Source: Amycolatopsis cihanbeyliensis
Lineage (GTDB): Bacteria; Actinomycetota; Actinomycetes; Mycobacteriales; Pseudonocardiaceae
Length of the DNA stretch: 64,000 bases
Direction of reading: 5' to 3'
Assembly (NCBI RefSeq): GCF_006715045.1
Contig: NZ_VFML01000001.1
Span: 5,676,001-5,740,000, forward strand
In this document: positions 1 to 64,000 of the stretch, one piece after another
Layout of the letters: each line of letters starts with the position of its first letter
How positions within the stretch are numbered: the first letter of the stretch is position 1
Notes under the pieces: model-generated
The model's input: only the letters and a program-made list of their open reading frames with translations
Database searches by the model: none
Told to the model about the DNA's origin: nothing
Translations under genes and position numbers: made by a program

Positions 1-116
1 AGCTCGTCGAGCACGAGAAACCCGACGTTGTGCCGGTTGCCCGCGTAGCGGGGCCCCGGATTGCCGAGGCCGACGAGCAGCACCAGCTCGCCGGCCCCGG
101 GCAGATCCTGTGTCAC
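1..116 (-). CDS. pth: Peptidyl-tRNA hydrolase, N-terminal part (cut by window edge)
   Basis: Pth releases peptides from peptidyl-tRNA that has dropped off the ribosome. Only the first 38 or so residues are in the window. They begin with a GTG start at 116 and contain the family signature [19 protein letters not shown], including the catalytic His of NRHNVG. The gene lies 10 bases downstream of rplY on the same strand, and the rplY-pth pairing is conserved in actinobacteria, so the two are probably cotranscribed. The rest of the protein is beyond base 1. Confidence 0.93.
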
Positions 117-126
117 TGGTCCGAGC

Positions 127-774
127 TTACTGCGCGGCGGACTCGCTCTCCGACTTGTCCTCGACCACGCCGGCGCCCTCGGCGTCGACGTCGGCCTCCA
201 TCGACTCCTCGGTCGGCGACTCGTTCACGCCGACGACCATGTACTCGGGGTCGGTCACCAGCTCGGCACCCGCGGGCAGGGTGACCTGCGCGGCGAGGAT
301 GTGCGTGCCGATCTCGGCGCCCTCGACGGAGATCTCGAGCTGCTCCGGGATGTGCAGCGCCTCGACCTCGATCTGCAGGGTGTCCAGCTCCTGGTGGACC
401 AGGGTGCCGGGGGCCGGGTTGCCGGTGAGCACGACCGGGATGTCCACGGTCACCTTCTCGCCCCGCTTCACCACGAGCAGGTCCACGTGCTCGATGTAGT
501 TCTTCAGCGGGTGCACGGTGATGGTCTTGGTCAGGGCCAGCTCGGTGCCCTTCTCGGCCTTCTCCTTGGCGCCCGCGACATCCAGGGTGAGCACGGCGTT
601 CTGGCCGTTGTCCCGGATGACCCTGGCGAAGTCCACGGCGGGCAGGGAGAGATGCCGCGGGTCGGCGCCGTGGCCGTAGAGCACCGCGGGGATCTTGCCC
701 GCGCGGCGGGTGCGGCGCGCAGCGCCCTTGCCGAACTCGGTGCGCGGCTCGACGGTCAGACGTACCTCGGACAC
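127..774 (-). CDS. rplY: 50S ribosomal protein L25 (CTC/TL5 type)
   Basis: Binds 5S rRNA in the large ribosomal subunit. At 215 residues this is the long CTC/TL5 form: an N-terminal L25 barrel (about 1-95, starting [20 protein letters not shown]) followed by the C-terminal beta domain and an acidic tail (about 180-215, rich in E, D and S) typical of actinobacteria. The ATG start follows an AAGGAG-like site in the minus-strand leader. It lies directly upstream of pth. The roughly 200 bases upstream (775-973) contain no gene and should carry its promoter. Confidence 0.95.
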
Positions 775-973
775 GGTGGTGCTCTCCTTGCGTGGGGATC
801 AGGCCTGTTGCGGGTGGTTGTTCGGCGGCGAATCCACGATGCCGCAGGCACGACGTGCGCAGCGGGTGGCAACTCGAGCCGCCGCGTCGATCACGTCGGG
901 CACCGGGGGAGCCCGCCTCGCCGAGACAACCTGCACAGTCTAGAGCAGGCTTTTTGCCTTCCCGACAGGGGCC

Positions 974-1852
974 TTACTCACCGTCCAGTTCCCGGATGAC
1001 CGGAGCGAGGTCCGCCATCGCAGGCTCGAACACGGTCAGGTAGCTGAAGCCGTAGCGCTCGCGGCGTTCCCGCAGCAGGTCGGCCATCCGGGCGGGGTCG
1101 CCGGCCAGCACCTGGGGCGCGTCGAGCAGCTCGTCCGCGCCGAGGTCGAGGTGCGGGATCTCCGCGGCCCAGCGGTCCAACTCGGCCCGCGGGTCCCCGG
1201 TCCGTGCCACGTGCTGGATCAGCAGGTTCGACTCGATCTCCGCCGCGCGCTCGCCTGCCTGCTCGCGGAAGAAGGCCACGCGCTCGTCGAGCTCCGCGGC
1301 GGTGGCCAGGTGGAAGGTGCCCGGCGGGTGGCCCGGCGCCTGGCGCAGCCCGCTGAACCCGGCGATGGCGGCATGCCGGGCGGCCAGCGCCAGCACACCG
1401 TCGCTGTTGCCCGCGATCAGCAGCGGGGGAGCGGGGGTGTCCTCCTCGGCGAACCGGCGGCGCAGCTCGCCGAGCGCCCGCTCGAGGACGTCGATGCGCT
1501 CGCCCGCCGGCAGCCACGGCAGGCCCGCGTCGTCGAACTCCGACTTCATGTGCCCGGCGCCGACGCCGAGCTCCAGGCGGTCGCCGGTGAGCGCCGCGGT
1601 GGTGCGCACCTCGCGCGCCAGCAGTGTCGGGTTGTAGAACGGCACGTTCAGCACGAAGGGGGTGAACCGGATGCGTTCGGTCACCGCGGCCGCCGCGGCG
1701 AACGCCGGAAACGGTGCGGGCCTGCCTGGTCCGATGTGATCCGACACGGCGATGACGTCGTAGCCGAGTTCCTCCGCCCGGCGGCATTTCGCGTACCACT
1801 CCGCAGGGCCGCCGACCGTACGCAGGCTCACCCCGAACCGAAACCCTCGCAT
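974..1852 (-). CDS. LLM class F420-dependent oxidoreductase
   Basis: Luciferase-like monooxygenase fold, probably an F420-dependent oxidoreductase of the TIGR03621 type found in actinobacteria. At 292 residues it opens with FRFGVSLRTVGG, then has the EELGYDVIAVSDHIGPG strand-loop (about 27-45) and the LELGVGAGHMKSEFD segment (about 95-110) characteristic of this subfamily. The substrate cannot be read from sequence. It sits between prs and rplY on the same strand, with 69 bases separating it from the prs stop. The M. tuberculosis locus has a lipoprotein gene at this position, so this gene is a lineage difference. Confidence 0.85.
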   Translation of the reverse strand: MRGFRFGVSLRTVGGPAEWYAKCRRAEELGYDVIAVSDHIGPGRPAPFPAFAAAAAVTERIRFTPFVLNVPFYNPTLLAREVRTTAALTGDRLELGVGAGHMKSEFDDAGLPWLPAGERIDVLERALGELRRRFAEEDTPAPPLLIAGNSDGVLALAARHAAIAGFSGLRQAPGHPPGTFHLATAAELDERVAFFREQAGERAAEIESNLLIQHVARTGDPRAELDRWAAEIPHLDLGADELLDAPQVLAGDPARMADLLRERRERYGFSYLTVFEPAMADLAPVIRELDGE

Positions 1853-1921
1853 GACCGCGAACCTACGCCCCGGCTCGGCACCTCGCCCGCTGTTTCGCTC
1901 CCGGCGTTCAGTGCCTGTTTC

Positions 1922-2902
1922 TCAGGCGCTGCCGTCGAAGAGACTGGTGACGGAGCCGTCCTCGAAGACCTCCTGGATCGCGCGGGCCAGCAGCGGCGCG
2001 ATGGACAGTACGGTCATCTTCGGGAACCGCTTCTCCTCGGGGATCGGCAGCGTGTTGGTGACGATCACCTCGCGGGCCTCGCACTTGGCCAGCCGCTCGG
2101 TCGCCGGGTCGGAGAGGATCCCGTGCGTGGACGCGATCACGACGTCCGAGGCCCCCGCTTCGAGCAGGGCCTCGGTGGCCTTCACGATCGTGCCGCCGGT
2201 GTCGATCATGTCGTCGATCAACACGCACAGCCTTCCCCGCACCTGGCCGACCACCCGGTTGGCCACGGCCTGGTTCGGCTGCTCGGGATCACGGGTCTTG
2301 TGGATGAACGCGATCGGCCGGTCACCGAGCTGCTGCGCCCACTTCTCGGCCAGCCGCACCCGGCCGGAGTCCGGGGAGACGACCGTGACGTCGGCATTGC
2401 CGTAGGTCTCGGTGATGTGGTCGGCGAGCACCGTCTGCGCGAGCAGGTGATCGACCGGACCGTCGAAGAAACCCTGGATCTGCGCGGTGTGCAGGTCCAC
2501 GGTGAGGATCCGGTCGGCGCCCGCCGTCTTGAACAGGTCGGCGACCAGCCGTGCCGAGATGGGCTCGCGGCCCTTGTGCTTCTTGTCCTGCCGCGCGTAG
2601 GGGTAGAACGGCATGATCACGGTGATTCGCTTGGCGCTGCCGCGCTTGAGCGCGTCCACCATGATGAGCTGCTCCATCACCCATTCGTTGATCGGGGTGC
2701 AGTGGCTCTGGATCACGAACGCATCGGAACCGCGCACGGATTCCTGGTACCGCACGAAGACCTCGCCGTTGGCGAAGTTGTGTGCGGTCTGCGGCGTGAC
2801 TGTCACGTCGAGGTGCTTGGCGACCTCGTCGGCCAGCTCGGGGTGCGCTCGCCCGGAGAACAGCATCAGGTTCTTCTTCGGCGTACCGGACTTTGGGCTC
2901 AT
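1922..2902 (-). CDS. prs: Ribose-phosphate pyrophosphokinase
   Basis: Makes PRPP from ribose 5-phosphate and ATP, feeding purine, pyrimidine, His, Trp and, in actinobacteria, arabinan precursor synthesis. The 326-residue protein has the full family architecture: an N-terminal half starting [16 protein letters not shown], the flexible-loop region [31 protein letters not shown], and the PRPP-binding loop [14 protein letters not shown] (about 225-238). Its ATG overlaps the glmU stop by 4 bases, so the two are translationally coupled as in mycobacteria. Both supply building blocks for cell-envelope precursors. Confidence 0.97.
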
Positions 2903-4401
2903 GGTTGCGACTCCCCGTCGTCTGCTGCGTTCTCCAGGTGCCCCTGGTTCTGCTGATTTTCCTGCTGTGCGGCGAGGGCGGCCTCGGCCGCCTCCGCCGC
3001 TGAGCTGCCCGGCCTGCGCCGCGCGACCCAGCCCTCGATATTGCGTTGCGGACCCCCCGACACGGCGAGCGCTCCCGGCGGGACGTTCCGCCGTACGACC
3101 GTTCCCGCCCCGCTGTAGGCACCGTCACCCACGGTGATCGGCGCTACGAACATGTTGTCCGATCCGGTTCGGACATGCGAACCGATCGTGGTGTGCTGCT
3201 TGCGTTCCCCGTCGTAGTTGACGAAGACGCTGGACGCGCCGATGTTGCTGTGCTCGCCGATGGTCGCGTCGCCGACGTAGGTCAGATGCGGCACCTTGGT
3301 GCCCTTGCCGATGTCGGTCTTCTTCGTCTCCACGAAGGTGCCGATCTTCCCCTCGTCCCCGAGCCGGGTGCCCGGCCGCAGGTAGGCGAACGGGCCGACC
3401 GAGCAACCTGCGCCCAGCACGGCACCGGACCCGTGCGTGCGGATCACGCTCGCCCCCTCGCCGACCGTGACGTCGGTGAGCGTGGTGTCCGGGCCGATGG
3501 TCGCGCCCTCGCCGACGGTGGTGCCGCCGTGCAGCTGCACCCCCGGCGCGATGGTGACGTCCCTGGCCAGGGTCACCCCCGCGTCCAGCCAGGTGGTCGC
3601 GGGATCGACCACGGTGACGCCGGCACGCTGCCAGTGCCGCACGAGCCGCCGGTTCAGTTCCGCGCCGACCGTGGCGAGCTGCACCCGGTCGTTCACGCCC
3701 TCGGTCAGCCAGGGGTCGTCCACCACCAGCGCACCTGCCTTCCGGCCGTCGCCGCGGGCGATCCCGAGTACGTCGGTCAGGTACAGCTCGCCCTGCGCGT
3801 TGTCCGTGGACAGCCGGGAAAGGGCGTCGGCGAGTACCGTCGCTTCGAAGGCGTACACGCCGGAGTTGATCTCGGCGATGCTCCGCTGCTCCGCGGTGGC
3901 GTCCTTGTGCTCCACGATCCCGGTCACCGCGCCATCGGCGTCCCGGACGATCCGCCCGTAGCCGGAGGGGTCCTCGACCACCGCGGTGAGCACGGTGACC
4001 GCGTTGCCGCTGTCCCGGTGCTCGGCGAGCAGCTCGGTGAGTGCCTCGGTGTTCAGCAGCGGCGTGTCCCCGTAGCTGACCAGCACGGTCCCGGTGAGCC
4101 CCGCGGGCAGCTCGGCGAGCGCGCAGGACACCGCGTGCCCCGTGCCGTTCTGGCGTTCCTGTACCGCCGTGGACACCGGCCGCCCGAGCGCCTTGCCCAC
4201 CTGGTCCAGCTGCTCGGTGACCGCCTCGCGCCCGTGCCCGACCACGACGAGCAGATGCTCAGGACCCAGCCCGGCCGCGGCACGCACTGCGTGCTCGACC
4301 AGCGGCCGCCCCGCGATCGGGTGCAGCACCTTCGGCAGGGCGGAACGCATCCTGGTGCCCTCACCGGCGGCGAGGATCAACGTGCTCAACGGGCCGGTCA
4401 C
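2899..4401 (-). CDS. glmU: Bifunctional GlmU: GlcN-1-P acetyltransferase / GlcNAc-1-P uridylyltransferase
   Basis: Catalyses the last two steps to UDP-GlcNAc for peptidoglycan. The N-terminal uridylyltransferase domain begins [20 protein letters not shown]. The C-terminal part is a left-handed beta-helix of hexapeptide repeats ([18 protein letters not shown] and following) with the acetyltransferase region [16 protein letters not shown] start it at GTG 4401 because a GAGGAG site lies just upstream and residue 5 begins the nucleotide-binding strand. Longer in-frame starts to 4476 would add an unrelated tail. The 500 residues end in an alanine/glutamine-rich extension. The stop overlaps prs. 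Confidence 0.96.
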
Positions 4402-4451
4402 GGCACTCCTCAAGATCGAAACAGGGGCGGAACTCGTACCGGGGCACGATC

Positions 4452-6188
4452 CTACGTGTGGTCTTCGAGGCCCCACGTCGGGTCGGTCTCGACGTCGTGC
4501 TCAGGCGGTTCGCCTTCCTCGTCGCCCGCACCGAGGGTGGCCGAGGCCACCTGGTTACCGCCACGGCGCTTCGCCTGGTACATGGCGGCATCGGCCCGGG
4601 AGAGGACCTGCTCGGCGCGTTCCTGCGGGCGCAGCGAGACCAGGCCGACGGAAAGGGTGACCCCGTGGGAGAGGTGATGGGGCAGGGCGGCCACGGCGCT
4701 GACCGCCCTGCCCAGTGCCTGCTTCGCGGCCGAGACCGGCGCTCCGGGCAGCAGGGCGATGAACTCGTCCCCGCCGTAACGGGCCACCAGGTCGTCCCCG
4801 CGCAGCGCGTCCCGGAGCGTGCTGGCCACCACCCGCAGCACGTCGTCGCCCTCGGCATGCGAGTGCCGGTCGTTCACGTCCTTGAAGCCGTCCAGGTCCA
4901 CCAACGCCACGGCGAGGGGCTGGGAGTCGGCCGTGCCGGCGAGGGCACGGAGCCGCTCGTCCAGTGCGCGCCGGTTGGGCAGGCCGGTCAGCGGGTCCTG
5001 CAGGGCCTGCTGGGTGATCGCGCCGTGCTCGGCGGAAAGCCGTTCGTGCTCGCGGCGCGTGTTCAGGGTGGCGATCTGCGACTCGCGCAGCGACCACAGC
5101 TCGGCCTCCAGCGCGCCGGCGTAGTCGGAGAGCAGGCCGCCGGGCTTGCCATCCACCTCGATCCGGCCCTCGGCCTCCCCGGGGTCCCCGGGCTGGCCGG
5201 GCTCGGTCTCACCGAGGCGCGCCAGCTCGCGCATCAGGTTGAGCCGCATCGAAGGCTGCGAGTTGTCCTCCGCCTGCCGGTGCCGCGTGGTGAGCAGGGT
5301 GTCCACCGCCTCCTCGCGGCGGCAGTCGCTGTCAAGGCAGCGGGCCAGCGCGATGGTCACGATCACGTGCTCGTGTGGCCAACCGTCCGTGCTCAGCAGC
5401 TCCCGCAGCCGCTCGATATGCGCGGCGCTCGGCGCGGCCAGCGCGAGCGCGGCGGCCAGCACGCCGACCTGGTCCACGGCCGCGATACCGGCCCGCCGCG
5501 GGAACAGCGACTCGGCGAACGGCGCCTCGACCGCGATGGCCATCGAGGCGGCCGTACGGAACTTCTCACCGGCCTCGTCGTAACGCCCGACGCGTTCCAG
5601 CCGCAGCCCCCAGCCGAGCAGCATCTTGATCCGGTTGATCAGTTGCAGTGTGATCTCGTGCGGACCCGCGCTGTCCCTGATCGCCTGGTGCGCGCGGGAG
5701 ATCACTTCCTCCGCGGCCTCGTACACGCCGAGCTGGTTGAGCACGATCCAGCAGTCGATCAGCGCCGAGGACAGCAGCCGGTCCCATGCCCTCCTGCCGA
5801 GCTGCAGGTCGGGTGTGGCGGCGTCGTCCAGGATGGCCAGCGCCCGCGCGATCTCGGTGAGGGCGGCGTCCTCCTGCCCGGCCAGCACCAGCAGCCGGCC
5901 GCGCAGGGCATGCGCGTCCGAGCGCAGCAGCGCGAGCCCGTGCCTGCGGGTATGCGCGAGCATCTCGTCCAGCCGGGGCTCGGCCTCGGTCGCGAGGCCC
6001 TTGGTGACCAGCCTGGCGAGCGCGGCCGCCCGCAGCAGCTGCGCGACGAGCACGGGCTCGCCGCGGCGCTGGGCCTCCTCCAGCATCTCGTCCAGGGTGG
6101 CGATCACCGACAGCTGCTCGCCCCGGTCGCTGCGCTGGACGGCGGCGATCAGTTCGCGGGCACGACCGAGCAGCCAGGCATCGGACAT
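4452..6188 (-). CDS. Diguanylate cyclase-type GGDEF protein with TPR-like sensor region
   Basis: Predicted cytosolic c-di-GMP synthase. Residues about 1-370 are helical and alanine/leucine-rich, resembling TPR or MalT-like repeats. A heptad-like stretch (about 340-390) links them to a GGDEF domain (about 390-560) that opens [16 protein letters not shown] and carries an intact catalytic RYGGDEF motif near residue 471. There is no EAL or HD-GYP partner and no membrane segment. I use ATG 6188 ([13 protein letters not shown]). A longer frame to 6380 would run into the tRNA-Gln gene, so it is not credible. It ends 50 bases upstream of glmU. The input signal is unknown. Confidence 0.88.
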
Positions 6189-6323
6189 GTCGCCCAACGC
6201 CGGGCGGTGGGTATCGCGTGGCTCGGTGTCCCGCGAGTCGGCTTCCCCCGCGTTCGGGGCCTCGTCGTGCAGCCGCCTGCACCCCCTCGTGCCAGTACAT
6301 TCCCGTCGTTGCCGAAGGAACCG

Positions 6324-6395
6324 CTCCGCCGCCAGGATTCGAACCTGAACTGTCAGAACCAAAATCTGAAGTGCTGCCACTTACACTACGGCGGA
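6324..6395 (-). tRNA. tRNA-Gln (anticodon UUG)
   Basis: The minus strand folds as a class I tRNA. The 7-bp acceptor stem is TCCGCCG with CGGCGGA. The anticodon loop is TTTTGGT with TTG at positions 34-36, the T arm contains GGTTCGAATCC, and the discriminator is G73, as expected for glutamine. CCA is not encoded. A tRNA-Gln also lies near glmU in related actinobacteria. No direct repeat of its 3' end is seen nearby, so it is not occupied by an element in this window. Confidence 0.95.
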
Positions 6396-6579
6396 TCGCG
6401 CCTGGTCAGGATAGTCACACCGGTTCCGCGCCGAGCACGGTGGCCGGTGGGTGCGCCGGACGGCTCCTGGCCACAGCCGCTGACCTGCCCGAACGGGCAC
6501 GATGACGCCCTGGCCGCGAGGGTGGCCGGGACGCCGGGCCACGACCAGACTCTACCCCGATCCCGGAAACCTCCTGTAC

Positions 6580-6599
6580 CGTAACTTACGGAAACGTAG
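6580..6599. promoter_or_regulatory. Candidate operator upstream of the desaturase
   Basis: The inverted repeat CGTAA-C-TTACG (6580-6590) is followed by a second overlapping one, TTACG-GAAA-CGTAG (6586-6599), about 55 bases before the desaturase ATG. Paired, closely spaced palindromes in an A+T-rich promoter are typical of TetR-family operators. A TetR gene lies just downstream at 7642. Binding is inferred, not shown. Confidence 0.5.
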
Positions 6600-6652
6600 G
6601 TAAGGTGACCCTTGCTTGAGACTTGTTGAACTCTCGGAAAGAAGTGACGCGC

Positions 6653-7618
6653 ATGACGGCCACTCTCGACCGTTCCGCCAACGCCGGTGAGCAGCCATCC
6701 GGTACCGGCAAGAAGCCGATGCTCAGCGGCCGCCGCTCGATGCCCGTGCACGTGACGGTGTACCTCGGCGTGCTCGTGCCGCTGGTGGCCCTCACCGCGG
6801 CCGTCCCCTTCGCCTGGGGATGGGGGTTGACCTGGGTCGACGTGGGTATCTTCCTCGCCTTCTACTGCGTCTCAGGGCTGGGCATCACAGTGGCCTTCCA
6901 CCGGCATTTCACGCACGGCTCGTTCAAGGCCAAGCGCTGGCTGCGAGTGGTGATGGCGATCGCGGGCAGCATGGCCGTACAGGGCCCGCTGATCACCTGG
7001 GTCGCCGACCACCGCAGGCATCACGCTTTCTCCGACCGGGAGGGTGACCCGCACTCGCCGTGGCTGTTCGGCACCAGCCCGGCGGCCATCGCGAAGGGGT
7101 TCTGGCACGCGCACCTCGGCTGGTTGTTCGAGCGGGACACCAGCAACGTGCAGCGGTTCGCCCCCGACCTGGTCAAGGACCCGGCGCTGAACAGGGTCGA
7201 CCGGCTGTTCGGGCTGTGGACGCTGCTCAGCCTGGTGCTGCCCGGGGTGTTCGGCGCGCTGCTCACCTGGTCGCTGTGGGGCGGGGTGACCGCGTTCTTC
7301 TGGGCCGGGCTGGTCCGGGTCTGCGTGCTGCACCACGTCACCTGGTCGGTGAACTCGATCTGTCACATGATCGGTGAACGTCCGTTCACCGCACGGGATC
7401 GTTCGGCGAACTTCTGGCCGCTGGCGATCTTCTCCTTCGGTGAGTCCTGGCACAACCTGCATCACGCCGACCCCACCTCGGCCAGGCACGGGGTGCGGCG
7501 CGGCCAGATCGACATCTCGGCGCGAGTCATCTGGCTGTTCGAGAAGTTCGGCTGGGCGTACAACGTGAAGTGGCCGTCAGCGCAGCGGCTGGCCAGGTTG
7601 TCGACCGAGTCCCACTAG
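6653..7618 (+). CDS. Acyl-CoA/fatty acid desaturase (delta-9 type, membrane)
   Basis: Membrane di-iron desaturase that introduces a double bond into acyl chains for membrane-fluidity control. All three histidine boxes are present: HRHFTH (about 83-88), HRRHH (about 120-124) and HNLHH (about 267-271). Hydrophobic segments flank them near 38-85 and 190-235, giving the usual four-helix topology. The ATG at 6653 follows a GGAAAGAAG site; an upstream TTG is less likely. It is preceded by a palindromic operator (6580-6599) and followed 24 bases later by a TetR regulator on the same strand, which may control it. Confidence 0.93.
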   Translation: MTATLDRSANAGEQPSGTGKKPMLSGRRSMPVHVTVYLGVLVPLVALTAAVPFAWGWGLTWVDVGIFLAFYCVSGLGITVAFHRHFTHGSFKAKRWLRVVMAIAGSMAVQGPLITWVADHRRHHAFSDREGDPHSPWLFGTSPAAIAKGFWHAHLGWLFERDTSNVQRFAPDLVKDPALNRVDRLFGLWTLLSLVLPGVFGALLTWSLWGGVTAFFWAGLVRVCVLHHVTWSVNSICHMIGERPFTARDRSANFWPLAIFSFGESWHNLHHADPTSARHGVRRGQIDISARVIWLFEKFGWAYNVKWPSAQRLARLSTESH

Positions 7619-7641
7619 ACGCGGGCCGCTACCCTGTGCAA

Positions 7642-8310
7642 GTGGCGGCGAGACGGAGGGCCAAGCGCGAAACGGCCACCGGGGCGCGCCCGGCCGCCCC
7701 GGTGGCCAGGGTCCGGATGAGCGGGACCGAGCGCAGGCAGCAACTGCTGAACGTGGCCAGGGAGCTGTTCGCCGAGAAGGGCTTCGACGGGGCGTCGATC
7801 GAGGAGATCGCGCATCGGGCGAACGTATCCAAGCCCGTGGTGTACGAGCACTTCGGCGGTAAGGAAGGGATCTACGCGGTCGTCGTCGACCGGGAGACCC
7901 AGCTCCTGCTCGACCGGATGGTGTCCACCCTGCACGGGGGTCATCCGCGGGCGATGCTGGAGCAGGCGGCGGTGGCGCTGCTGTCCTACGTCGAGGAGTC
8001 CCAGGACGGCTTCCGCATCCTGGTGCGTGACTCCCCGGTGGCCAGCTCGACCGGCACCTTCTCCACCCTGCTCAACGACATCGCCGGGCAGGTGGAGCAC
8101 ATCCTCGGCAAGCAGTTCGCCGCCCGTGGCTACGACGACAAGCTGGCCGCCCTGTACGCGCAGGCGCTGGTCGGCCTGGTCGCGCTGACCGGCCAGTGGT
8201 GGCTGGACGCGCGCAAGCCGAAGCGCGACGAGGTCGCGGCGCACCTGGTCAACCTGGCCTGGAACGGCCTTTCCCACCTGGAGCACAAGCCCCGCCTGCA
8301 CATCCACTAG
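7642..8310 (+). CDS. TetR family regulator (position of Rv1019)
   Basis: The 222-residue repressor has an N-terminal HTH (about 30-80; GASIEEIAHRANVSKPVVYE) and an all-helical ligand domain. GTG 7642 is the likely start: the -10 hexamer TACCCT (7630-7635) ends 6 bases before it, so the transcript should be leaderless. By gene order it corresponds to M. tuberculosis Rv1019, a TetR gene upstream of mfd-mazG. Here it is separated from mfd by inserted genes and adjoins a desaturase, so fatty-acid control is an alternative. It converges on the ccdA-like gene with a 3-base gap. Confidence 0.87.
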   Translation: MAARRRAKRETATGARPAAPVARVRMSGTERRQQLLNVARELFAEKGFDGASIEEIAHRANVSKPVVYEHFGGKEGIYAVVVDRETQLLLDRMVSTLHGGHPRAMLEQAAVALLSYVEESQDGFRILVRDSPVASSTGTFSTLLNDIAGQVEHILGKQFAARGYDDKLAALYAQALVGLVALTGQWWLDARKPKRDEVAAHLVNLAWNGLSHLEHKPRLHIH

Positions 8311-8313
8311 GGA

Positions 8314-9177
8314 TCAACGGCGGGATCTGGTGCGGGCGCGGCCGATGGTGACGCCGAGGATGACCAGTGCCGCCAGGGCGAGCAGCAGGGGCAACGCGCC
8401 CACGGCGTCCACCCAGGCGGCCAGCAGTGACTGCACCTCGCGCGCCGCGTCCACGATCGGGTCCGCGGTGGAGCCGCCCCCGTGGAAGACACGCAGCTCG
8501 TGTACCCCGTAGTAACCGACGTACAGGCCGGCCAGCACCAGCAGGCCGCCGCCGATCCGGTTGACGTAGGGCAGGATCCGGCGCGCGCCGCCCGCCACCG
8601 CCGACCTTGCCAGCGCGACGGCCACGGCGAGCACCCCGACCACCAGCGTCATGCCGAGGCCGTAGGCGAGGTAGGCGGTGACCCCTTCGGCGACCGAGCC
8701 GCCGCGGAAGGTCGAGGCGGTCACCGCGAGGAACGGCCCGATCGTGCAGGACAGCGAGGCGATCGCGTAGGCGAAGCCGTAGCCGAGCATCGAGCCGAGC
8801 CGCGCGGTCGGCGCCCCCCTGCCCGGTTTCGGTAGCAGCAGGGTGATCTCCTTGCCCGCCAGCATCCAGCCGCCCAGCGCCACCAGCGCGAAGCCGATCA
8901 CCACGGTGACCGCCGGAAGGTACTGCTGCACCGAGGCCGCCAGCGGCGCGACCACCAGCCCGAAGGCGCCGAACACCACCAGGAAGCCGACGGCCATGGT
9001 CGCGGTCGCGGCGAGTGCCCTACCGATCGCGGCGGCCCGAGCCGATCGACCGGCACCGTCGGCGCCGTCCCCGGCGACCACGAGTGTCAGGTAGGCGGGC
9101 AGCATGGCGAACCCGCAGGGGTTCACCGTCGCGACCATGCCCGCCGCGAGGGCGAAGCCGAGTGTGTCCAGGTCCAT
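8314..9177 (-). CDS. CcdA/DsbD-type cytochrome c biogenesis transmembrane thiol transporter
   Basis: Passes electrons from cytoplasmic thioredoxin across the membrane to extracytoplasmic thiol proteins. The 287-residue protein has six or seven predicted membrane helices and both family cysteine motifs, TVNPCGFAMLPAYL (about 18-31) and SLSCTIGPF (about 140-148). It starts 7 bases after the stop of the TlpA-like lipoprotein gene. The pair is therefore a self-contained thiol-reduction module. No heme-ligation genes are nearby, so the target may be a general envelope disulfide rather than cytochrome c. Confidence 0.9.
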   Translation of the reverse strand: MDLDTLGFALAAGMVATVNPCGFAMLPAYLTLVVAGDGADGAGRSARAAAIGRALAATATMAVGFLVVFGAFGLVVAPLAASVQQYLPAVTVVIGFALVALGGWMLAGKEITLLLPKPGRGAPTARLGSMLGYGFAYAIASLSCTIGPFLAVTASTFRGGSVAEGVTAYLAYGLGMTLVVGVLAVAVALARSAVAGGARRILPYVNRIGGGLLVLAGLYVGYYGVHELRVFHGGGSTADPIVDAAREVQSLLAAWVDAVGALPLLLALAALVILGVTIGRARTRSRR

Positions 9178-9184
9178 CCGCGGA

Positions 9185-9787
9185 TCACGCGCCGGCGAGC
9201 CGGTCGACCCGCTCGGCCAGCTCCGCCGCGGGGAGCTGGTTCTTGACCACCTCGATCGTGCCGTCCTCGCTGATGAAGGCGTAGGCGGGTTGATAGGTCA
9301 CGTCGAACCTGGTCCACACCTCGCCGCCGGTGTCCTGCAGGTGGGTGAAGCCGCCGAGGTCGTGCTCGCGGACGAAGTCCTTCATCTTGCCCACCTCGTC
9401 CTGGGAGGCCACGCCGAGGAAGGTGACCTCACCGGCGTGGGTGCCCGCGGTCTCGGCCACGGCCGGTGCCTCCGCCGCGCAGTTCGGGCACCACGGCGCC
9501 CAGAACCAGAGCACCGCGGCCTCTCCGGCGAGGCTCTCCCCGGAGAACTCGGCGCCCTCCAGCGTGGTGCTGGTGAACTTTAGCTTCTCCGGCACGGTGA
9601 CCGCGGGCTCGGTGGTGCCCTCCCGCGTATCCGTCGAGCCGGTCGTGCCGCTCGGCGTGGCCTGGGTGGTCGAGGCCCCGGTCGCGCTCGCGTCCTGCTC
9701 GGCGCCCTGGTCCGCACCGCAGGCGACCAGGACCACGGCGGCGAGCGAGGACACGACCGCCGCGCCGGCCTTGCGCGCGCGAAGCAT
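9185..9787 (-). CDS. TlpA/redoxin-type thioredoxin-fold lipoprotein
   Basis: Extracytoplasmic thiol-disulfide protein. It has a signal peptide with lipobox VLVACG (Cys about 23), a Ser/Thr-rich linker (about 28-60) and a thioredoxin fold with active site WCPNC in LWFWAPWCPNC. A cis-Pro region, TYQPAYAFI, lies near the end. The ATG at 9787 is preceded by TGGAGA with good spacing; an in-frame ATG at 9814 is possible. It is upstream of the CcdA-like gene, which would supply its reducing equivalents. Confidence 0.92.
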   Translation of the reverse strand: MLRARKAGAAVVSSLAAVVLVACGADQGAEQDASATGASTTQATPSGTTGSTDTREGTTEPAVTVPEKLKFTSTTLEGAEFSGESLAGEAAVLWFWAPWCPNCAAEAPAVAETAGTHAGEVTFLGVASQDEVGKMKDFVREHDLGGFTHLQDTGGEVWTRFDVTYQPAYAFISEDGTIEVVKNQLPAAELAERVDRLAGA

Positions 9788-9898
9788 CGAGTGTCTCCAG
9801 TTCTGCTGTCCCATTCGTCCATCCTGGAACAGCAAGCAGGCCCGCGGGGCCTTCGGTGGCATTACGGACCTGTGACATCCGGCGACCCGACCTCGGGG

Positions 9899-10432
9899 TC
9901 AGACACCGGCCCGCCCGCGTAGCGAACCCAGCAGCACTCGGAGCAGGTCGGCAAGTTGTTCCCGTTGCTCGGGGGACAGTTCGGCGAGCAACTCGTCCTC
10001 GTGCAGCAGCAACAGGTCCACGGTCCGCTCGATGGTGGCGTGCCCCTCCGGGGTGAGCTCGATGAACACGCCCCTGCGGTCCTGCGTGGAACGCACCCTG
10101 CGGACCAGCCCGGCCTTCTCCGCGCGGGCGACTCGCTGGGACACCGCTCCCGCGGTCACCAGCATGCGGTGCGCCAGCTCGCTCGCGGTCAGCCGGTAGG
10201 GCTCGCCTACCCGGCGAAGGGCGCTGAGCAGGTCCCTGGTCGCCGAGTCCATGCCGAGCCGGAGCATCGTCTCCCTCCGGTCCTCCTCGAGCAGCTTGCT
10301 GATCTGCCAGATCCGGGTGATCACACCGATCGAGGACACCGGGGTGCCAGGACGCTCCCGCAACCAGGACCGCTGGATCTCGTCCACCGCGTCGCTTGAC
10401 GGATTATCCGACCCGCCTCTAGTGTCGCTCAT
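9899..10432 (-). CDS. MarR family transcriptional regulator
   Basis: The 177-residue winged-helix protein has the MarR core: RDLLSALRRVGEPYRLTASELA, then the recognition helix region VTAGAVSQRVARAEKAGLV and the wing RSTQDRRGVFIELT (about 85-145). It is divergent from an SDR gene with only 33 bases between starts. An A+T-rich palindrome lies in that gap, so it probably represses itself and the SDR in response to a small aromatic or related ligand. The ligand is not predictable. Confidence 0.92.
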   Translation of the reverse strand: MSDTRGGSDNPSSDAVDEIQRSWLRERPGTPVSSIGVITRIWQISKLLEEDRRETMLRLGMDSATRDLLSALRRVGEPYRLTASELAHRMLVTAGAVSQRVARAEKAGLVRRVRSTQDRRGVFIELTPEGHATIERTVDLLLLHEDELLAELSPEQREQLADLLRVLLGSLRGRAGV

Positions 10433-10440
10433 AATATAAA

Positions 10441-10454
10441 CTTTAACACTAAAG
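10441..10454. promoter_or_regulatory. Candidate MarR operator
   Basis: CTTTA-ACAC-TAAAG is a perfect 5-bp-arm inverted repeat inside the 33-base gap between the divergent MarR and SDR starts. The gap is strikingly A+T-rich for this genome and must hold both promoters. A bound dimer would block both. The assignment is inferred from position and symmetry. Confidence 0.5.
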
Positions 10455-10465
10455 GAACTATTGTC

Positions 10466-11197
10466 ATGCCCCACCCCAATGAAGTTCTGGTAACCGGAGG
10501 TGGAACGGGTATCGGCTGTGCGGTAGCCGCGCTGCTCGCCGAATCCGGCGACCGGGTCACCATCACCGGCCGCAGAGAGCACGTGCTACGCGAGGCCGCC
10601 ACCCGGCTGGGAGTCCGCTATGTCGCTTTTGACGCGACCGATCCCGATGCCGTCAGTGCGGCACTCGAGAAATTGCCGGACCGGATCGACGTACTGGTGA
10701 ACAATGCGGGCGGAAATACCGATATCGGTACCGAGCCCCCGGCTGCGGACGACCTCGCCGGGATCGCCGCGGCCTGGCGGTCCAACCTGGACGCCAACCT
10801 GCTCAGCGCCGTGCTGGTGACCACCGCGGTGCGGTCCCGGCTGGGCCGTGGTGGGCGGGTGGTCACGATCGGCTCGATCGCCGCCCGCACGGGAGCCGGT
10901 TCCTACGGTGCGGCCAAGGCCGCGCTCGAGGCGTGGAATGCCGACCTGGCCCGCGGCCTCGGCCCGCACGGGATCACCGCGAACGTGGTCGCCCCCGGCC
11001 TGGTCGAGGAGACCGAGTTCTTCGGCGAGCTGCTGCCCCCTGAGCGCCGGGCGCGGCTGGTCGCGGACACGTTCACCCAGCGCGCGGGCGTCCCGGAGGA
11101 TGTGGCCGCGACCGTGGAGTTCCTCGCCGGTCCCGGCGCGGGCCACGTCACCGGGCAGGTGCTGCACGTCAACGGTGGCGCCCACCTCGGCCACTGA
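10466..11197 (+). CDS. Short-chain dehydrogenase/reductase
   Basis: Classical SDR of 243 residues with NAD(P) motif TGGGTGIG (about 10-17), NNAGG (about 80-84) and the Tyr-Lys pair in SYGAAKAALE (about 150-158). It resembles 3-ketoacyl-ACP reductase-like SDRs, but the substrate is unknown. The ATG follows an AAGGAAC site. It is divergent from a MarR regulator that probably controls it. A large palindromic unit lies just after its stop. Confidence 0.9.
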   Translation: MPHPNEVLVTGGGTGIGCAVAALLAESGDRVTITGRREHVLREAATRLGVRYVAFDATDPDAVSAALEKLPDRIDVLVNNAGGNTDIGTEPPAADDLAGIAAAWRSNLDANLLSAVLVTTAVRSRLGRGGRVVTIGSIAARTGAGSYGAAKAALEAWNADLARGLGPHGITANVVAPGLVEETEFFGELLPPERRARLVADTFTQRAGVPEDVAATVEFLAGPGAGHVTGQVLHVNGGAHLGH

Positions 11198-11204
11198 GGC
11201 AGTG

Positions 11205-11285
11205 CCCTGAACGTGGCTTTCCGGACGTTCAGCGTTGCGAACGGCACTATTGAGACATCTGATGTCTCGAACGCCACGTTCAGGG
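11205..11285. repeat. Nested palindromic intergenic unit / bidirectional terminator
   Basis: Outer arms CCCTGAACGTGGC (11205-11217) and GCCACGTTCAGGG (11273-11285) are perfect complements. They enclose a second perfect hairpin, GAGACAT-CTG-ATGTCTC (11252-11268). The unit lies between the convergent SDR and sugar dehydrogenase genes, so it can terminate both. The two-level structure is more than a terminator needs and resembles dispersed palindromic repeats of Pseudonocardiaceae genomes. Confidence 0.7.
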
Positions 11286-11294
11286 GCTTTGGGG

Positions 11295-12500
11295 TCAGGC
11301 CGGGGTGACCCGCAGCAGCTTGTCGTTGGTGCCGTTGGAGGTGGTGACGTACAGCGCCCCGTCCGGTCCGCTGCGGACCGCGCGCAGCCTGCCGTAGGTG
11401 TCGCCGAACTCCGGTGGGAGGGTGACCTCGGCGACCTCGCCCGCGCTGTCCAGCCGGAACAACAGCATCTTCTGCCCGCGGAGTGCCACCACGGCCAGCC
11501 GGTTCTCCAGCTCGCCCCACTGCGAACCGGTGAGGAAGGCGGCCCCGCACGGCGCCTGGGTCACGTCCCCGGATGTCCACAGCTCCGGAACGGCGTCGGG
11601 GAACCGGTCCAGGTCGGTCATCGGTACGTCCTCGTCGTAGTCGTCGACCGTGCCGCCACGCGAGGGGTCCCAGCCGTAGTTGCCGCCGGGCCGCAACCGG
11701 TTGAGCTCGTCGTGCGCGGTGGGACCGTGCTCGGAGGTGTAGACCGCCCCGGTCGCCGGATGCACCGCGACGCCCTGCACGTTGCGGTGGCCGTAGGTGT
11801 GCACGCGCCGCTGCGCCGGGTCGTCGGCGCCGGCGAAGGGATTGTCCGGCAGCGGTTCCCCGGTTCTCAGGTCGATGCGCAGCACCTTGCCGCCGAGGCT
11901 GCCGAGGTCCTGCGGGATGGCCGGGTCCTCCGCGGTGTCCCCGGTACCGACCAGCAACGCCCCGTCGGCGGCGATCGTCGGCCGGCAACCGGAGTGCCTG
12001 CCGCTCTGGTTCACCGGCAGCCCGGTGAGCAGGTCGCCGACCCTGGTCGCGCTGCGCCCGTCCGGAGCCAGCGTCCAGGTGACCAGCCGGACGTCCACCG
12101 CGCGCCCGTTCTCCTCGTAGGTCTGGCAGGTGGTGAACCGGCGGGACTCGGCGAAGTCCGGGTGCACCACCATGCCCAGCAGGCCACCCTCGCCGCGGAC
12201 GTGCACGTCGGAGAGGTCGGCGTCCACCTCGGTCACCGAGGCTCCCGGCCTGGTGCCGGAGACCAGTGCCAGCCGGGCGGGCCGCTGGGTGACCAGCACC
12301 TTTCCGCTGGGCAGGAAACCGATGTCCCAACCGTGTTCCAGGCCGTCGGTGACCTCCTGCACGGTGAACAGCTCGCCGGTGCTCGGGGTTGGCGGGGCCT
12401 GCCGACCGCTCTCGCCGGCCTCGGTCGGTGACTGGGTACAGGCCGTCGCGGTGCCGACGAGAGCGAGCAGGGCGGCGGTTCCGGCGAGTCGCGCACGCAT
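11295..12500 (-). CDS. PQQ-dependent sugar dehydrogenase-like lipoprotein
   Basis: Soluble glucose/sorbosone dehydrogenase family (six-bladed propeller), exported as a lipoprotein with lipobox TATAC (Cys about 21). Family motifs include HSGCRPTIAADGALLVGTGD, YGHRNVQGVAVHP and SEHGPTAHDELNRLRPGGNY, which carry the PQQ and Ca2+ ligands. The length of 401 residues is normal. It is divergent from mfd. No PQQ synthesis genes are in the window, so the cofactor would come from elsewhere or be absent. Confidence 0.9.
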   Translation of the reverse strand: MRARLAGTAALLALVGTATACTQSPTEAGESGRQAPPTPSTGELFTVQEVTDGLEHGWDIGFLPSGKVLVTQRPARLALVSGTRPGASVTEVDADLSDVHVRGEGGLLGMVVHPDFAESRRFTTCQTYEENGRAVDVRLVTWTLAPDGRSATRVGDLLTGLPVNQSGRHSGCRPTIAADGALLVGTGDTAEDPAIPQDLGSLGGKVLRIDLRTGEPLPDNPFAGADDPAQRRVHTYGHRNVQGVAVHPATGAVYTSEHGPTAHDELNRLRPGGNYGWDPSRGGTVDDYDEDVPMTDLDRFPDAVPELWTSGDVTQAPCGAAFLTGSQWGELENRLAVVALRGQKMLLFRLDSAGEVAEVTLPPEFGDTYGRLRAVRSGPDGALYVTTSNGTNDKLLRVTPA

Positions 12501-12655
12501 CCCCTCAGCATGCCCGCGCCGGCGTTGGCTCGCTGTGTGAACGCGAGCATGATCCGCTCCGCGTCCCGGCGGTCGCCGGACGTACCCTGGTCACAACCCC
12601 TCGCCCCGCTGGTTCCGGCGAGGGTGTCGCCTGGTTTTCGTGAGGGGATCTTTCG

Positions 12656-15600
12656 GTGACCGAAGGTTGCTTGTCCGGACTGCTGTCCGCCGTCCTGCCC
12701 GACCCCACCCTGCAGGGGGTGGTGACGCGGGCGGGCGCGCCGATACTGGACCTCGAGGGTACGAACGCCAGCAGGCAGCTGGTCGCCGCCGCGCTGGCCT
12801 CGGCCGAGGGTGCGAACCGGCCGGTGCTCGCGGTCACCGCCACCGGGAGGGAGGCCGACGAGCTGACCGCCGCGCTGACCGACCTGCTCGGTCCCGGCAC
12901 GGTCGCCGCCTTCCCGTCCTGGGAAACGTTGCCGCACGAACGGCTCTCCCCCCGCGCGGACACCGTCGGCAGGCGGCTGGAAGTGCTGCACCGGCTGAAC
13001 CAGCCGGACCAGGACGGCCTGCGGGTGGTGGTCGCGACCGTGCGCAGCCTGATCCAGCCGATGGCGCCCGGGCTCGGCTCGCTCGCCCCGGTCGAGCTGC
13101 GGGTCGGCGAGGAGCAGGAGTTCGAGCAGGTGCTCGAGCGGCTGATCGAGCTGGCCTACACCCGGGTGGACATGGTGGAGAAGCGCGGGGAGTTCGCCGT
13201 GCGCGGCGGCATCCTGGACGTCTTCGGACCCACGGCCGAGCACCCGCACCGGGTGGAGTTCTGGGGCGACGAGGTCAGCGAGATCCGCATGTTCGCGGTG
13301 TCCGACCAGCGGTCGCTGCCGGGCGAAGCGGCCGAGGTCGAGGCGATCACCGCCACGCCCTGCCGGGAGTTGCTGCTCACCAGCAGGGTCAAGAGCACGG
13401 CTCGCGGCCTCGCCGAGACCTACGCCGCGGACGCCCACCTTGCCGAGATGCTGACCAAGATCGCCGACGGGATCCCGTGCGAGGGCATGGAAGCGTTGAT
13501 CCCGGTGCTGTGCGAGGGCGAGCTCGACCTGCTCACCGACGCCATGCCGGAGGGCACGCACGTGCTGCTGGCCGATCCGGAGAAGATCCGGACCCGCGCG
13601 CACGACCTGGTCCGCACCGGGCAGGAGTTCCTCGAGGCATCCTGGTCGGTGGCCGCCGAGGGGGGCAAGGCCCCGATCGACCTCGGCGCCTCGGCCTACC
13701 GCGACCTCGGCACGGTGCGGCGGCACGCGACCGAGGCCGGCAGGGCGTGGTGGACGCTGTCCCAGCTGACCAGCGAGGGTGCCGGGGTCTACCGGGTGGC
13801 GATCGAGGCGGCGCCCGGCTACCGCGGCGAGTTCGAGCGGGCGGCGGGCGAGCTACGCGCGCATACCGCCTCCGGTGGGGCGGCCGTACTGGTGGTGGCC
13901 GGCGCGGGGACCGCGGCCAGGGCGGTGGAGCAGCTGTCCACGGCCGAGGTACCCGCGACGTTGGCGGCCGACGGGTTGGCCGGGCCGCCGAGACCGGGGG
14001 TGGTCACCGTCACCCGCGGTGGGCTTTCCGGCGGTTTCGTCGTGCCGGAGCGTGCGTTGGTGGTGCTCGCCGAGGCCGACCTCACCGGCCGTGGCTCCAG
14101 TACCGGACCGTCCACAAGGGACATGAACACGAAGATGCCGTCCCGGCGGCGCAACGCGGTGGATCCGCTGGCGCTCAAGGCGGGCGACTACGTGGTGCAC
14201 GACCAGCACGGCATCGGCCGGTTCGTGGAGATGGTGCAGCGCACCGTGGGTGGCGCCACCCGGGAGTACCTGGTGCTGGAGTACGCCTCGTCCAAGCGCG
14301 GCCATCCCGGTGACCGGTTGTTCGTGCCCACCGACCAGCTCGACGAGGTCTCCCGCTACGTCGGCGGCGAGCTGCCGACGCTGAACAAGCTCGGCGGCTC
14401 GGACTGGAAGAACACCAAGGCGAAGGCGCGCAAGGCGGTCAAGGAGATCGCCGCCGAACTGGTCCAGCTCTACGCCGCGCGGCAGGCCGCCCCCGGTCAC
14501 GCTTTCGGGCAGGACACGCCGTGGCAGGCCGAGCTGGAGGACGCCTTCCCGTTCGTGGAGACCGGTGACCAGCTCGCCGCGATCGACGAGGCGAAGAGCG
14601 ATATGGCGCGCAGCGTGCCGATGGACAGGGTGATCTGCGGCGACGTCGGTTACGGCAAGACCGAGATCGCGGTGCGCGCCGCGTTCAAGGCCGTGCAGGA
14701 CGGCAAGCAGGTGGTGGTGCTGGTGCCGACCACCCTGCTCGCCCAGCAGCACCTGAACACCTTCACCGAGCGGATGCAGGCCTTCCCGGTGACCATCAAA
14801 GGCTTTTCCCGGTTCACCGACCCGCACGAGGCCGAGCAGACCACCGCCGGGCTCGCCGAGGGCGAGGTGGACATCGTGATCGGCACGCACCGGCTGCTGC
14901 AGACCGGGATCCGGTACAAGGACCTCGGGCTGATCATCGTGGACGAGGAGCAGCGGTTCGGCGTCGAGCACAAGGAGCACATCAAGGCGCTGCGCACGCA
15001 CGTGGACGTGCTGACCATGTCGGCGACGCCGATCCCGCGGACGCTGGAGATGAGCCTCGCCGGGATCAGGGAGATGTCCACCATCCTGACCCCGCCGGAG
15101 GACCGGCACCCGATCCTGACCTACGTCGGTGCCTACGACGACAAGCAGGTGGGAGCGGCCGTCCGGCGCGAGCTGATGCGCGACGGCCAGGTGTTCTACG
15201 TCCACAACCGGGTGTCCTCGATCGAGAAGGCCGCACGCCGGCTGCGGGAGCTGGTACCGGAGGCCAGGATCGTCACCGCGCACGGGCAGATGAACGAGCA
15301 CAAGCTCGAGCAGATCATCGCCGGCTTCTGGGAACGCGAGTACGACGTGCTGGTGTGCACCACGATCGTGGAGACCGGGCTGGACATCTCCAACGCCAAC
15401 ACGCTGATCGTGGAACGCGGCGACATGCTCGGCCTCGCCCAACTGCACCAGCTGCGTGGCCGGGTCGGCAGGGGCCGCGAGCGCGGGTACGCCTACTTCC
15501 TGTACCCGCCGGAGTCCCCGCTGACCGAGACCGCGCACGACCGGCTGGCCACCATCGCGCAGAACACCGAGCTCGGCTCGGGCATGGCCGTGGCCATGAA

Positions 15601-16246
15601 GGACCTCGAGATCCGCGGCGCGGGCAACATCCTCGGCGCCGAGCAGTCGGGACATATCGCGGGCGTGGGCTTCGACCTGTACGTCCGGCTGGTCGGCGAG
15701 GCGGTGGACGCCTTCCGCAAGGACGCGGGCGCGGGCTCGGGCGAGGAGGAAGGAACGCCCACCGAGGTCCGCGTCGACCTGCCGATCGACGCGCACATCC
15801 CGCACGACTACGTGCCGGGGGAGCGGTTGCGACTGGAGGCGTACCGCAAGATCGCCGCCGCCCCGGACGGCGCGGGCCTGGAGGAGGTACGTGCCGAGCT
15901 GGTCGACCGCTACGGGCAGCCGCCGGCCCCGGTGGGCAGGTTGCTCGCGGTGGCGCGGTTCCGGCACGCCTGCCGGGCCGCGGGGGTGACCGAGGTGACC
16001 TTGCAGGGCAACAACATCCGGCTCACCCCGCTGGCGCTGGCCGAGTCGCAGCTGGTGCGGCTGAAGCGGCTGTACCCGAAGGCCGTCTACAAGTCGGTGA
16101 CCAGCACGGTGTCGGTGCCCAAGCCGACCGAGGGGCCCGCGGGCGGCCGGATCGGCGCGCCCCCGCTGCGGGATGAGGCCCTGCTGGACTGGTGCACCCA
16201 GTTGCTGACCTCGATGACCAGGCAACCGGTCGCTGTGACTCCGTGA
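12656..16246 (+). CDS. mfd: Transcription-repair coupling factor
   Basis: Removes RNA polymerase stalled at lesions and recruits UvrA. At 1196 residues it is full length. It contains a UvrB-like N-terminal module (about 1-350), a CarD-like RNAP-interaction domain starting near 500 ([20 protein letters not shown]), a helicase core with Walker [10 protein letters not shown] (about 662) and Walker [11 protein letters not shown], the RG motif region [14 protein letters not shown], and the C-terminal TRCF domain. GTG 12656 follows GAGGGG. It heads the run toward the SurA-like lipoprotein and mazG. Confidence 0.97.
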
Positions 16247-16309
16247 CCGGTTTCGCGCCGGTACGGTGTTGTGGTCCCCGGGCCGAACTGTGAGAAGGTA
16301 CGCGTTGTG

Positions 16310-17269
16310 ATGAGGATCATCGGCCGCCCACGGGCTTTGCTTTCCGTTCTTGCCGCGTCGGCACTGCTGCTCACCGGGTGCGGGTCCGGTCCGAGCCAGG
16401 TCGACTCCGCCGCCATCGTCGGGGACAGGTCCGTCCCGCTCGGCGAGGTGCAGCACGAGATCCAGTGGTTGCTGGACAACGTGCCCGCCGCGCAGCAGGC
16501 GAAACAGCAGCGCAAGTTCGACAACGAGTCCCGCAAGGTCGTGCAGGGCCGGATCGTCCACGAACTGCTGGCGGTGGCCGCGCAGCGGGAGGGGCTGCGG
16601 GTCGACGAGCGCGAGGCCACCGAGCTGATCGAGAGCAGCGGCGGCCTCGACGCGGCCGCCAAGGCCGTGCAGATCGAGCCGAGCAGGGTCCACCAGGTCG
16701 CCACCGACCAGCTGATGCTGCAGCAGCTCGGGCAGAAGTACCTGCAGCGCCTCTCCGTCGACCTGATCGGCACCACGATCACCGAGGAAGGGCCGGGCGC
16801 TACCGCCGAGGACACGGCGCGGGCACTCGGCCGCAAGCTGGCCGCCGACCCGCACAACGCGGCGGAACTGCTGGGCAAGGAAGGCAGGCAGGTACTCGAT
16901 CGGCGGTTCGTGCTGGCCGAGGCCGTGCAGAGCAGCCCGGAGCTGGCGACCAGCGCGGTGTTCGGCGCCCGCGAGGGAACGGTGCTGGTGATCCAGCCCA
17001 GCAGGCAGCAGGGCGGCTGGCTGGTCGCGCTGGTCCGGGACCGGGACACCTCGGGCGCGGCCTCCGGCGGCGGCGCGGCCCAGCAACCCTCGAACCAGCA
17101 GGTGCTGTACTCGGTCGGGCTGCGGATGCTGCAGCCGATCGCCGACGAGCTCGGGATCAAGGTCAATCCCCGGTACGGCGTGTGGGATCAGGCCGGGATG
17201 ACCATCGCGCCGCGCGCGGAGGAGCGCACCGGCTACCAGTTCGAGGCGCGTATTACCGTGCAGCCATGA
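16310..17269 (+). CDS. SurA N-terminal domain-like lipoprotein
   Basis: Exported lipoprotein (lipobox LLTGC, Cys about 24) with a SurA/trigger-factor-like helical chaperone domain (about 35-165). Typical stretches are DRSVPLGEVQHEIQ and VVQGRIVHELLAVAAQREGL. No PPIase catalytic domain follows. It probably assists folding or periplasmic quality control. Start choice is between GTG 16307 (8 bases after AGAAGG) and ATG 16310. Its stop overlaps the mazG start by 4 bases. M. tuberculosis has no gene here between mfd and mazG, so this is a Pseudonocardiaceae-type addition. Confidence 0.87.
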   Translation: MRIIGRPRALLSVLAASALLLTGCGSGPSQVDSAAIVGDRSVPLGEVQHEIQWLLDNVPAAQQAKQQRKFDNESRKVVQGRIVHELLAVAAQREGLRVDEREATELIESSGGLDAAAKAVQIEPSRVHQVATDQLMLQQLGQKYLQRLSVDLIGTTITEEGPGATAEDTARALGRKLAADPHNAAELLGKEGRQVLDRRFVLAEAVQSSPELATSAVFGAREGTVLVIQPSRQQGGWLVALVRDRDTSGAASGGGAAQQPSNQQVLYSVGLRMLQPIADELGIKVNPRYGVWDQAGMTIAPRAEERTGYQFEARITVQP

Positions 17270-18222
17270 CCCTGCCGCACCCCACCGTGGTGCTCGTGCC
17301 GGCGGCCATGCCCGGCGTGCTGCCCGCGGCCGCCTGGCCCGTGTTGCGTGCCGCCGACGCGGTGTACGCCGCGGCCGACCTGCCGGAGGCCACCGCGGGC
17401 GCCCTGGACGTCAAGCCCGCGCCGGCCCCGGCCGAGCTGGTGCGGCAGCGGGCCGTCACGCTGGTCGCGGCCTCGGCCGAGGAGCCGGGAGCCGCGGCGC
17501 TGATCGCCGCCGGGGCCACGGTGGTCGGCACCCCGGCGCCCGGGCTGGTGCGGGCCGTCGAGGTGATGGACCGGCTGCGTGCGCCAGGCGGGTGCCCGTG
17601 GGACGCGGTGCAGACCCACGAGTCGCTGCGGCAGTACCTGGTCGAGGAGACCTACGAGCTGCTCGACTCGATCGAGGACGGCGATCGCGCCGCGATGCGC
17701 GAGGAGCTCGGGGACGTGCTGCTGCAGGTGCTTTTCCACGCCAGGGTGGCTGCCGAGCACCCTGCGGACCCGTTCGGCATCGAGGAGGTCGCCGAGGTAC
17801 TGGTGGACAAGCTCGTCGGCAGGCACCCGCATGTGTTCGCCGGCGCCGAGGTGGTGCACTCGGCCGAGCACCAGCAGTCGCGCTGGGAGGAGCTGAAACA
17901 GAACGAGAAGCGTCGTGAGTCCCTTGTGGATGGTGTGGCGTTCGGTCAGCCCGCCGCGGCGCTGGCGGGGAAGCTGGGTCAGCGCACCGGCAGGGCCGAG
18001 GTGCCGTTCGACCTGCTCCCCGCGGGAGCGGACGAGGGGGCGAAGCTGTTCCGGCTGGCCGCGGCGGCGCGCCGGGCGGGGATCGACCCCGAGGGCGAGC
18101 TGCGGGCGGTGGCCAAGGAGTTCGCGCGGCGGGTCCGCTCGGCCGAGCAGGCCGCCCGTGCGGACGGCAGGGACCAGGCGACCCTGGACGCGGATGGCTG
18201 GCGCCGGTACTGGCCGCGCTGA
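17266..18222 (+). CDS. mazG: Nucleoside triphosphate pyrophosphohydrolase MazG
   Basis: House-cleaning NTPase that hydrolyses abnormal NTPs to NMP and PPi. The long actinobacterial form (318 residues) has a non-catalytic N-terminal segment of about 100 residues. The MazG core follows with Mg-binding motif EETYELLDSIEDG and EELGDVLLQVLFHA (about 126-160), then KRRESLVDGV and an all-helical tail. The ATG at 17266 overlaps the previous stop (ATGA). The neighbourhood mfd-mazG-eno matches mycobacteria. Confidence 0.95.
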   Translation: MTLPHPTVVLVPAAMPGVLPAAAWPVLRAADAVYAAADLPEATAGALDVKPAPAPAELVRQRAVTLVAASAEEPGAAALIAAGATVVGTPAPGLVRAVEVMDRLRAPGGCPWDAVQTHESLRQYLVEETYELLDSIEDGDRAAMREELGDVLLQVLFHARVAAEHPADPFGIEEVAEVLVDKLVGRHPHVFAGAEVVHSAEHQQSRWEELKQNEKRRESLVDGVAFGQPAAALAGKLGQRTGRAEVPFDLLPAGADEGAKLFRLAAAARRAGIDPEGELRAVAKEFARRVRSAEQAARADGRDQATLDADGWRRYWPR

Positions 18223-18409
18223 CGCCAGTGCTGTCAGGAACGCGCGGCACGACCGGCTCGGCGAGGCCCGGAGTCCGGTCACGGCCGTCACCTCCGCGGG
18301 TCGCGCGCCCCGCCTCCCCGCTCGTGGACTCCGCCAAGCGCGCGCTTCTCCACTCACTACCGCAGGTCCCAGCGGTTCTCCGGCGCTCTGTCCCACGTAA
18401 CCTGAACGA

Positions 18410-19234
18410 GTGGTCGAACCCGCTCAGTCCGGGCCCGGGGTGACCGAGCCCGCCGCTCGCCCGCCGCGCCGCTACGTGGGCCGGATCGTGCTCACCCTGG
18501 CGCTGATCGGCACCGCGATCACCCTGATCCTGACCATCGGTGTGCACCCTGACGAGGCCCCGGAGGAGCCGCCGCTGACCGTGCCGGAGCAGCGGCCCGA
18601 GCCGCGGGCGGCCGCGCCGCGGGCCGCGCTGGTCGCCCCGGAGGACCGGCCGAACGAGTCCGATCAGGAGGAGCTGGACGCCTGGGCCGAGCGGGTCGCC
18701 GAGGCCACCAGGGTGCCGGCGAGGGTGCTCGCCGCCTACGGGCGGGCCGAGATGTGGCTGCGCAACGAGCAGCCCGGATGCCACCTTTCCTGGGGGACCT
18801 TGGCCGGGATCGGCAGGGTCGAGTCCCGGCACGGCAACTTCGGCGGCGCCCGGATCGGCGCGGACGGCCGGACCACGCAGCCGATCGTCGGTGTCCCGCT
18901 GGACGGCTCACCCGGGGTCCGGAAGGTCCCGGACACCGACGGGGGGAAGCTGGACGGCGACCGGGCCTGGGACCGGGCCGTGGGACCGTTGCAGTTCCTT
19001 CCGGGCACCTGGCGGGAGTGGGGTGTGCGGGCCACCAGGGACGGCGAGCCGCCCAACCCGCAGAACATCGACGACGCCGCGGTGGCCGCGGCCCGCTACC
19101 TGTGCGCCGAGGGGCGTGACCTGACCGATCCGAACGGCTGGTGGGACGCCGTGCTCACGTACAACCGGTCCATCTCCTACGCCCAGGACGTGTTCAGTGG
19201 CGCCGACGCCTACGCCGCCGCCACCCTCCCCTGA
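18410..19234 (+). CDS. Membrane-anchored lytic transglycosylase (LpqU-position)
   Basis: Peptidoglycan-cleaving enzyme of the SLT_2/MltB-like type. A short cytosolic head is followed by a membrane anchor (about 24-45), a Pro/Glu/Arg-rich linker (about 48-85) and the catalytic domain with Glu in IGRVESRHG (about 142-150) and VGPLQFLPGTWREWG. The position matches M. tuberculosis lpqU (Rv1022), but there is an N-terminal helix instead of a lipobox. GTG 18410 sits 6 bases after the -10 TAACCT (18398-18403), indicating a leaderless mRNA. A paralogue lies at 23086. Confidence 0.88.
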   Translation: MVEPAQSGPGVTEPAARPPRRYVGRIVLTLALIGTAITLILTIGVHPDEAPEEPPLTVPEQRPEPRAAAPRAALVAPEDRPNESDQEELDAWAERVAEATRVPARVLAAYGRAEMWLRNEQPGCHLSWGTLAGIGRVESRHGNFGGARIGADGRTTQPIVGVPLDGSPGVRKVPDTDGGKLDGDRAWDRAVGPLQFLPGTWREWGVRATRDGEPPNPQNIDDAAVAAARYLCAEGRDLTDPNGWWDAVLTYNRSISYAQDVFSGADAYAAATLP

Positions 19235-19257
19235 AGGGCCGGTCAGGGTGCAGGGGG

Positions 19258-19659
19258 TCAGCCGTCGCTCAGGGCTAGGCGGGCGCTGACCTCGCCCACC
19301 GCCTCCTGGTACTCAGGAAGCGGGTACATCGCCCAGGCCATCCGCATCTGCCCCAACGCCTCCACCAGCCTGCCGAGCCGTTGCAGGGTCCTGCCGAGGA
19401 CGAAGCGCGCGTAGTGGTCGGCGGGGTCCAGCTCGATCGTCCTGCTCAACGCCGTCTCCGCATGCCGGAGCTGCGCGGAATGGAAGTACGCGCGGCCGGC
19501 GAGTAGTTGCACGCTCGGCTTGTCCGGTTCGGCGTGCAACACCGGCGCCAGCGCCCGCAACGCTTCCAGGGGCGCGTGCCGCACCAGCTCCTCGGCCCGG
19601 CGGAACGCCTGGAACCGGGACTCACCGTGCGGTTCGGCTGCTGGTTCCTGATCGACCAT
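19258..19659 (-). CDS. Small tetratricopeptide repeat protein
   Basis: The 133-residue soluble protein is made almost wholly of TPR helices (about 15-125; for example LAGRAYFHSAQLRHAETALS and ARFVLGRTLQRLGRLVEAL). It probably acts as a protein-protein adaptor. Such single TPR proteins are common next to eno in Pseudonocardiaceae, but the partner is unknown. It is convergent with the transglycosylase gene, with 23 bases between stops. Confidence 0.82.
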   Translation of the reverse strand: MVDQEPAAEPHGESRFQAFRRAEELVRHAPLEALRALAPVLHAEPDKPSVQLLAGRAYFHSAQLRHAETALSRTIELDPADHYARFVLGRTLQRLGRLVEALGQMRMAWAMYPLPEYQEAVGEVSARLALSDG

Positions 19660-19978
19660 GGTGGTCTCGACGGTACTCCCGACCCCGCCGAATCTCGAGC
19701 TTTTCGCCGCATGGCGCCCTTTCCAGGTTCCGCGGTCAACCGGTCAACAGCCGGGAGGGCCATACCGACCAACAGGCGGTACTCGCGTTCCGGGGTGAGT
19801 CGTGCACGCAGATCCACTGGGTCCGGGGTGCTGGTGCCGGTGAAGGCGATCCCGGTCCCGGCAAGGCCGGATCGCCGCCTGATCGGGGGCCGGCTTCCGC
19901 GGACGGCGGCTGTGCCTGATCGGCCGGCGGCCCGGGGACTTGCACGTGCCGATCACCGGCATGATGGACTTGTCCGCC
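19660..19978. other. Intergenic region, no gene seen
   Basis: About 320 bases between the TPR and VOC genes, transcribed divergently away from it. No open frame has credible codon bias and no strong palindrome is present. It presumably holds the two promoters. Confidence 0.5.
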
Positions 19979-20440
19979 ATGAGCGACGACCAGGACAACA
20001 CTCCGCGATATCTCGGCCTCGCGCCGTATTTGTACTACGCCGACGCCACCCAGGCGCTGGAATGGCTGGTACGGGTGTTCGGGTTCACCGAGAAGCTGCG
20101 CTATGAGGACGCCGCGGGTGCCGTGTTCCAGGCCACCGTGGCCGCGGGTGACGCGGAGGTCCAACTGACCTCGGTCGGTCCCGAGTACTGGGAGGCCAAG
20201 GGCGTGGACGGCCCGGTGGGCCAGCTCAACGTGGTGTACGTGGACGATGTGGACGCGCAGCACGCCAGGGTCAGCGCCGCGCTCGGGGACCATGTCGAGG
20301 TGTCCCGGCCGCAGGACCAGCCCTACGGCGCGCGACTGTTCACCGTGCAGGACATCGGCGGCAACAGCTGGACCTTCTGGCAGCGTGTCTCGGACACCGT
20401 CGAGCTGCCCGCGGGCTGGCGGGAAGTGCGCGCGGAATGA
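19979..20440 (+). CDS. VOC/glyoxalase superfamily protein
   Basis: Single bleomycin-resistance/glyoxalase-type module of about 153 residues with the beta-alpha-beta-beta-beta pattern: YLGLAPYLYYADATQALEWL, then FTEKLRYED, and the closing half NVVYVDDVDAQHARV with RLFTVQDIGGNSWTFWQ. Metal ligands are plausible (Glu in the last strands) but function is not predictable. ATG 19979 is chosen; upstream in-frame starts at 19961 and 19940 are possible. Confidence 0.83.
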   Translation: MSDDQDNTPRYLGLAPYLYYADATQALEWLVRVFGFTEKLRYEDAAGAVFQATVAAGDAEVQLTSVGPEYWEAKGVDGPVGQLNVVYVDDVDAQHARVSAALGDHVEVSRPQDQPYGARLFTVQDIGGNSWTFWQRVSDTVELPAGWREVRAE

Positions 20441-20537
20441 GTTCCGCCGCGTGCTACCTGCGTGCCTGCAGCGGGTGATCTCCGCCTGCCGCTACGCTGG
20501 GTGCCGACGTCGCTGGCACAACCGGGTGAGGAGTTAA

Positions 20538-21827
<1,290 letters not shown>

Positions 21828-21831
21828 GGCC

Positions 21832-22350
21832 GTGGCGGAACGGCGCAGGCCACGGCGCAGGAGTACGGGAGGACGGGCCCAGGGCTCGTCCTCCCGGCGC
21901 CCCGAGCGGGCGCGGCGCGAAGGGCGCAGGGCACGGCTGCGGCGCGGGCTCAGCGCGAAGCGTGCCTCCGGCGCGGCCAAGGTGCTCGGCCTCTCCAACA
22001 CCCGCAGGGCCGCGGTGGTGGCGATCGTGCTGTGTGCGCTGGCGTTCACCATCGCGGTGCCGCTACGGACCTACCTGATCCAGCGTTCCGAGGTCGCGGT
22101 GCAGGAGCAGCGCATGGCCGAGCTCGAGCAGGAGGTCGCCCGGCTCGAGGCGCGCAAGGCCGAGCTGTCCGACCCGGCCGAGGTCAAGGCCGAGGCCCGG
22201 CGCAGGCTACGGTTCGTGCTGCCCGGCGAGACCCCGTACATGGTGCAGCTACCGGAGGACGAGCGGCGCGCGCGGCAGCCGGGCGGTGAGCAGCAGCCCC
22301 CGCCGAAGGGCACCTGGTACGAGCGGCTCTGGGACAGCGTTTCTCGCTAG
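21832..22350 (+). CDS. ftsB: FtsB/DivIC-family septum formation initiator
   Basis: Bitopic divisome protein that links FtsQ, FtsL and the septal synthase. It has a long Arg-rich cytosolic head (about 1-62), one membrane helix (RAAVVAIVLCALAFTIAVPL, about 62-80), a coiled coil (about 88-120; MAELEQEVARLEARKAEL) and the short DivIC end RRRLRFVLPGETPY. The head is longer than in E. coli FtsB, as in mycobacteria. GTG 21832 is 4 bases after eno, so expression is coupled to it. Confidence 0.92.
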   Translation: MAERRRPRRRSTGGRAQGSSSRRPERARREGRRARLRRGLSAKRASGAAKVLGLSNTRRAAVVAIVLCALAFTIAVPLRTYLIQRSEVAVQEQRMAELEQEVARLEARKAELSDPAEVKAEARRRLRFVLPGETPYMVQLPEDERRARQPGGEQQPPPKGTWYERLWDSVSR

Positions 22351-22443
22351 TCTCCCACCAGCGTTCCCACCAGTGTTCCCGCCCGTGATCCCACCGGTAT
22401 CCCGCTCGTCGGCTTCCGCCATGGCGGTCCTAAGCTCACCCGG

Positions 22444-22950
22444 GTGAGCAGTACCGAGTTGCCCCGGCTGGAGCCGGTGTCCGAAGCCGACCGGGCGGTG
22501 ATCGCGGAGCAGCTCGGCCGGCCGCCGCGTGCCCTGCGCGCGGTGGCCGCGCGGTGCCCGAGCGGTCATCCATCGGTGGTCCAGACGAACCCCCGACTGG
22601 AGAACGGCACCCCGTTCCCGACCCTGTACTACCTGACCTGCCCCAGGCTGGCCTCGCTGGTGGGCGGGTTGGAGGCGTCCGGGCTCATGCGCGAGATGAC
22701 CGAGCGGCTCGGCGCCGATCCCGAGCTGGCGGCCGCGTACCGGCGGACCCACGAGTCCTACCTCGCCCAGCGGGACGCGATCGAACCGCTGGGACACCAG
22801 GTCACCGCCGGCGGCATGCCGAACAGGGTGAAGTGCCTGCACGTGCACCTGGCGCACACCCTCGCCTGCGGGCGGGACGTGAATCCCTTCGGCGACGAAA
22901 CCCTCGAACTGCTCGCCGCGGAGTGGCCTGCGGGAGACTGCGCGCGGTAA
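22444..22950 (+). CDS. DUF501 family protein
   Basis: The 168-residue cytosolic protein of unknown function is always found between ftsB and ppx in actinobacteria (Rv1025 position). Conserved Cys/His positions, VAARCPSGHPSV, YLTCPRL and KCLHVHLAHTLACG, suggest a metal site. GTG 22444 follows the -10 TAAGCT (22431-22436) by 7 bases, so a leaderless transcript is likely even though the gene sits in a conserved cluster. Confidence 0.92.
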   Translation: MSSTELPRLEPVSEADRAVIAEQLGRPPRALRAVAARCPSGHPSVVQTNPRLENGTPFPTLYYLTCPRLASLVGGLEASGLMREMTERLGADPELAAAYRRTHESYLAQRDAIEPLGHQVTAGGMPNRVKCLHVHLAHTLACGRDVNPFGDETLELLAAEWPAGDCAR

Positions 22951-23085
22951 CGCCTGGCAGGGCGATACTGATACCTGGTCGGGGACGGAACCGAGGTCGG
23001 CCCGAGTGACTCGTACTACAGAGTTTTCACACCGGCTGAACAACCATCGGGGTGTACCGCTGTCGTCGGTAGGGGAGTGTGGGGC

Positions 23086-24231
23086 GTGCGGGTCAATCGG
23101 GTACCGGAGGTCGCGGTCGGCGCGATCCGAAGATTCGCGGTGCGGCACAAGGTGGCCACCGCCATGCTCGGTGGGACCCTCGCCGTGCTGCCCGCCTTCG
23201 CCGCCGGCGGTGGCACCGCGAACTGGGCGAACACCGCCAGCACCGAACACAGCGCGAATCTCGCGCTGGTCGGCGGCTACGACCCGGGGATCAGCCGGGT
23301 CGGGGTGGACGGCAGCCTGCCCGAGCAGCCCGACCCGGAGACGCTGCCCGCCTACGAGTTGCCGAGCGGCCCGTTGGGTATTCCGGGTTCGGCGTTGAAG
23401 GCGTACCGGAACGCGGCGGATATGGTGGGGGTTGAGCAGCCGGGGTGCCGGATTGATTGGGCTTTGATCGCGAGTATCGGTCGGATCGAGTCGAATCATG
23501 CGCGTGGTGGGTATGTGGATGGGGACGGGAACACGTTGGAGCCGATTCTGGGTCCGGTGTTGAATGGTGTGGGTCCGGTGGCGGCGATCGCGGACACCGA
23601 TGGTGGGCGGTATGACGGGGATGCGGTGTGGGATCGTGCGGTGGGGCCGACGCAGTTCATTCCGTCGACGTGGCGGGGGTATGCGGCGGATGGTAATGGT
23701 GATGGGGTTTCGGATCCGAACAATATTTATGATGCGACGGTGGCGACGGGGCGGTATTTGTGTTCGGGTGGGTTGGATATGGCGGTGGATGGTGAGTTGC
23801 GGGCGGCTGTGTTTCGGTACAATAATTCGCGGACGTATGTGAATACGGTGGTTTTGTGGGCGGAGGCGTACCGGCAGGGGGTGACGCCCACCCCGGACAG
23901 CGAGGTCCCCGTCGGCGCGCCCGAGGTGAACAGCACGACCCCGGCACCCGGCGCGGTGCCCCCGCCGCCGACCCCGGCGCCGGACCTGCCCGGTTCCACC
24001 GGTCGACCGAACCCGCCCACCGGTACCGGCGACAACCAGCTTCCCGGGGAGAGTTCCTCGCGGACGGCGACCACGACCTCGCAGGACCCGCCCACCTGCG
24101 AGACGACGACCACGACCACCACGACCACCACGACCACGACCACGTCGACCACCACGAACCCGGACTGCGAGGGGGACGACGACCCCGAGGACGATCCCTC
24201 CGGCGAGGTGACCGGCACGTCGACGGACTGA
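23086..24231 (+). CDS. Secreted lytic transglycosylase with Pro/Thr-rich tail
   Basis: Paralogue of the transglycosylase at 18410. After a basic head and hydrophobic segment (about 25-45) comes the SLT_2-type domain (about 95-265) with catalytic Glu in IGRIESNHARGG and VGPTQFIPSTWRGY. A low-complexity tail (about 270-380) follows, with a run of about 17 threonines and a D/E-rich end. GTG 23086 has AGGGGAG at good spacing; GTG 23077 is also in frame. Codon usage changes sharply between about 23,370 and 23,885: codons there end in T or G, while the flanks end in C or G. This suggests a mosaic gene. Confidence 0.87.
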   Translation: MRVNRVPEVAVGAIRRFAVRHKVATAMLGGTLAVLPAFAAGGGTANWANTASTEHSANLALVGGYDPGISRVGVDGSLPEQPDPETLPAYELPSGPLGIPGSALKAYRNAADMVGVEQPGCRIDWALIASIGRIESNHARGGYVDGDGNTLEPILGPVLNGVGPVAAIADTDGGRYDGDAVWDRAVGPTQFIPSTWRGYAADGNGDGVSDPNNIYDATVATGRYLCSGGLDMAVDGELRAAVFRYNNSRTYVNTVVLWAEAYRQGVTPTPDSEVPVGAPEVNSTTPAPGAVPPPPTPAPDLPGSTGRPNPPTGTGDNQLPGESSSRTATTTSQDPPTCETTTTTTTTTTTTTTSTTTNPDCEGDDDPEDDPSGEVTGTSTD

Positions 24232-24258
24232 GTCCTGGCCGGTGGTTACCCTTTGGCC

Positions 24259-25212
24259 ATGCCTCGTGTTGCCGCCATCGACTGTGGAACCAACTCCATC
24301 CGCCTGCTGGTCGCCGAGCTGACCATCCGGCAGAACGGCACCGTCGACCTGCGTGACCTGCATCGGGAGATGCGGATCGTGCGGCTCGGCCAGGGTGTCG
24401 ACGCGACCGGGCGACTCGCGCCGGAGGCGCTGGAGCGCACCAGGGCGGCACTGGTCGGCTACGCCGCCGTCGCGCGGCGCGAGGGCGCCGAGCAGGTCCG
24501 CATGGTCGCGACCTCGGCCACCCGGGACGCGAGTAACCGGGACGAGTTCTTCGCCATGACCCGCGAGGTACTCGGCGTCGAGGCCGAGGTGATCACCGGC
24601 GACGAGGAGGCGCGGCTGTCCTTCACCGGCGCGGTCGGTGAACAGGATCCGGGCGACGGCCCGTTCCTCGTCGTCGACGTCGGCGGCGGCTCGACCGAAC
24701 TGGTGCTCGGCACCTGGGACGGGCGGCAGGCCGAGGTCAGCGCGGCCCGCTCGGTGGACATCGGCTGCGTGCGGATCACCGAACGTGCCTTGCGCACCGA
24801 CCCGCCGACCGATGCCGAGGTCGCCGCGGCCCGCGAGTTGGCGGCCGAGATCCTTGCCAAGGCCTACGACATGGTGGACGTGGCGCGGGCCGCCACCTGG
24901 ATCGGCGTGGCCGGCACCATCACCACCCTGTCCGCGGTGGCGCAGGAGCTGCCGGAGTACGACTCCGGGCGCACCCACCGGTCCAGGCTGTCCCGAGCGG
25001 ACATCGACGGGGTCGCCGGGAAGCTGCTCGGTGTCGACCATGAAACCCGGGCGGCCAACCCGGTGATCCACCCCGGCCGGGTGGACGTCATCGGCGGCGG
25101 CGCGGTGATCGTGCAGGTACTCGCCGAGCAGTTCGCCGAGCGCGGCGGGCCCGCCGACCTGGTGGTCAGCGAGCACGACATCCTGGACGGCATCGCGCTC
25201 AGCCTTGCGTGA
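24259..25212 (+). CDS. ppx: Ppx/GppA phosphatase (exopolyphosphatase family)
   Basis: Hydrolyses polyphosphate and/or pppGpp, linking phosphate stores to the stringent response. The 317-residue short form has the actin-like fold motifs AAIDCGTNSIRLLVAE (phosphate 1), ATSATRDASNRDEF and VVDVGGGSTELVLG (phosphate 2), and IDIGCVR-like SVDIGCVRITER. It corresponds to Rv1026 (ppx2). ATG 24259 follows the -10 TACCCT (24247-24252) by 6 bases, indicating a leaderless message. Confidence 0.95.
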   Translation: MPRVAAIDCGTNSIRLLVAELTIRQNGTVDLRDLHREMRIVRLGQGVDATGRLAPEALERTRAALVGYAAVARREGAEQVRMVATSATRDASNRDEFFAMTREVLGVEAEVITGDEEARLSFTGAVGEQDPGDGPFLVVDVGGGSTELVLGTWDGRQAEVSAARSVDIGCVRITERALRTDPPTDAEVAAARELAAEILAKAYDMVDVARAATWIGVAGTITTLSAVAQELPEYDSGRTHRSRLSRADIDGVAGKLLGVDHETRAANPVIHPGRVDVIGGGAVIVQVLAEQFAERGGPADLVVSEHDILDGIALSLA

Positions 25213-25324
25213 CCCGGCCTGACCTGGCTCGGCCGTTCGGACCCCATACTTTCGTCGGGTCTTGGGCGCCCACGCGTGTGTCTCCCGGTAGGGCGACCTC
25301 CACCACTGCCGAGGAGGAAAACGA

Positions 25325-27058
25325 GTGAGAAGATCAAAGCTTTTCCTGGCAGCGCTGGCCGTACCCCTGGTCGGCGGGATCACCGCGGTCGCCGCGCCCA
25401 CCGCGGCGGCGCAACCACAGTTGGCAGGCCCGGCCACCGAGTTCACGGTGCTCGCGGCCGAGGGGCAGAGCGTCGGAGCGGCCGAGCAGGCGGTCCGGGA
25501 GGCAGGCGGAACGGTGTTGCGCAGCAACACGGCGGTCGGCCTGATCACCGCGACCGCGCCGGCGAGCGGCTTCGCCGAGCGGATGGCCGCCGCGCCCGAG
25601 GTGTTCGGGGCCGCGCAGGCACGACCGATCGGTAAGGCGCCGACGAAGAAGGCCGCGCCGGATCCGGACAAGGTGGAGAAGGAGCACCACCGGGCCGCAC
25701 CCGGCCACGCGCGTTCCGGTCGGAAGCCGGCCGAGCCGGTGGGCACCGACCCGCTGGACGACAAGCTCTGGGGGCTGAAGTCCACCCGCTCCGACCTGGC
25801 GCGGAACAAGCAGCCGGGGGACCGGCGAGTCAAGGTGGGCGTGATCGACACCGGGGTGGACGGCTCGCACCCGGACATCGCGCCGAACTTCGACGCCGCG
25901 GCGTCGCGCAACTTCACCAGGGACATCCCGGCCGACGAGAACGGCACCGAGGTGGACGGGCCCTGCGAGTTCCGCGGCTGTGTCGACCCGGCCGATCACG
26001 ACGGCAACGGGCACGGCACCCACGTCGCGGGCACCATCGCGGCGGCGGCGGACGGCTTCGGCGTCTCCGGTGTGGCGCCGAAGGTGAGCCTGGTGAACAT
26101 CCGGGCCGGGCAGGACTCCGGGTACTTCTTCCTGCAGCCCGCGGTGGACGCGATCACCTATGCCGGCGACGCGGGCATCGACGTGGTGAACATGTCCTTC
26201 TACATCGACCCGTGGCTGTACAACTGCACCTCGAACCCGGCCGACACGCCGGAGCAGCAGCGGGCGCAGCGCACCACCATCGCCGCGGTCAACCGGGCGC
26301 TGGGCTACGCGCACCGCAAGGGCGTCACGCTGGTCGCCTCGCTCGGCAACTCGCATATCGACCTCGGCGACCCGCCACCGGACAGCAGCAGCCCGAACTT
26401 TCCGGCGGGCAACGAGCACGACCGGGATATCGACAACGACAGCTGCGTCACGCTGCCGATCGAGGGCTCGCATGTGCTCGGGGTCGGCTCCTTCGGCCCG
26501 TCCCAGGCCAAGGCCGACTACTCCAACTACGGCGAGGAGCAGATCTCGGTGTCCGCCCCCGGCGGGTACTACCGGGACTTCTTCGGCACCGACTGGTTCC
26601 GCACCAATGAGAACCTGATCCTCTCGGCGTACCCGCGCAACATCGCCGTCGCCGAGGGCGCGGTGGACGAGGACGGCAACGTCACCCCGGAGGGCGAGGA
26701 ACTCGGCGTGCAGAAGGCCACGGCTCCGGACGGCCGGGTGGGGTACTACCAGTATCTCCAGGGCACCTCGATGGCCTCACCGCACGCCAGCGGGGTGGCC
26801 GCGCTGATCGTGTCCGAGTACGGCAAGTGGCGACGCGGCGGGTTCGGCTTGGCGCCGAACGCCGTGCAGCGCGTACTCGAGGGCACGGCGGCGGAGATCC
26901 CGTGCCCCGTGCCCCGCACCGTCGACTACCTGGACGAGGGTCGGGACGAGTCGTACACCGCGACCTGCACCGGTAACCCGGAATTCAACGGCTTCTACGG
27001 CAACGGTGCCGTGGACGCCTACTCCGCCGTGACCCGCGGCGCCCGCTACCTCCGCTGA
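25325..27058 (+). CDS. Secreted S8 (subtilisin-family) serine protease
   Basis: The 577-residue subtilase has a signal peptide (about 1-29, cut after AAAQ), a short propeptide-like region with a Lys/Pro-rich linker (to about 140) and the catalytic triad: Asp in VIDTGVDGSH (about 174), His in GNGHGTHVAGT (about 231) and Ser in GTSMASPHASG (about 482). Paired Cys residues suggest disulfides. No C-terminal anchor is seen, so it should be released. GTG follows GAGGAGG. A strong hairpin lies just after the stop. Confidence 0.95.
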   Translation: MRRSKLFLAALAVPLVGGITAVAAPTAAAQPQLAGPATEFTVLAAEGQSVGAAEQAVREAGGTVLRSNTAVGLITATAPASGFAERMAAAPEVFGAAQARPIGKAPTKKAAPDPDKVEKEHHRAAPGHARSGRKPAEPVGTDPLDDKLWGLKSTRSDLARNKQPGDRRVKVGVIDTGVDGSHPDIAPNFDAAASRNFTRDIPADENGTEVDGPCEFRGCVDPADHDGNGHGTHVAGTIAAAADGFGVSGVAPKVSLVNIRAGQDSGYFFLQPAVDAITYAGDAGIDVVNMSFYIDPWLYNCTSNPADTPEQQRAQRTTIAAVNRALGYAHRKGVTLVASLGNSHIDLGDPPPDSSSPNFPAGNEHDRDIDNDSCVTLPIEGSHVLGVGSFGPSQAKADYSNYGEEQISVSAPGGYYRDFFGTDWFRTNENLILSAYPRNIAVAEGAVDEDGNVTPEGEELGVQKATAPDGRVGYYQYLQGTSMASPHASGVAALIVSEYGKWRRGGFGLAPNAVQRVLEGTAAEIPCPVPRTVDYLDEGRDESYTATCTGNPEFNGFYGNGAVDAYSAVTRGARYLR

Positions 27059-27071
27059 TAACCCCTGCTGT

Positions 27072-27114
27072 GAGTGACCCGTTCATCGCGAGATCCGCGG
27101 TGAACGGGTCACTC
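27072..27114. terminator. Strong hairpin between convergent genes
   Basis: Perfect 14-bp arms GAGTGACCCGTTCA (27072-27085) and TGAACGGGTCACTC (27101-27114) enclose 15 bases. It lies between the subtilase stop and the convergent islet genes, and separates conserved chromosome from the accessory islet. There is no T-tract, as is common in actinobacteria. Confidence 0.8.
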
Positions 27115-27128
27115 GCTGCGGTCGCCTG

Positions 27129-27404
27129 CTACCTGGGCCGGAGGAACCCGCCGTGGTCCAGCGCCGCCCGGATGAAGTCGCCGCCGATCTCCTGAGCCTC
27201 GTCGGCATGCCCGCGGACACGGGTGGGCCGGTCGTCCGGCTGGTCGATCACCCGGTCCCCTTCCGCGTGGGGGTGCTGCCAGTGCCCGCCGCAGTCGCGG
27301 GTGCAGGGCACCTCCACGGTGCGCAGCACGCCATCCGGACACGGCTGTTGCCAGGACATCGTGCCGGTGTCCTGGCAGAGGTCGCAGGTGGGTTGGCTAG
27401 TCAT
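27129..27404 (-). CDS. Small protein with DnaJ-like Cys motif
   Basis: The 91-residue protein of unknown function is the last gene of a minus-strand chain. It opens with CDLCQDTG (CxxCxxTG, like a DnaJ zinc repeat), then PCPDG and PCTRDCGGHW, which could give a four-Cys site. The C-terminal half is charged and ends GGDFIRAALDHGGFLRPR. Its ATG at 27404 overlaps the end of the tiny gene at 27397 by 8 bases, indicating translational coupling. The Cys pattern favours a metal-binding adaptor. Confidence 0.65.
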   Translation of the reverse strand: MTSQPTCDLCQDTGTMSWQQPCPDGVLRTVEVPCTRDCGGHWQHPHAEGDRVIDQPDDRPTRVRGHADEAQEIGGDFIRAALDHGGFLRPR

Positions 27405-27510
27405 ACACCTCGCCCGTCCCTCCGCACCGTGTGCAGTATGCCGAGCGACTCTCGTCGTTCGGGTCGAGCCCGTTGCCGAGGCAGATCGGACATGTACGTG
27501 GTCCCGCCAT
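27397..27510 (-). CDS. 37-residue DnaJ-type zinc-finger microprotein
   Basis: Tiny gene of 37 codons plus stop. It has two spaced motifs, CPICLGNG (residues 7-14) and CTRCGGTGE (26-34), the CxxCxGxG pair that forms the zinc site of DnaJ, here without any J domain. It ends 8 bases inside the next gene. No clear ribosome binding site precedes ATG 27510; an in-frame GTG at 27543 would add 11 residues. The paired motif is very unlikely by chance in this frame, which is why I call it real. Confidence 0.6.
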   Translation of the reverse strand: MAGPRTCPICLGNGLDPNDESRSAYCTRCGGTGEVYD

Positions 27511-27665
27511 AGCAGGGCCATCGGCAAGCCCGCCCCGGCACACAAGAGGCCGAACGGGTGCCGAACGGGTTCAGCGGCGCGCCGAGGCCCGGGAGCGTTC
27601 CCACGGGGGAGGCGGAGAGACGGAACGCCCTCGGGTCGGGGAGGGGAACCGGCAGCGTCCGGGGC

Positions 27666-27773
27666 TCAGCAGCCGCACCACCACCCGGCAGACAGGCCGA
27701 TCGACTGCACCAGCGATACCGCCAGGGCGAGCAGCACCAGCACCAGCAGCGGCCGGTCCTGCCGCGGGATCAT
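27666..27773 (-). CDS. 35-residue single-helix membrane microprotein
   Basis: MIPRQDRPLL followed by a hydrophobic stretch of about 16 residues (LVLVLLALAVSLVQSI) and the end GLSAGWWCGC with two terminal-region cysteines. The ATG at 27773 overlaps the stop of the preceding gene by 4 bases (ATGA). The coupling plus the clean membrane segment support a real gene. Function unknown. About 155 bases then separate it from the DnaJ-type microprotein, with no convincing gene between. Confidence 0.55.
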   Translation of the reverse strand: MIPRQDRPLLVLVLLALAVSLVQSIGLSAGWWCGC

Positions 27774-27997
27774 CGGCGCGCTCCGCTCGCCCGGCCACCG
27801 CGTGCCGCCTCACGAGCTGCATCGTCCTGCGCCTCGTGGAACTCCTCGCACCGGGTGGCGTGCTCGGCGGTCGGGTAGGTCGCCTTGCAATGCCAGCAGG
27901 TCCGGGCCTCCCGCGCCAGCCGGTCCCACCCGGCGACATCGGCCCTGTCCGCGCGCAGCGACGCGAACTCACGCGGCGGCCGATGCCTGCGCCTCAC
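27770..27997 (-). CDS. Small zinc-finger-like protein
   Basis: The 75-residue protein starts at GTG 27997, overlapping the stop of the gene upstream by 4 bases. Its central part, CWHCKATYPTAEHATRCEEF followed by H, matches C-x2-C-x8-H-x3-C-x3-H, a C2HC-type zinc knuckle. A helical stretch precedes it and a basic tail RGGRASGARR follows. Unknown function; nucleic-acid or protein binding is plausible. Confidence 0.65.
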   Translation of the reverse strand: MRRRHRPPREFASLRADRADVAGWDRLAREARTCWHCKATYPTAEHATRCEEFHEAQDDAAREAARGGRASGARR

Positions 27998-28269
27998 CGC
28001 GGCACCCCTTGCCACCCGCCCCAGCCGCCGAGCACCGGCGGCACATCGGTCAGCTCGGCCCGGCGCCGCTCCGCATAGGCCGCGCACGTCTGGCATTTCG
28101 GCGGGTCGACCGTCACATGGTCCTCGTGCACGATCCGCTGATCGACGCACGCGATGATCCCCCGTATCCCGCCGTTCTCCCGACCGCGGGAGTAGCCGGT
28201 GATGTAGTGCAGCTCGCCCCGCCACGCAAGCCATCCCGGAGGGGACGAGGGCCAGTCGCCGTCCGTCAT
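27994..28269 (-). CDS. Small Cys-containing hypothetical protein
   Basis: The 91-residue protein lies 36 bases downstream of the XRE regulator and is the first of the small coupled genes. It has WLAWRGELHYITGYSRG, a strand-rich part (IIACVDQRIVHEDHVTVD) and one CQTC motif followed by a charged helix (AAYAERRRAEL). I do not recognise a family. Coupled downstream to 27770 by a GTGA overlap. Confidence 0.65.
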   Translation of the reverse strand: MTDGDWPSSPPGWLAWRGELHYITGYSRGRENGGIRGIIACVDQRIVHEDHVTVDPPKCQTCAAYAERRRAELTDVPPVLGGWGGWQGVPR

Positions 28270-28305
28270 AGGACGAACGCTAAGCGCGATGTGACGCGCT
28301 TGTGT

Positions 28306-29544
28306 TTACAAACTGTCAACCCCTGTGAGCCGATGTTTCAGGCTCTCCAGCTCCCAGGAACGGCGCTTCACTCTGGTGTCCAGCTCCGCGAGCAGCTCCC
28401 GGGATACTGGGTCGTGGCGAATGCGCTGCGGAGCGATTCGGTCCGCAAGGTCCAGATGCCGCACCGCGTCGCCGTCGCGCGCGCCCTCGGCCTGCGCGTA
28501 GGCACGTGCCAGGTCGAAGTGCAGGGCCGCTTTCCGGTCAGCCGTGACCAGATTCGCGTCATAGCCTGGAGTTCGGGCGATCGTCTCGGCGCGCTCGGTG
28601 CCTTGCCCGAGCTCGACCGCGACCGACAACGACCACGCCTGTACGTTGGCCGGGCCGAAGGTGAACTGGAGCGCATTGCGCTCACCGGTACGTTCGGCCA
28701 GCTCGGCCGCCGCCTGGAGATGGGTAGCGGCCCGGTCGGCGTCATGGTCTTTGGCGGCCATCTGCGCCGACGACAGATGCAGCATGCCCGCAGCCTCGGC
28801 CGGACCTGTGTACTTGGCTTCTGGATCGACATACTCCACTTCCGCAAGCGCCGTACTGGCGACCCGTTGCGCCCTGTGTCGTGCGCCGAGCCGACTCAGG
28901 GCGCCTGTGCCTGTCATCGCTGCGAACGCCGACAGCGCCGGGTCATCTAGCCGCCGTGCGGCATCCTGCGCGCGCCTGGCAGCCGTCACCGCTAGGTCGT
29001 AGTTGCCAAGCGACCGCGCATTCCCCGCGGCGACGAAGCACGCCTCGACCAAAGCGGCGAGCGCGGCCCGCCGAGTGTCGGGCTCGCCGGTCACCGCGTG
29101 CACGTGAAGTTCGGTCAGTAGGTCGCCGAGGTCGTATCCAGCCAGGGAGTAGAGTGAATTCGCCGAGTGCTCGTTCGACACGCGCGCCAAGCGGGCGAGT
29201 TGCTCGACCGGTCGCGCGGGCACGTCCGGCACGTCCTCTAGCGTAGCGTCGTACAACGCTACCGAGATCGGCGGCAATGTGGCCAGCGCTTCTGCGCTTA
29301 CTCGGTCACCGGGCAAATAGGGCTGTCCGGTGAGGTCGATCACCGCGCAACCGAGCGCATTGGCCAGATCTTCGAGCAGGCCGCGCCGCTCGAAACGGCG
29401 TTCGCCGCGCTCCAGTAAGGATAGGTACGCCTTCGAGATACCGGCCAACCCGGCCGCAGTGTCGAGACTCAAGCCCCGCCGACGACGGATCGCCCGGACG
29501 CGCTGGCCGATCTCGGTTGGTTCTCCATGTGAGCGTGCCGGCAC
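28306..29544 (-). CDS. XRE-family HTH regulator with TPR-like C-terminal domain
   Basis: About 412 residues. An N-terminal HTH (about 10-65; IGQRVRAIRRRRGLSLDTAA, then GISKAYLSLLERGERR) is joined to a long alpha-helical region (about 120-400) like the TPR domains of Streptomyces pleiotropic XRE regulators. I start at GTG 29544, because AGAGG lies 7 bases upstream inside a 13-bp stem; a longer frame to 29637 would translate through that hairpin. It heads the chain of small Cys-rich genes and probably controls it, perhaps responding to a peptide through the TPR part. Confidence 0.8.
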   Translation of the reverse strand: MPARSHGEPTEIGQRVRAIRRRRGLSLDTAAGLAGISKAYLSLLERGERRFERRGLLEDLANALGCAVIDLTGQPYLPGDRVSAEALATLPPISVALYDATLEDVPDVPARPVEQLARLARVSNEHSANSLYSLAGYDLGDLLTELHVHAVTGEPDTRRAALAALVEACFVAAGNARSLGNYDLAVTAARRAQDAARRLDDPALSAFAAMTGTGALSRLGARHRAQRVASTALAEVEYVDPEAKYTGPAEAAGMLHLSSAQMAAKDHDADRAATHLQAAAELAERTGERNALQFTFGPANVQAWSLSVAVELGQGTERAETIARTPGYDANLVTADRKAALHFDLARAYAQAEGARDGDAVRHLDLADRIAPQRIRHDPVSRELLAELDTRVKRRSWELESLKHRLTGVDSL

Positions 29545-29549
29545 GAGCA

Positions 29550-29618
29550 ACCTCTTCGCGGAATCGCCCTCCTCGCGTGCCCCGGCCCGTCGACCGGGGC
29601 GTTCCTCCGCGAAGAGGT
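29550..29618 (-). promoter_or_regulatory. Hairpin burying the XRE gene's ribosome binding site
   Basis: Arms 29550-29562 (ACCTCTTCGCGGA on the plus strand) and 29606-29618 (TCCGCGAAGAGGT) are perfect 13-base complements. A GC-rich inner hairpin (about 29580-29599) lies between. In the mRNA the proximal arm contains the AGAGG site just before GTG 29544, so closing the stem would block initiation. Confidence 0.6.
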
Positions 29619-29663
29619 GCACCACCAGGGTAGCCACTACCCGATCGGGTGAACACGGTCAGG

Positions 29664-30038
29664 CTAGCTGTTCTGGCAGTAGGAGTCGGCGAGCGCGTTG
29701 GCCACAGCTTGCGCATTCTCTGCGATCCACCGCTGTGCCGTGTACTCATAGTGTCCGTTGAGTGGCGTAAGGAGGTGAGCGGCGACCATCGGTTCGTCGT
29801 ACTTGATCTTGAGGCACACGTCTTCTGCGATCAATTCAGCCTGGCGGACCGCAGTTGACTTCAGCGGAGGCGTGACCCCTTGGACTTCGAGGAAGCGCAG
29901 AAAGAGATCAGCGGCGTCGCGTGATGTTGTTGGCTGGGTCGTGGTTGATACGGCGGGCGTTGCCGGAGATGGCGTGGTCTCGTCGGTTCCGCACCCCCCG
30001 AGAAGGATGGCAAGCGCCACGGCCGCGATGAGCCGCAT
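29664..30038 (-). CDS. DUF732-like lipoprotein
   Basis: The 124-residue exported protein has a signal peptide with lipobox ILLGGC (Cys about 16), a Thr/Pro/Ser-rich linker (about 18-40) and a small helical domain with two Cys residues (EDVCLKIKYDE and ADSYCQNS). This fits the DUF732 fold common in mycobacteria and relatives. ATG 30038 is preceded by GGAGGT. It is upstream of the XRE gene on the same strand and about 120 bases from its start, so it may or may not share its transcript. Confidence 0.75.
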   Translation of the reverse strand: MRLIAAVALAILLGGCGTDETTPSPATPAVSTTTQPTTSRDAADLFLRFLEVQGVTPPLKSTAVRQAELIAEDVCLKIKYDEPMVAAHLLTPLNGHYEYTAQRWIAENAQAVANALADSYCQNS

Positions 30039-30678
30039 GGATGGACCTCCGGTCCCGGGCAATTTGGTGGATTGGCTGTGTTGTTGAGCCTTGCCATAAA
30101 CTTCGTCGCGTGATCGGAACTGGCGAAGCTAGGATGCGTTGAATGAAACGCAGCAAGATCACCGTCTCAGCGGCGGTCTGAGGCTGGACTGCCACGGCGG
30201 GCCGGCCAGCGGAAGCGCCGTGGTGATGTGCTGAGGCATTGGTCCTCCTGGTTGGTCGTGAGTATTCGGGGGATCGGCTTTGTCGCGCTTGATCGTTACC
30301 GCTGATGGGTGGTTGTTGCGGAGTTGTCACCAGACGGCGCCAGGCGCGGTGGATCACGACTCGGCTCCGCTGACCTGTTCGAGGAGAGCTTGATGCGCCG
30401 CACTGCGGGTGGTGTCAAGACCGCTGTTTCAGCGGGTGGCAGTGTCGCTGTCTTCGCGCCAGCACGCCCACCACTCCCGGCCGCCGTACCGTTACCCGTT
30501 CCGCTCACGGTCGTCGTCGACCCACCCGATCCATTGGTTGTCGACATAGGACGACGTGCTTACGAAGACCAAGCTTGGGTGCTGGTTGTGGCATGGAACG
30601 AACATGGGTATCTCTCAGGTGTAGGCCCCTTTGGCCCCATGTTTGCCCCATGCTCGTGTTGAGCTAGATCATCGCGAG
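30039..30678. other. Intergenic region with one doubtful small frame
   Basis: About 640 bases at the edge of the accessory islet, with lower G+C than the flanks. Overlapping open frames exist on both strands (30309-30662 plus, 30296-30547 minus). The minus one encodes a Ser/Thr/Gly-rich 83-residue product without a ribosome binding site. Neither is convincing. The repeated word GGCCCC/GCCCCA near 30,625-30,655 has no clear role. Confidence 0.4.
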
Positions 30679-32166
30679 CTACCGGTTCGAGCTGGTGGCG
30701 ATGAACCTGCCGAGGTCGCGACCCTGCTGCTGGCGGCTGGGCTCGTGCACGTACATCATGTGGCCCGCCGGGTAGTAGGCCGTCTCCACGTTCTCCCGCA
30801 ACTCGGCGGGAATCCTCAGGTTCGCGAGCACGTGCTCGGCCGCGTAGTACGGCGTGGCGCCGTCGTAGTGGCCGAGGGCCACGTGCACCTTCAGGTGCGG
30901 GTTGGCCCGCATCGCCGAACTGAGGTCGTCCACGACGGACACCGGTCGCCCGGTGTAGTCGGCGTACGCCCACGCCTTGTTCACGTCCACCGACAGGATC
31001 TGGTACGGCAGGTCGTTGGCGTAGCCCAGCTCGGCCCGCACGTAGTGGTTGAACGCCGCCGAGTAGGCGCCGACGATCCGGGAGATCGACGCGTCGTCGC
31101 TCATCAGCTCCCTGCCGCCGTCCGGCTCCCAGGTGGTGAACCGGCCGTCCATCCGGCCGGTGACCAGCCCGCGCTCCCGCAGCAACTCGGTGAAGAAGCG
31201 CAGATGTTCGATGCGCAGGTTCACCCGATCCACATAGGACTCGCTGAGCCCGGTGAGTGCGGCGAGCCTGCGCACCGCCTCGGTGCGCTCCGCATCGGTC
31301 AGCCGCGCCCCGCGCTGCAGCGCCCACGGCAGGTCCCGGGAGGCGAACTCCTCGGCCTCGGCCAGCAGTTCCGCCAGCGGCCGGTTGCCGTGCACGCCGT
31401 GGTAATGCGCGATCGCGGCGTAGGTGGGCACGTACAGCGAGTACGGCAGGTCGTTGCCCTCGACGAACCGGATGGTGCCCATGTCCAGCACGGAGGAGAT
31501 CAGCAGCAGCCCGTTCAGGTAGAGGCCGTGCCGGTCCTGCAGGTGCGCCGCGAGGCCGGCCGCACGCAGGGTGCCGTAGGACTCACCGGCCACGAACTTC
31601 GGTGAGAGCCAGCGCTCGTTCCGGGACACCCACAGCCGGATGATCTCGCTGATCGACTCGATGTCCGGCGCGACGTCGTGGTACTCCTTCGGCTTCTCCC
31701 CGGTGACGGCACGGGAGTAGCCGGTGGAGACCGGGTCGATGAACACCAGGTCGCTGTGCGCCAGCAGGGTGTCCGGATTGTCGGCCAGCCGGTACGGCGG
31801 CGGCTCGGGGGCGTTCACGTCGCCGGCGACCGCGCGCCGGGGCCCGAGCACCCCCATGTGCAGCCAGATGCTGGACGAACCGGGACCGCCGTTGAAGGCG
31901 AAGGTGACCGGCCGGGAGCCGGGCTCGGCACCGTCGAGGGTGTAGGAGGTCAGGAACACCTCCGCCTTGGCGAGGTGCCCTTCGAACTTGTCCTTGGTCA
32001 GAACCTCTTTGCGCAGCACGATGCGGCCCGTTCGCGTGGTGTACGCCAGCTCCTGGCCGTCGATGGTGATGGTGTGCTGCTTGGTGACCAGGTCGTCGGT
32101 GGGCTCGTCCCGCTTGGCGTCCTGCTCGGCTTGTGGCTCTGCGGTCTCCGTGGAGGTCTGTGACAT
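30679..32166 (-). CDS. S10 family serine carboxypeptidase-like protein
   Basis: Alpha/beta-hydrolase-fold peptidase of 495 residues. Family motifs are FNGGPGSSSIWLHMGVLGPR (oxyanion region, about 90-110), nucleophile Ser in VAGESYGTLRAAG (about 195), Asp in GHYDGATPY (about 433) and His in PAGHMMY (about 469). There is no signal peptide, so unlike fungal homologues it appears cytosolic. The start MSQTSTETAEPQ gives an acidic head. Divergent from udgB, with 32 bases between starts, so the promoters overlap. Confidence 0.92.
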   Translation of the reverse strand: MSQTSTETAEPQAEQDAKRDEPTDDLVTKQHTITIDGQELAYTTRTGRIVLRKEVLTKDKFEGHLAKAEVFLTSYTLDGAEPGSRPVTFAFNGGPGSSSIWLHMGVLGPRRAVAGDVNAPEPPPYRLADNPDTLLAHSDLVFIDPVSTGYSRAVTGEKPKEYHDVAPDIESISEIIRLWVSRNERWLSPKFVAGESYGTLRAAGLAAHLQDRHGLYLNGLLLISSVLDMGTIRFVEGNDLPYSLYVPTYAAIAHYHGVHGNRPLAELLAEAEEFASRDLPWALQRGARLTDAERTEAVRRLAALTGLSESYVDRVNLRIEHLRFFTELLRERGLVTGRMDGRFTTWEPDGGRELMSDDASISRIVGAYSAAFNHYVRAELGYANDLPYQILSVDVNKAWAYADYTGRPVSVVDDLSSAMRANPHLKVHVALGHYDGATPYYAAEHVLANLRIPAELRENVETAYYPAGHMMYVHEPSRQQQGRDLGRFIATSSNR

Positions 32167-32198
32167 GTCTCCAACCTAGATCAAGCGACAATGTCGGG

Positions 32199-32900
32199 GT
32201 GAGTACCTTTCCCGCCACGCTGGCCGCGCTCGACGCCGCGGTCGGCGAGTGCCGGGCCTGCCCGCGGCTGGTGACCTGGCGCGAGCGGGTGGCCGAGACC
32301 AGGCGTGCCGCGTTCGCCGATGAGGAGTACTGGGGGCGTCCGGTTCCCGGCTTCGGCCCCGCGGACGCGGCGTTGGCCGTCGTCGGGCTGGCACCCGCCG
32401 CGCACGGTGGCAACCGGACCGGGCGGATGTTCACCGGGGACCGGTCCGGTGACGTGCTGTTCCAGGCGCTCTATGACGTGGGCCTCGCCTCCCGGCCGGA
32501 GTCCACGCATCGCGGTGACGGGCTCGAGCTGCGTGGCACGCGGGTGACCGCACCGGTGCACTGCGCGCCACCCGCCAACCGGCCGACCCCGGCCGAGCGG
32601 GACGCCTGCCGCCCGTGGCTGGTGCGGGAGCTGGAACTGCTCCGGCCGACCCTGCGCGCCGTGGTCGTGCTCGGGGGTTTCGGCTGGCAGGCCTTGCTGC
32701 CGGTGCTGGATCAGTGCGGCTGGACCGTGCCGCGGCCACGGCCCCGGTTCGGCCACGGGGCGCGGGTCGTGCTGGACGGGTTACCGGTGTTCGGCTGCTA
32801 CCACGTCTCCCAACGCAACACCCAGACCGGGACGCTGACCCCGGCCATGCTGCGTACCGTGCTGCACGAGGCGGGGTCCGCCGCGGGCCTCGCCCGGTAG
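32199..32900 (+). CDS. udgB: Type 5 uracil-DNA glycosylase
   Basis: Removes uracil and other deaminated bases in base excision repair, important in G+C-rich genomes. The 233-residue protein has N-terminal CRACPRL for the Fe-S cluster, active-site region GLAPAAHGGNRTGRMFTGD (no acidic catalytic residue, typical of family 5), the ITAPVHCAPPANRPTP segment with further Cys and the motif CYHVSQRNTQTG, close to M. tuberculosis UdgB. GTG 32199 lies 6 bases after the -10 GACAAT (32187-32192), so the transcript is probably leaderless. Confidence 0.93.
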   Translation: MSTFPATLAALDAAVGECRACPRLVTWRERVAETRRAAFADEEYWGRPVPGFGPADAALAVVGLAPAAHGGNRTGRMFTGDRSGDVLFQALYDVGLASRPESTHRGDGLELRGTRVTAPVHCAPPANRPTPAERDACRPWLVRELELLRPTLRAVVVLGGFGWQALLPVLDQCGWTVPRPRPRFGHGARVVLDGLPVFGCYHVSQRNTQTGTLTPAMLRTVLHEAGSAAGLAR

Positions 32901-33015
32901 CCGTGGGCGCACCCGGGGTGAGCGGCACTGAATCGTTTCGGTCGTCGCGGCGACGCTGGTCACAGCGGATCGGGGTCCCCGAGCGACCTGCCCGGATGGG
33001 TGGGAGTATGACGGT

Positions 33016-34344
33016 ATGGCCGCAGTGAAGTCGGAACCGACTCGGATCTTGATTCTCGGTGGGGGATACGTCGGGCTGTACACGGCGTTGGGCCTGCAGA
33101 AGAAGCTCCGGGCCAACGAGGCGTCCGTCACCGTCGTCGATCCCCAGCCGCATATGACGTATCAGCCGTTCCTGCCGGAGGCGGCGGCTGGTGCCATCGA
33201 GCCCCGGCATGTCGTCGTCCCGCTGCGGCGGGTACTCAAGCGCTGTCACGTGCTGACCGCGCGGGTCACCGGCATCGAACACGAGCGCAAGTCCGTCACC
33301 GTCGAGGCCGCCGACGGGCACACCGAGCACCTTTCCTACGACGTGCTGGTGGTGGCCCTCGGTGCGGTCGCCCGGATCCTGCCGATTCCCGGCCTGGCCG
33401 AGCAGGGCATCGCCTTCAAGACCATCGGCGAGGCGATCTACCTGCGCAACCACGTGATGACCAAGCTGGACGAGGCCGCGAGCACGCTCGACCCGGAGCT
33501 GCGCAAGCGTTTGCTCACGTTCACGGTGGTCGGTGGCGGGTTCGCCGGCATCGAGGCGCTCGCCGAGCTCGAGGACATGACCCGGTTCGCCACCCGGTAC
33601 TACGAGAACATCGAGCCGGAGGACATCCGGTGGGTGCTGGTGGAGGCGGCAGGCCGGATCCTGCCCGAGGTGCGCGAGACCCTCGGCGTGTGGACCGCGG
33701 AGCAGCTGGAGAAGCGCGGCATCGAGGTCTACCTTTCGACGGCGGCCAAATCCTTCGAGGACGGGTACGTCCAACTCTCCGACGGCACCGAGTTCGAGAG
33801 CGACACCATCATCTGGACCGCCGGGGTCAAGGCCAACCCGGTGCTGGCGGGCTCCGACCTACCGGTGGACAAGCGCGGCCGGATGCAGGCCACCGCCGGC
33901 CTGCAGATCGTCGGCCATCCGGACGCCTGGACGGCGGGCGACAACGCCGCCGTACCGGACCTCTCGCGCACCGAAGAGGACCCCACCGCGACCTGCCCGC
34001 CGAACGCGCAGCACGCCGTCCGCCAGGCACGGCACCTCGCGAAGAACATCATCCGGGTCGTTCGTGGCGGGCAGCCGAAGGACTACTTCCACAAGAACCT
34101 CGGCGCGGTCGCCAGCCTCGGCCTGCACAAGGGCGTCGCGGACGCGCTGCGCCTCAAGATCAAGGGCTTCCCGGCCTGGGTGTTTCACCGCGCCTACCAC
34201 GTCAAGGCGATGCCGACCTTCAACCGCAAGGTCCGGATCACCATGGACTGGCTGCTGGGCGGCCTGTTCCGCCGGGAGGTCATCTCGCTCGGGCAGATCA
34301 ACTACCCGAAGGAAGAGTTCGACAGGGCGTCCAAGTCCTCCTGA
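33016..34344 (+). CDS. ndh: Type II NADH dehydrogenase
   Basis: Non-proton-pumping NADH:quinone oxidoreductase at the inner face of the membrane. The 442-residue flavoprotein has FAD motif LGGGYVGLYTALG (about 11-23), NADH motif VVGGGFAGIEALAELEDM (about 170), AGDNAAVPDL for FAD and the quinone-site region CPPNAQHAVRQ. The C-terminal part (FRREVISLGQINYP) would be the amphipathic membrane anchor. It ends 25 bases before the tRNA used as the element attachment site. Confidence 0.93.
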   Translation: MAAVKSEPTRILILGGGYVGLYTALGLQKKLRANEASVTVVDPQPHMTYQPFLPEAAAGAIEPRHVVVPLRRVLKRCHVLTARVTGIEHERKSVTVEAADGHTEHLSYDVLVVALGAVARILPIPGLAEQGIAFKTIGEAIYLRNHVMTKLDEAASTLDPELRKRLLTFTVVGGGFAGIEALAELEDMTRFATRYYENIEPEDIRWVLVEAAGRILPEVRETLGVWTAEQLEKRGIEVYLSTAAKSFEDGYVQLSDGTEFESDTIIWTAGVKANPVLAGSDLPVDKRGRMQATAGLQIVGHPDAWTAGDNAAVPDLSRTEEDPTATCPPNAQHAVRQARHLAKNIIRVVRGGQPKDYFHKNLGAVASLGLHKGVADALRLKIKGFPAWVFHRAYHVKAMPTFNRKVRITMDWLLGGLFRREVISLGQINYPKEEFDRASKSS

Positions 34345-34369
34345 GCCTGCTTGGCATAAGCTGTACCGT

Positions 34370-34443
34370 GCCCCCGTAGCCCAACCGGCAGAGGCAGTCG
34401 ACTTAAAATCGACACAGTGCGGGTTCGAGTCCCGTCGGGGGTA
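34370..34443 (+). tRNA. Class I tRNA with anticodon UAA (attachment site of the AICE)
   Basis: Acceptor GCCCCCG (34370-34376) pairs with CGGGGGT (34436-34442), giving G1-U72. The D arm closes GCC with GGC. The anticodon arm GTCGA-CTTAAAA-TCGAC puts TAA at 34-36 (leucine codon UUA). The variable loop is only 5 bases (ACAGT), T arm GCGGG-TTCGAGT-CCCGT, discriminator A73. Canonical tRNA-Leu is class II with a long variable arm, so the identity is uncertain. The 3' half (from 34406) is supplied by the integrated element; the displaced original 3' end lies at 49078. Confidence 0.85.
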
Positions 34444-34449
34444 CGTACA
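34406..34449 (+). repeat. attL core (left copy of 44-bp direct repeat)
   Basis: Matches 49078-49121 over 44 bases, 36 identical from the anticodon loop to the acceptor stem, one mismatch at 34442 (T here, C at 49114), then 7 identical. This copy completes the functional tRNA gene. Confidence 0.92.
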
Positions 34450-34491
34450 CGCTGGTGAGCGGCTTGTGGGAGTGGGGCGGAGTGATCGTGC

Positions 34492-34507
34492 GCCCCACTT
34501 ACGCCCC
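34492..34507 (+). promoter_or_regulatory. Candidate integrase arm site (left)
   Basis: GCCCCACTTACGCCCC, identical to 48945-48960 in the same orientation near the other end. An inverted partial copy, AGTGGGGC, lies at 34471-34478. Position between the core and int fits an arm-type binding site for a tyrosine integrase or its accessory factor. Confidence 0.5.
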
Positions 34508-34523
34508 ACAAACCCGCTGACCC

Positions 34524-35678
34524 TCACAACACGTTTTCCAACGCGGTCGCCGCATCCGTCGAAACCGCGCCACGACCCATGTAGACGTCCTGCGTGAGCG
34601 ACGGCCGAGCGTGCCCGAGCTGATCAGCGATCACCCGAGCCGACAACCCCGCCTCATCCATGATCGTGGCCGCTGTCTTCCGGAACACGTGCGACGTGAC
34701 CCACGCGAACCCCTCACTGCCCCGAGCCTCCCGCAGCGCGCGCCGGGTGTTCGAGGGGTCCCGCAGACCTCCGTACGTATCCGGGAACACAGGACTGTCC
34801 GGCGCACGGTTCTCGGCTTGCGCCGTCTTCCAACGCAGCCGCAGCATGTCTACCGCCCAGGTGGGCAGCGCGAGCAGCCGTTCACCGGACTCCGATTTGG
34901 GATCGGTACGGCGCAGGCCCTCGCCGCGAACCCGCACTACCGTCCACGCGATGGCCACCGTTCCCGCGTCGAGGTCCACGTCTTCCCAGTACAGAGCCAG
35001 CGCTTCGCCGATCCGTACGCCGGTTGCCATCAGGAACCGAGTCAGGTCCGGCAAGTCCTTGCCTACCGCCCTCGGATCAAGCTCCAGTTGAGCCAGCCAG
35101 GACCGGCGTTCGTCCGGACTCAAAGCACGCGCCTTCTTACGTGACCCGCCCTCGATCGGCTCGATCTCCCGTATCGGGTTGGTCGTGAGCGCACCATGCC
35201 GGACGGCGTAGCGCAGCACACCACCCACCACTGCCCGCGCAGTTCGAGCGTGCGCGGCACTCGCCTTCTGCCGGACGACCGGAAAGAACCGGTCGAGCCG
35301 CGGAACGGTTACCTCACTCACTCGCAGTTCCCCGAAGGCCGATAGGACGTGGTTATTGAGCATGCTCCGGTAGTTGTCCAAGGTCCCGGTAGCACGCTCA
35401 CCGTCAGCGACTCGTCGTTCCTGCCAGGCGAGCCAGCGTTCGGCGACTTCGCGGAAACGGCTTCTGCCGGTGATGTCACCGCCGGTCGGCGTTTGCAGCT
35501 CACTCGCAATGGCGCTCTTGAGTTCCCGCTCAGCCTTCGTTTTGCTGGCTCCCGAGCGGCTCAGGTCTCGGACTACGCCGTCGTAGCCCCGATAGCGAGC
35601 TTTCGCACGGTAGCCCTTTGCGAGCTTGACGAACCGGATCGTGCCGTGCGTCCCCACGGCCAATGGCGGCCGTCCCAT
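34524..35678 (-). CDS. int: AICE tyrosine recombinase (integrase)
   Basis: Catalyses site-specific integration and excision at the tRNA. The 384-residue phage-type integrase has an N-terminal arm-binding region (about 1-60), a SAM-like core-binding domain (about 60-165) and a catalytic domain with Arg in MATGVRIGEALAL, HVFRKT (HxxR), LGHARPSLTQ and nucleophile Tyr in DVYMGRG. ATG 35678 overlaps the xis stop (ATGA); a longer start at 35705 would overlap xis more. It lies 75 bases inside the left attachment site. Confidence 0.93.
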   Translation of the reverse strand: MGRPPLAVGTHGTIRFVKLAKGYRAKARYRGYDGVVRDLSRSGASKTKAERELKSAIASELQTPTGGDITGRSRFREVAERWLAWQERRVADGERATGTLDNYRSMLNNHVLSAFGELRVSEVTVPRLDRFFPVVRQKASAAHARTARAVVGGVLRYAVRHGALTTNPIREIEPIEGGSRKKARALSPDERRSWLAQLELDPRAVGKDLPDLTRFLMATGVRIGEALALYWEDVDLDAGTVAIAWTVVRVRGEGLRRTDPKSESGERLLALPTWAVDMLRLRWKTAQAENRAPDSPVFPDTYGGLRDPSNTRRALREARGSEGFAWVTSHVFRKTAATIMDEAGLSARVIADQLGHARPSLTQDVYMGRGAVSTDAATALENVL

Positions 35679-35854
35679 CAGACAGCCCCTTGTTGTTCGA
35701 CCCAAGCGTCAACGTCTTGGGGTCGGTAGCGGATGTGTTTGCCGATGCGGCGGCCGGTGGGGCCGTAGCCTTTGGTGCGCCATTGGTAGAGGGTGTTTTT
35801 GGGTACGCCGAGGTAGGTGGCTACGTCGTCAACGGTCCACAGTGTGTGGTTCAT
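35678..35854 (-). CDS. xis: AICE excisionase (MerR-like HTH)
   Basis: 58-residue winged-HTH protein of the helix_turn_helix_17/excisionase type: WTVDDVATYLGVPKNTLYQW, KGYGPTGRRIGKHIRYR and a short acidic end. It directs the integrase to excise the element. ATGA overlaps on both sides couple it to rep upstream and int downstream, the standard AICE rep-xis-int operon. Confidence 0.92.
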   Translation of the reverse strand: MNHTLWTVDDVATYLGVPKNTLYQWRTKGYGPTGRRIGKHIRYRPQDVDAWVEQQGAV

Positions 35855-37221
35855 GGTTGGTTCTCCTGGTGGTATTGGTGTTTGCGGTGGTCGCGGATGC
35901 GTTCGGCGATGCCTGCGGCGAGTTCGCGTTCGGCGTCGCTGTGGTATCCGGCGCCTTGGAAGCGCCAGTCGTTGATCACGGCGACGGTGCCGGGGTCGAG
36001 GCCGAGTCGGTCGAGGGTGTCGGCCAGGCGCCAGGCTTGGCGGTCGCCGCGGATGGCGCGGAAGGTGGTGGAGTAGCGCTGTGATTTGGTGAGGAAGTGG
36101 CCGCGGAAGCCGAGCATGTGGGTCCAGCGGCGCAGGTTCAGCCGGGCGTAGCGCTCGTGTCCGCCGAGGTCCCAGCAGGTGCGCATGATGCGCCGGTGAT
36201 GCTCCGACACCCGGACGTGTTCCAGGTCCAGTTCGGAGCGGATGGGGCGGTCCGCGGCTTCGCTCTTGCCGGTTCCTTTGGTGGCGTATTTGGCGATGTA
36301 GGCGGCCAGGCGTTGTTCGCTGATGTGGCCTTGCTCGTCTTCCAGCTCCGCCGCGGTAGCCGGCTGGATGCGCCGTTGGTCGATCTGGCTTCCCCAGGTC
36401 AGTGCGAGTCGCGTGCCGTCCGGCCGGGCTGTCTCCACCCGCACCGCCGGTACCGCGGCAGCGATCGCCGTCTCGAGTAGGTCTGAGGTGGCCCAGGCCG
36501 GTGCGGGATCGGCCGGTCCTTCGGGGCCGTCCAGCCGGACGACGGCGTGGAAGTGGATCAGCCCGCGCCGCTGGTATTCGGCCACTTTGCTGTAGGAGAC
36601 CCGCAGGTGATGGCGCAGGTCTCGTACGGGGATGCCCGCGTGTTTGGCCAGCTCGCGGCGTAGTCGCATGGTGAAGCGTTGCCAGAGCACCCCGGCGTGG
36701 GCTTGCCACAGGACCGATCCGGTGTAGTCGTAGCTTTCCGGGTCGAGTGGGGTGCCCACGCGGGTGTCGGCGTCGTGGTGGTGCTCGCCGCAGCGGCAGG
36801 GGATGCGGCGGCCGCGGTGGCTGGTGCGGGCGGTGTGTACCGGGCCGAAGGAGGGTGCGGTCAGGGTGGCGAAGGTGCGGGGCTTGCTGGTGACGGTCTC
36901 GGGGATGTTCTTGGCGCCGCCGAGTAGCCCGGCCCGCAGCAGGTGGAAGGCGTCGGCGGCGTAGCGGTCGGAGCAGGCCGGGCACACGCTGGCTCGCCGG
37001 TTGCCGCAGGGGGTGAGGATGTCCCCGCCGTGGTGGTGCAGGACCCGGCCGGTGGTGGCGTCCTGGTACTGGGTGGCGCCGGCCAGCCGGATGGGTTGGG
37101 CGCAGCCGTTGACGCTGTGAACTTTGGCGCGCCAGGTGGTGTAGTCGCGGGAGCGGACCCGCTGGAGGATGCGGTCTTCGAGGGTGAGCACAGGTGCGGC
37201 TCCGATCCGGGGTTGAGGCAC
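35851..37221 (-). CDS. repSA: RepSA-type rolling-circle replication initiator
   Basis: Initiates rolling-circle replication of the excised circle. The 456-residue protein has the HUH metal motif in GLIHFHAVVRLDG (about 221-233), a probable catalytic Tyr in AAYIAKYATKGTGK (about 304-317), and an N-terminal Cys-rich part (CGNRRASVCPACSDRY; IPCRCGEHHHD) that may bind zinc. GTG 37221 is the start. The double-strand origin was not recognised; it is often close to or within rep. Confidence 0.9.
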   Translation of the reverse strand: MPQPRIGAAPVLTLEDRILQRVRSRDYTTWRAKVHSVNGCAQPIRLAGATQYQDATTGRVLHHHGGDILTPCGNRRASVCPACSDRYAADAFHLLRAGLLGGAKNIPETVTSKPRTFATLTAPSFGPVHTARTSHRGRRIPCRCGEHHHDADTRVGTPLDPESYDYTGSVLWQAHAGVLWQRFTMRLRRELAKHAGIPVRDLRHHLRVSYSKVAEYQRRGLIHFHAVVRLDGPEGPADPAPAWATSDLLETAIAAAVPAVRVETARPDGTRLALTWGSQIDQRRIQPATAAELEDEQGHISEQRLAAYIAKYATKGTGKSEAADRPIRSELDLEHVRVSEHHRRIMRTCWDLGGHERYARLNLRRWTHMLGFRGHFLTKSQRYSTTFRAIRGDRQAWRLADTLDRLGLDPGTVAVINDWRFQGAGYHSDAERELAAGIAERIRDHRKHQYHQENQP

Positions 37222-37312
37222 CGGGCCGCCCCGGGGGTAGCCGCACCAGAGCCCGGGGCGTGTCCGGCTGGTGTGGCTATGCCCCGGGGGAGGAGGGTGC
37301 GGAGGAGGGTTT

Positions 37313-37978
37313 CTAGGAGTGTGGGTGGCCGTTGTTGCTGGTCAAGGTCGCGAGGATCTGACCGGCGAAGGTTTCGGACACCCTGGTCGCTGCGCGGATG
37401 TCGCTGGTGGTCGGTTCGCGGCCGTCACGGCGGCAGTCGGCCACGACATCAGCGACCTTGTCGGCGATCTCGGCGGGTAGCCGCAGCCGCGGCACCGTGA
37501 CCGGGGCCGCCGGGGTGGTCTCGCCGGTCGGAGCAGGCTCCGGTTCCCGGTTCGCTGGCGTGGCTGGGGTGGTGTGGTGGGTGGCGCGGCGCATGAGGAG
37601 TTTGACCACCACGAGGAACCCGAGTGCGGGCATCGCGGCCAGGAGCCACCCTGCCGGTGTGGGTTCGGCCAGCGCGACTTGGGCGGCCATTTGGATGCCG
37701 AAGGCCACCACCAGCACCACCATCGGGAAGGTCACCGGCCGATGCGGCCCCGGTTGGGCGCGGTCGCGGTGGATCTCGAATCCGGCGACCACGGCCATGC
37801 CCTCGATCACCACGGCGTCGGCCCAGGCCAGCCATCCGGTTTGGCCGTGGTGGACAGCCCAATCGTGGGTATGTTTGAACCCCGCGGCCGCGCCGATCCC
37901 CCCGAGCACCACCGTGACCACGACCCGGATCACGGTCACCAGTGACCACCGCCGGGGTGGACTGTCCCTGTTAGACAT
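37313..37978 (-). CDS. DUF2637 membrane protein with HTH-like tail
   Basis: The 221-residue AICE protein has four predicted membrane helices (about 11-130) typical of DUF2637, a Pro/Thr linker (about 133-160) and a C-terminal part resembling a HTH (EIADKVADVVADCRRDG; TTSDIRAATRVSETFAGQIL). In AICEs and Streptomyces plasmids DUF2637 proteins accompany transfer and spread genes. It may help intramycelial spread and sense copy state through its tail. Ends 92 bases upstream of rep. Confidence 0.82.
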   Translation of the reverse strand: MSNRDSPPRRWSLVTVIRVVVTVVLGGIGAAAGFKHTHDWAVHHGQTGWLAWADAVVIEGMAVVAGFEIHRDRAQPGPHRPVTFPMVVLVVAFGIQMAAQVALAEPTPAGWLLAAMPALGFLVVVKLLMRRATHHTTPATPANREPEPAPTGETTPAAPVTVPRLRLPAEIADKVADVVADCRRDGREPTTSDIRAATRVSETFAGQILATLTSNNGHPHS

Positions 37979-38000
37979 GAGGATCGTCCCCTTTGCGGAT

Positions 38001-38216
38001 CTAGAGACGTCCGGTGCGGAAGCGTTCGGCTTCGATCCGGAAGATGTCCGCCAGCGTCTCGAAGTGGTTCTTGATGTCGTCAGCCATCTCGGCGAGACGC
38101 TCGTCTACGAACCAGAACTCGCCGTGACGCTGGGCGCTCTCCCGTTGGCGAAGGTCGTAGTACTCACTCGCCCGCCGAAGGACACGGCCGGTCAGTTCAT
38201 CAAAATTGTTGTGCAT
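38001..38216 (-). CDS. Small AICE hypothetical protein
   Basis: 71 residues, charged and helical (LTGRVLRRASEYYDLRQRES; LAEMADDIKNHFETLADIFR), soluble, no recognisable family. ATG 38216 has AGGAAGGG upstream. Two bases separate it from the preceding gene's stop, so it is in the transfer operon. Confidence 0.7.
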   Translation of the reverse strand: MHNNFDELTGRVLRRASEYYDLRQRESAQRHGEFWFVDERLAEMADDIKNHFETLADIFRIEAERFRTGRL

Positions 38217-38218
38217 GA

Positions 38219-38638
38219 CTACCCTTCCTGGGATCGGTGGAGTGGCGCGAGGCTGGACCAGCGATACAGCAGCGTCCGGCCGCGTTTGGTCAGCCGTAGC
38301 GGCGTGACCGGTTTGCGGATGGCGCCGTGATGGCAGGAGACGGTTTCGCGGGCGGGGCAGCGTTGCGCGTAGCCCTGGCTGATCAGGTGATGTACCGCGT
38401 CCTCATCGAGGGCCATGCGCACCCGGTCGGTGTCCTCGAACACCACCACCCGGTCGGTGTCATCCAACATGCCGTACCGGTACTGCTCGATTTCAGCCAG
38501 TACCTCCACAGCCACCGCCGGGCTCCCCGCACTCGAGCGCGCCCCGCGTCGCGTCTTGGCCGGTGGGCACGCCCGTCCCGCCGCTGTCGCGGCCTGACCG
38601 GTAGGGGTGCCGAACAGGTCGAGTTGATCGCTCACCAC
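38219..38638 (-). CDS. AICE hypothetical protein, possible winged helix
   Basis: 139 residues. The N-terminal third is disordered and basic; the rest (VAVEVLAEIEQYRYGMLDDT; ALDEDAVHHLISQGYAQRCP; PLRLTKRGRTLLYRW) looks like a winged-helix domain with a recognition-helix-like end. It contains two Cys and His residues (RCPARETVSCHH). Overlaps the upstream gene by 7 bases. Function unknown; DNA binding is an inference. Confidence 0.68.
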   Translation of the reverse strand: MVSDQLDLFGTPTGQAATAAGRACPPAKTRRGARSSAGSPAVAVEVLAEIEQYRYGMLDDTDRVVVFEDTDRVRMALDEDAVHHLISQGYAQRCPARETVSCHHGAIRKPVTPLRLTKRGRTLLYRWSSLAPLHRSQEG

Positions 38639-38853
38639 CGTCCCCCTCTCGCCGGGGTGTCGCGTTCGTGGCGGGCGAGGTCACGCAGTACGAACCAGGC
38701 ACCGCACAGCACCCCGACCACGAACAGGGTGGTGATCCAAAACGCGGGGGAGTTGCCGTGTACGTGGTAGACCAGCCACAGCAGCAGCCCCGCCGGGACG
38801 AGTACTCGCGCCCACACCCATGCACGCCAGGCCAGGAATCCGATATGCCACAT
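38632..38853 (-). CDS. Small two-helix membrane protein
   Basis: 73 residues with two hydrophobic segments (about 10-30 and 38-58: VLVPAGLLLWLVYHV and FWITTLFVVGVLCGAWFVL) and a basic end. Small spread-type (SpdB-like) membrane proteins are usual in AICE transfer regions. It overlaps the downstream gene by 7 bases. Confidence 0.7.
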   Translation of the reverse strand: MWHIGFLAWRAWVWARVLVPAGLLLWLVYHVHGNSPAFWITTLFVVGVLCGAWFVLRDLARHERDTPARGGRW

Positions 38854-38895
38854 CGTGCTGTCCCTCCCATCCTTGTTGTGATCTGTCCTCTGTGG

Positions 38896-39117
38896 TTACG
38901 CCGCGCTACGGCGTGCGATCTCCTGCGTGTCAGTGATTGCGCCGTACACCTTGAGCGCTGCGCAGTAGTCCGGGTCCTCGATAACGTCTTCGGTCTCGTA
39001 AGAACCCAGACGTTGTTCGGTGTCCTGACGGACCAAGTCGAGCCAATCGGCCGCGCGCGATTGCAAGCGCTGGAAGGCGTCAAGCATGCGCAGGTGCGCG
39101 TCCTCGCGGCGGGTCAT
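38896..39117 (-). CDS. Small AICE hypothetical protein
   Basis: 73 residues, soluble and helical (AHLRMLDAFQRLQSRAADWL), with an acidic middle (ETEDVIEDPDY). Its ATG shares one base with the tra stop (TGATG), so translation is coupled to Tra. Unknown function; possibly a Tra partner. Confidence 0.68.
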   Translation of the reverse strand: MTRREDAHLRMLDAFQRLQSRAADWLDLVRQDTEQRLGSYETEDVIEDPDYCAALKVYGAITDTQEIARRSAA

Positions 39118-40490
39118 CAGGCCACCACCCGCAGATCCATCCCGGCACCGTGTTGTCCGTGTTGGACGAAGGCGACGAGTTCGGCGATCTCGGCATCGGT
39201 GGTGTAGGCACTGCGGAACCGCATCGGGACCCGCGAGCGGGGCCGGATGACGTAGCCGATGCCCGCGGTTTCCTCCCCGTCGGGGATCTCATCAGCCAGC
39301 GCGCCCCGCAGCCGGGCACCGTCACCAAGCACCATGTCCACATGGGAGGCCGAGGTGACCCGCAGGCAGATGCGCACGGTGAACAGGTCCCGCACCGGCA
39401 CTGTGTCCTTCGTCGGCTCCTGAACCAGCCCGTGCATCGAATGCCCGGTCGCCCGCCCTTGGGAGCCGACCAGCGCCAGCAGCTTCCGCAATTCCCGCGC
39501 GTCGGCACCGTCGCCGTAGGCCAGCAGTGCCCCGATCTCATCCAGAATCAACAGATTCAGCGGGGTCTCCCGCGAGACGGTGATCTTGCGCTGACCCTCA
39601 GCGGACAGACGGCGCTGAACCGCCTGCATGTCCGCCACGAAGTTCTCGACAAGCCCCACGCAGTCACCGGTGTCGGTGGCGTAACGGTGCGCGATCGGCG
39701 CCAGCGTCGAGAACTCCATCTGCTTGGGATCACAGATCCACAGCCGCACCAGCCCGTCCCGGATCAGCGGCGCCAGGCCCCGCAGCAGCCCCATCGGGAT
39801 GGAGTTCTTCCCCGCACCCGTGGCCCCGGCGATGAAGGTGTGTCGACCACCCTGCACCCCCAGCCGCAGCTCACCGCCGTACTCATCCTCACCCACATAC
39901 AAGTCGGTGATGTCCACCGCATCGGTGTCCTGCGGCATGTCGGGTGCGTCGATGACCTCGGTGAACGGTTCCGTCCGCTCGATCACCAGCCCAATCACCC
40001 TCGGCTTGACCCGCTCCACCGCGACCCGTTCGGCCTTGAGTGCTTCGGTGAGTTCCGGCAGCTTGGCCTCCCACTGCCGCGCATGCTGACCGGGTGGAAT
40101 GCGCACCTGCACCGTGTCCACACTCGGCGAGGGAGAGCGCACCTTCAACACCCTCGGGAAGCGCTCTTCCTTGGTTTTGCGGTGCACCGTGTACAAGTCG
40201 CACGCCCGCAGCGCATCAGTCCACCGCCGCCCGACATACCTACTCCAGCGGCGCCAAAACGCCCGCATCCTCGGGGCAGCCCAGGTGTCAAAGGTGTCCG
40301 GATGCGCCCGATACCACCCACACAACCCCACGCCGAGCCCGCCGAGAACACCGCCAGTGGTGACCCACCCGAGTTCCAGCCCGCTCGCCGTGACCGCGGC
40401 CGGGGTGGCCAGTGTGCCGGGGTGGCGACCCAGCCACAGCGCCGTCCTGACCTCGCGGCCCTTCCGCCGACCGCTCTCTGCCTTACCCAT
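39117..40490 (-). CDS. traSA: FtsK/SpoIIIE-type conjugative DNA translocase (TraSA/TraB-like)
   Basis: Single-protein conjugation motor of AICEs that pumps double-stranded DNA between hyphae. The 457-residue protein has a membrane segment near 28-62, Walker A GATGAGKNS (about 221-229; note Asn-Ser where Ser/Thr is usual), Walker B LLILDEIGALLAYGD, a ring-type motor core and a short C-terminal part (TTDAEIAELVAFVQ) likely to contact clt repeats. ATG 40490 starts it, and it is the longest gene of the transfer operon. Confidence 0.9.
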   Translation of the reverse strand: MGKAESGRRKGREVRTALWLGRHPGTLATPAAVTASGLELGWVTTGGVLGGLGVGLCGWYRAHPDTFDTWAAPRMRAFWRRWSRYVGRRWTDALRACDLYTVHRKTKEERFPRVLKVRSPSPSVDTVQVRIPPGQHARQWEAKLPELTEALKAERVAVERVKPRVIGLVIERTEPFTEVIDAPDMPQDTDAVDITDLYVGEDEYGGELRLGVQGGRHTFIAGATGAGKNSIPMGLLRGLAPLIRDGLVRLWICDPKQMEFSTLAPIAHRYATDTGDCVGLVENFVADMQAVQRRLSAEGQRKITVSRETPLNLLILDEIGALLAYGDGADARELRKLLALVGSQGRATGHSMHGLVQEPTKDTVPVRDLFTVRICLRVTSASHVDMVLGDGARLRGALADEIPDGEETAGIGYVIRPRSRVPMRFRSAYTTDAEIAELVAFVQHGQHGAGMDLRVVA

Positions 40491-40643
40491 GCTTCGTGGT
40501 CCCTTCCTGCGCGCAAGAACGGGCGACCAGCCACACCCCGCGGCCCCACGGTCGGGACTGTCACAAGGGTTAGGATGGCCGGTCGCCCGCGCTCAACGTC
40601 TGATGTGTTGTGTCCGTCCGGTGGTGCCCACCGGATGCCGGGG

Positions 40644-40826
40644 TTAGCGGATGGTGTGGCGGCAGTCCGACAGCGCCACCGTCAACCGCGCCACCGCCCG
40701 CGCAGCTTCATCGTGCTCGCCTTTGAAGCCCTGCTGCCGCACCGGCATCCCCCGCATGCTGCGCCGCAACTGGCCCATCGCGGTATCCATGTGCTCCAGC
40801 ACCCGATCCACCTGATGCGTCGCCAT
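40644..40826 (-). CDS. Small AICE hypothetical protein
   Basis: 60 residues, helical (VDRVLEHMDTAMGQLRRSMR), ending DCRHTIR. ATG 40826 has GGAGG 8 bases upstream, better than ATG 40841. It overlaps no gene but follows 40829 by 2 bases. About 150 bases without a gene separate it from tra. Confidence 0.65.
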   Translation of the reverse strand: MATHQVDRVLEHMDTAMGQLRRSMRGMPVRQQGFKGEHDEAARAVARLTVALSDCRHTIR

Positions 40827-40828
40827 CT

Positions 40829-41092
40829 CTAGAGCCTCCATTCCCGTGAGATCAGTTCCGCTTCGTACTTCTGCGCCGAAGCCCGCAGCGTGTTCAACTG
40901 CTCCATCGCAGCCCGCCGCAGCCCCTTCAGCTCTTTCGGGGTGGCGACCGTCCAGCCGCCGCTGGCCCGTTTCGGATCAACCCGACCGATCAGCGTGTCG
41001 ATCTCCTCCAAGGCTTCACGCACCAGGTCCAACGCCGAGACGAACTCGGCGTACTTGGCCTGCGCCCGCCGGTTGATCACACCAACCTGCAT
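40829..41092 (-). CDS. Small AICE coiled-coil protein
   Basis: 87 residues, mostly helical (AEFVSALDLVREALEEIDTL; GLRRAAMEQLNTLRASAQKY). ATG 41092 has GGAAGGAG upstream, a strong site. Overlaps the gene upstream by 16 bases. Conserved hypothetical type in AICEs; no function known. Confidence 0.7.
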   Translation of the reverse strand: MQVGVINRRAQAKYAEFVSALDLVREALEEIDTLIGRVDPKRASGGWTVATPKELKGLRRAAMEQLNTLRASAQKYEAELISREWRL

Positions 41093-41274
41093 TGCTGTGC
41101 TCCTTCCCGTGCCGCTAACTGATTGATCGAGTTCAAATCGGCGACCAGGAACCGCACCGCATTCCCCACCGCATCCCGGGTCTCCCTATCCGGCCCGGCA
41201 GCGGCGAAGTCCGCATACGCCGCCGTAACCGCCGTGATCATGTTGTGAATCTCCCGCATCCCTTCAACCCCCAT
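41077..41274 (-). CDS. Small AICE hypothetical protein
   Basis: 65 residues, helical (MITAVTAAYADFAAAGPDRE; AVRFLVADLNSINQLAAREG). Start could be ATG 41274 or ATG 41259; neither has a strong ribosome binding site, consistent with coupling to the overlapping upstream gene (41264). Confidence 0.6.
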   Translation of the reverse strand: MGVEGMREIHNMITAVTAAYADFAAAGPDRETRDAVGNAVRFLVADLNSINQLAAREGAQQCRLV

Positions 41275-41449
41275 CCCGTGCGATCAACTGCGCCTTCCGC
41301 AGCCCTTCGCAGTAACCCGCGCGCCACCCGGGCTCAACCGGCAACTCCCGCTCCGGAATCGCCAACCAGGCCCGCCGCTCCCGCTCCAGACACGTCCGCA
41401 CCCGGCCCAACAGCCGCGAAGGCCGCACCCGCCGGGTCACCACGACCAC
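41264..41449 (-). CDS. Small AICE hypothetical protein
   Basis: 61 residues, basic, with WLAIPERELPVEPGWRAGYC followed by a short helix. GTG 41449 lies inside the end of the upstream membrane microprotein. No family recognised. The continuous chain of overlaps from 41785 down to 40829 supports it. Confidence 0.58.
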   Translation of the reverse strand: MVVVTRRVRPSRLLGRVRTCLERERRAWLAIPERELPVEPGWRAGYCEGLRKAQLIARDGG

Positions 41450-41595
41450 CCGCCAACAGCACCCGACCGGCGCCTACCCAGCCAGGACAACCCCAGCGCC
41501 GACACCACCACCGCCGCGATACCCGCCCACGGCATCGCCACCACCAAGCAGGCCACCAGCAGCAGCCACACCCCATACGGCACAACATTCACCAC
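41437..41595 (-). CDS. Small AICE membrane protein
   Basis: About 52 residues with two closely spaced hydrophobic segments (PYGVWLLLVACLVVAMPW; GIAAVVVSALGLSWLG) and a basic Trp-ending tail. Start is GTG 41595 (or GTG 41592) with an AAAGGGG site upstream. The longer frame to 41715 overlaps the zinc-ribbon microprotein and lacks a signal of its own. Confidence 0.58.
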   Translation of the reverse strand: MVNVVPYGVWLLLVACLVVAMPWAGIAAVVVSALGLSWLGRRRSGAVGGWSW

Positions 41596-41618
41596 ACCCA
41601 CCCCTTTCCACTCTCGCG

Positions 41619-41708
41619 TCAGATAGACCACTGGCGACCGCACACCCGGCAGGTGGCAATCCCCGCCGGGGACAGCCAAAAGTTCGCCGAGCACACATGC
41701 CCCGCCAT
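41619..41708 (-). CDS. 29-residue zinc-ribbon-like microprotein
   Basis: The product starts MAGHVCSANFW and ends TCRVCGRQWSI. Cys6 with Cys20 and Cys23 plus His4 can make a small zinc site. The start shares bases with the stop of the upstream microprotein (TGATG), so it would be translated by coupling. Confidence 0.5.
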   Translation of the reverse strand: MAGHVCSANFWLSPAGIATCRVCGRQWSI

Positions 41709-41785
41709 CACACACACCCGCACGTCGGGCCGTACGGGTCGTACGAGGACAACCCGCCCCGACCGCCGAAAACCGTGCTACCCAT
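41708..41785 (-). CDS. 25-residue AICE microprotein
   Basis: The 25-codon gene starts at ATG 41785 with a strong GGGAGG site 9 bases upstream. The product, rich in Gly and Tyr, ends TCGCV with a CxC pair. It stops inside the next start (TGATG). The excellent ribosome binding site is the main reason to believe it; it may be a leader peptide for the zinc-ribbon microprotein. Confidence 0.45.
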   Translation of the reverse strand: MGSTVFGGRGGLSSYDPYGPTCGCV

Positions 41786-42167
41786 GGTTGTCAACCTCCC
41801 TTCCCGGTAGCCCTCGAAACGCCCACGCCACGCCGACTACAGTTCCCGGTTCCGCTTCACCGGCCGCGTCTCGTGAATCCGCGTGCCCACCACACACCAC
41901 CCCCTTTCCGCATATCGGTGGTAGAACACAAAGACCCCCGGAACACAACGCCGGGAGCCAATGCGCGCCACCACAAAAGGCGCGAAACAAGGCATAGATC
42001 GGCCCACTCTGGAATTCTCAAACAACACAAAGTGCGCTGGCCCGACTCGAACGGGACCGCTCACCAGGAAGCCGCGGGACGTTTCCGCGTAAGGCAGCGC
42101 GCCAGGGTGGTGATGTGCGAGCCCGGGGGAAGACTCGCGGCCGGGCACCCACCGGCCCGCAGCCGGG
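41786..42167. other. Gene-poor AICE segment
   Basis: About 380 bases with no frame I trust; short frames such as 41778-41990 lack codon bias. The segment 42036-42110 contains a T-arm-like word (GTTCGAGTC on the minus strand) and partly complementary ends but does not fold into a proper tRNA. Confidence 0.4.
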
Positions 42168-42542
42168 CTAGGCCGCCGAGGGCACCTCAGCCTGCCCGGC
42201 AGGCTTCAACCCCTCCGCCTTAAACGAAATCCCCGAAATCGTGCGCCCATCCTCGGTCTCCATCTGGTACGAGTTCAGGCACCCGTTGATCAGCTCGACG
42301 TAGACACCCTCCTCGAACCCCTCACCCGGATCCGACGCCAACGTCACCTTGATCTCCTCACCCTTCTGCGCGAACTCGCCAGGCCGCGTCCGACGCTTCG
42401 CGAACAACGACACCACGAACTTCGCCACGCCCTCCCGGTCAGTCACCGGCGCCATCTGCCCGTCCTTCTCCTGCATCTTCATCACCGGAGCCTCAGTCAC
42501 CATCAACTTGAAGCCGTTCAGGTTCACCGGGATGTCCCGCAT
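42168..42542 (-). CDS. Conserved AICE hypothetical protein
   Basis: 124 residues with a beta-rich, OB-like pattern: IPVNLNGFKLMVTEAPVMKM, EGVAKFVVSLFAKRRTRPGE, KVTLASDPGEGFEEGVYVEL and ISGISFKAEGLKP. This class is found in many AICEs at the head of the transfer operon; a single-strand-binding or transfer accessory role is possible but unproven. It is divergent from the GntR-kinase gene and probably under its control through the GATACACGG sites. Confidence 0.72.
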   Translation of the reverse strand: MRDIPVNLNGFKLMVTEAPVMKMQEKDGQMAPVTDREGVAKFVVSLFAKRRTRPGEFAQKGEEIKVTLASDPGEGFEEGVYVELINGCLNSYQMETEDGRTISGISFKAEGLKPAGQAEVPSAA

Positions 42543-42563
42543 CGTGCCCTCCGTACTGACTGC

Positions 42564-42708
42564 CCGTGTATCTGTCTGTATCAGAAGCTAACAGTCAGGA
42601 TCAGAAGGAGTCAACAAGTTCGAGTGAAGTCGCCCACAATTCGCCCCTGACCTGCGGAGATACAGTGCGGTCCAACTGTTACCCTCTGGGTGGACACCTG
42701 ATACACGG
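42564..42708. promoter_or_regulatory. Divergent AICE control region with GATACACGG operators
   Basis: GATACACGG occurs on the plus strand at 42700-42708 and on the minus strand at 42564-42572. A further TGTATCA (42577-42583) gives a tandem GATACA pair on the minus side. The plus -10 TACCCT (42680-42685) and a minus -10 TAGCTT (about 42586-42591) place both sites just downstream of the predicted transcription starts, ideal for repression by the adjacent GntR-type protein. Confidence 0.55.
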
Positions 42709-42724
42709 CTAGGAACGAGGCAGC

Positions 42725-43564
42725 ATGGCAGGCTCAGACGCCCAACGAGACGAGCTCCAGCGCGGCACCAGCGCACTCGTCATAGCCAGAAACATCCGCA
42801 ACGACATCGAGGCGGGCGTCCTGAAGCACGGCCAGCAGCTCCCGACCACCCGGACACTCGCTGATGAATGGGGCACGAGCGTGGCCACGATCAGCCGAGC
42901 AATGAACATCCTCGCCGAGGAAGGCGTCATCGTTAACCGCGCACGCTCAAGCAGGCTTGTGCACTACCCGGAGCCCCCCGACGAGCACACCGAGAAGCCA
43001 CGGGTCATTCTCATCGGTGGCTACGCGGGGTCAGGCAAGTCCGAGCTGGGCCGCATCCTTGCTCGGAACACCGGCTGGCCCATCATCGACAAGGACACGA
43101 CGACCCGACACGTCGTGGAAGCCGCACTCGAACGTCTCGGCGAGTCACCCCACAGCCGCGAGTCGGAGACGTACGTCAAAGCCATCCGGCCAGCCGAATA
43201 CGAAGCCTTGCTCGCGACGGTCACCGAGAACGTCCAGTGCGGGATATCTGCCGTGGTTACAGCACCGTTTATCAGCCAGTTCAACGATCAAGCTTGGTGC
43301 AACCGGACCGCAGCGACGATCGCAAGCCTTGGCGCCGAGCTACACGTGATCTGGGTGCGTTGCGACGTCCCCTCGATGCTCACGTACCTCAAGCACCGTG
43401 GAGCCGCCAGAGACGCCTGGAAGCTCGAAAACTGGGACACCTACCTCAGCGGACTAGACCTGGACTTCAGCCCGCTCCTGCCGCATCAGGTGGTCGACAA
43501 CTCTGCCGACTCCCCACCCCTCCAGCAACAAGCGCAAGGACTACTCCAGCCCATCTTCCGGTAG
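42725..43564 (+). CDS. GntR-type winged helix fused to a P-loop kinase domain
   Basis: The 279-residue protein takes the place of the AICE repressor KorSA. A GntR HTH (about 15-80; LVIARNIRNDIEAGVLKHGQ, TRTLADEWGTSVATISRAMN) is followed by a kinase-like P-loop, GGYAGSGKSELGRILA (about 98-113), and an AAA_33/zeta-like fold with DKDTTTRHVVEAAL. Because the effector domain looks like a small-molecule kinase, its ligand or phosphorylation state could gate repression. Followed 18 bases later by a dehydrogenase, with which it forms a pair. Confidence 0.82.
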   Translation: MAGSDAQRDELQRGTSALVIARNIRNDIEAGVLKHGQQLPTTRTLADEWGTSVATISRAMNILAEEGVIVNRARSSRLVHYPEPPDEHTEKPRVILIGGYAGSGKSELGRILARNTGWPIIDKDTTTRHVVEAALERLGESPHSRESETYVKAIRPAEYEALLATVTENVQCGISAVVTAPFISQFNDQAWCNRTAATIASLGAELHVIWVRCDVPSMLTYLKHRGAARDAWKLENWDTYLSGLDLDFSPLLPHQVVDNSADSPPLQQQAQGLLQPIFR

Positions 43565-43581
43565 AAGGGACAGCGAGAACG

Positions 43582-44517
43582 GTGCAAGTACTTGTCAGCA
43601 ACGAGACCGACGACGAAGTAGGCGTCGAACTCCTGCGCCAGACCGCTGGACTCGAAGTACTGACCTACGACCCCAACCAGGACCTACCAGCGTCGCATCA
43701 CGATGCGGAGATCCTGATTCCGCCCTACCGCAGCAGCCACCGGCCGCTGAAGCTCCTCGGGCAGCTCCCAAACCTGAAGATGGTGCAGCTACTCTCCGCG
43801 GGCGCCGACGAATGGTCCAGCGACGTACCCAGCGACATCACGCTAGCCAGCGCCCGCGGCGCCCATGCCGGACCCGTATCCGAATGGGTCCTGTCCGCCA
43901 TCCTGTGCCTCTACCGCCAGTGGCCCGCGCTTGTGCGGTATCAGCAGGAGAGCGTCTGGGCACACCGACGTGTCGATGCCGACACACTCTCTGGCAAGAA
44001 GGCCCTCATCCTCGGCGCAGGCAGCATCGGCAACGCCATCGCCGAACGCCTTGCCGCTTTCGGCGCAACCAGTAGCCGAGTCGCCAGCAGAGCACGCGGC
44101 GATGTGTACGGGCCGGAATCAGTCCACGATCTACTGCCAGACCATCACATAGTCGCGATTACAGCTCCACTCACCGACGACACCCGTGGTCTCGTTGATG
44201 AATCTTTCCTCGCCGCGATGCCAGATGGCGCCACACTCGTGAACGCGGGACGAGGAAAGATCGTAAACACGGACGCCCTCTATGCCGAGACGCAAAGCGG
44301 ACGACTTCGCGCAGCGCTAGACGTCACCGATCCGGAGCCGCTGCCGGAAAGCCATCCTCTATGGACCTGCCCTGGCGTCATCATCAGCCCACACATGGCC
44401 CGGACCGTCCCCGGCACCAACAAGCTCTGCTACACCGTCGCCGCCGAGCAGCTCTCCGCGTTCATCGCAGGCCAAGTGCCCTCGAACGCGGTCACATCCC
44501 ACGCTTCCCACCGGTAG
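43582..44517 (+). CDS. D-2-hydroxyacid dehydrogenase
   Basis: NAD-dependent 2-hydroxyacid dehydrogenase of 311 residues. It has Rossmann motif LGAGSIGNAIAERL (about 144-157), Arg in NAGRGKIVNTDAL, Glu in DPEPLPESHPLW and His in ISPHMARTV, so all catalytic residues are present. GTG 43582 follows AAGGGA. It is cotranscribed with the GntR-kinase gene. The substrate is unknown; a metabolic signal tied to that regulator is possible. Such dehydrogenases recur in AICEs. Confidence 0.88.
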   Translation: MQVLVSNETDDEVGVELLRQTAGLEVLTYDPNQDLPASHHDAEILIPPYRSSHRPLKLLGQLPNLKMVQLLSAGADEWSSDVPSDITLASARGAHAGPVSEWVLSAILCLYRQWPALVRYQQESVWAHRRVDADTLSGKKALILGAGSIGNAIAERLAAFGATSSRVASRARGDVYGPESVHDLLPDHHIVAITAPLTDDTRGLVDESFLAAMPDGATLVNAGRGKIVNTDALYAETQSGRLRAALDVTDPEPLPESHPLWTCPGVIISPHMARTVPGTNKLCYTVAAEQLSAFIAGQVPSNAVTSHASHR

Positions 44518-44563
44518 CCACCTGCCAGAGCCGGTGTGTTCAGAGTTTCTTTTCTTGTTCAAG

Positions 44564-44586
44564 GCGGCCCGCCTTCGGCGGGCCGC
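44564..44586. terminator. Hairpin after the dehydrogenase gene
   Basis: GCGGCCCGCC and GGCGGGCCGC form a 10-bp stem with a TTC loop (CTTCGG-type), 46 bases after the stop codon. A pyrimidine-rich stretch (TTTCTTTTCTTG) precedes it. Likely transcription terminator. Confidence 0.7.
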
Positions 44587-44805
44587 TCGGCCTCTATGCC
44601 CTTGCCCGGCCGCCAAGCGCGAGCGTGCGGCTGCCGCCGGTCTCGCGCGGCGGCCGGGCCGAGGCAGGCCGAGGCCGCCATGAAAGAAGAGGTGTCCTCG
44701 CCGGACTGGCAGGTCTCCGGGATAGCCCAACCGGAGCAGTCAGCACGCGGGCTGCGGTTCGTGGGCGGCCGGGCCGCGCCATCCCGCCAACCTCCACGGA
44801 GGGCT

Positions 44806-44884
44806 ATCACGCTGCATCAAGGGGGCAAGCTTGACGACGCAACGTCCAGAGCGAGGAAGTGTTGCCCCCTTGACACAGCGTGAT
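44806..44884. repeat. Long inverted repeat (23-base arms), possible structured RNA or MITE
   Basis: Arms 44806-44828 and 44862-44884 pair over 23 positions, with two mismatched positions near the middle; the inner 13 (TCAAGGGGGCAA-type) are perfect. The 33-base interior contains a second word, GACGACGCAACGTC. The surrounding 44587-44805 has no gene. It could be a MITE-like insertion or a conserved RNA; no coding potential is seen. Confidence 0.6.
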
Positions 44885-44945
44885 CGGGCTACGCCAGGTC
44901 GACGGGATGGCGCGAGGGCCACCCACTGCTGTCGGGCTACCCTGA

Positions 44946-45377
44946 TCAGGACTCCGTGACTTCCTCAGATGACTCGATCACTACAAAGCTGCGACTCCAT
45001 GGATTTCCGGAAATCTCAGGCGAGGTCACTTGCCACCTGTAGACGCCGGGCATTAAGTCCAACCCTTGCGAAATACCTAAAACAACAGGGGCAATCCCCG
45101 GAACGGGCGAGTTGCTCTCCCCGGGTCCACCCAATTCAGCGGTGGCCTGAACAGCCTGCCCAGAACCATCCTTAACCACCTCGCCAGAGTCATCGACCAA
45201 TTTTATGTCTAAGTGAATATTTTGCGGAAGATTTTCATCCCCATCCGTCTCGACCGCAATAATAACCGAATGGTACCGAAGTGGCGACTTTGTTCGAGAC
45301 CAGAATAGCCCCATAGCGTCGATCTTTGTCCCAGGACTACCCTGAGCGTAATCAGCAAGAAAGACGGTGATATTCAC
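44946..45377 (-). CDS. Third gene of HigBA-like module (beta-sandwich, DUF6941-like)
   Basis: The 143-residue, beta-rich soluble protein starts VNITVFLADYAQGSPGTKID, and has paired-strand patterns LRYHSVIIAVETDGDE, IHLDIKLVDDSGEVV and LMPGVYRWQVTS. It resembles the DUF6941 group of small proteins, but I am not certain. GTG 45377 overlaps the antitoxin stop by 4 bases (GTGA), so its synthesis is tied to the antitoxin. G+C is lower than the chromosome. Confidence 0.65.
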   Translation of the reverse strand: MNITVFLADYAQGSPGTKIDAMGLFWSRTKSPLRYHSVIIAVETDGDENLPQNIHLDIKLVDDSGEVVKDGSGQAVQATAELGGPGESNSPVPGIAPVVLGISQGLDLMPGVYRWQVTSPEISGNPWSRSFVVIESSEEVTES

Positions 45378-45769
45378 TTGGACTCACTCAGCAATGATGA
45401 CGAAGCTTCAACTTTAACCCTCTTCGACCGAGACGAAGAGTCGGTGACCGACCTAGTAACTCGCGAAACTACAGACGATCCCGATGAAATACGGCTAGTT
45501 ACCGAGTGTTGAACTGAAGCACCTACTGCGAGCGCGTAGCGTCGGATGGTCGACAACTTCGGATCAGCGTCAGCTCGTTCAAACGCAGCAACAGCGGGCT
45601 GGGTAGTGCCCATCCGTCTGCCGACCTCTGCCTGGGTAAGCCCTCTATCGCCACGGAGGGCCACAAGACGCAGCAGCAGGTGACGATCTGACTTGACCAG
45701 ATCCAGCGCTAAGCGCTGTTCAGGGTCGTCGGTGTCGATGCCTAGCAGGTCGTCAAGGTCGTCACGCAT
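45374..45769 (-). CDS. XRE-family antitoxin (HigA-like)
   Basis: 131 residues. HTH at about 40-90 (LTQAEVGRRMGTTQPAVAAF, ERADADPKLSTIRRYALAVG). An unusual Ser/Arg/Lys-rich C-terminal tail of about 40 residues (about 92-131) is absent from short HigA proteins and may bind the toxin or the third protein. It follows the toxin gene by 31 bases, the toxin-first order of higBA systems. Confidence 0.8.
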   Translation of the reverse strand: MRDDLDDLLGIDTDDPEQRLALDLVKSDRHLLLRLVALRGDRGLTQAEVGRRMGTTQPAVAAFERADADPKLSTIRRYALAVGASVQHSVTSRISSGSSVVSRVTRSVTDSSSRSKRVKVEASSSLLSESK

Positions 45770-45800
45770 GCCAACCCCTCCTCATCAAATGTAACTTATA

Positions 45801-46307
45801 CTACCTGTTAGGATGCCTAGCAAGCCAGTCCCTGTACCGGTGACCTGCCTCATCGATGTGTGCGTCTTGCACGAGGCCCCCTTGCGCTCCACGAGGCTTC
45901 TGCCCGAACTTCAAACCCAAGCGCAGCGGTCCTCGGTTGCCGTGCCACCCGAAGTACAAACGCCAGAGCCGTGCCGGAATGTACTGATCTCCAATCTCCC
46001 AGCGAAGCTCGTAGATGAGCCGATTGCGCGTGATTTGCTTGAGGTCAGCGTATGGCTTCAATTCACCGCGCTGCGCCGATTGAAGTAAATCTTTCACCTC
46101 CGCCAAAATCAGTGAACGTTCAGCGGAAGTCCTCCCTGCGTTGTTAAGCTCAACCTTGACCACCGGTCGCCCCTCGCCGTCGCGATACAACTCCCAGCAG
46201 CCACCGCTTGCAGCAGCAACAGCCTCAACTGACGTCACTAAGCCTCCAGCCCTGGCAGTAATATTCCGCGATGTCGAACGTAGGCCTAGTTCCGTCACAG
46301 CCGCCAT
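45801..46307 (-). CDS. RelE/HigB-like (Gp49-type) toxin
   Basis: 168 residues, longer than most HigB. The toxin core contains WELYRDGEGRPVVKVELNN, YADLKQITRNRLIYELRW, ARLWRLYFGWHGNRGPLRLG and LKFGQKPRG, typical of phage-derived Gp49-like ribosome-dependent RNases. The end DAHIDEAGHRYRDWLARHP is usual in actinobacterial members. The N-terminal 40 residues are extra. Start at 46307. Confidence 0.82.
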   Translation of the reverse strand: MAAVTELGLRSTSRNITARAGGLVTSVEAVAAASGGCWELYRDGEGRPVVKVELNNAGRTSAERSLILAEVKDLLQSAQRGELKPYADLKQITRNRLIYELRWEIGDQYIPARLWRLYFGWHGNRGPLRLGLKFGQKPRGAQGGLVQDAHIDEAGHRYRDWLARHPNR

Positions 46308-46538
46308 AGACCCAGGTAACGATCCAACCTAAGAGTAGCTGACCCACACTTTACCCTCGACAATCAATCACAACGTTCCACACACACTGCACGGAGATCA
46401 CCAGGTGCGTATGCAAACGGCGTAGCGAGAACAACGTTGATCAGGCATCGCAGACGACGACAGACACGCCGCGCTAAGCGGTAGATCGCAGGCTTGAACA
46501 GTTGACGACTCGGCGATCAATTGTCCGGGGTCGGCAGA

Positions 46539-47720
46539 TTACTGGTTGCTCTGTCGACGTAGCCAGTCTTTGTAGCGCCACCTCAAGGCGTCCGGATGGG
46601 GCAGCTTCGGCAAGTGTTCCAAGGTCGGCGTCGTGATGCCGAGTTCGTCGAGGCTGGGCCCAGTAGCCCTCGTCACTACTTTGTGGGACTCTGGATCGAT
46701 TGCGAACAGATGTGCATCAAAGGCTCGGTGTAGGGCGGCATTGAGCGGAATCCCGTTCCGGGGGTCATCGCTTCCGTCCTCTGCATGGGGGACGAGGTGG
46801 GCGGCATCTAGCATGGCTGATACTGCGACACCGGACAGCGGGCATCGCGGGCCGTAGCGCTGGAGGACCTTCAGCTTGAACTGGCTCTGACCTGACCTTT
46901 CTGAGACTGACCGCATCTTTCGTCGGTGGCCGGCTCCCCGGAGGTTGAAGTCTTCCTCGTCAGACCGGTCAGTATCGAGTAGGTCGGTCGGAGCCTGCCA
47001 ACGGAACGTGATCAGGAAGAGCTCACTGTCGTCGTCCCATCCCTCAACCCAGCCAAGCTGTACTTTGCGCCGAGGCGAGCGCGGTGCTGGATGACTGATC
47101 ACGAACACCGGAATACGGAGCTGACCAGCAGCCTTAGTGGCTTCAATCTCTGATCGATCGCGACCGGGCTGCCGGTTGGTACGAGGGTAGTGGTAGAGGA
47201 CATCTTTGTCCGTGAAGTCATCTGCGTAGTGGAGCCCTGTGTGCAGAAGGCCTACGGTGATCCCTCGGCTATCAAGCTTCTGCGTTCGTCTCGAGTCAAC
47301 CCACACGCCCTGAGCGCCGCCGTATACTCCAAGGCTACGCAGAGTTTTTGGCTCCAGCGAGGCGTCACCTGCTGTGGCTTGGAGGTGAGCTTGAACAGCA
47401 AGTCGCCAGACTCGCTCACCATCGACTGTGCTCGGTTTTCTATCGACAACTTCGAATCCCAGGCCCCGCAGCACCGCATTGGCGCCAGCTTCACCGCCAC
47501 TGAACTCGTCATGTGAGGGCGTGCCCTGCCTACGGAACTGATACCCGTAGGCGACGCCGGCGATCGCTTTGGCGTCATACAAGCGGCCATCGTGCTGAAC
47601 GTAGTACTGGTCGGCCTGCCCGTAGTGATGGGTACTCAGGAAGACCTCACGGCCTCGCGAGTCACACTCACGCATCGCTTGACGAACTGCTTCAGCGTCG
47701 GTCAGGTCCCTGATATTCAT
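46539..47720 (-). CDS. ScoMcrA-like modification-dependent HNH endonuclease
   Basis: 393 residues. The N-terminal head (about 1-85; MNIRDLTDAEAVRQAMREC, then FSGGEAGANAVLRGLGF) resembles that of Streptomyces ScoMcrA. A middle domain (about 95-255; LGVYGGAQGVWVDSR, VGLLHTGLHYADDFTDK, RDRSEIEATKAAGQLRIPVF) resembles a base-reader domain of the SRA/PUA-like kind. A C-terminal HNH (CPLSGVAVSAMLDAAHLVPH, then NGIPLNAALHRAFDAHL) should cut DNA. No sulfur-binding domain is evident. ATG 47720 chosen over the longer frame to 47822. Likely type IV restriction. Confidence 0.8.
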   Translation of the reverse strand: MNIRDLTDAEAVRQAMRECDSRGREVFLSTHHYGQADQYYVQHDGRLYDAKAIAGVAYGYQFRRQGTPSHDEFSGGEAGANAVLRGLGFEVVDRKPSTVDGERVWRLAVQAHLQATAGDASLEPKTLRSLGVYGGAQGVWVDSRRTQKLDSRGITVGLLHTGLHYADDFTDKDVLYHYPRTNRQPGRDRSEIEATKAAGQLRIPVFVISHPAPRSPRRKVQLGWVEGWDDDSELFLITFRWQAPTDLLDTDRSDEEDFNLRGAGHRRKMRSVSERSGQSQFKLKVLQRYGPRCPLSGVAVSAMLDAAHLVPHAEDGSDDPRNGIPLNAALHRAFDAHLFAIDPESHKVVTRATGPSLDELGITTPTLEHLPKLPHPDALRWRYKDWLRRQSNQ

Positions 47721-47963
47721 GTCTCCCCTGGTGCTACCCGTCCGGCGATTGACAATGTGAGTCTGAAGCGCAGCGCTCTGGCAAACTATCTGATGGAGCC
47801 CTGACGACCTCTTGAACGACACAAGGCAGATGGTGGCGGTTCTATCATCTAGCAGACCTCACCAGCTTGGCTGGTCCTTCGTATCGGTAGCCTGACGATC
47901 ATAGCGAGCGCATCGTGCAGTTGATCCAGGTCCAGCCAGGTTTCTACGCCCGGTACACAGAGT

Positions 47964-48234
47964 TCAGGCGGACGCGGGCACCACGGTGCCCGTGGCATGC
48001 TGGGCTCTCCTGAAGACGAGCAAGGCGAGCAGCGTGTCGTTGGTGTCGACGTCCTCGGCCTGGGTGGTGAACTATGGACACCCAATCTGACCGCTTGGCA
48101 ACCTCGCTAAGTATGTGCACTCGCACATTTCGTTTGACGTCGAAGGCAAGCCACTTACCACTAAGTCGCCCAGATCGAAAACGAGTAACAGCACCGGTGC
48201 GCGAGTCTGCACTGTAGGTAGAGACAAGATCCAC
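47964..48234 (-). pseudogene. Frameshifted remnant of unknown gene
   Basis: Minus-strand frame from GTG 48234 reads plausibly for about 57 residues (AFDVKRNVRVHILSEVAKRS, DWVSIVHH). It then continues better in another frame (AEDVDTNDTLLALLVFRRAQ, HATGTVVPASA) to a stop at 47964, which needs one base removed near 48,060. No family recognised. The rest of 47,721-48,304 holds no other gene. Confidence 0.35.
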
Positions 48235-48304
48235 CTCCCTGGTCTACCCCGAAAATCAGCGGTCATGGGCGCCAGCCAGCGGCAATCAACGGTAGACTGC
48301 GGTA

Positions 48305-48511
48305 ATGAGCGCTGAGCGTGACGAGCTGATGCGCCTGGTGAATGAGCTGCCGGACGAGCAGGTTCCCCGGGTGCTGGACGACGTGCGTCGGCATCTTCGC
48401 CCGGTTCAGGACCAGTCCTGGCCGCCAGCCTGGTTCGCCAGTGCGGAGGGGGACGGCATGGCCATCGGTGCCCGCAGTGAAGAGCTGCTTGCCGAAGGCT
48501 TCGGCCGGTAG
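48305..48511 (+). CDS. VapB-like antitoxin
   Basis: The 68-residue acidic protein starts SAERDELMRLVNELPDEQVP and ends ARSEELLAEGFGR, the common short antitoxin of actinobacterial PIN toxins. ATG 48305 lies 6 bases after the -10 TAGACT (48293-48298), so the mRNA is leaderless. Its stop shares a base with the toxin start. Confidence 0.82.
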   Translation: MSAERDELMRLVNELPDEQVPRVLDDVRRHLRPVQDQSWPPAWFASAEGDGMAIGARSEELLAEGFGR

Positions 48512-48930
48512 TGGTCATCTGCGATACGGGGCCGCTGGTCGCTGCCGCGTTCTCTCGCGATCCCGACCACCACGCTTGCGTGGAGCTGTTTACCGGCCTG
48601 CACCTCGCCAACCGGCCGATGGTGGTCCCAGCGCCGATCGTGGCCGAGGTCGGCTACCTGCTCGGTCGCTACGCTGGCGCGAAAACCGAGGCCGGGTTCC
48701 TGCGCTCGCTCGCTGACGGCGACTTCGTGACCAGGGAGTTGACCAGCGCGGACTACGCACGGGCGGCCGAGCTGGTCGAGCAGTACGCGGACATGCCGTT
48801 GGGCACGAGCGATGCCGCCGTGATCGCTCTCAGTGAGCGGATGGACGTGTCCGAGGTAGCTACGCTCGACCGGCGGCACTTCACCGTGGTCCGCCCGCGG
48901 CACGTCAGCGCGCTCACCTTGCTGCCCTGA
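48511..48930 (+). CDS. vapC: VapC-like PIN-domain toxin
   Basis: 139 residues with the four acidic PIN positions: Asp in MVICDTGPLVAAA, Glu in PIVAEVGYLLG, Asp in GTSDAAVIAL and Asp in VATLDRRHF. Acts as a tRNA- or rRNA-cleaving RNase. GTG 48511 overlaps the antitoxin stop by 1 base (TAGTG). It is the last gene before the right end of the AICE and would make loss of the element costly. Confidence 0.88.
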   Translation: MVICDTGPLVAAAFSRDPDHHACVELFTGLHLANRPMVVPAPIVAEVGYLLGRYAGAKTEAGFLRSLADGDFVTRELTSADYARAAELVEQYADMPLGTSDAAVIALSERMDVSEVATLDRRHFTVVRPRHVSALTLLP

Positions 48931-48944
48931 CCCCGAGATCAACT

Positions 48945-48960
48945 GCCCCACTTACGCCCC
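48945..48960 (+). promoter_or_regulatory. Candidate integrase arm site (right)
   Basis: Same 16 bases and same orientation as 34492-34507, 117 bases inside the right core repeat. Confidence 0.5.
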
Positions 48961-49077
48961 GCAATGGGTGGCAAACGACCCTGAACGACCGGTGACGATG
49001 ACCGTTTGCGACCGCGAAGCCAGCAGGTGAGAGGCTACGACGGCAAGCAACCACACATGTCGGCGTTGATCTTCCGG

Positions 49078-49121
49078 AAATCGACACAGTGCGGGTTCGA
49101 GTCCCGTCGGGGGCACGTACA
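49078..49121 (+). repeat. attR core (right copy, displaced tRNA 3' end)
   Basis: Repeats the tRNA sequence from the anticodon loop to past the acceptor stem. Its acceptor strand ends CGGGGGC, which would pair G1-C72 in the uninterrupted tRNA, so this is the original chromosomal end. Confidence 0.92.
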
Positions 49122-49125
49122 GCAT

Positions 49126-49289
49126 CTACACTCTCGGCGCCCGCTGGCCGAGCAGGCGTTCGGGCGTAGGTTGAATGCGAGGTACGGCAGCACGTCCAGC
49201 AGGGCGGTGTCCTCGGCGCTGAGCCGATCTGGTCCTACCTCGTCCGTGGCGTTCTTCCGCGTCCCCAGGTCGTTGTAGGTGCGGCGCAG
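49126..49289 (-). pseudogene. Serine recombinase C-terminal remnant
   Basis: The minus strand reads LRRTYNDLGTRKNATDEV, then PDRLSAEDTALLDVLPYLAF, like the C-terminal linker of actinobacterial large serine recombinases, then shifts frame to TPERLLGQ before a stop at 49126. It is outside the AICE, immediately beyond the right attachment core. The 190 bases from here to the NmrA gene contain no further gene. Confidence 0.5.
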
Positions 49290-49481
49290 CCCCCTTGCGG
49301 AACGGTCGGCAATATTTACCCTGACGAAGAATTGTCGCCAGTGTGGCAGAGTGAATTCTGCCCCACCACGACGCGATCTCAGGAACCCCAGCTACGATGA
49401 TTCCCCAGAAGTTGTTTCTTGAGTGAGTTTCCCGTGCGGGTGACCGGCGGTTCGCTGCCCCGCCGGTCGTGCCCGGGCCGT

Positions 49482-50321
49482 TCAGTCCTGCCAGGCCTTC
49501 GCGGCGTTCTTGGCGAATTCGGTGAAGTCACGTGCGGGGCGGCCCAATGCGCGTTGGACACCGTCGGAGACATGGGTGTCGAGGCCGCGGCGGATGGAGC
49601 CGATCGTGGTGGCGTAGTCCTCGGCGTCGGCGCGGGGCCAGCCTTGCGTGACGAGTTCCTCGATGAACTGGTCCTCGGGTATCGCCACGTAGCGCAGCGA
49701 CCGCCCGCTCGCCCGCGAGATCTCCTCGGCGACCTCGGTTAAGGTGAGCGCGCGCGGGCCCGACACCTCGTAGGTCTGGCCGTTGTGGCCGTCCTCGGTG
49801 AGTGCGGCGACCGCGACGGCGGCGATGTCCTCCGCGTCGGTGAAGGTCGCCGCCCCGTCGCCTGCGGGCAGGCGTAGTTCACCGGAGAGGACGTCGTCGA
49901 TGAAGAAGCCTTCGCTGAAGTTCTGCGCGAACCACGCCGGCCGTACGATGGTCCACTCCAGCTTGCTGGAGCGGACGGCGTCTTCGCCATCGATGTGCGT
50001 ATCGCCCGCGGCGCTGTTGTCGCCCGCGTAGCCTGGCACGTCCACGCCGCGGCCGGACAGCAGGACGATCCGCTTGATGCCGCGTTCCTCGCAGCGCGAG
50101 ACGAACGGGCGGGTCAGCAGTTCGCCGTCGAAGGCGACGACGTAGACGGTCTGGACGCCATCGAGTGCGGCGTCCCAGGTGGAACGTTCGGTCCAGTCGA
50201 ACGGTGGTTCACCGGTACGAGAGCCCACGCGGACCGGGATGCCCTTCTCTTTGAGTTGGGCAACGACACGGCCGCCGGATCTGCCCGTGCCGCCGGTGAC
50301 CAGGATCGGGTGGTGAGTCAT
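49482..50321 (-). CDS. NmrA-like NAD(P)-binding oxidoreductase
   Basis: About 279 residues, atypical SDR. Nucleotide motif VTGGTGRSGGRVVAQL (about 7-22), RVGSRTGEPPFDW, then LEWTIVRPAWFAQNFSE and ALTLTEVAEEISRASGRSLR. This fits NmrA/HSCARG-type sensors or quinone-reductase-like enzymes. ATG 50321 is chosen; in-frame ATGs at 50357 and 50363 give a short extension. Divergent from an AraC-type regulator gene that probably controlled it. Confidence 0.87.
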   Translation of the reverse strand: MTHHPILVTGGTGRSGGRVVAQLKEKGIPVRVGSRTGEPPFDWTERSTWDAALDGVQTVYVVAFDGELLTRPFVSRCEERGIKRIVLLSGRGVDVPGYAGDNSAAGDTHIDGEDAVRSSKLEWTIVRPAWFAQNFSEGFFIDDVLSGELRLPAGDGAATFTDAEDIAAVAVAALTEDGHNGQTYEVSGPRALTLTEVAEEISRASGRSLRYVAIPEDQFIEELVTQGWPRADAEDYATTIGSIRRGLDTHVSDGVQRALGRPARDFTEFAKNAAKAWQD

Positions 50322-50402
50322 GGGCCAAGTCAAGCCGCCTTCGGTGAGCGGTGCCATGTTCATGGCACTCGTACCGATGTCTCGACGTCTAGAGTAGCGG
50401 TC

Positions 50403-51379
50403 GTGGATCCGTTGACGGAGCTGCTGGGCGGGGTGCGTGCGCGGGCCGCCCTGATCACTCGCACGGCGCTCACGCCCGGGTGGTCGGTGCGCTTCGCCAG
50501 CGGTGCGCAGCTGACCCTGGTGAGTATCCTGCGCGGGCGGGCCTGGATCGTGGCCAGGGACGAGATCCGGCCGATCACCCCGGGCGAGGTGGCCGTGGTG
50601 CGCGGGCCCGAACCCTACGCGGTGGCCGACGACCCGTCAGCGCCGCCGGAGCGTGTGGTGACGCGCGAGGACTACTGCGAGCGCACTCGTGCGCAGGGGC
50701 GGGACGCGCGAACGTGCGGCGATGCCGGGAGCGGCACGGCGTTGCTGCTCAGCGGCGCCTACGAGGGGCGGGCCGGCATCAGCGAGCGGCTGCTCGAAGC
50801 CCTGCTCGCTGTGCTCGTGGTGCGCGACTCCGAGTGCCCGTACCCGATGCTCGGACAGGTGGCCGAGGAGGTGGTGCGGGACCGCCCGGGCCAGCAGGCC
50901 GTGCTGGACCGCCTGCTCGACCTGGCTCTGGTCTCCACGCTGCGCGCCTGGTTCGATCGCCAGGGCACCGACGTCCCGCTGTGGTACCGCCCGACCGAGG
51001 ATCCCGTCGTAGCCGGGGCGTTGCGTTTGCTCCGCGACGTCCCGGCGCACCGTGGACGGTCGCGGAGCTGGCCGCCAGGACAGGTGTCTCCCGGGCGGCC
51101 ATGGCGCGGCGCTTCGCCACCGAGGTCGGCGAGCCACCGATGGCCTATCTCGCGGCCTGGCGCATCACCCTGGCCGCGGAACATCTGCGTGAGACCGACG
51201 CGACGGTCGGTGCGATTGCCCGCAAAGTGGGTTACTCCAACGCTTTCGCTCTCAGCGTGGCGTTCAAGCGCAAACGCGGGGTGACCCCGACCGAACACCG
51301 CGCCGCCTGCCGCTTCCGCCACCACGCAGGCTGGCCCGGCGAGGCCGACTCGGCGACGCAGAACGCGCCATCGACGTGA
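50403..51379 (+). pseudogene. AraC-family regulator broken by one-base deletion
   Basis: Cupin-type AraC regulator. The N-terminal ligand part reads from GTG 50403 (DPLTELLGGVRARAALITRT) to RLLRDVPAH. The AraC HTH (WTVAELAARTGVSRAAMARR, GAIARKVGYSNAFALSVAFK) continues in the next frame to 51379. One C missing near 51,049 (CACCGTGG where CACCCGTGG would restore HPWTVAEL) explains the shift. It may be a real mutation or a sequencing error. A -10 TAGAGT (50390-50395) lies 7 bases before the GTG. Confidence 0.82.
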
Positions 51380-51474
51380 TAAAGCGACTCGTCGCGCCGA
51401 ACCGTTGCATGGGCTGACCAACGTGCTCGCGACAGGCGCGCACGAGCAGCCCGAGCCTCCGGGCGCCGATCACG

Positions 51475-52002
51475 TTACTCCGCCTCACGTAACTTCTGAA
51501 CAGAGCGCGGCCGGCGGGGCTGCACGGACATCTGAAAATCGCCCCTGGCGATCTCGTGTTCTCGTGTTCGCGACCTGTGGCACCGCTTCACCTGTTCTCC
51601 CGAGGCGAAGGCGAGGCTGTCTTTCGTGCCGTTGTCGCGCACCGTCAAGTTGATGGGATCCCTGGGCGTGATTCCCGCGAAGTCTTGGGCGTCGGCCACT
51701 ACCGCGGTCACGATACCGAGCGGGCCTTCGGATCGTACGCAGTCGACCCGGGCGACCAGCCACCCGACCTGCTCGGCGTAGTGATGCGACATCCAGATCA
51801 CGCCCTTGCCGGAATGGCCGTTCCCCCACGCATGAACCGAGATGTCGAAGACAGAGGCCGGATCGTGGGTATCGATTTCAGCCCTGCCCAGTACCGATAC
51901 GTTTCGTGAGACCTCGGCGCCGGCGGTTGCCGCCGCGGCCGTCCCCAGCATCGCAATCGCGGCGACGGACATGCCGATCGCCGCTTTCCGCACGTTCTTC
52001 AC
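51475..52002 (-). CDS. Secreted protein of unknown function
   Basis: 175 residues from GTG 52002. It has a signal peptide (KNVRKAAIGMSVAAIAMLGT, cleavage after ATAGA), then a beta-rich domain with DPASVFDISVHAWGNGHSGK, HYAEQVGWLVARVDCVRS and NLTVRDNGTKDSLAFASGEQ, and a basic end. Two Cys may pair. No family recognised. About 140 bases without a gene follow upstream to the monooxygenase gene. Confidence 0.7.
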   Translation of the reverse strand: MKNVRKAAIGMSVAAIAMLGTAAAATAGAEVSRNVSVLGRAEIDTHDPASVFDISVHAWGNGHSGKGVIWMSHHYAEQVGWLVARVDCVRSEGPLGIVTAVVADAQDFAGITPRDPINLTVRDNGTKDSLAFASGEQVKRCHRSRTREHEIARGDFQMSVQPRRPRSVQKLREAE

Positions 52003-52145
52003 AGGGCAAGGATCGCGCGACCGCCCGGAGGAAGCCTCCTCCGCCGGATGGAGATCGTTCACCTGCGGGAGCGACTTCACGGAGTGGTGCAGTGCCGGTC
52101 CATCCTGCACCCACGCCGATCGAGCAGGCGGGCCGAGCTCGGATG

Positions 52146-53252
52146 TCAGCAGGCGTTCGCCGCTCGAAGACGCTCGTTGCGTGTGTTGATCGCCTCCCAG
52201 GTGGGCGGCACCATGAGGTCGCCGCCTTCGCCGACGGTGCTCTGCGCGAACTCGACATGCGGGCGCTGGCGGGTTTCGTAACGTTCGAACGCGAGGAGGT
52301 GGTTCTCGCTCGACTCGAGTTCCTCGGCCAGGAAGTACGCGCCGGTGAGCGCGAGCGAGGTCCCGCGGCCGGAGAGCAGGGCGGGGCAGTGTGCGGCATC
52401 CCCGACGAGGCCGATGCGGCCCCGGTGCCAGGTGGGCATGTGGATCTGGCTCACCGAATCGAAGTAGAACTCGGGATCGGCACGAACCGCATCGAGGAGC
52501 TGGGGGACCTTCCATGAGGTGTTGTCCGCGAAGGCGTCGATGAGGATCTGCTTCTGGGCGTCGAGGTCGCGGTGGTCGTAGTCGATGGGTTCCGAGCGGA
52601 ACAGGAAGACGGCGAGGGCCTTGTCCTTGTAGCGGGCGACGCCTGCCATGCGGCCGGGGACGTTGTACATCGGGTTGAGCCGGTCGGGCCGCGCCTCGCC
52701 GGGGAGATCGGCGAGCCCGACGTAGAAACCCAGATGGTGCAGGTAGTCCCGCTCAGGCCCGAACGCCAGCCTGCGTACCGCCGAGTGCAGGCCGTCGGCG
52801 CCGAGCACGAGGTCGAAACGTTCGGTACGGCCGGAGCCGAAACGCACGTCGACTCCGTCGCCGTCGTCGGCGAGTGAGTCGATCGAGTCCCGGAAGCGGA
52901 TCGTCGTGGGGGACGGGAGCGCCTCCGCCAGGATGCGCGCGAGATCCTCCCGCGCGATCTCGACGTCGTCCTCGGAGTCGCTTATCTCCTCGGCCGGAAC
53001 GTGGGCGACCGCCTGGCCGTCGCCATTCACGAACCGGCCCAGCTCCGTCATGCGGACCCGGTTTTCGCGAATCCGGGTGAGCAGTCCCATCCTGTCCGCG
53101 ATCGAGATCGCGTCGCCGCGGATGTCGATCGGTGCTCCGTTGACCCGGAGGTGGGAAGCGCGTTCGACCACGGTGACGCGGTGGCCGCGGCCGGCGAGAT
53201 CGAGTGCGACCGAGAGCCCGGCGATGCCGGCGCCCGAGACGAGAATATCCAT
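52146..53252 (-). CDS. FAD-dependent monooxygenase (PHBH/TetX-like)
   Basis: The 368-residue class A flavoprotein monooxygenase has FAD motif VSGAGIAGLSVALDLAGRGH (about 4-23), the DG motif VLGADGLHSAVRRLAFG (about 150-166) and the GD motif GLVGDAAHCPALLSGRG (about 280-296). It hydroxylates an aromatic or polyketide-like substrate using NAD(P)H and O2; the substrate is unknown. Divergent from a TetR gene with a 26-base perfect palindrome between, so probably regulated by it and possibly a detoxification pair. Confidence 0.92.
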   Translation of the reverse strand: MDILVSGAGIAGLSVALDLAGRGHRVTVVERASHLRVNGAPIDIRGDAISIADRMGLLTRIRENRVRMTELGRFVNGDGQAVAHVPAEEISDSEDDVEIAREDLARILAEALPSPTTIRFRDSIDSLADDGDGVDVRFGSGRTERFDLVLGADGLHSAVRRLAFGPERDYLHHLGFYVGLADLPGEARPDRLNPMYNVPGRMAGVARYKDKALAVFLFRSEPIDYDHRDLDAQKQILIDAFADNTSWKVPQLLDAVRADPEFYFDSVSQIHMPTWHRGRIGLVGDAAHCPALLSGRGTSLALTGAYFLAEELESSENHLLAFERYETRQRPHVEFAQSTVGEGGDLMVPPTWEAINTRNERLRAANAC

Positions 53253-53356
53253 TGTTCATCACTCCGTGGTTCGCCCGATGGATGTGTGGGAGGTGCCCGC
53301 CATGGCCACCTCCCCACCTTAAGTCTACTTCTTGTTGCATTTATCGTAGCGCTGCA

Positions 53357-53382
53357 CCGGCTCCGGTGGCCACCGGAGCCGG
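53357..53382. promoter_or_regulatory. 26-bp perfect palindrome, candidate TetR operator
   Basis: CCGGCTCCGGTGG and CCACCGGAGCCGG abut without a spacer, 49 bases before the TetR ATG and 104 bases before the divergent monooxygenase ATG. A perfect symmetric site of this length in a divergent promoter is typical of autoregulated TetR pairs. Confidence 0.6.
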
Positions 53383-53431
53383 CCGATGGCGAGAATCAGC
53401 ACCGAGCGAAGACCAGGGAGGCGAGCAGCGG

Positions 53432-54034
53432 ATGACGAAAGGCCCTGCGGAACGGTCGGTGGTTCGGCGGCCCGGAGGTCGCGCCGCCCGGGTACGAGCG
53501 CGGATCCTCGCGGCAACGACCGAGCTCGTCGCCAGGGACGGCATCGCCGGCTTCCGCTACGAGGAAGTGGCCGAGTTGGCCGGTGTGCACAAGACGAGCG
53601 TCTACCGGAACTGGCCCGACCGCGCCACGCTGGTGAAGGAGGCCCTGTTGCGGTTCGGCGAAGACATGGCATCGCTGGCGGAGACCGGAGAGCTACGCCG
53701 GGACCTGGTGGACTTCCTGGTGGCGCTCGCGGACGGCCTCGCCACGCCGACGGGTCGCGCGCTCGCCCTGGTTGCCCAGTCCGGCCACGAGAGCGCGGAG
53801 GTCCGCCGCACGGTGGACGCGATCCTGGCGCACCGCGTCGTCGCCGTGCAACGACGAGTGGATCGCGCGGTCGAGCAGGGCGAGTTGCCGCCGGTCGATG
53901 GCTACTTCTTCGGCGAACTGCTCTGCGGCCCGATGTACCTCCATGTCCTCCGCGGGCCGCGGCCCTTCACGCGCGAAGACGCGGAGCGAATCACCGATGT
54001 GGTGCTCGCCGGTGTTCGGGCGACAGGGCGGTGA
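53432..54034 (+). CDS. TetR/AcrR family regulator
   Basis: 200 residues. HTH at about 25-70 (RILAATTELVARDGIAGFRY, EVAELAGVHKTSVYRNW) and TetR_C-type ligand domain (LVDFLVALADGLATPTGRAL). ATG 53432 follows GCGAGCAGCGG with no strong ribosome site. It is divergent from the FAD monooxygenase; a repressor/enzyme pair as in flavin-monooxygenase-based resistance is likely. Confidence 0.9.
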   Translation: MTKGPAERSVVRRPGGRAARVRARILAATTELVARDGIAGFRYEEVAELAGVHKTSVYRNWPDRATLVKEALLRFGEDMASLAETGELRRDLVDFLVALADGLATPTGRALALVAQSGHESAEVRRTVDAILAHRVVAVQRRVDRAVEQGELPPVDGYFFGELLCGPMYLHVLRGPRPFTREDAERITDVVLAGVRATGR

Positions 54035-54074
54035 GCCGGTGGTGCTGGTGAACACCGTGGTCTGCCGACTCGGG

Positions 54075-55148
54075 TCACCGGCCGGCGAGTCCCTTGCCGG
54101 TGATCAGGGGGAGGTCGAGCGCGGTCAGCAGCCCCGGGGGCGCGTCGACCACCGCCGGCACGGCGTTCACCAGTCGCATCGCCGTGGCCTTGAGGCCCGC
54201 CGTGTTGTGGTCGCCGTCGGTTCCGAGCAGGCGCAGGTCGAGGGTGTAGTGGGGTTCGCCGGTGACCTGCACGCGGTAACAACCCTGACCCGACGGCTGC
54301 GGCCATTCCGGACCGAGGTCCGGGTGCAGTCTTGTCACGTGTTCCAGTACACACACGGGTGCGTCGCCGCGCATTCCGCGGACCTCGAATCGCAGCGCCG
54401 CCGCCGAGCCCCGCTCGATCGTGCCGCAGGAGATGTCGAACGTCTCCGGCGCCGGCAGCCGCTCGTAGCGTTCCTCGACACCGTCGAGCTGCACGCCGAG
54501 GCCCGCCGCGAGCTGGCGCACGACGCTGCCCCACGCGAGGGTGAGGACGCCGGGCTGCAGCAGCATCGGCACGTCGTCCATCGGCGTACCGAAGCCCATG
54601 ATGTCCAGCATGACCTTGCGGTTGTGGTAGGTAGAATAGTCGAGGATCTCCAGGCAGCGCACCTCGTCGATGCGCTCGCAGACACCGGTGAGCACGAGCG
54701 GCAGCCAGTCGTTGGCGAAGCCGGGGTCCACGCCGTTCACCCACAGCGAGGCGCCGCCCTCGGCGGCGGCCTCGCGAATCGGGTCGGTCATCTCCTTCGG
54801 GACGACGCCGTCCGGGTACTGCAGGAACACCGGGCAGCTGGACACGACGTTGATCCCGGCGCGCAGGAACCGGCACAGGTCGTCGAGTGCCTCCGTGATC
54901 CGGTCGTCGGCCATGGCCGTGTAGACGACGCAGTCCGGCCGCGTGCCCAGCAGCTCGTCGGCGTCGTCGCAGGCCAGGACGCCGAGCTCGCGGCCGAGCC
55001 CGGCGAGTTCACCCGCGTCCCTGCCGACCTTCGCGGGATCGGACACCCACACGCCGGCCAGGTCGAGGTCGGGCCTGGCGGCGATGCCGGCGATCGCGTT
55101 GCGGCCGACGTTGCCCGTGCTCCACTGCACCACGCGGTAGTTCGTCAT
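54075..55148 (-). CDS. DapB-like NAD(P)-dependent dehydrogenase (DAP_DH_C type)
   Basis: 357 residues. N-terminal Rossmann part [20 protein letters not shown] with a dihydrodipicolinate reductase-like fold, then [20 protein letters not shown] and [20 protein letters not shown] in the C-terminal domain. Such proteins are frequent in actinobacterial lipid and steroid catabolic clusters but their substrates are mostly unknown; they are not lysine-pathway DapB. The ATG overlaps the SDR stop by 4 bases, so both share a transcript behind the KstR-type box. Confidence 0.83.
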
Positions 55149-55936
55149 GTCAGATCCGGGAGTCCGAGTTCGAGGTTGGGTGCCTGCAGTCCGCCGTCGA
55201 CGTCGAGGACCTTGCCGGTGACGTAGGAACCCGCGGGGGAGGTCAGATAGACGATCGTCGCCGCGACGTCCTCCGGGTCACCGATGCGGCGCAGCGGGGT
55301 GGCCGCCTCCATGCGCTCGCGGAGGTCGGGGTCGCGCACCACCACGTCCAGTGCCGAGGTGGCGACCGAGCCGACCGCGATCGCGTTGACGCGGACGCGG
55401 GGGGCGAGGTCGGCGGCGGCCAACCGGGTGTAGTGCGCCAGCGCGGCCTTGGCGGTGCCGTAGGCGAGGAAACCGCGGCCGGTCACGCGGCCCATGACCG
55501 ACGAGATGTTGACGACCGAGCCTCCGCCCGATTTCAGCATCGTGGGCGCGGCCGCGCTGATCAGCGCGTGCGCGCCGGCAACGTTGAACCGGAACGCCTC
55601 CTCGAGGAACTCGGCCGAGGTTTCCAGCAGGGGGCGGGGGAGTGTGCCACCGACGTTGTTGACCACGATGTCGAGCCTGCCGAACGTGGTCACCGCGGCA
55701 TCGGCGAGTGCGGCCGCGTTCGCCGGGTCGCTCAGGTCGGTGGCCACGACGTGCGCCGTGCGGCCCGCGTCAGCGACGCGCGCGGCGACCTCGTCGAGCT
55801 GGTCCCGGGTACGCGCGGCGATGACCACGTCGGCACCGGCCTCGGCCAGCGCGAGCGCCGTGGCGGCCCCGATGCCCCGCCCCGCGCCGGTCACCACGGC
55901 CACCCGGTCGGTCAGCAGGAAGCGGTCGGGGATCAT
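55145..55936 (-). CDS. SDR family oxidoreductase
   Basis: About 263 residues, classical [28 protein letters not shown], Ser in [10 protein letters not shown], and [11 protein letters not shown] (Tyr-x3-Lys). Resembles 3-oxoacyl-ACP or hydroxysteroid dehydrogenases. ATG 55936 ([10 protein letters not shown]) is preferred over TTG 55942. A perfect TnnAACnnGTTnnA box lies 8 bases upstream, so it and the DapB-like gene may belong to a KstR-type regulon. Confidence 0.9.
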
Positions 55937-55944
55937 GGACAAAC

Positions 55945-55958
55945 TGTAACATGTTCTA
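55945..55958. promoter_or_regulatory. KstR-type operator
   Basis: TGTAACATGTTCTA fits TnnAACnnGTTnnA, the mycobacterial/rhodococcal KstR consensus, at every fixed position, and lies 9 bases before the SDR ATG on the plus strand. KstR represses sterol-catabolism genes until a steroid-CoA ligand binds. Confidence 0.6.
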
Positions 55959-56085
55959 GTCGCGGTCGGGTGCGAGCGCGAGAGCCGCTTGCGGTCAACC
56001 GGGCCGCCGTGCTCATGGACCGCCGGGCCTTCACCTGGTTAGCTGGTGCTCAACTGAGGCGGTCGAGACGACTGGGGGTCAGCAG

Positions 56086-57900
56086 GTGTTGTCCGTGTCG
56101 TACTTTTCCCAGCTCACAGTCGGCATGATGGTGGCGATGGCGCTCGCGGGTCCGCCCGCGGCCGCCGCCGGACCGGCACCGTCCACCGGGACCGAGGCGG
56201 TGCTCGAGGTGGACACCAAGGACGAGTTGCTCGCCGCGCTCGCGACCGCGACCGCCGGTGACACCGTGTTCGTCACCGGCACCGCGTCGATCGACCTGAC
56301 CGGTCACAAGCGCGTCGCGATCCCGGCCGGGGTGACGCTGGCCAGCGACCGTGGCCAGGATGGGGCGCCCGGCGCGTTGCTGTACAACACCGAGCTCGAC
56401 CTCGGCCAGCGAGAGGCGTGGGCGCAGTTCTCACCGCGGGGCAGCGGCGTGCGGATCACCGGCCTGCGGCTGCGCGGCCCGGACCCGGAGATCAGGGACA
56501 ACGCATACCAGTACGACAACTCCCGGGGCATCGAGGCGATCAACGCGTCCGACCTGACCGTGGACAACAACGAGCTTTCCGCCTGGTCACACGGCGCGGT
56601 GTACCTCGGCGACACCCTCGAGGCCAGGGTGCGCGACAACGACATCCACCACAACCGGCGTACCGGCCTTGGCTACGGGGTGGTGCTGTACAACAACTCG
56701 AGCGCGCTGATCGAGTTCAACACCTTCACCCAGAACCGGCACGCCATCGCCGGCAACGGGTACCGGACCCAGCGTTACGAGGCCCGGTACAACCTGGTGG
56801 TGGACAACGCCCGCTCGCACGGTTTCGACATGCACGGGGAGAACGAGACCTCGGGCAGTGGCGCGCCGTGGGCCGGTGACGTCATCCACATCAACCACAA
56901 CAGCTTTCGCTCCAGCCGGCAGCCCGCGGTCGCGGTGCGCGGCCGCCCGTACACCGGGGCCCGGGTGTCGGCCAACTGCTTCGCGCATGGCAGTGCGGGC
57001 TCCGCGGTGCTGCAGCGGCACTTCACCGGCAACCTCACCGTGGGTTCCAACACCTACGGGACCACGACCGGCACCTGCCACCGGTTGGGAAACCGCACGC
57101 CGGTCGGCTGGCGGCTTTCCGACGCGGGCACCGGTAGCTGGCAGAGCCTGCGGCACTACACGTTCGACGTGTCCGAGGTCGGCTTCGGGGACTTCGACGG
57201 CGACGGGCGTACCGACGTCCTGCGTGCGACCGGGGACCGGTGGTACTACTCGCCGGGCGGGCGCGAGCCGTTCGTGCGTGGCGCGGTATCCGGCCTGACC
57301 CGGAGCGGGATGCGGTTCGGGGACTTCGACGGGGACGGTCGCACCGACGTGTTCTCGGTGTCGAACGGACAGTGGCGGTTCTCTTCCGGCGCGACGAGTT
57401 CCTGGCAGCCGCTGAACACCTCCGGGGTTCCGCTGGCCGACCTGAGGTTCGGGGACTTCGACGGGGACGGTCGCACCGACGTGTTCCGCGCGAACGGCAC
57501 CCGCTGGTACTACTCCTCCGCGGGCACCTCCTCCTGGCAGCCACTGGCCTCCTCGAACCGGCGGGTCGATTCACTCGGCTTCGGGGACTTCGACGGCGAC
57601 GGCCGCACCGACGTGTTCGCGTTGGTCGGCGACCGCTGGCGATACTCGTCCGGTGGCGCGGCATCCTGGGAGCCGCTCGCGGCGTCCACCATCCCGGTGT
57701 CCGCGCTGCGGTTCGGCGATCTCGACGGCGACGGGCGCACGGACGTGTTCCGCAGCAGCGGAGGCCGGTGGTACTACTCGTCGGGTGGACGGTCGTCGTG
57801 GGCGCCGCTGGCGGCCAGCGGGTGCCCGCTTTCCAGCCTGGTGCTGGCCGACCTGACCGGCGATGGCCGGGATGACGTGTTCACCGGCCGGTGCGGGTGA
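56086..57900 (+). CDS. Secreted beta-helix protein with FG-GAP-type repeats
   Basis: 604 residues with signal peptide (cleavage after AAAA, about 28). Residues about 35-330 form a right-handed beta-helix of the pectate lyase type (RITGLRLRGPDPEIRDNAYQ, GIEAINASDLTVDNNELSAW, DNDIHHNRRTGLGYGVVLYN). From about 365 there are five copies of FGDFDGDGRTDV with RWYYSSGG-like strands, and a sixth degenerate LADLTGDGRDDVF, i.e. Ca2+-binding FG-GAP/VCBS repeats. Probably a polysaccharide lyase or adhesin; no catalytic set was identified. GTG 56086 starts it. Confidence 0.87.
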   Translation: MLSVSYFSQLTVGMMVAMALAGPPAAAAGPAPSTGTEAVLEVDTKDELLAALATATAGDTVFVTGTASIDLTGHKRVAIPAGVTLASDRGQDGAPGALLYNTELDLGQREAWAQFSPRGSGVRITGLRLRGPDPEIRDNAYQYDNSRGIEAINASDLTVDNNELSAWSHGAVYLGDTLEARVRDNDIHHNRRTGLGYGVVLYNNSSALIEFNTFTQNRHAIAGNGYRTQRYEARYNLVVDNARSHGFDMHGENETSGSGAPWAGDVIHINHNSFRSSRQPAVAVRGRPYTGARVSANCFAHGSAGSAVLQRHFTGNLTVGSNTYGTTTGTCHRLGNRTPVGWRLSDAGTGSWQSLRHYTFDVSEVGFGDFDGDGRTDVLRATGDRWYYSPGGREPFVRGAVSGLTRSGMRFGDFDGDGRTDVFSVSNGQWRFSSGATSSWQPLNTSGVPLADLRFGDFDGDGRTDVFRANGTRWYYSSAGTSSWQPLASSNRRVDSLGFGDFDGDGRTDVFALVGDRWRYSSGGAASWEPLAASTIPVSALRFGDLDGDGRTDVFRSSGGRWYYSSGGRSSWAPLAASGCPLSSLVLADLTGDGRDDVFTGRCG

Positions 57901-57937
57901 CCGTTCACGGCCACTCGGTCGCACGCCGCTCGAGGTT

Positions 57938-58921
57938 TCAGCCGACGTCGGTCAGTTCGAAGACACCGATGTCGTCGGCATCCCTTCCCTGGCTCGGGAC
58001 GGTCTGGTTCAGCGAGGCCTCCACCGCGACCCAGCCGTGGAAGCCGCCGTCGCTGTCTATGACCTGGAGCATCGGCTTGACGTGTGAGTTCCCGGTGTAG
58101 CAGTACTCGTTCCGGTTGTCCGCGAGCGAGGTCCGCCAGTGCCAGATCGTGTCCCGCCTGCCCTGGGAGTTGGTGTTGGGGGTGGAGAGGTAGTACTCGG
58201 TCGGGCTGCTGGTGCGGGAGCCGAGGCAGCGATCGCCGTCGCACCGGTGCCACTCCCTGGCCCAGAACGGTTTACCGGATCCTTCGTCCAGGTAGGGCGT
58301 TCCCCTGTCCGTCTTCCACAGGTGGAAATTGTGTTCGAGCGTGGAGTGGTCGAACGCCGCGATGTCCGCCATGGAAGCCCGAGCGTTCCACTCGGCGTTG
58401 CTGCCGTAGCCGTAACCATGGGTGGCCCCGAAGGAGGTCCGCAGGAACGTGAGCTTCGCCAGCTTTCCCTCGATGGGCCGGCTTACCCGCCACTCCTCCC
58501 AACCGTTGCCGTCCCACTGGATACGCAGCGTGGATCCGTTCACCGTGTAGGTTCCGGACAGTTCCTCGGGCATGCTGCCGGCCTGGAACCCGCCTGCCGT
58601 CTGCACCACGCAGTCGCGCGCGACGCAGTTGCCCGCACGTACCCCGGTGTAGCTTCGCTTCACACGCTTGCGTTGCGACCAGTGGAAATGCGACTCGTAT
58701 ACTTTGTTGTCCCTGGTGAACGAGTACGTTCCCAACCGCACCCAGTTCTGTTTCGAATCGGTTTTCAGCCCACCGACCGAGACGGTGAAACGATGCATCC
58801 CCGCCGGGGCGTTGGTATCCGGTGCCGCCACGGCCCCCGCGGCGGGAGCCGTCAGCCCCACCGCGGCCACGACTGCCGCACATGCCATGGCCAGTAACGA
58901 CGCACGGCTGTTCCTGCTCAT
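57938..58921 (-). CDS. Secreted protein of unknown function
   Basis: 327 residues with signal peptide (SLLAMACAAVVAAVGLTAPA, cleavage near residue 32). Mature part is Trp/Tyr/Cys-rich and beta-like: GMHRFTVSVGGLKTDSKQNW, NKVYESHFHWSQRKRVKRSY, NCVARDCVVQTAGGF, EWHRCDGDRCLGSRTSS and VIDSDGGFHGWVAVEASLNQ. At least five Cys suggest disulfides. I do not recognise a family. Convergent with the beta-helix gene and divergent from the protease gene. Confidence 0.75.
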   Translation of the reverse strand: MSRNSRASLLAMACAAVVAAVGLTAPAAGAVAAPDTNAPAGMHRFTVSVGGLKTDSKQNWVRLGTYSFTRDNKVYESHFHWSQRKRVKRSYTGVRAGNCVARDCVVQTAGGFQAGSMPEELSGTYTVNGSTLRIQWDGNGWEEWRVSRPIEGKLAKLTFLRTSFGATHGYGYGSNAEWNARASMADIAAFDHSTLEHNFHLWKTDRGTPYLDEGSGKPFWAREWHRCDGDRCLGSRTSSPTEYYLSTPNTNSQGRRDTIWHWRTSLADNRNEYCYTGNSHVKPMLQVIDSDGGFHGWVAVEASLNQTVPSQGRDADDIGVFELTDVG

Positions 58922-58994
58922 CTGGACCTCCTCGAGGGTCGAATGATGTCCAGGGTAGCGAGCCGGTCAACATCTAACCTTGTACTTGTAGGAC

Positions 58995-59007
58995 TAGTTA
59001 AGAACTA
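58995..59007. promoter_or_regulatory. Candidate operator, TAGTT-AAG-AACTA
   Basis: Perfect 5-bp inverted repeat in an A+T-rich part of the gap between the divergent secreted protein (start 58921) and zinc protease (start 59166) genes. A second word, AACTAACTTAG, follows directly. Position suggests shared control. Confidence 0.4.
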
Positions 59008-59165
59008 ACTTAGGTTCGTGCGGGATACGCCTGAATTCACGTTGGGATGTTATACCTACGAAGGTCTGTTGAGTGAAGCCGTGTCAGCCAATTACGTTAG
59101 GTGAGTCCAGTTTGGTGTGGTCGGTCGCCACACCGGGATTCCCCCTGCGTATAAAGGACATTCTT

Positions 59166-59720
59166 ATGTTCAAGAAGCTGTTCTTGAGATCATTTCTGGC
59201 TGCCACTGCCACCCTTTCCATGGCATTTGTCGGCCCGGTGGCCCAGGCAGAGGTCGCCGCGGAAGGCCACGCCATTACGGCCGCCGAGATCGAGGCCGTC
59301 GCTCAGCAGCAGGCCGCACCGCCGCCGGGTGGGTGGCAGACGCCGAGCAATCGTAGCTACTACCTGCTGAGTTCCTGTCGACCGTACGCCTCCGCGATCC
59401 GCCAAGGTGCCGCGGCCTGGGCCGGCCTCACCGAGGGCGGCGGCACCCCGGTGGAGTGCCGCAACAGCTACATCCGCGACTGCGGTGGCGGCTCCAGGGT
59501 CGTCGGCTGCAACTGGGGTCGTGGCCAGCGGATCGCGCTGTACATGGGTGGCGTCAACGACGACGCGTTGCTGGCGGCGCACGAGTTCGGTCATGACTGG
59601 TACGGCCATTCCAGCTACCGGTGCGCGGGATGGAGCAGCCCGTCCCATGTGATGGCTCCTTCGATCTGCAACGGGCCGACCCTGACGAACGACGCACAGC
59701 TCGCCCATCATTCCGGTTGA
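59166..59720 (+). CDS. Small secreted zinc protease, snapalysin-like, atypical motif
   Basis: 184 residues: signal peptide (about 1-28, ending VAQA), propeptide, then a catalytic domain of about 130 residues. The zinc motif is AHEFGHDWYGHSS. HExxH is intact, but the third ligand His comes 5 residues after the second His, not 6 as in HExxHxxGxxH/D. A Met-turn-like PSHVMAPS follows and Cys pairs occur as in Streptomyces snapalysin (M7). ATG 59166 preceded by AAAGGA. A GTTGTGGGAG hairpin follows the gene. Confidence 0.78.
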   Translation: MFKKLFLRSFLAATATLSMAFVGPVAQAEVAAEGHAITAAEIEAVAQQQAAPPPGGWQTPSNRSYYLLSSCRPYASAIRQGAAAWAGLTEGGGTPVECRNSYIRDCGGGSRVVGCNWGRGQRIALYMGGVNDDALLAAHEFGHDWYGHSSYRCAGWSSPSHVMAPSICNGPTLTNDAQLAHHSG

Positions 59721-59750
59721 CGATCAGCGCGGTTCGACGACCAGGTGAAT

Positions 59751-59790
59751 GTTGTGGGAGTTCGCTCTTTTCGAGCTGAGCTCCCACAAC
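59751..59790. terminator. Hairpin after the zinc protease
   Basis: GTTGTGGGAG (59751-59760) and CTCCCACAAC (59781-59790) are perfect arms; an inner GCTC-TTTTC-GAGC stem lies between. Thirty bases after the stop codon. Confidence 0.75.
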
Positions 59791-59920
59791 CTCGTGGTGT
59801 GTCACCCGGCGGCTGGGCCGCGGAACCCGTCACCGACCTTCACCCGGACAGGCGTGTCCCTCGGGGCGAACGTGAAGCATACTCACAAGTAACTCTGGTT
59901 CCCGGGTGAAGGGAGGGCAC

Positions 59921-61156
59921 ATGCTTGGAAGCAGGCGAGTCGTGACCCTGGCTGCGGTGTTGACGCTGACCGCGGTGATGCCTGCCGCGCCGGTCGGCAC
60001 CGCGGAGCAGGCCACCGCGCCGGTCCGGCAGGCCCTGTTCGTCGGGAACAACTGGGACGGAACGGTGGATGCACTGACCCCGGACCCGCGGCTCGAACGC
60101 ATCCGCCGGATCAACGTGGTACCCGATCTGGACGAGCGGCTGCGCGAGATCTACGCCGACCCGGTGCGGCTGCTGTACTTCCTCGGTATCCGGCTGGCCA
60201 TCGGTGAGGGGCACGATCAGCTCGTCGACGATATGTACACCACAGAGGACGGCCGCACGTTGATCGTCTCTCGGCCGAGCCTCGCCGATGTGGTCGCCAT
60301 CGATCTCACCCATGGTGCGCTGAAATGGCGGTTCCCGGTGGATGGCCGGCGATCCGATCATATGGCGATTTCCCCGGACGGCGGGCATGTCGCGGTTTCC
60401 GCCTCCACCGCCAACCTCGTGCACATCCTGGATGTCCGCACCGGGCAGGAGGTCGGCCGGTTCCCCTCGGGGGACTCCCCGCATGAGAACGTGTATTCTC
60501 GCGACGGTTCGCGCATCTTCCATGCCAGCATCGGTCACGTCTACACGCCGCTGGACGGGAACTGGGCGGACAGCACCAAGGGTGCCCGCCATTTCCAGGT
60601 CGTGGACAGCTCCACCAACGAGGTCCTGCGCAGGCTCGATATGGGTGCGGAGCTCCGCGAGGCCGGGTACCCCGGTATGAGTTCCGCGGTGCGGCCGATG
60701 ACCTTCTCCGCCGATGAGCGGTTCGTGTACTTCCAGGTGTCGTTCTTCCACGGCTTCGTCGAGTACGACCTCGACCAGGGCCGCGTCACCCGGGTGGCCA
60801 ACCTGCCCATCCCCGAGCACGCGCAGGACATCCCGCGGGAGCGGTATCCGCTGGACTCGGCGCACCACGGGATAGCGATGAACCCGCAGGGCACCGACCT
60901 GTGCGTGGCGGGAACCGTCTCGGACTACGCCACGATCGTGTCCCCGGAGACATTCCGGAACAAGGGGCTCGTGCGGTCCGGGACGAAACCGTACTGGGCG
61001 ACGCCGAGTAGCGACGGGCGGCACTGCTTCGTGTCCTGGAGCGGCACCGACAGCGTCTCCGCGCTCTCCTACGAGACCGGCGTGGAGGTCGGCGCAGCCG
61101 AGGTCGGCGATCATCCGCAACGCATGCGGCTGGGTCGGATCGCGTTGCCGGAGTGA
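59921..61156 (+). CDS. Secreted YVTN/beta-propeller-like protein
   Basis: 411 residues, signal peptide (about 1-28). Repeated blades fit a seven-bladed propeller: DMYTTEDGRTLIVSRPSLAD, HMAISPDGGHVAVSASTANL, ENVYSRDGSRIFHASIGHVY, MTFSADERFVYFQVSFFHGF, HGIAMNPQGTDLCVAGTVSD and WATPSSDGRHCFVSWSGTDS. Similar to PQQ-type or YVTN repeat proteins but without enzyme motifs. ATG 59921 has GGGAGG 5 bases upstream; a GTG at 59906 is less likely. Ligand unknown. Confidence 0.83.
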   Translation: MLGSRRVVTLAAVLTLTAVMPAAPVGTAEQATAPVRQALFVGNNWDGTVDALTPDPRLERIRRINVVPDLDERLREIYADPVRLLYFLGIRLAIGEGHDQLVDDMYTTEDGRTLIVSRPSLADVVAIDLTHGALKWRFPVDGRRSDHMAISPDGGHVAVSASTANLVHILDVRTGQEVGRFPSGDSPHENVYSRDGSRIFHASIGHVYTPLDGNWADSTKGARHFQVVDSSTNEVLRRLDMGAELREAGYPGMSSAVRPMTFSADERFVYFQVSFFHGFVEYDLDQGRVTRVANLPIPEHAQDIPRERYPLDSAHHGIAMNPQGTDLCVAGTVSDYATIVSPETFRNKGLVRSGTKPYWATPSSDGRHCFVSWSGTDSVSALSYETGVEVGAAEVGDHPQRMRLGRIALPE

Positions 61157-61203
61157 GCTCGCCGTGTCACACCCGTTCCAGGTCGAGCCTGCCGCGGTTT
61201 CGC

Positions 61204-61950
61204 CTACCGGCGTACGGCGTGCAGGTGCCACACCGGACCGACGATCCGGCCCTGCTCATCCAGCTCGAACTCGTCCGGGTTCGAGCTACCGGGGCCCGCG
61301 GGTAGCTGCTCACCGATCTGCGCCAGGGTGTCCTTGGTCATCGCGGTGGAGTAGGAGGTGAGCTGAATGTCCACAATGTCCCAATGTGCGCCGAGGTTCC
61401 GGCGCAGGTTCTCCTGGCTGATCGGCTGCGGGAGCGCGATGCCGGCGTGCTGCACATCGGCGAAGCAGAACAGGTGCAGGTCCGCGCCAGGCTTCGCCAC
61501 CCGGTGCAGCGCGGCCGCGTAGTCCTGCTGCTGTTGCTCGGTCAGGCAGTGATACAGCGCGCTGTCCAGCACGGTGTCGAACCGCTCGCCCTCGAGTTCG
61601 TCCAGCCGGGTGGCGTCCGACTGGACGAACCGGATGTCGACCCCGCGCTCGGCCGCGCGCTGCCGGGCCTGCTCGAGCGCGGTGGTCGAGCCGTCGATCG
61701 CGGTGACCCGGTGCCCCCGCTCGGCGATGGCGATCGCGTTGTTGCCGAGGCCGCACCCGGCGTCGAGAACGTCGCCGTGGATGCTCCCGTTCCGGACGAG
61801 CTCGACTACGGCCGCCTGTGCCTCGCCGATGTCCCACGGCACGACCCCGAAGCTGACGTCCTGGCCCTTGATGGGCGGTTTGCCCTGATAGAACGCCTCG
61901 AAGTCGACTTCCTCGACGGCGAATGGCTGGCCGGCCGGCTCATTCGACAC
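61204..61950 (-). CDS. SAM-dependent methyltransferase
   Basis: 248 residues, class I. SAM motif I VLDAGCGLGNNAIAIAERGH (about 60-79), acidic VTAIDGSTTALEQAR, motif II FVQSDATRLDEL and motif III HRVAKPGADLHLFCF. The head PWDIGEAQAAVVELVRNGSI is typical of thiol and small-molecule methyltransferases of the thiopurine/tellurite type. GTG 61950 follows AGGAGTCACC. Divergent from the hydrolase/monooxygenase operon. Confidence 0.9.
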   Translation of the reverse strand: MSNEPAGQPFAVEEVDFEAFYQGKPPIKGQDVSFGVVPWDIGEAQAAVVELVRNGSIHGDVLDAGCGLGNNAIAIAERGHRVTAIDGSTTALEQARQRAAERGVDIRFVQSDATRLDELEGERFDTVLDSALYHCLTEQQQQDYAAALHRVAKPGADLHLFCFADVQHAGIALPQPISQENLRRNLGAHWDIVDIQLTSYSTAMTKDTLAQIGEQLPAGPGSSNPDEFELDEQGRIVGPVWHLHAVRR

Positions 61951-62032
61951 GGTGACTCCTTCCTTGGCAACTCAAATTCAACGTCTGCTGAGATAATGCT
62001 CCCGGTTGATCAGTCGTGTCAACCCGTGCACT

Positions 62033-62087
62033 TTGAGCCTGCGCGCCGAGGTGGTAGAAAGACGGTACGGAATGACAAGTCATTCCG
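62033..62087 (+). promoter_or_regulatory. Promoter and overlapping palindromic operator
   Basis: -35 TTGAGC (62033-62038), 16 bases, -10 TAGAAA (62055-62060). The palindrome CGGAATGAC-AA-GTCATTCCG (62068-62087) starts at the predicted transcription start. A repressor bound there would block the hydrolase-monooxygenase operon. The regulator gene is not in the window. Confidence 0.55.
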
Positions 62088-62104
62088 CCTGAGGAGGTGC
62101 CGGC

Positions 62105-63085
62105 ATGGCCACGCCGAAGGTGACCGGGAACGAGACCGGCAGGGTGCCGGCCCCCGCGGTCGAGCACCGGGAGGGTGCGAGCCGGCGGTCGCGCCTGCTG
62201 GCCGTGTTCCTCCGCGTGTTCGTCCGCCCGGTGCTGGCCGCGTACGGGCGGCTGCCGAAGCTGCCGTGGCCGTTCGGGCTGATCGACCGGATGGCGTTCG
62301 TGCTACGCGCCCGGCACGGCACCGAGCGTTCCGCGGTTCGCCTGCCGAATTGCCGCGCGGAGTGGGTCCACGCCAAGGGAGCCGGTTCCCGGCGGGCCGT
62401 GCTGTACCTGCATGGTGGTGCCTTCGTCTGCTGCGGGCTGCGTACCCATCGCAGGCTGGCCTCCGAGATGTCCGCCGCGGCCGGTGGCCCGGTGCTCAAT
62501 GTGGACTATCGGATGCTTACCGCGGCCGTACCGATCAGCGCGGCTGTCGCGGACGGGGTCGACGGTTATCGCTGGTTGCTGGACCAGGGTTTCGGCCGGG
62601 AAGAGATCGTGATCGCCGGTGACTCGGCCGGCGGGTACCTGGCCTTCCAGGTCGCGTTGGCGGTCGCCGGGCAGGGCCTGCCGGCGCCGGCGGCGGTGGT
62701 GGCGATGTCCCCGTTGACCGATCTGGACCCGAGCGCCAAGCTCGCCCATCCGAACGCCCGGCTGGATCCGGTGTTCCCGCCCGCCGTCCTCACCGCCGTC
62801 GGAGAGCTCGCGGAGCGGGTGGCGGGCGAGCGTGGCAACGGTATGTCCCCTGTGGATGCCGATCTCGGCGCCATGCCACCGACGTTGATTCAGGCCGGCT
62901 CCACCGAACTGCTGCTACCGGATGCCGAACTGATGGCGCGGCGGCTCGCCGGGGCGGGCGTCGCGGTGCGGCTGCAGGTGTGGGAGCGGCAGGTGCACGT
63001 GTTCCAGGCCGCGGCCGACCTGATCCCGGAGGGCAGGACCGCCATCGGTGAGATCCGCGATTTTCTGGACGAGGTGGCCGGATGA
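62105..63085 (+). CDS. Alpha/beta hydrolase, HSL family (LipR-like)
   Basis: 326 residues. Oxyanion motif LYLHGGAFVCCG (HGGA, about 100-111), nucleophile Ser in IAGDSAGGYLAFQ (about 175-187), Asp in the SPLTDLDPSAK/DAELMARR part and His in RQVHVFQAA. Esterase/deacetylase of the hormone-sensitive lipase group. ATG 62105 follows GAGGAGG. Its stop overlaps the start of the flavin monooxygenase (ATGA). The pairing recalls M. tuberculosis mymA-lipR. Confidence 0.9.
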   Translation: MATPKVTGNETGRVPAPAVEHREGASRRSRLLAVFLRVFVRPVLAAYGRLPKLPWPFGLIDRMAFVLRARHGTERSAVRLPNCRAEWVHAKGAGSRRAVLYLHGGAFVCCGLRTHRRLASEMSAAAGGPVLNVDYRMLTAAVPISAAVADGVDGYRWLLDQGFGREEIVIAGDSAGGYLAFQVALAVAGQGLPAPAAVVAMSPLTDLDPSAKLAHPNARLDPVFPPAVLTAVGELAERVAGERGNGMSPVDADLGAMPPTLIQAGSTELLLPDAELMARRLAGAGVAVRLQVWERQVHVFQAAADLIPEGRTAIGEIRDFLDEVAG

Positions 63086-64000
63086 CGGGGCAGCCGGACT
63101 ACGAGGTCATCGTCGTCGGCGCGGGGTTCGGCGGCCTCGGTGCGGGCATCGCGCTGCGGGACGCCGGTATCGAGGACTTCCTGATCATCGAGCGGGCCGG
63201 GGACATCGGTGGGACCTGGCGGGACAACACGTATCCGGATGTCGCCGTCGACCTGCCCTCGTTCACCTACCAGTTCTCCTTCGAGAAGAACCCGGACTGG
63301 TCCCGGGTGTTCCCCAAGGGCAGCGAGGTCAAAGCCTATATCGACCACTGCGCGGAGAAGTACGGGCTGTGGCAGTTCATCCGGCTGAACACCGAGATGA
63401 CCGCGCGGACCTGGGACGAGGACAACCACCTGTGGCGGATCAGCCTGCGCGAGGGCGAGCTCACCTGCCGTTACGTGATCACCGCGCTCGGCGCGTTCAT
63501 CGACCCGCGCACCCCGGATATTCCCGGCCTCGATGACTTCGCGGGAAAGGTGCTGCGTACCGCCGCCTGGGACCACCGGCACGACCTGGCCGGCGAGCGG
63601 GTCGCGGTGATCGGCACGGGTTCCACGGCGGTGCAGCTCATTCCCAAGGTGGCGAAGGTGGCCAGGCGGCTCACCGTGTTCCAACGCCGGGCGATCTGGG
63701 TGTTCGCCAAGCCCGACCTGAGGATCCCGCCGGCGGTCCGGACGCTGTTTCGCAGGTTGCCGTTCATCCAGAGCGTGGTGCGCGGGATCACCGCGGCGGT
63801 CGTCGAACTGTTGCTGGTCGGCGTGATCGTGTCCGGGAAACCGGGCTCCTTCGTGGCGAAGCGGGCCGAGCGGGCGATCCGCGGCTACCTGCGTACCCAG
63901 GTGCGGGATCCCGAACTGCGCCGCAAGCTCACCCCGGACTACGGGTTCGGCTGCAAGCGGCCCAGCGTGTCCAACACCTACTACAGGACCTTCACCAGGG
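63082..64000 (+). CDS. Flavin-containing (Baeyer-Villiger type) monooxygenase, 3' end outside window
   Basis: First 306 residues present. FAD motif VVGAGFGGLGAGIALRDAGI (about 10-29), GGTWRDNTYPDVAVD (about 46-60), NADP motif VAVIGTGSTAVQLIPKVA (about 172-189) and the BVMO-like region AWDHRHDLAGERV. Close to the MymA/EthA group, which oxidise ketones or thioethers. Coupled to the hydrolase, which could hydrolyse the ester product. The gene continues beyond 64000. Confidence 0.92.
   Translation, partial: MTGQPDYEVIVVGAGFGGLGAGIALRDAGIEDFLIIERAGDIGGTWRDNTYPDVAVDLPSFTYQFSFEKNPDWSRVFPKGSEVKAYIDHCAEKYGLWQFIRLNTEMTARTWDEDNHLWRISLREGELTCRYVITALGAFIDPRTPDIPGLDDFAGKVLRTAAWDHRHDLAGERVAVIGTGSTAVQLIPKVAKVARRLTVFQRRAIWVFAKPDLRIPPAVRTLFRRLPFIQSVVRGITAAVVELLLVGVIVSGKPGSFVAKRAERAIRGYLRTQVRDPELRRKLTPDYGFGCKRPSVSNTYYRTFTR

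Follow-up and report, generated by a model that had tools for sequence, protein, structure and literature searches.

A conserved leader RNA with two competing helices upstream of XRE-TPR regulator genes in Pseudonocardiaceae: a predicted translational switch

In a stretch of 64,000 nucleotides from Amycolatopsis cihanbeyliensis (hereafter the window, in whose positions all coordinates are given), we found a conserved leader RNA upstream of the gene for an XRE-TPR regulator. We consider it probable that the regulator gene is controlled by this 5' leader of its own, acting as a bistable translational switch. The structure and the setting of the leader are well supported, whereas its function is a prediction; as far as sequence comparison can tell, the leader constitutes a new, apparently undescribed RNA family, whose mechanism would be of a kind already known. 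The initial annotation of the locus was right to suspect a switch but sought it in the proteins, as a peptide- or redox-responsive device; the sequence evidence points instead to the RNA leader.

Anatomy and distribution of the leader

The regulator gene occupies 28306..29544 on the reverse strand, as do all the features described here, starts with a GTG codon at 29544 and encodes an HTH of the Pfam family HTH_31. The leader, about 80 bases long, lies upstream of and outside the interval 27129..29544; together with its Shine-Dalgarno-like motif (SD) it was located at 29551..29621, with 80.7 bits in a search with the covariance model R1, for which the window copy was among the training sequences. 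It runs in the order segment 1 (CCUCUUCGCGGAG), a central GC-rich hairpin (segment 2, 29579..29600), segment 3 (29568..29577, consensus CGCGAAGAGG), segment 4 (29555..29562, CUCCGCGAA), the SD-like GAGG (29551..29554) right after segment 4, and the start codon. Segment 1 (CCTCTTCGCGGAG, 29605..29617) is the partner common to two helices: segments 3 and 4 are both complementary to it, with UUCGCG as their common part. Pairing of segment 3 with segment 1 would leave the SD free, segment 4 competes for segment 1, and the GAGG itself complements the CCTC of segment 1. In the alignment of 77 copies described below, conservation sits in the competing arms, and the central hairpin has a variable loop.

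A -10-like box, TACCCT (29627..29632), is found directly before the leader, and the transcript would start near 29620, at or beside segment 1. A scan of 26900-30200 with the sigma-70 consensus returned no promoter. Of the 77 copies, 71 have a TANNNT box at a distance of 0-12 nt upstream of the leader (shuffled mean 5.9, maximum 12). No -10-like box stands at the usual distance in the other six: at L114, L133 and L135 it is 16-17 nt away, and three copies have none (here and below, L numbers denote loci and G numbers genomes; G000 is the own genome of the window and G013 that of Amycolatopsis aidingensis).

The lead to this element was a plasmid match that covered only the non-coding stretch before an XRE gene. 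One pattern proved common to ten distinct upstream sites (the window and nine others), an eleventh, diverged site was added by eye, and the 11 copies were used to build R1. The fold of the window stretch was equalled by 1 of 200 shuffles. At an E limit of 0.01, R1 detected the leader in 33 of the 80 genomes from the genus, with 49 matches, 40 of them at 33 bits or more and nine weaker. None of the eight weaker matches examined stood before an XRE gene in the search used, and the ninth was the reverse strand of a strong match. The 40 strong matches were reduced to 39 by keeping only one of the two equal matches that G004 has on its chromosome and on a plasmid, and to 37 by omitting one identical row and the leader of S4-S5 at L030 (S1-S5 being the small genes described below). 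A second model, R2, was trained on these 37 copies, of which the window copy and ten others had already trained R1. R2, run with fast filters at which weak matches are lost, had matches (E up to 1e-5) in 71 of the 390 genomes from the family Pseudonocardiaceae, and these fall in 20 of 46 genera. Of the 64 matches listed outside the genus, 40 were fetched and all aligned, the other 24 being left out, so that the final alignment (A6) holds 77 copies, 37 from within the genus and 40 from other genera. Across the class, the own genome gave the sole match among 394 sampled genomes (E 1e-4). The covariance model of the leader can serve as a search tool for further copies.

Rfam models matched only a tRNA in positions 20000-40000 of the window and nothing over the leader, and at L043, L120, L030 and L110 there was likewise no match over the leader at E up to 1. 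L030 contains a weak match to CcsR1, below the cut-off of that family and away from the leader. No paper on such a leader was present among the literature matches listed, which cover journals in part. A reading of the locus as a mobile element was rejected: neither S1 nor the leader had a phage match; related XRE genes do occur in plasmid records, in two of them together with the leader.

An XRE-type HTH is encoded downstream of 75 of the 77 copies; 60 of these were recovered by a single search with the HTH of the window and the total of 75 after profile iteration, and the 15 frames found late read as ordinary XRE starts. The two copies without an HTH are L201, where the gene is apparently truncated, and L214, which has no such frame. 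The opposite-strand control used at these loci is weak, because the coding score is biased towards the sense strand. An in-frame start codon follows segment 4 by 5-25 nt in 74 of the 75 cases. The downstream frame encodes at least 300 aa in 68 of the 75 and less in seven, and therefore some loci may be decayed. Counted from segment 1, the XRE genes are distributed over the three reading frames as 28/24/23, and therefore we rejected the possibility that the leader is a coding N-terminal extension of the regulator; the distance between segments 1 and 4 also varies freely modulo 3. XRE-TPR relatives outnumber leaders, 7 to 3 in the own genome and 7 to 4 in A. aidingensis, and the leader is thus dispensable for the XRE-TPR family. 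The leader also offers a way into the study of HTH-TPR regulators in genera that produce antibiotics, many of which regulators are uncharacterised.

Two competing helices and the predicted switch

It is rare for mutually exclusive RNA folds to be backed by a strand that covaries with each of two partners; in the leader, this is seen in tens of copies before one class of genes. In the 77 copies, 95.5% of the cells of helix 1:3 and 93.9% of those of helix 1:4 were paired. Cells changed on both sides numbered 9 in helix 1:3 (2.9 in shuffled alignments, with 2 of 500 shuffles as high) and 15 in helix 1:4 (2.2 in shuffled alignments, 0 of 500 as high), with controls that leave the relatedness among copies in place. 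The alignment column pair 16-83 occurred as four pair types and was unpaired in no copy. At L180, a single change in segment 1 was compensated in segment 3 and segment 4 alike; a change of the same type at L188 was compensated in neither partner. Complementarity of segment 1 to both partners over at least 8 bases was present in 60 of the 77 real copies versus 12 of 385 shuffled ones.

When the helices were slid by 1-3 columns, pairing fell to 40-66%. A slid control of helix 1:3 (by -2) nevertheless contained 10 double-changed cells versus 9 in the true helix, and helix 1:4 slid by +3 had a covariation score of 0.129 versus 0.148 for the true one. In the set of 37 copies, helix 1:4 was already strong, whereas the double changes of helix 1:3, in which the variation is mainly of the G-U type, did not rise above shuffles. 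By these comparisons helix 1:4 is better proven than helix 1:3, since the latter is weak against shuffles in the smaller set and against its slid control.

Folding predictions provided an order in which the two helices could form. In constrained folding, helix 1:4 had the lower or equal energy in 59 of 77 copies and helix 1:3 the lower in 18, and the advantage of 1:4 averaged 3.6 kcal/mol (sd 4.9). A transcript ending after segment 3 was predicted to adopt the 1:3 fold in 71 of 77 copies; in 52 of 77, a nascent 1:3 fold was predicted to give way to 1:4 at full length, and 16 of 77 remained 1:3. A clear SD motif was present in 59 copies and absent, by the motif used, in 18. For these 59, the predicted mean unpaired probability of the SD was 0.61 with helix 1:3 formed and 0.11 with helix 1:4 formed; the SD was predicted to be less accessible in 1:4 than in 1:3 in 49 of them and more accessible in one. 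The leader thus has two of the features of an SD-sequestering switch, i.e. two mutually exclusive conserved helices and an SD that is predicted to lie within one of them only.

We propose that transcription starts at or beside segment 1, and that segment 1 would pair first with segment 3 around the GC-rich hairpin, which would leave the SD free and the mRNA translatable. Once segment 4 and the SD have been made, the GGAG end of segment 1, still unpaired, may give segment 4 a hold from which it displaces segment 3; the resulting helix is usually more stable and would hide the SD. In this way the leader could set the timing or the duration of regulator production. The simplest mechanism would be a plain folding timer, kept open by initiating ribosomes, and perhaps the leader is such a timer; alternatively, a protein or a small ligand could act as the trigger by favouring one fold. 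A more elaborate version, which we regard as possible but doubtful, is that this is a Pseudonocardiaceae-specific, undescribed RNA family that regulates the translation of a large class of RRNPP-shaped regulators as a switch with its own timing. The mRNA would then be translatable only from its synthesis until a toehold-driven refolding, with the choice of fold biased by ribosome supply or by co-encoded zinc-finger proteins that bind the leader.

Several known RNAs resemble the leader in part. Translational riboswitches have two exclusive helices with one common strand, one of which hides the SD, and the two exclusive helices of the leader likewise share segment 1; however, the leader has no evident ligand core, its central loop being variable, and no Rfam match. 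In the 5' UTR of phage MS2, folding is delayed and translation is possible only until a stable, SD-hiding fold is reached, and translation behind the leader would end in the same manner according to its predicted kinetics, although sequence, host and gene differ. The mRNA of the type I toxin aapA3 of Helicobacter pylori is described, in the part of the source available, as passing during transcription through metastable folds that are later replaced (PMC6733600). By the same partial account, SD access is what changes, as in the leader, but the transient folds of aapA3 hide the SD, whereas the predicted first fold of the leader frees it (PMC6733600); moreover, aapA3 encodes a toxin and the leader precedes a regulator gene. 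The leader may offer a compact natural model of kinetic RNA switching in high-GC actinomycetes.

The small genes and their two cassettes

Downstream of the regulator gene lie the five small genes that the initial annotation had described, with frames, lengths, coordinates, overlaps and Cys motifs as given there. S1 (27994..28269, 91 aa) encodes a CQTC small protein, S2 (27770..27997, 75 aa, GTG start) a CxxC-x12-CxxxH putative zinc finger, S3 (27666..27773, 35 aa) a single hydrophobic stretch with a GWWCGC end, S4 (27397..27510, 37 aa) the motifs CPICLGNG and CTRCGGTG, which are Cys pairs of the DnaJ type without a J domain, and S5 (27129..27404, 91 aa) a CDLCQDTG protein. S1 and S2 overlap by 4 bases, S2 and S3 by 4 and S4 and S5 by 8, and 155 bases separate S3 from S4. 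In Pfam, none of the five had a match above the cut-off, the HTH of the regulator being the one find. A sub-threshold match of S4 to the DnaJ zinc finger PF00684 was the only link to that family, and a J domain is absent from both S4 (37 aa) and S5 (91 aa).

Relatives of S1 were found in 5 of 100 genomes: at two places in the own genome (the second at 70%), at four in A. aidingensis (67-74% identity) and as three weak ones, and a direct search of genome contigs gave 65 pattern matches and no relatives. S2 had matches in 4 of the 80 genus genomes, namely eight in the own genome (its own copy included), seven in A. aidingensis, three in G054 and one in G037. Residues C34, C37, C50 and H54 are invariant in 12 aligned sequences; since the whole CxxC-x12-CxxxH set is thus conserved, S2 is probably a zinc finger. 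For S3, nine sequences were aligned, and relatives were sought by means of a local profile and a pattern at the DNA level; the end signature of S3 occurred in 4 of 80 genomes (four times in the own genome, twice in A. aidingensis and once in each of two others). S4 homologues are present at L030, L034 and L035, and S5 has strong relatives (64-83% identity) in A. aidingensis, G056 and G011, i.e. in 3 of 99 other genomes, as well as four weak ones. The named protein relatives found were all from Amycolatopsis.

The dN/dS ratios of the window copies versus their relatives, based on few and for the most part paralogous copies, were 0.39-0.55 for S1, 0.29-0.64 for S2, 0.23-0.39 for S4 and 0.17-0.40 for S5. 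For S3, they were 0.05-0.22 versus four WWCGC relatives and 0.95-1.58 versus three diverged S3-like copies, the one comparison in which the ratio came near 1. Judging by their relatives and by purifying selection versus close copies (dN/dS 0.05-0.64), all five are real genes, as the initial annotation had supposed, including those of 35 and 37 codons beside such a regulator.

The same annotation had inferred that the chain is one functional unit, whereas recurrence as a module is supported only for its first part. The XRE gene followed by S1 and S2, in some cases also by S3, is repeated at L033 in the own genome and at L029, L030 and L031 in A. aidingensis; XRE, S2 and S3 occur together at L048 and L072, and XRE with S2 at L036 and L037. 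At L073 and L074, an XRE gene and an S2-S3 pair occupy opposite strands. By these gene orders the own genome and A. aidingensis carry XRE-S1-S2-S3 as a module in paralogous, partly shuffled form. In contrast, A. aidingensis has S4-S5 on the upstream side of an XRE gene, and no XRE-TPR relative was found within the 12 kb examined around it in G011 and G056, which indicates that S4-S5 is a separate cassette. The small genes downstream of leader-bearing XRE genes vary between loci, and the profiles of S1, S2 and S3 had downstream matches at only 5, 9 and 5, respectively, of the 77 leader copies. Together with the opposite-strand pairs at L073 and L074, these counts give no direct support to a peptide- or redox-responsive switch in the small proteins. 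The Cys-rich products may rather be lineage-specific partners of the regulator.

Other readings of the locus

The leader could act on transcription instead, if one of its folds paused or terminated RNA polymerase before the XRE gene and the other permitted passage. Very stable GC-rich hairpins no more than about 80 nt from the inferred start would fit such attenuation, but the leader is followed by no U-run, and the sole terminator called in 26900-30200 belongs to the opposite strand and does not overlap the leader. Moreover, translational control would by itself account for the competing helix having its end on the SD, and we consider a transcriptional role rather unlikely.

It is distinctly unlikely that the XRE gene and a small partner make up a type II toxin-antitoxin system or a pair like XRE-DUF397. 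The layout is the same as that of the Streptomyces XRE-DUF397 pairs, as presented in the available part of the source (PMC10364602), in that an XRE gene is followed by a small partner and many paralogues occur per genome; however, S1-S5 gave no match to DUF397 or to toxin families in Pfam and NCBIfam at E up to 1, and the small genes vary locus by locus. In its main text, that 2023 paper makes no mention of a UTR, a leader, zinc or tetratricopeptide (PMC10364602).

The repeats of the leader might also be a DNA operator through which the XRE protein represses its own gene, with the RNA fold as a by-product. They are inverted repeats adjoining a -10-like box before an XRE gene, and autoregulation is common among XRE proteins. 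Nevertheless, the three-way complementarity, the complementarity to the SD and the position downstream of the -10 box would be unexpected in an operator, as would the excess of G-U over A-C on the transcribed strand (69 versus 19 in helix 1:3 and 32 versus 18 in helix 1:4), which is as expected of RNA made from this strand. We therefore regard an operator as very unlikely.

The AlphaFold2 model of the regulator built from 50 sequences was confident (mean pLDDT 93.9) and showed an HTH plus a TPR domain; a single-sequence model was poor (pLDDT 55.4) and was set aside. An N-terminal HTH with a C-terminal TPR domain is the architecture of RRNPP regulators, and the structure matches of the model included PlcR, PrgX, ComR, Rap, AimR and NprR, among others. 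Least probable of all, in our judgement, is signalling of the RRNPP type with S3 as a pheromone precursor read by the TPR domain: the structure matches and the strong purifying selection on S3 in the WWCGC group would agree with it, but unrelated TPR proteins match the model as well or better, S3 comes after S2 and not after the XRE gene, its end signature is limited to 4 of 80 genomes, and no peptide gene conserved with the regulator was found, S3, the one tested, having profile matches downstream of just 5 of the 77 leader copies.

The preferred reading remains the probable translational switch in the leader. A further likeness concerns its small neighbours: S1 and S2 have no match to zf-HC3 (PF16827), as is true of all five small genes in Pfam, but a plasmid of Prauserella marina carries a zf-HC3 protein (PF16827, 77 bits), likewise small, putatively binding zinc and encoded behind an XRE gene, and that XRE gene differs from the leader-bearing one of the same plasmid.

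Base composition and a possible recent transfer

The window XRE gene and the 132-aa lipoprotein-like frame upstream of it (together 28306-30062) had GC3 values of 0.76 and 0.71, respectively, unlike four long neighbouring genes, in which GC3 was 0.92-0.94. In another of the compared genomes, G004, the leader and XRE gene were present both on the chromosome (G004:C1:2744395-2744479) and on a plasmid-sized contig, pAmyYIM10 (G004:C2:533-617). The two copies obtained equal scores, which suggests a recent transfer.

Incomplete, weaker and absent leaders

The second contig of the window's own genome carries a leader that lacks its middle (locus L048, G000:C2:1095000-1105000), at a site directly 5' of an XRE gene at ~4611. 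Judged by eye, the remaining ends look like the product of a deletion between CGCG repeats present in segments 1 and 4.

In Amycolatopsis aidingensis, the S4-S5 cassette was preceded by a weaker leader copy (41.6 bits; L030:7786-7864, minus strand), and the start following this copy was similar to the first codons of an XRE gene, an arrangement that loss of most of the regulator could have left behind. S1-S2 genes were also found in this genome at L032 (G013:C1:1500000-1510000), adjoining a 96% identical S10 peptidase; no leader was detected at this locus, and the only XRE-like match was weak and on the other strand.

Regulator length and a variant leader group

Shorter XRE proteins of ~330 residues were also preceded by the leader (L072, L121, L124, L126 and others). 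XRE frames of <100 aa, located 3' of the leader copies at L206, L184, L185 and L205, are possibly decayed regulators. Three related leader copies (L114, L133 and L135) had a shifted promoter spacing, with the -10-like box 16-17 nt away; in these copies one pair of helix 1:4 was swapped, and helix 1:3 contained, by eye, one extra pair.
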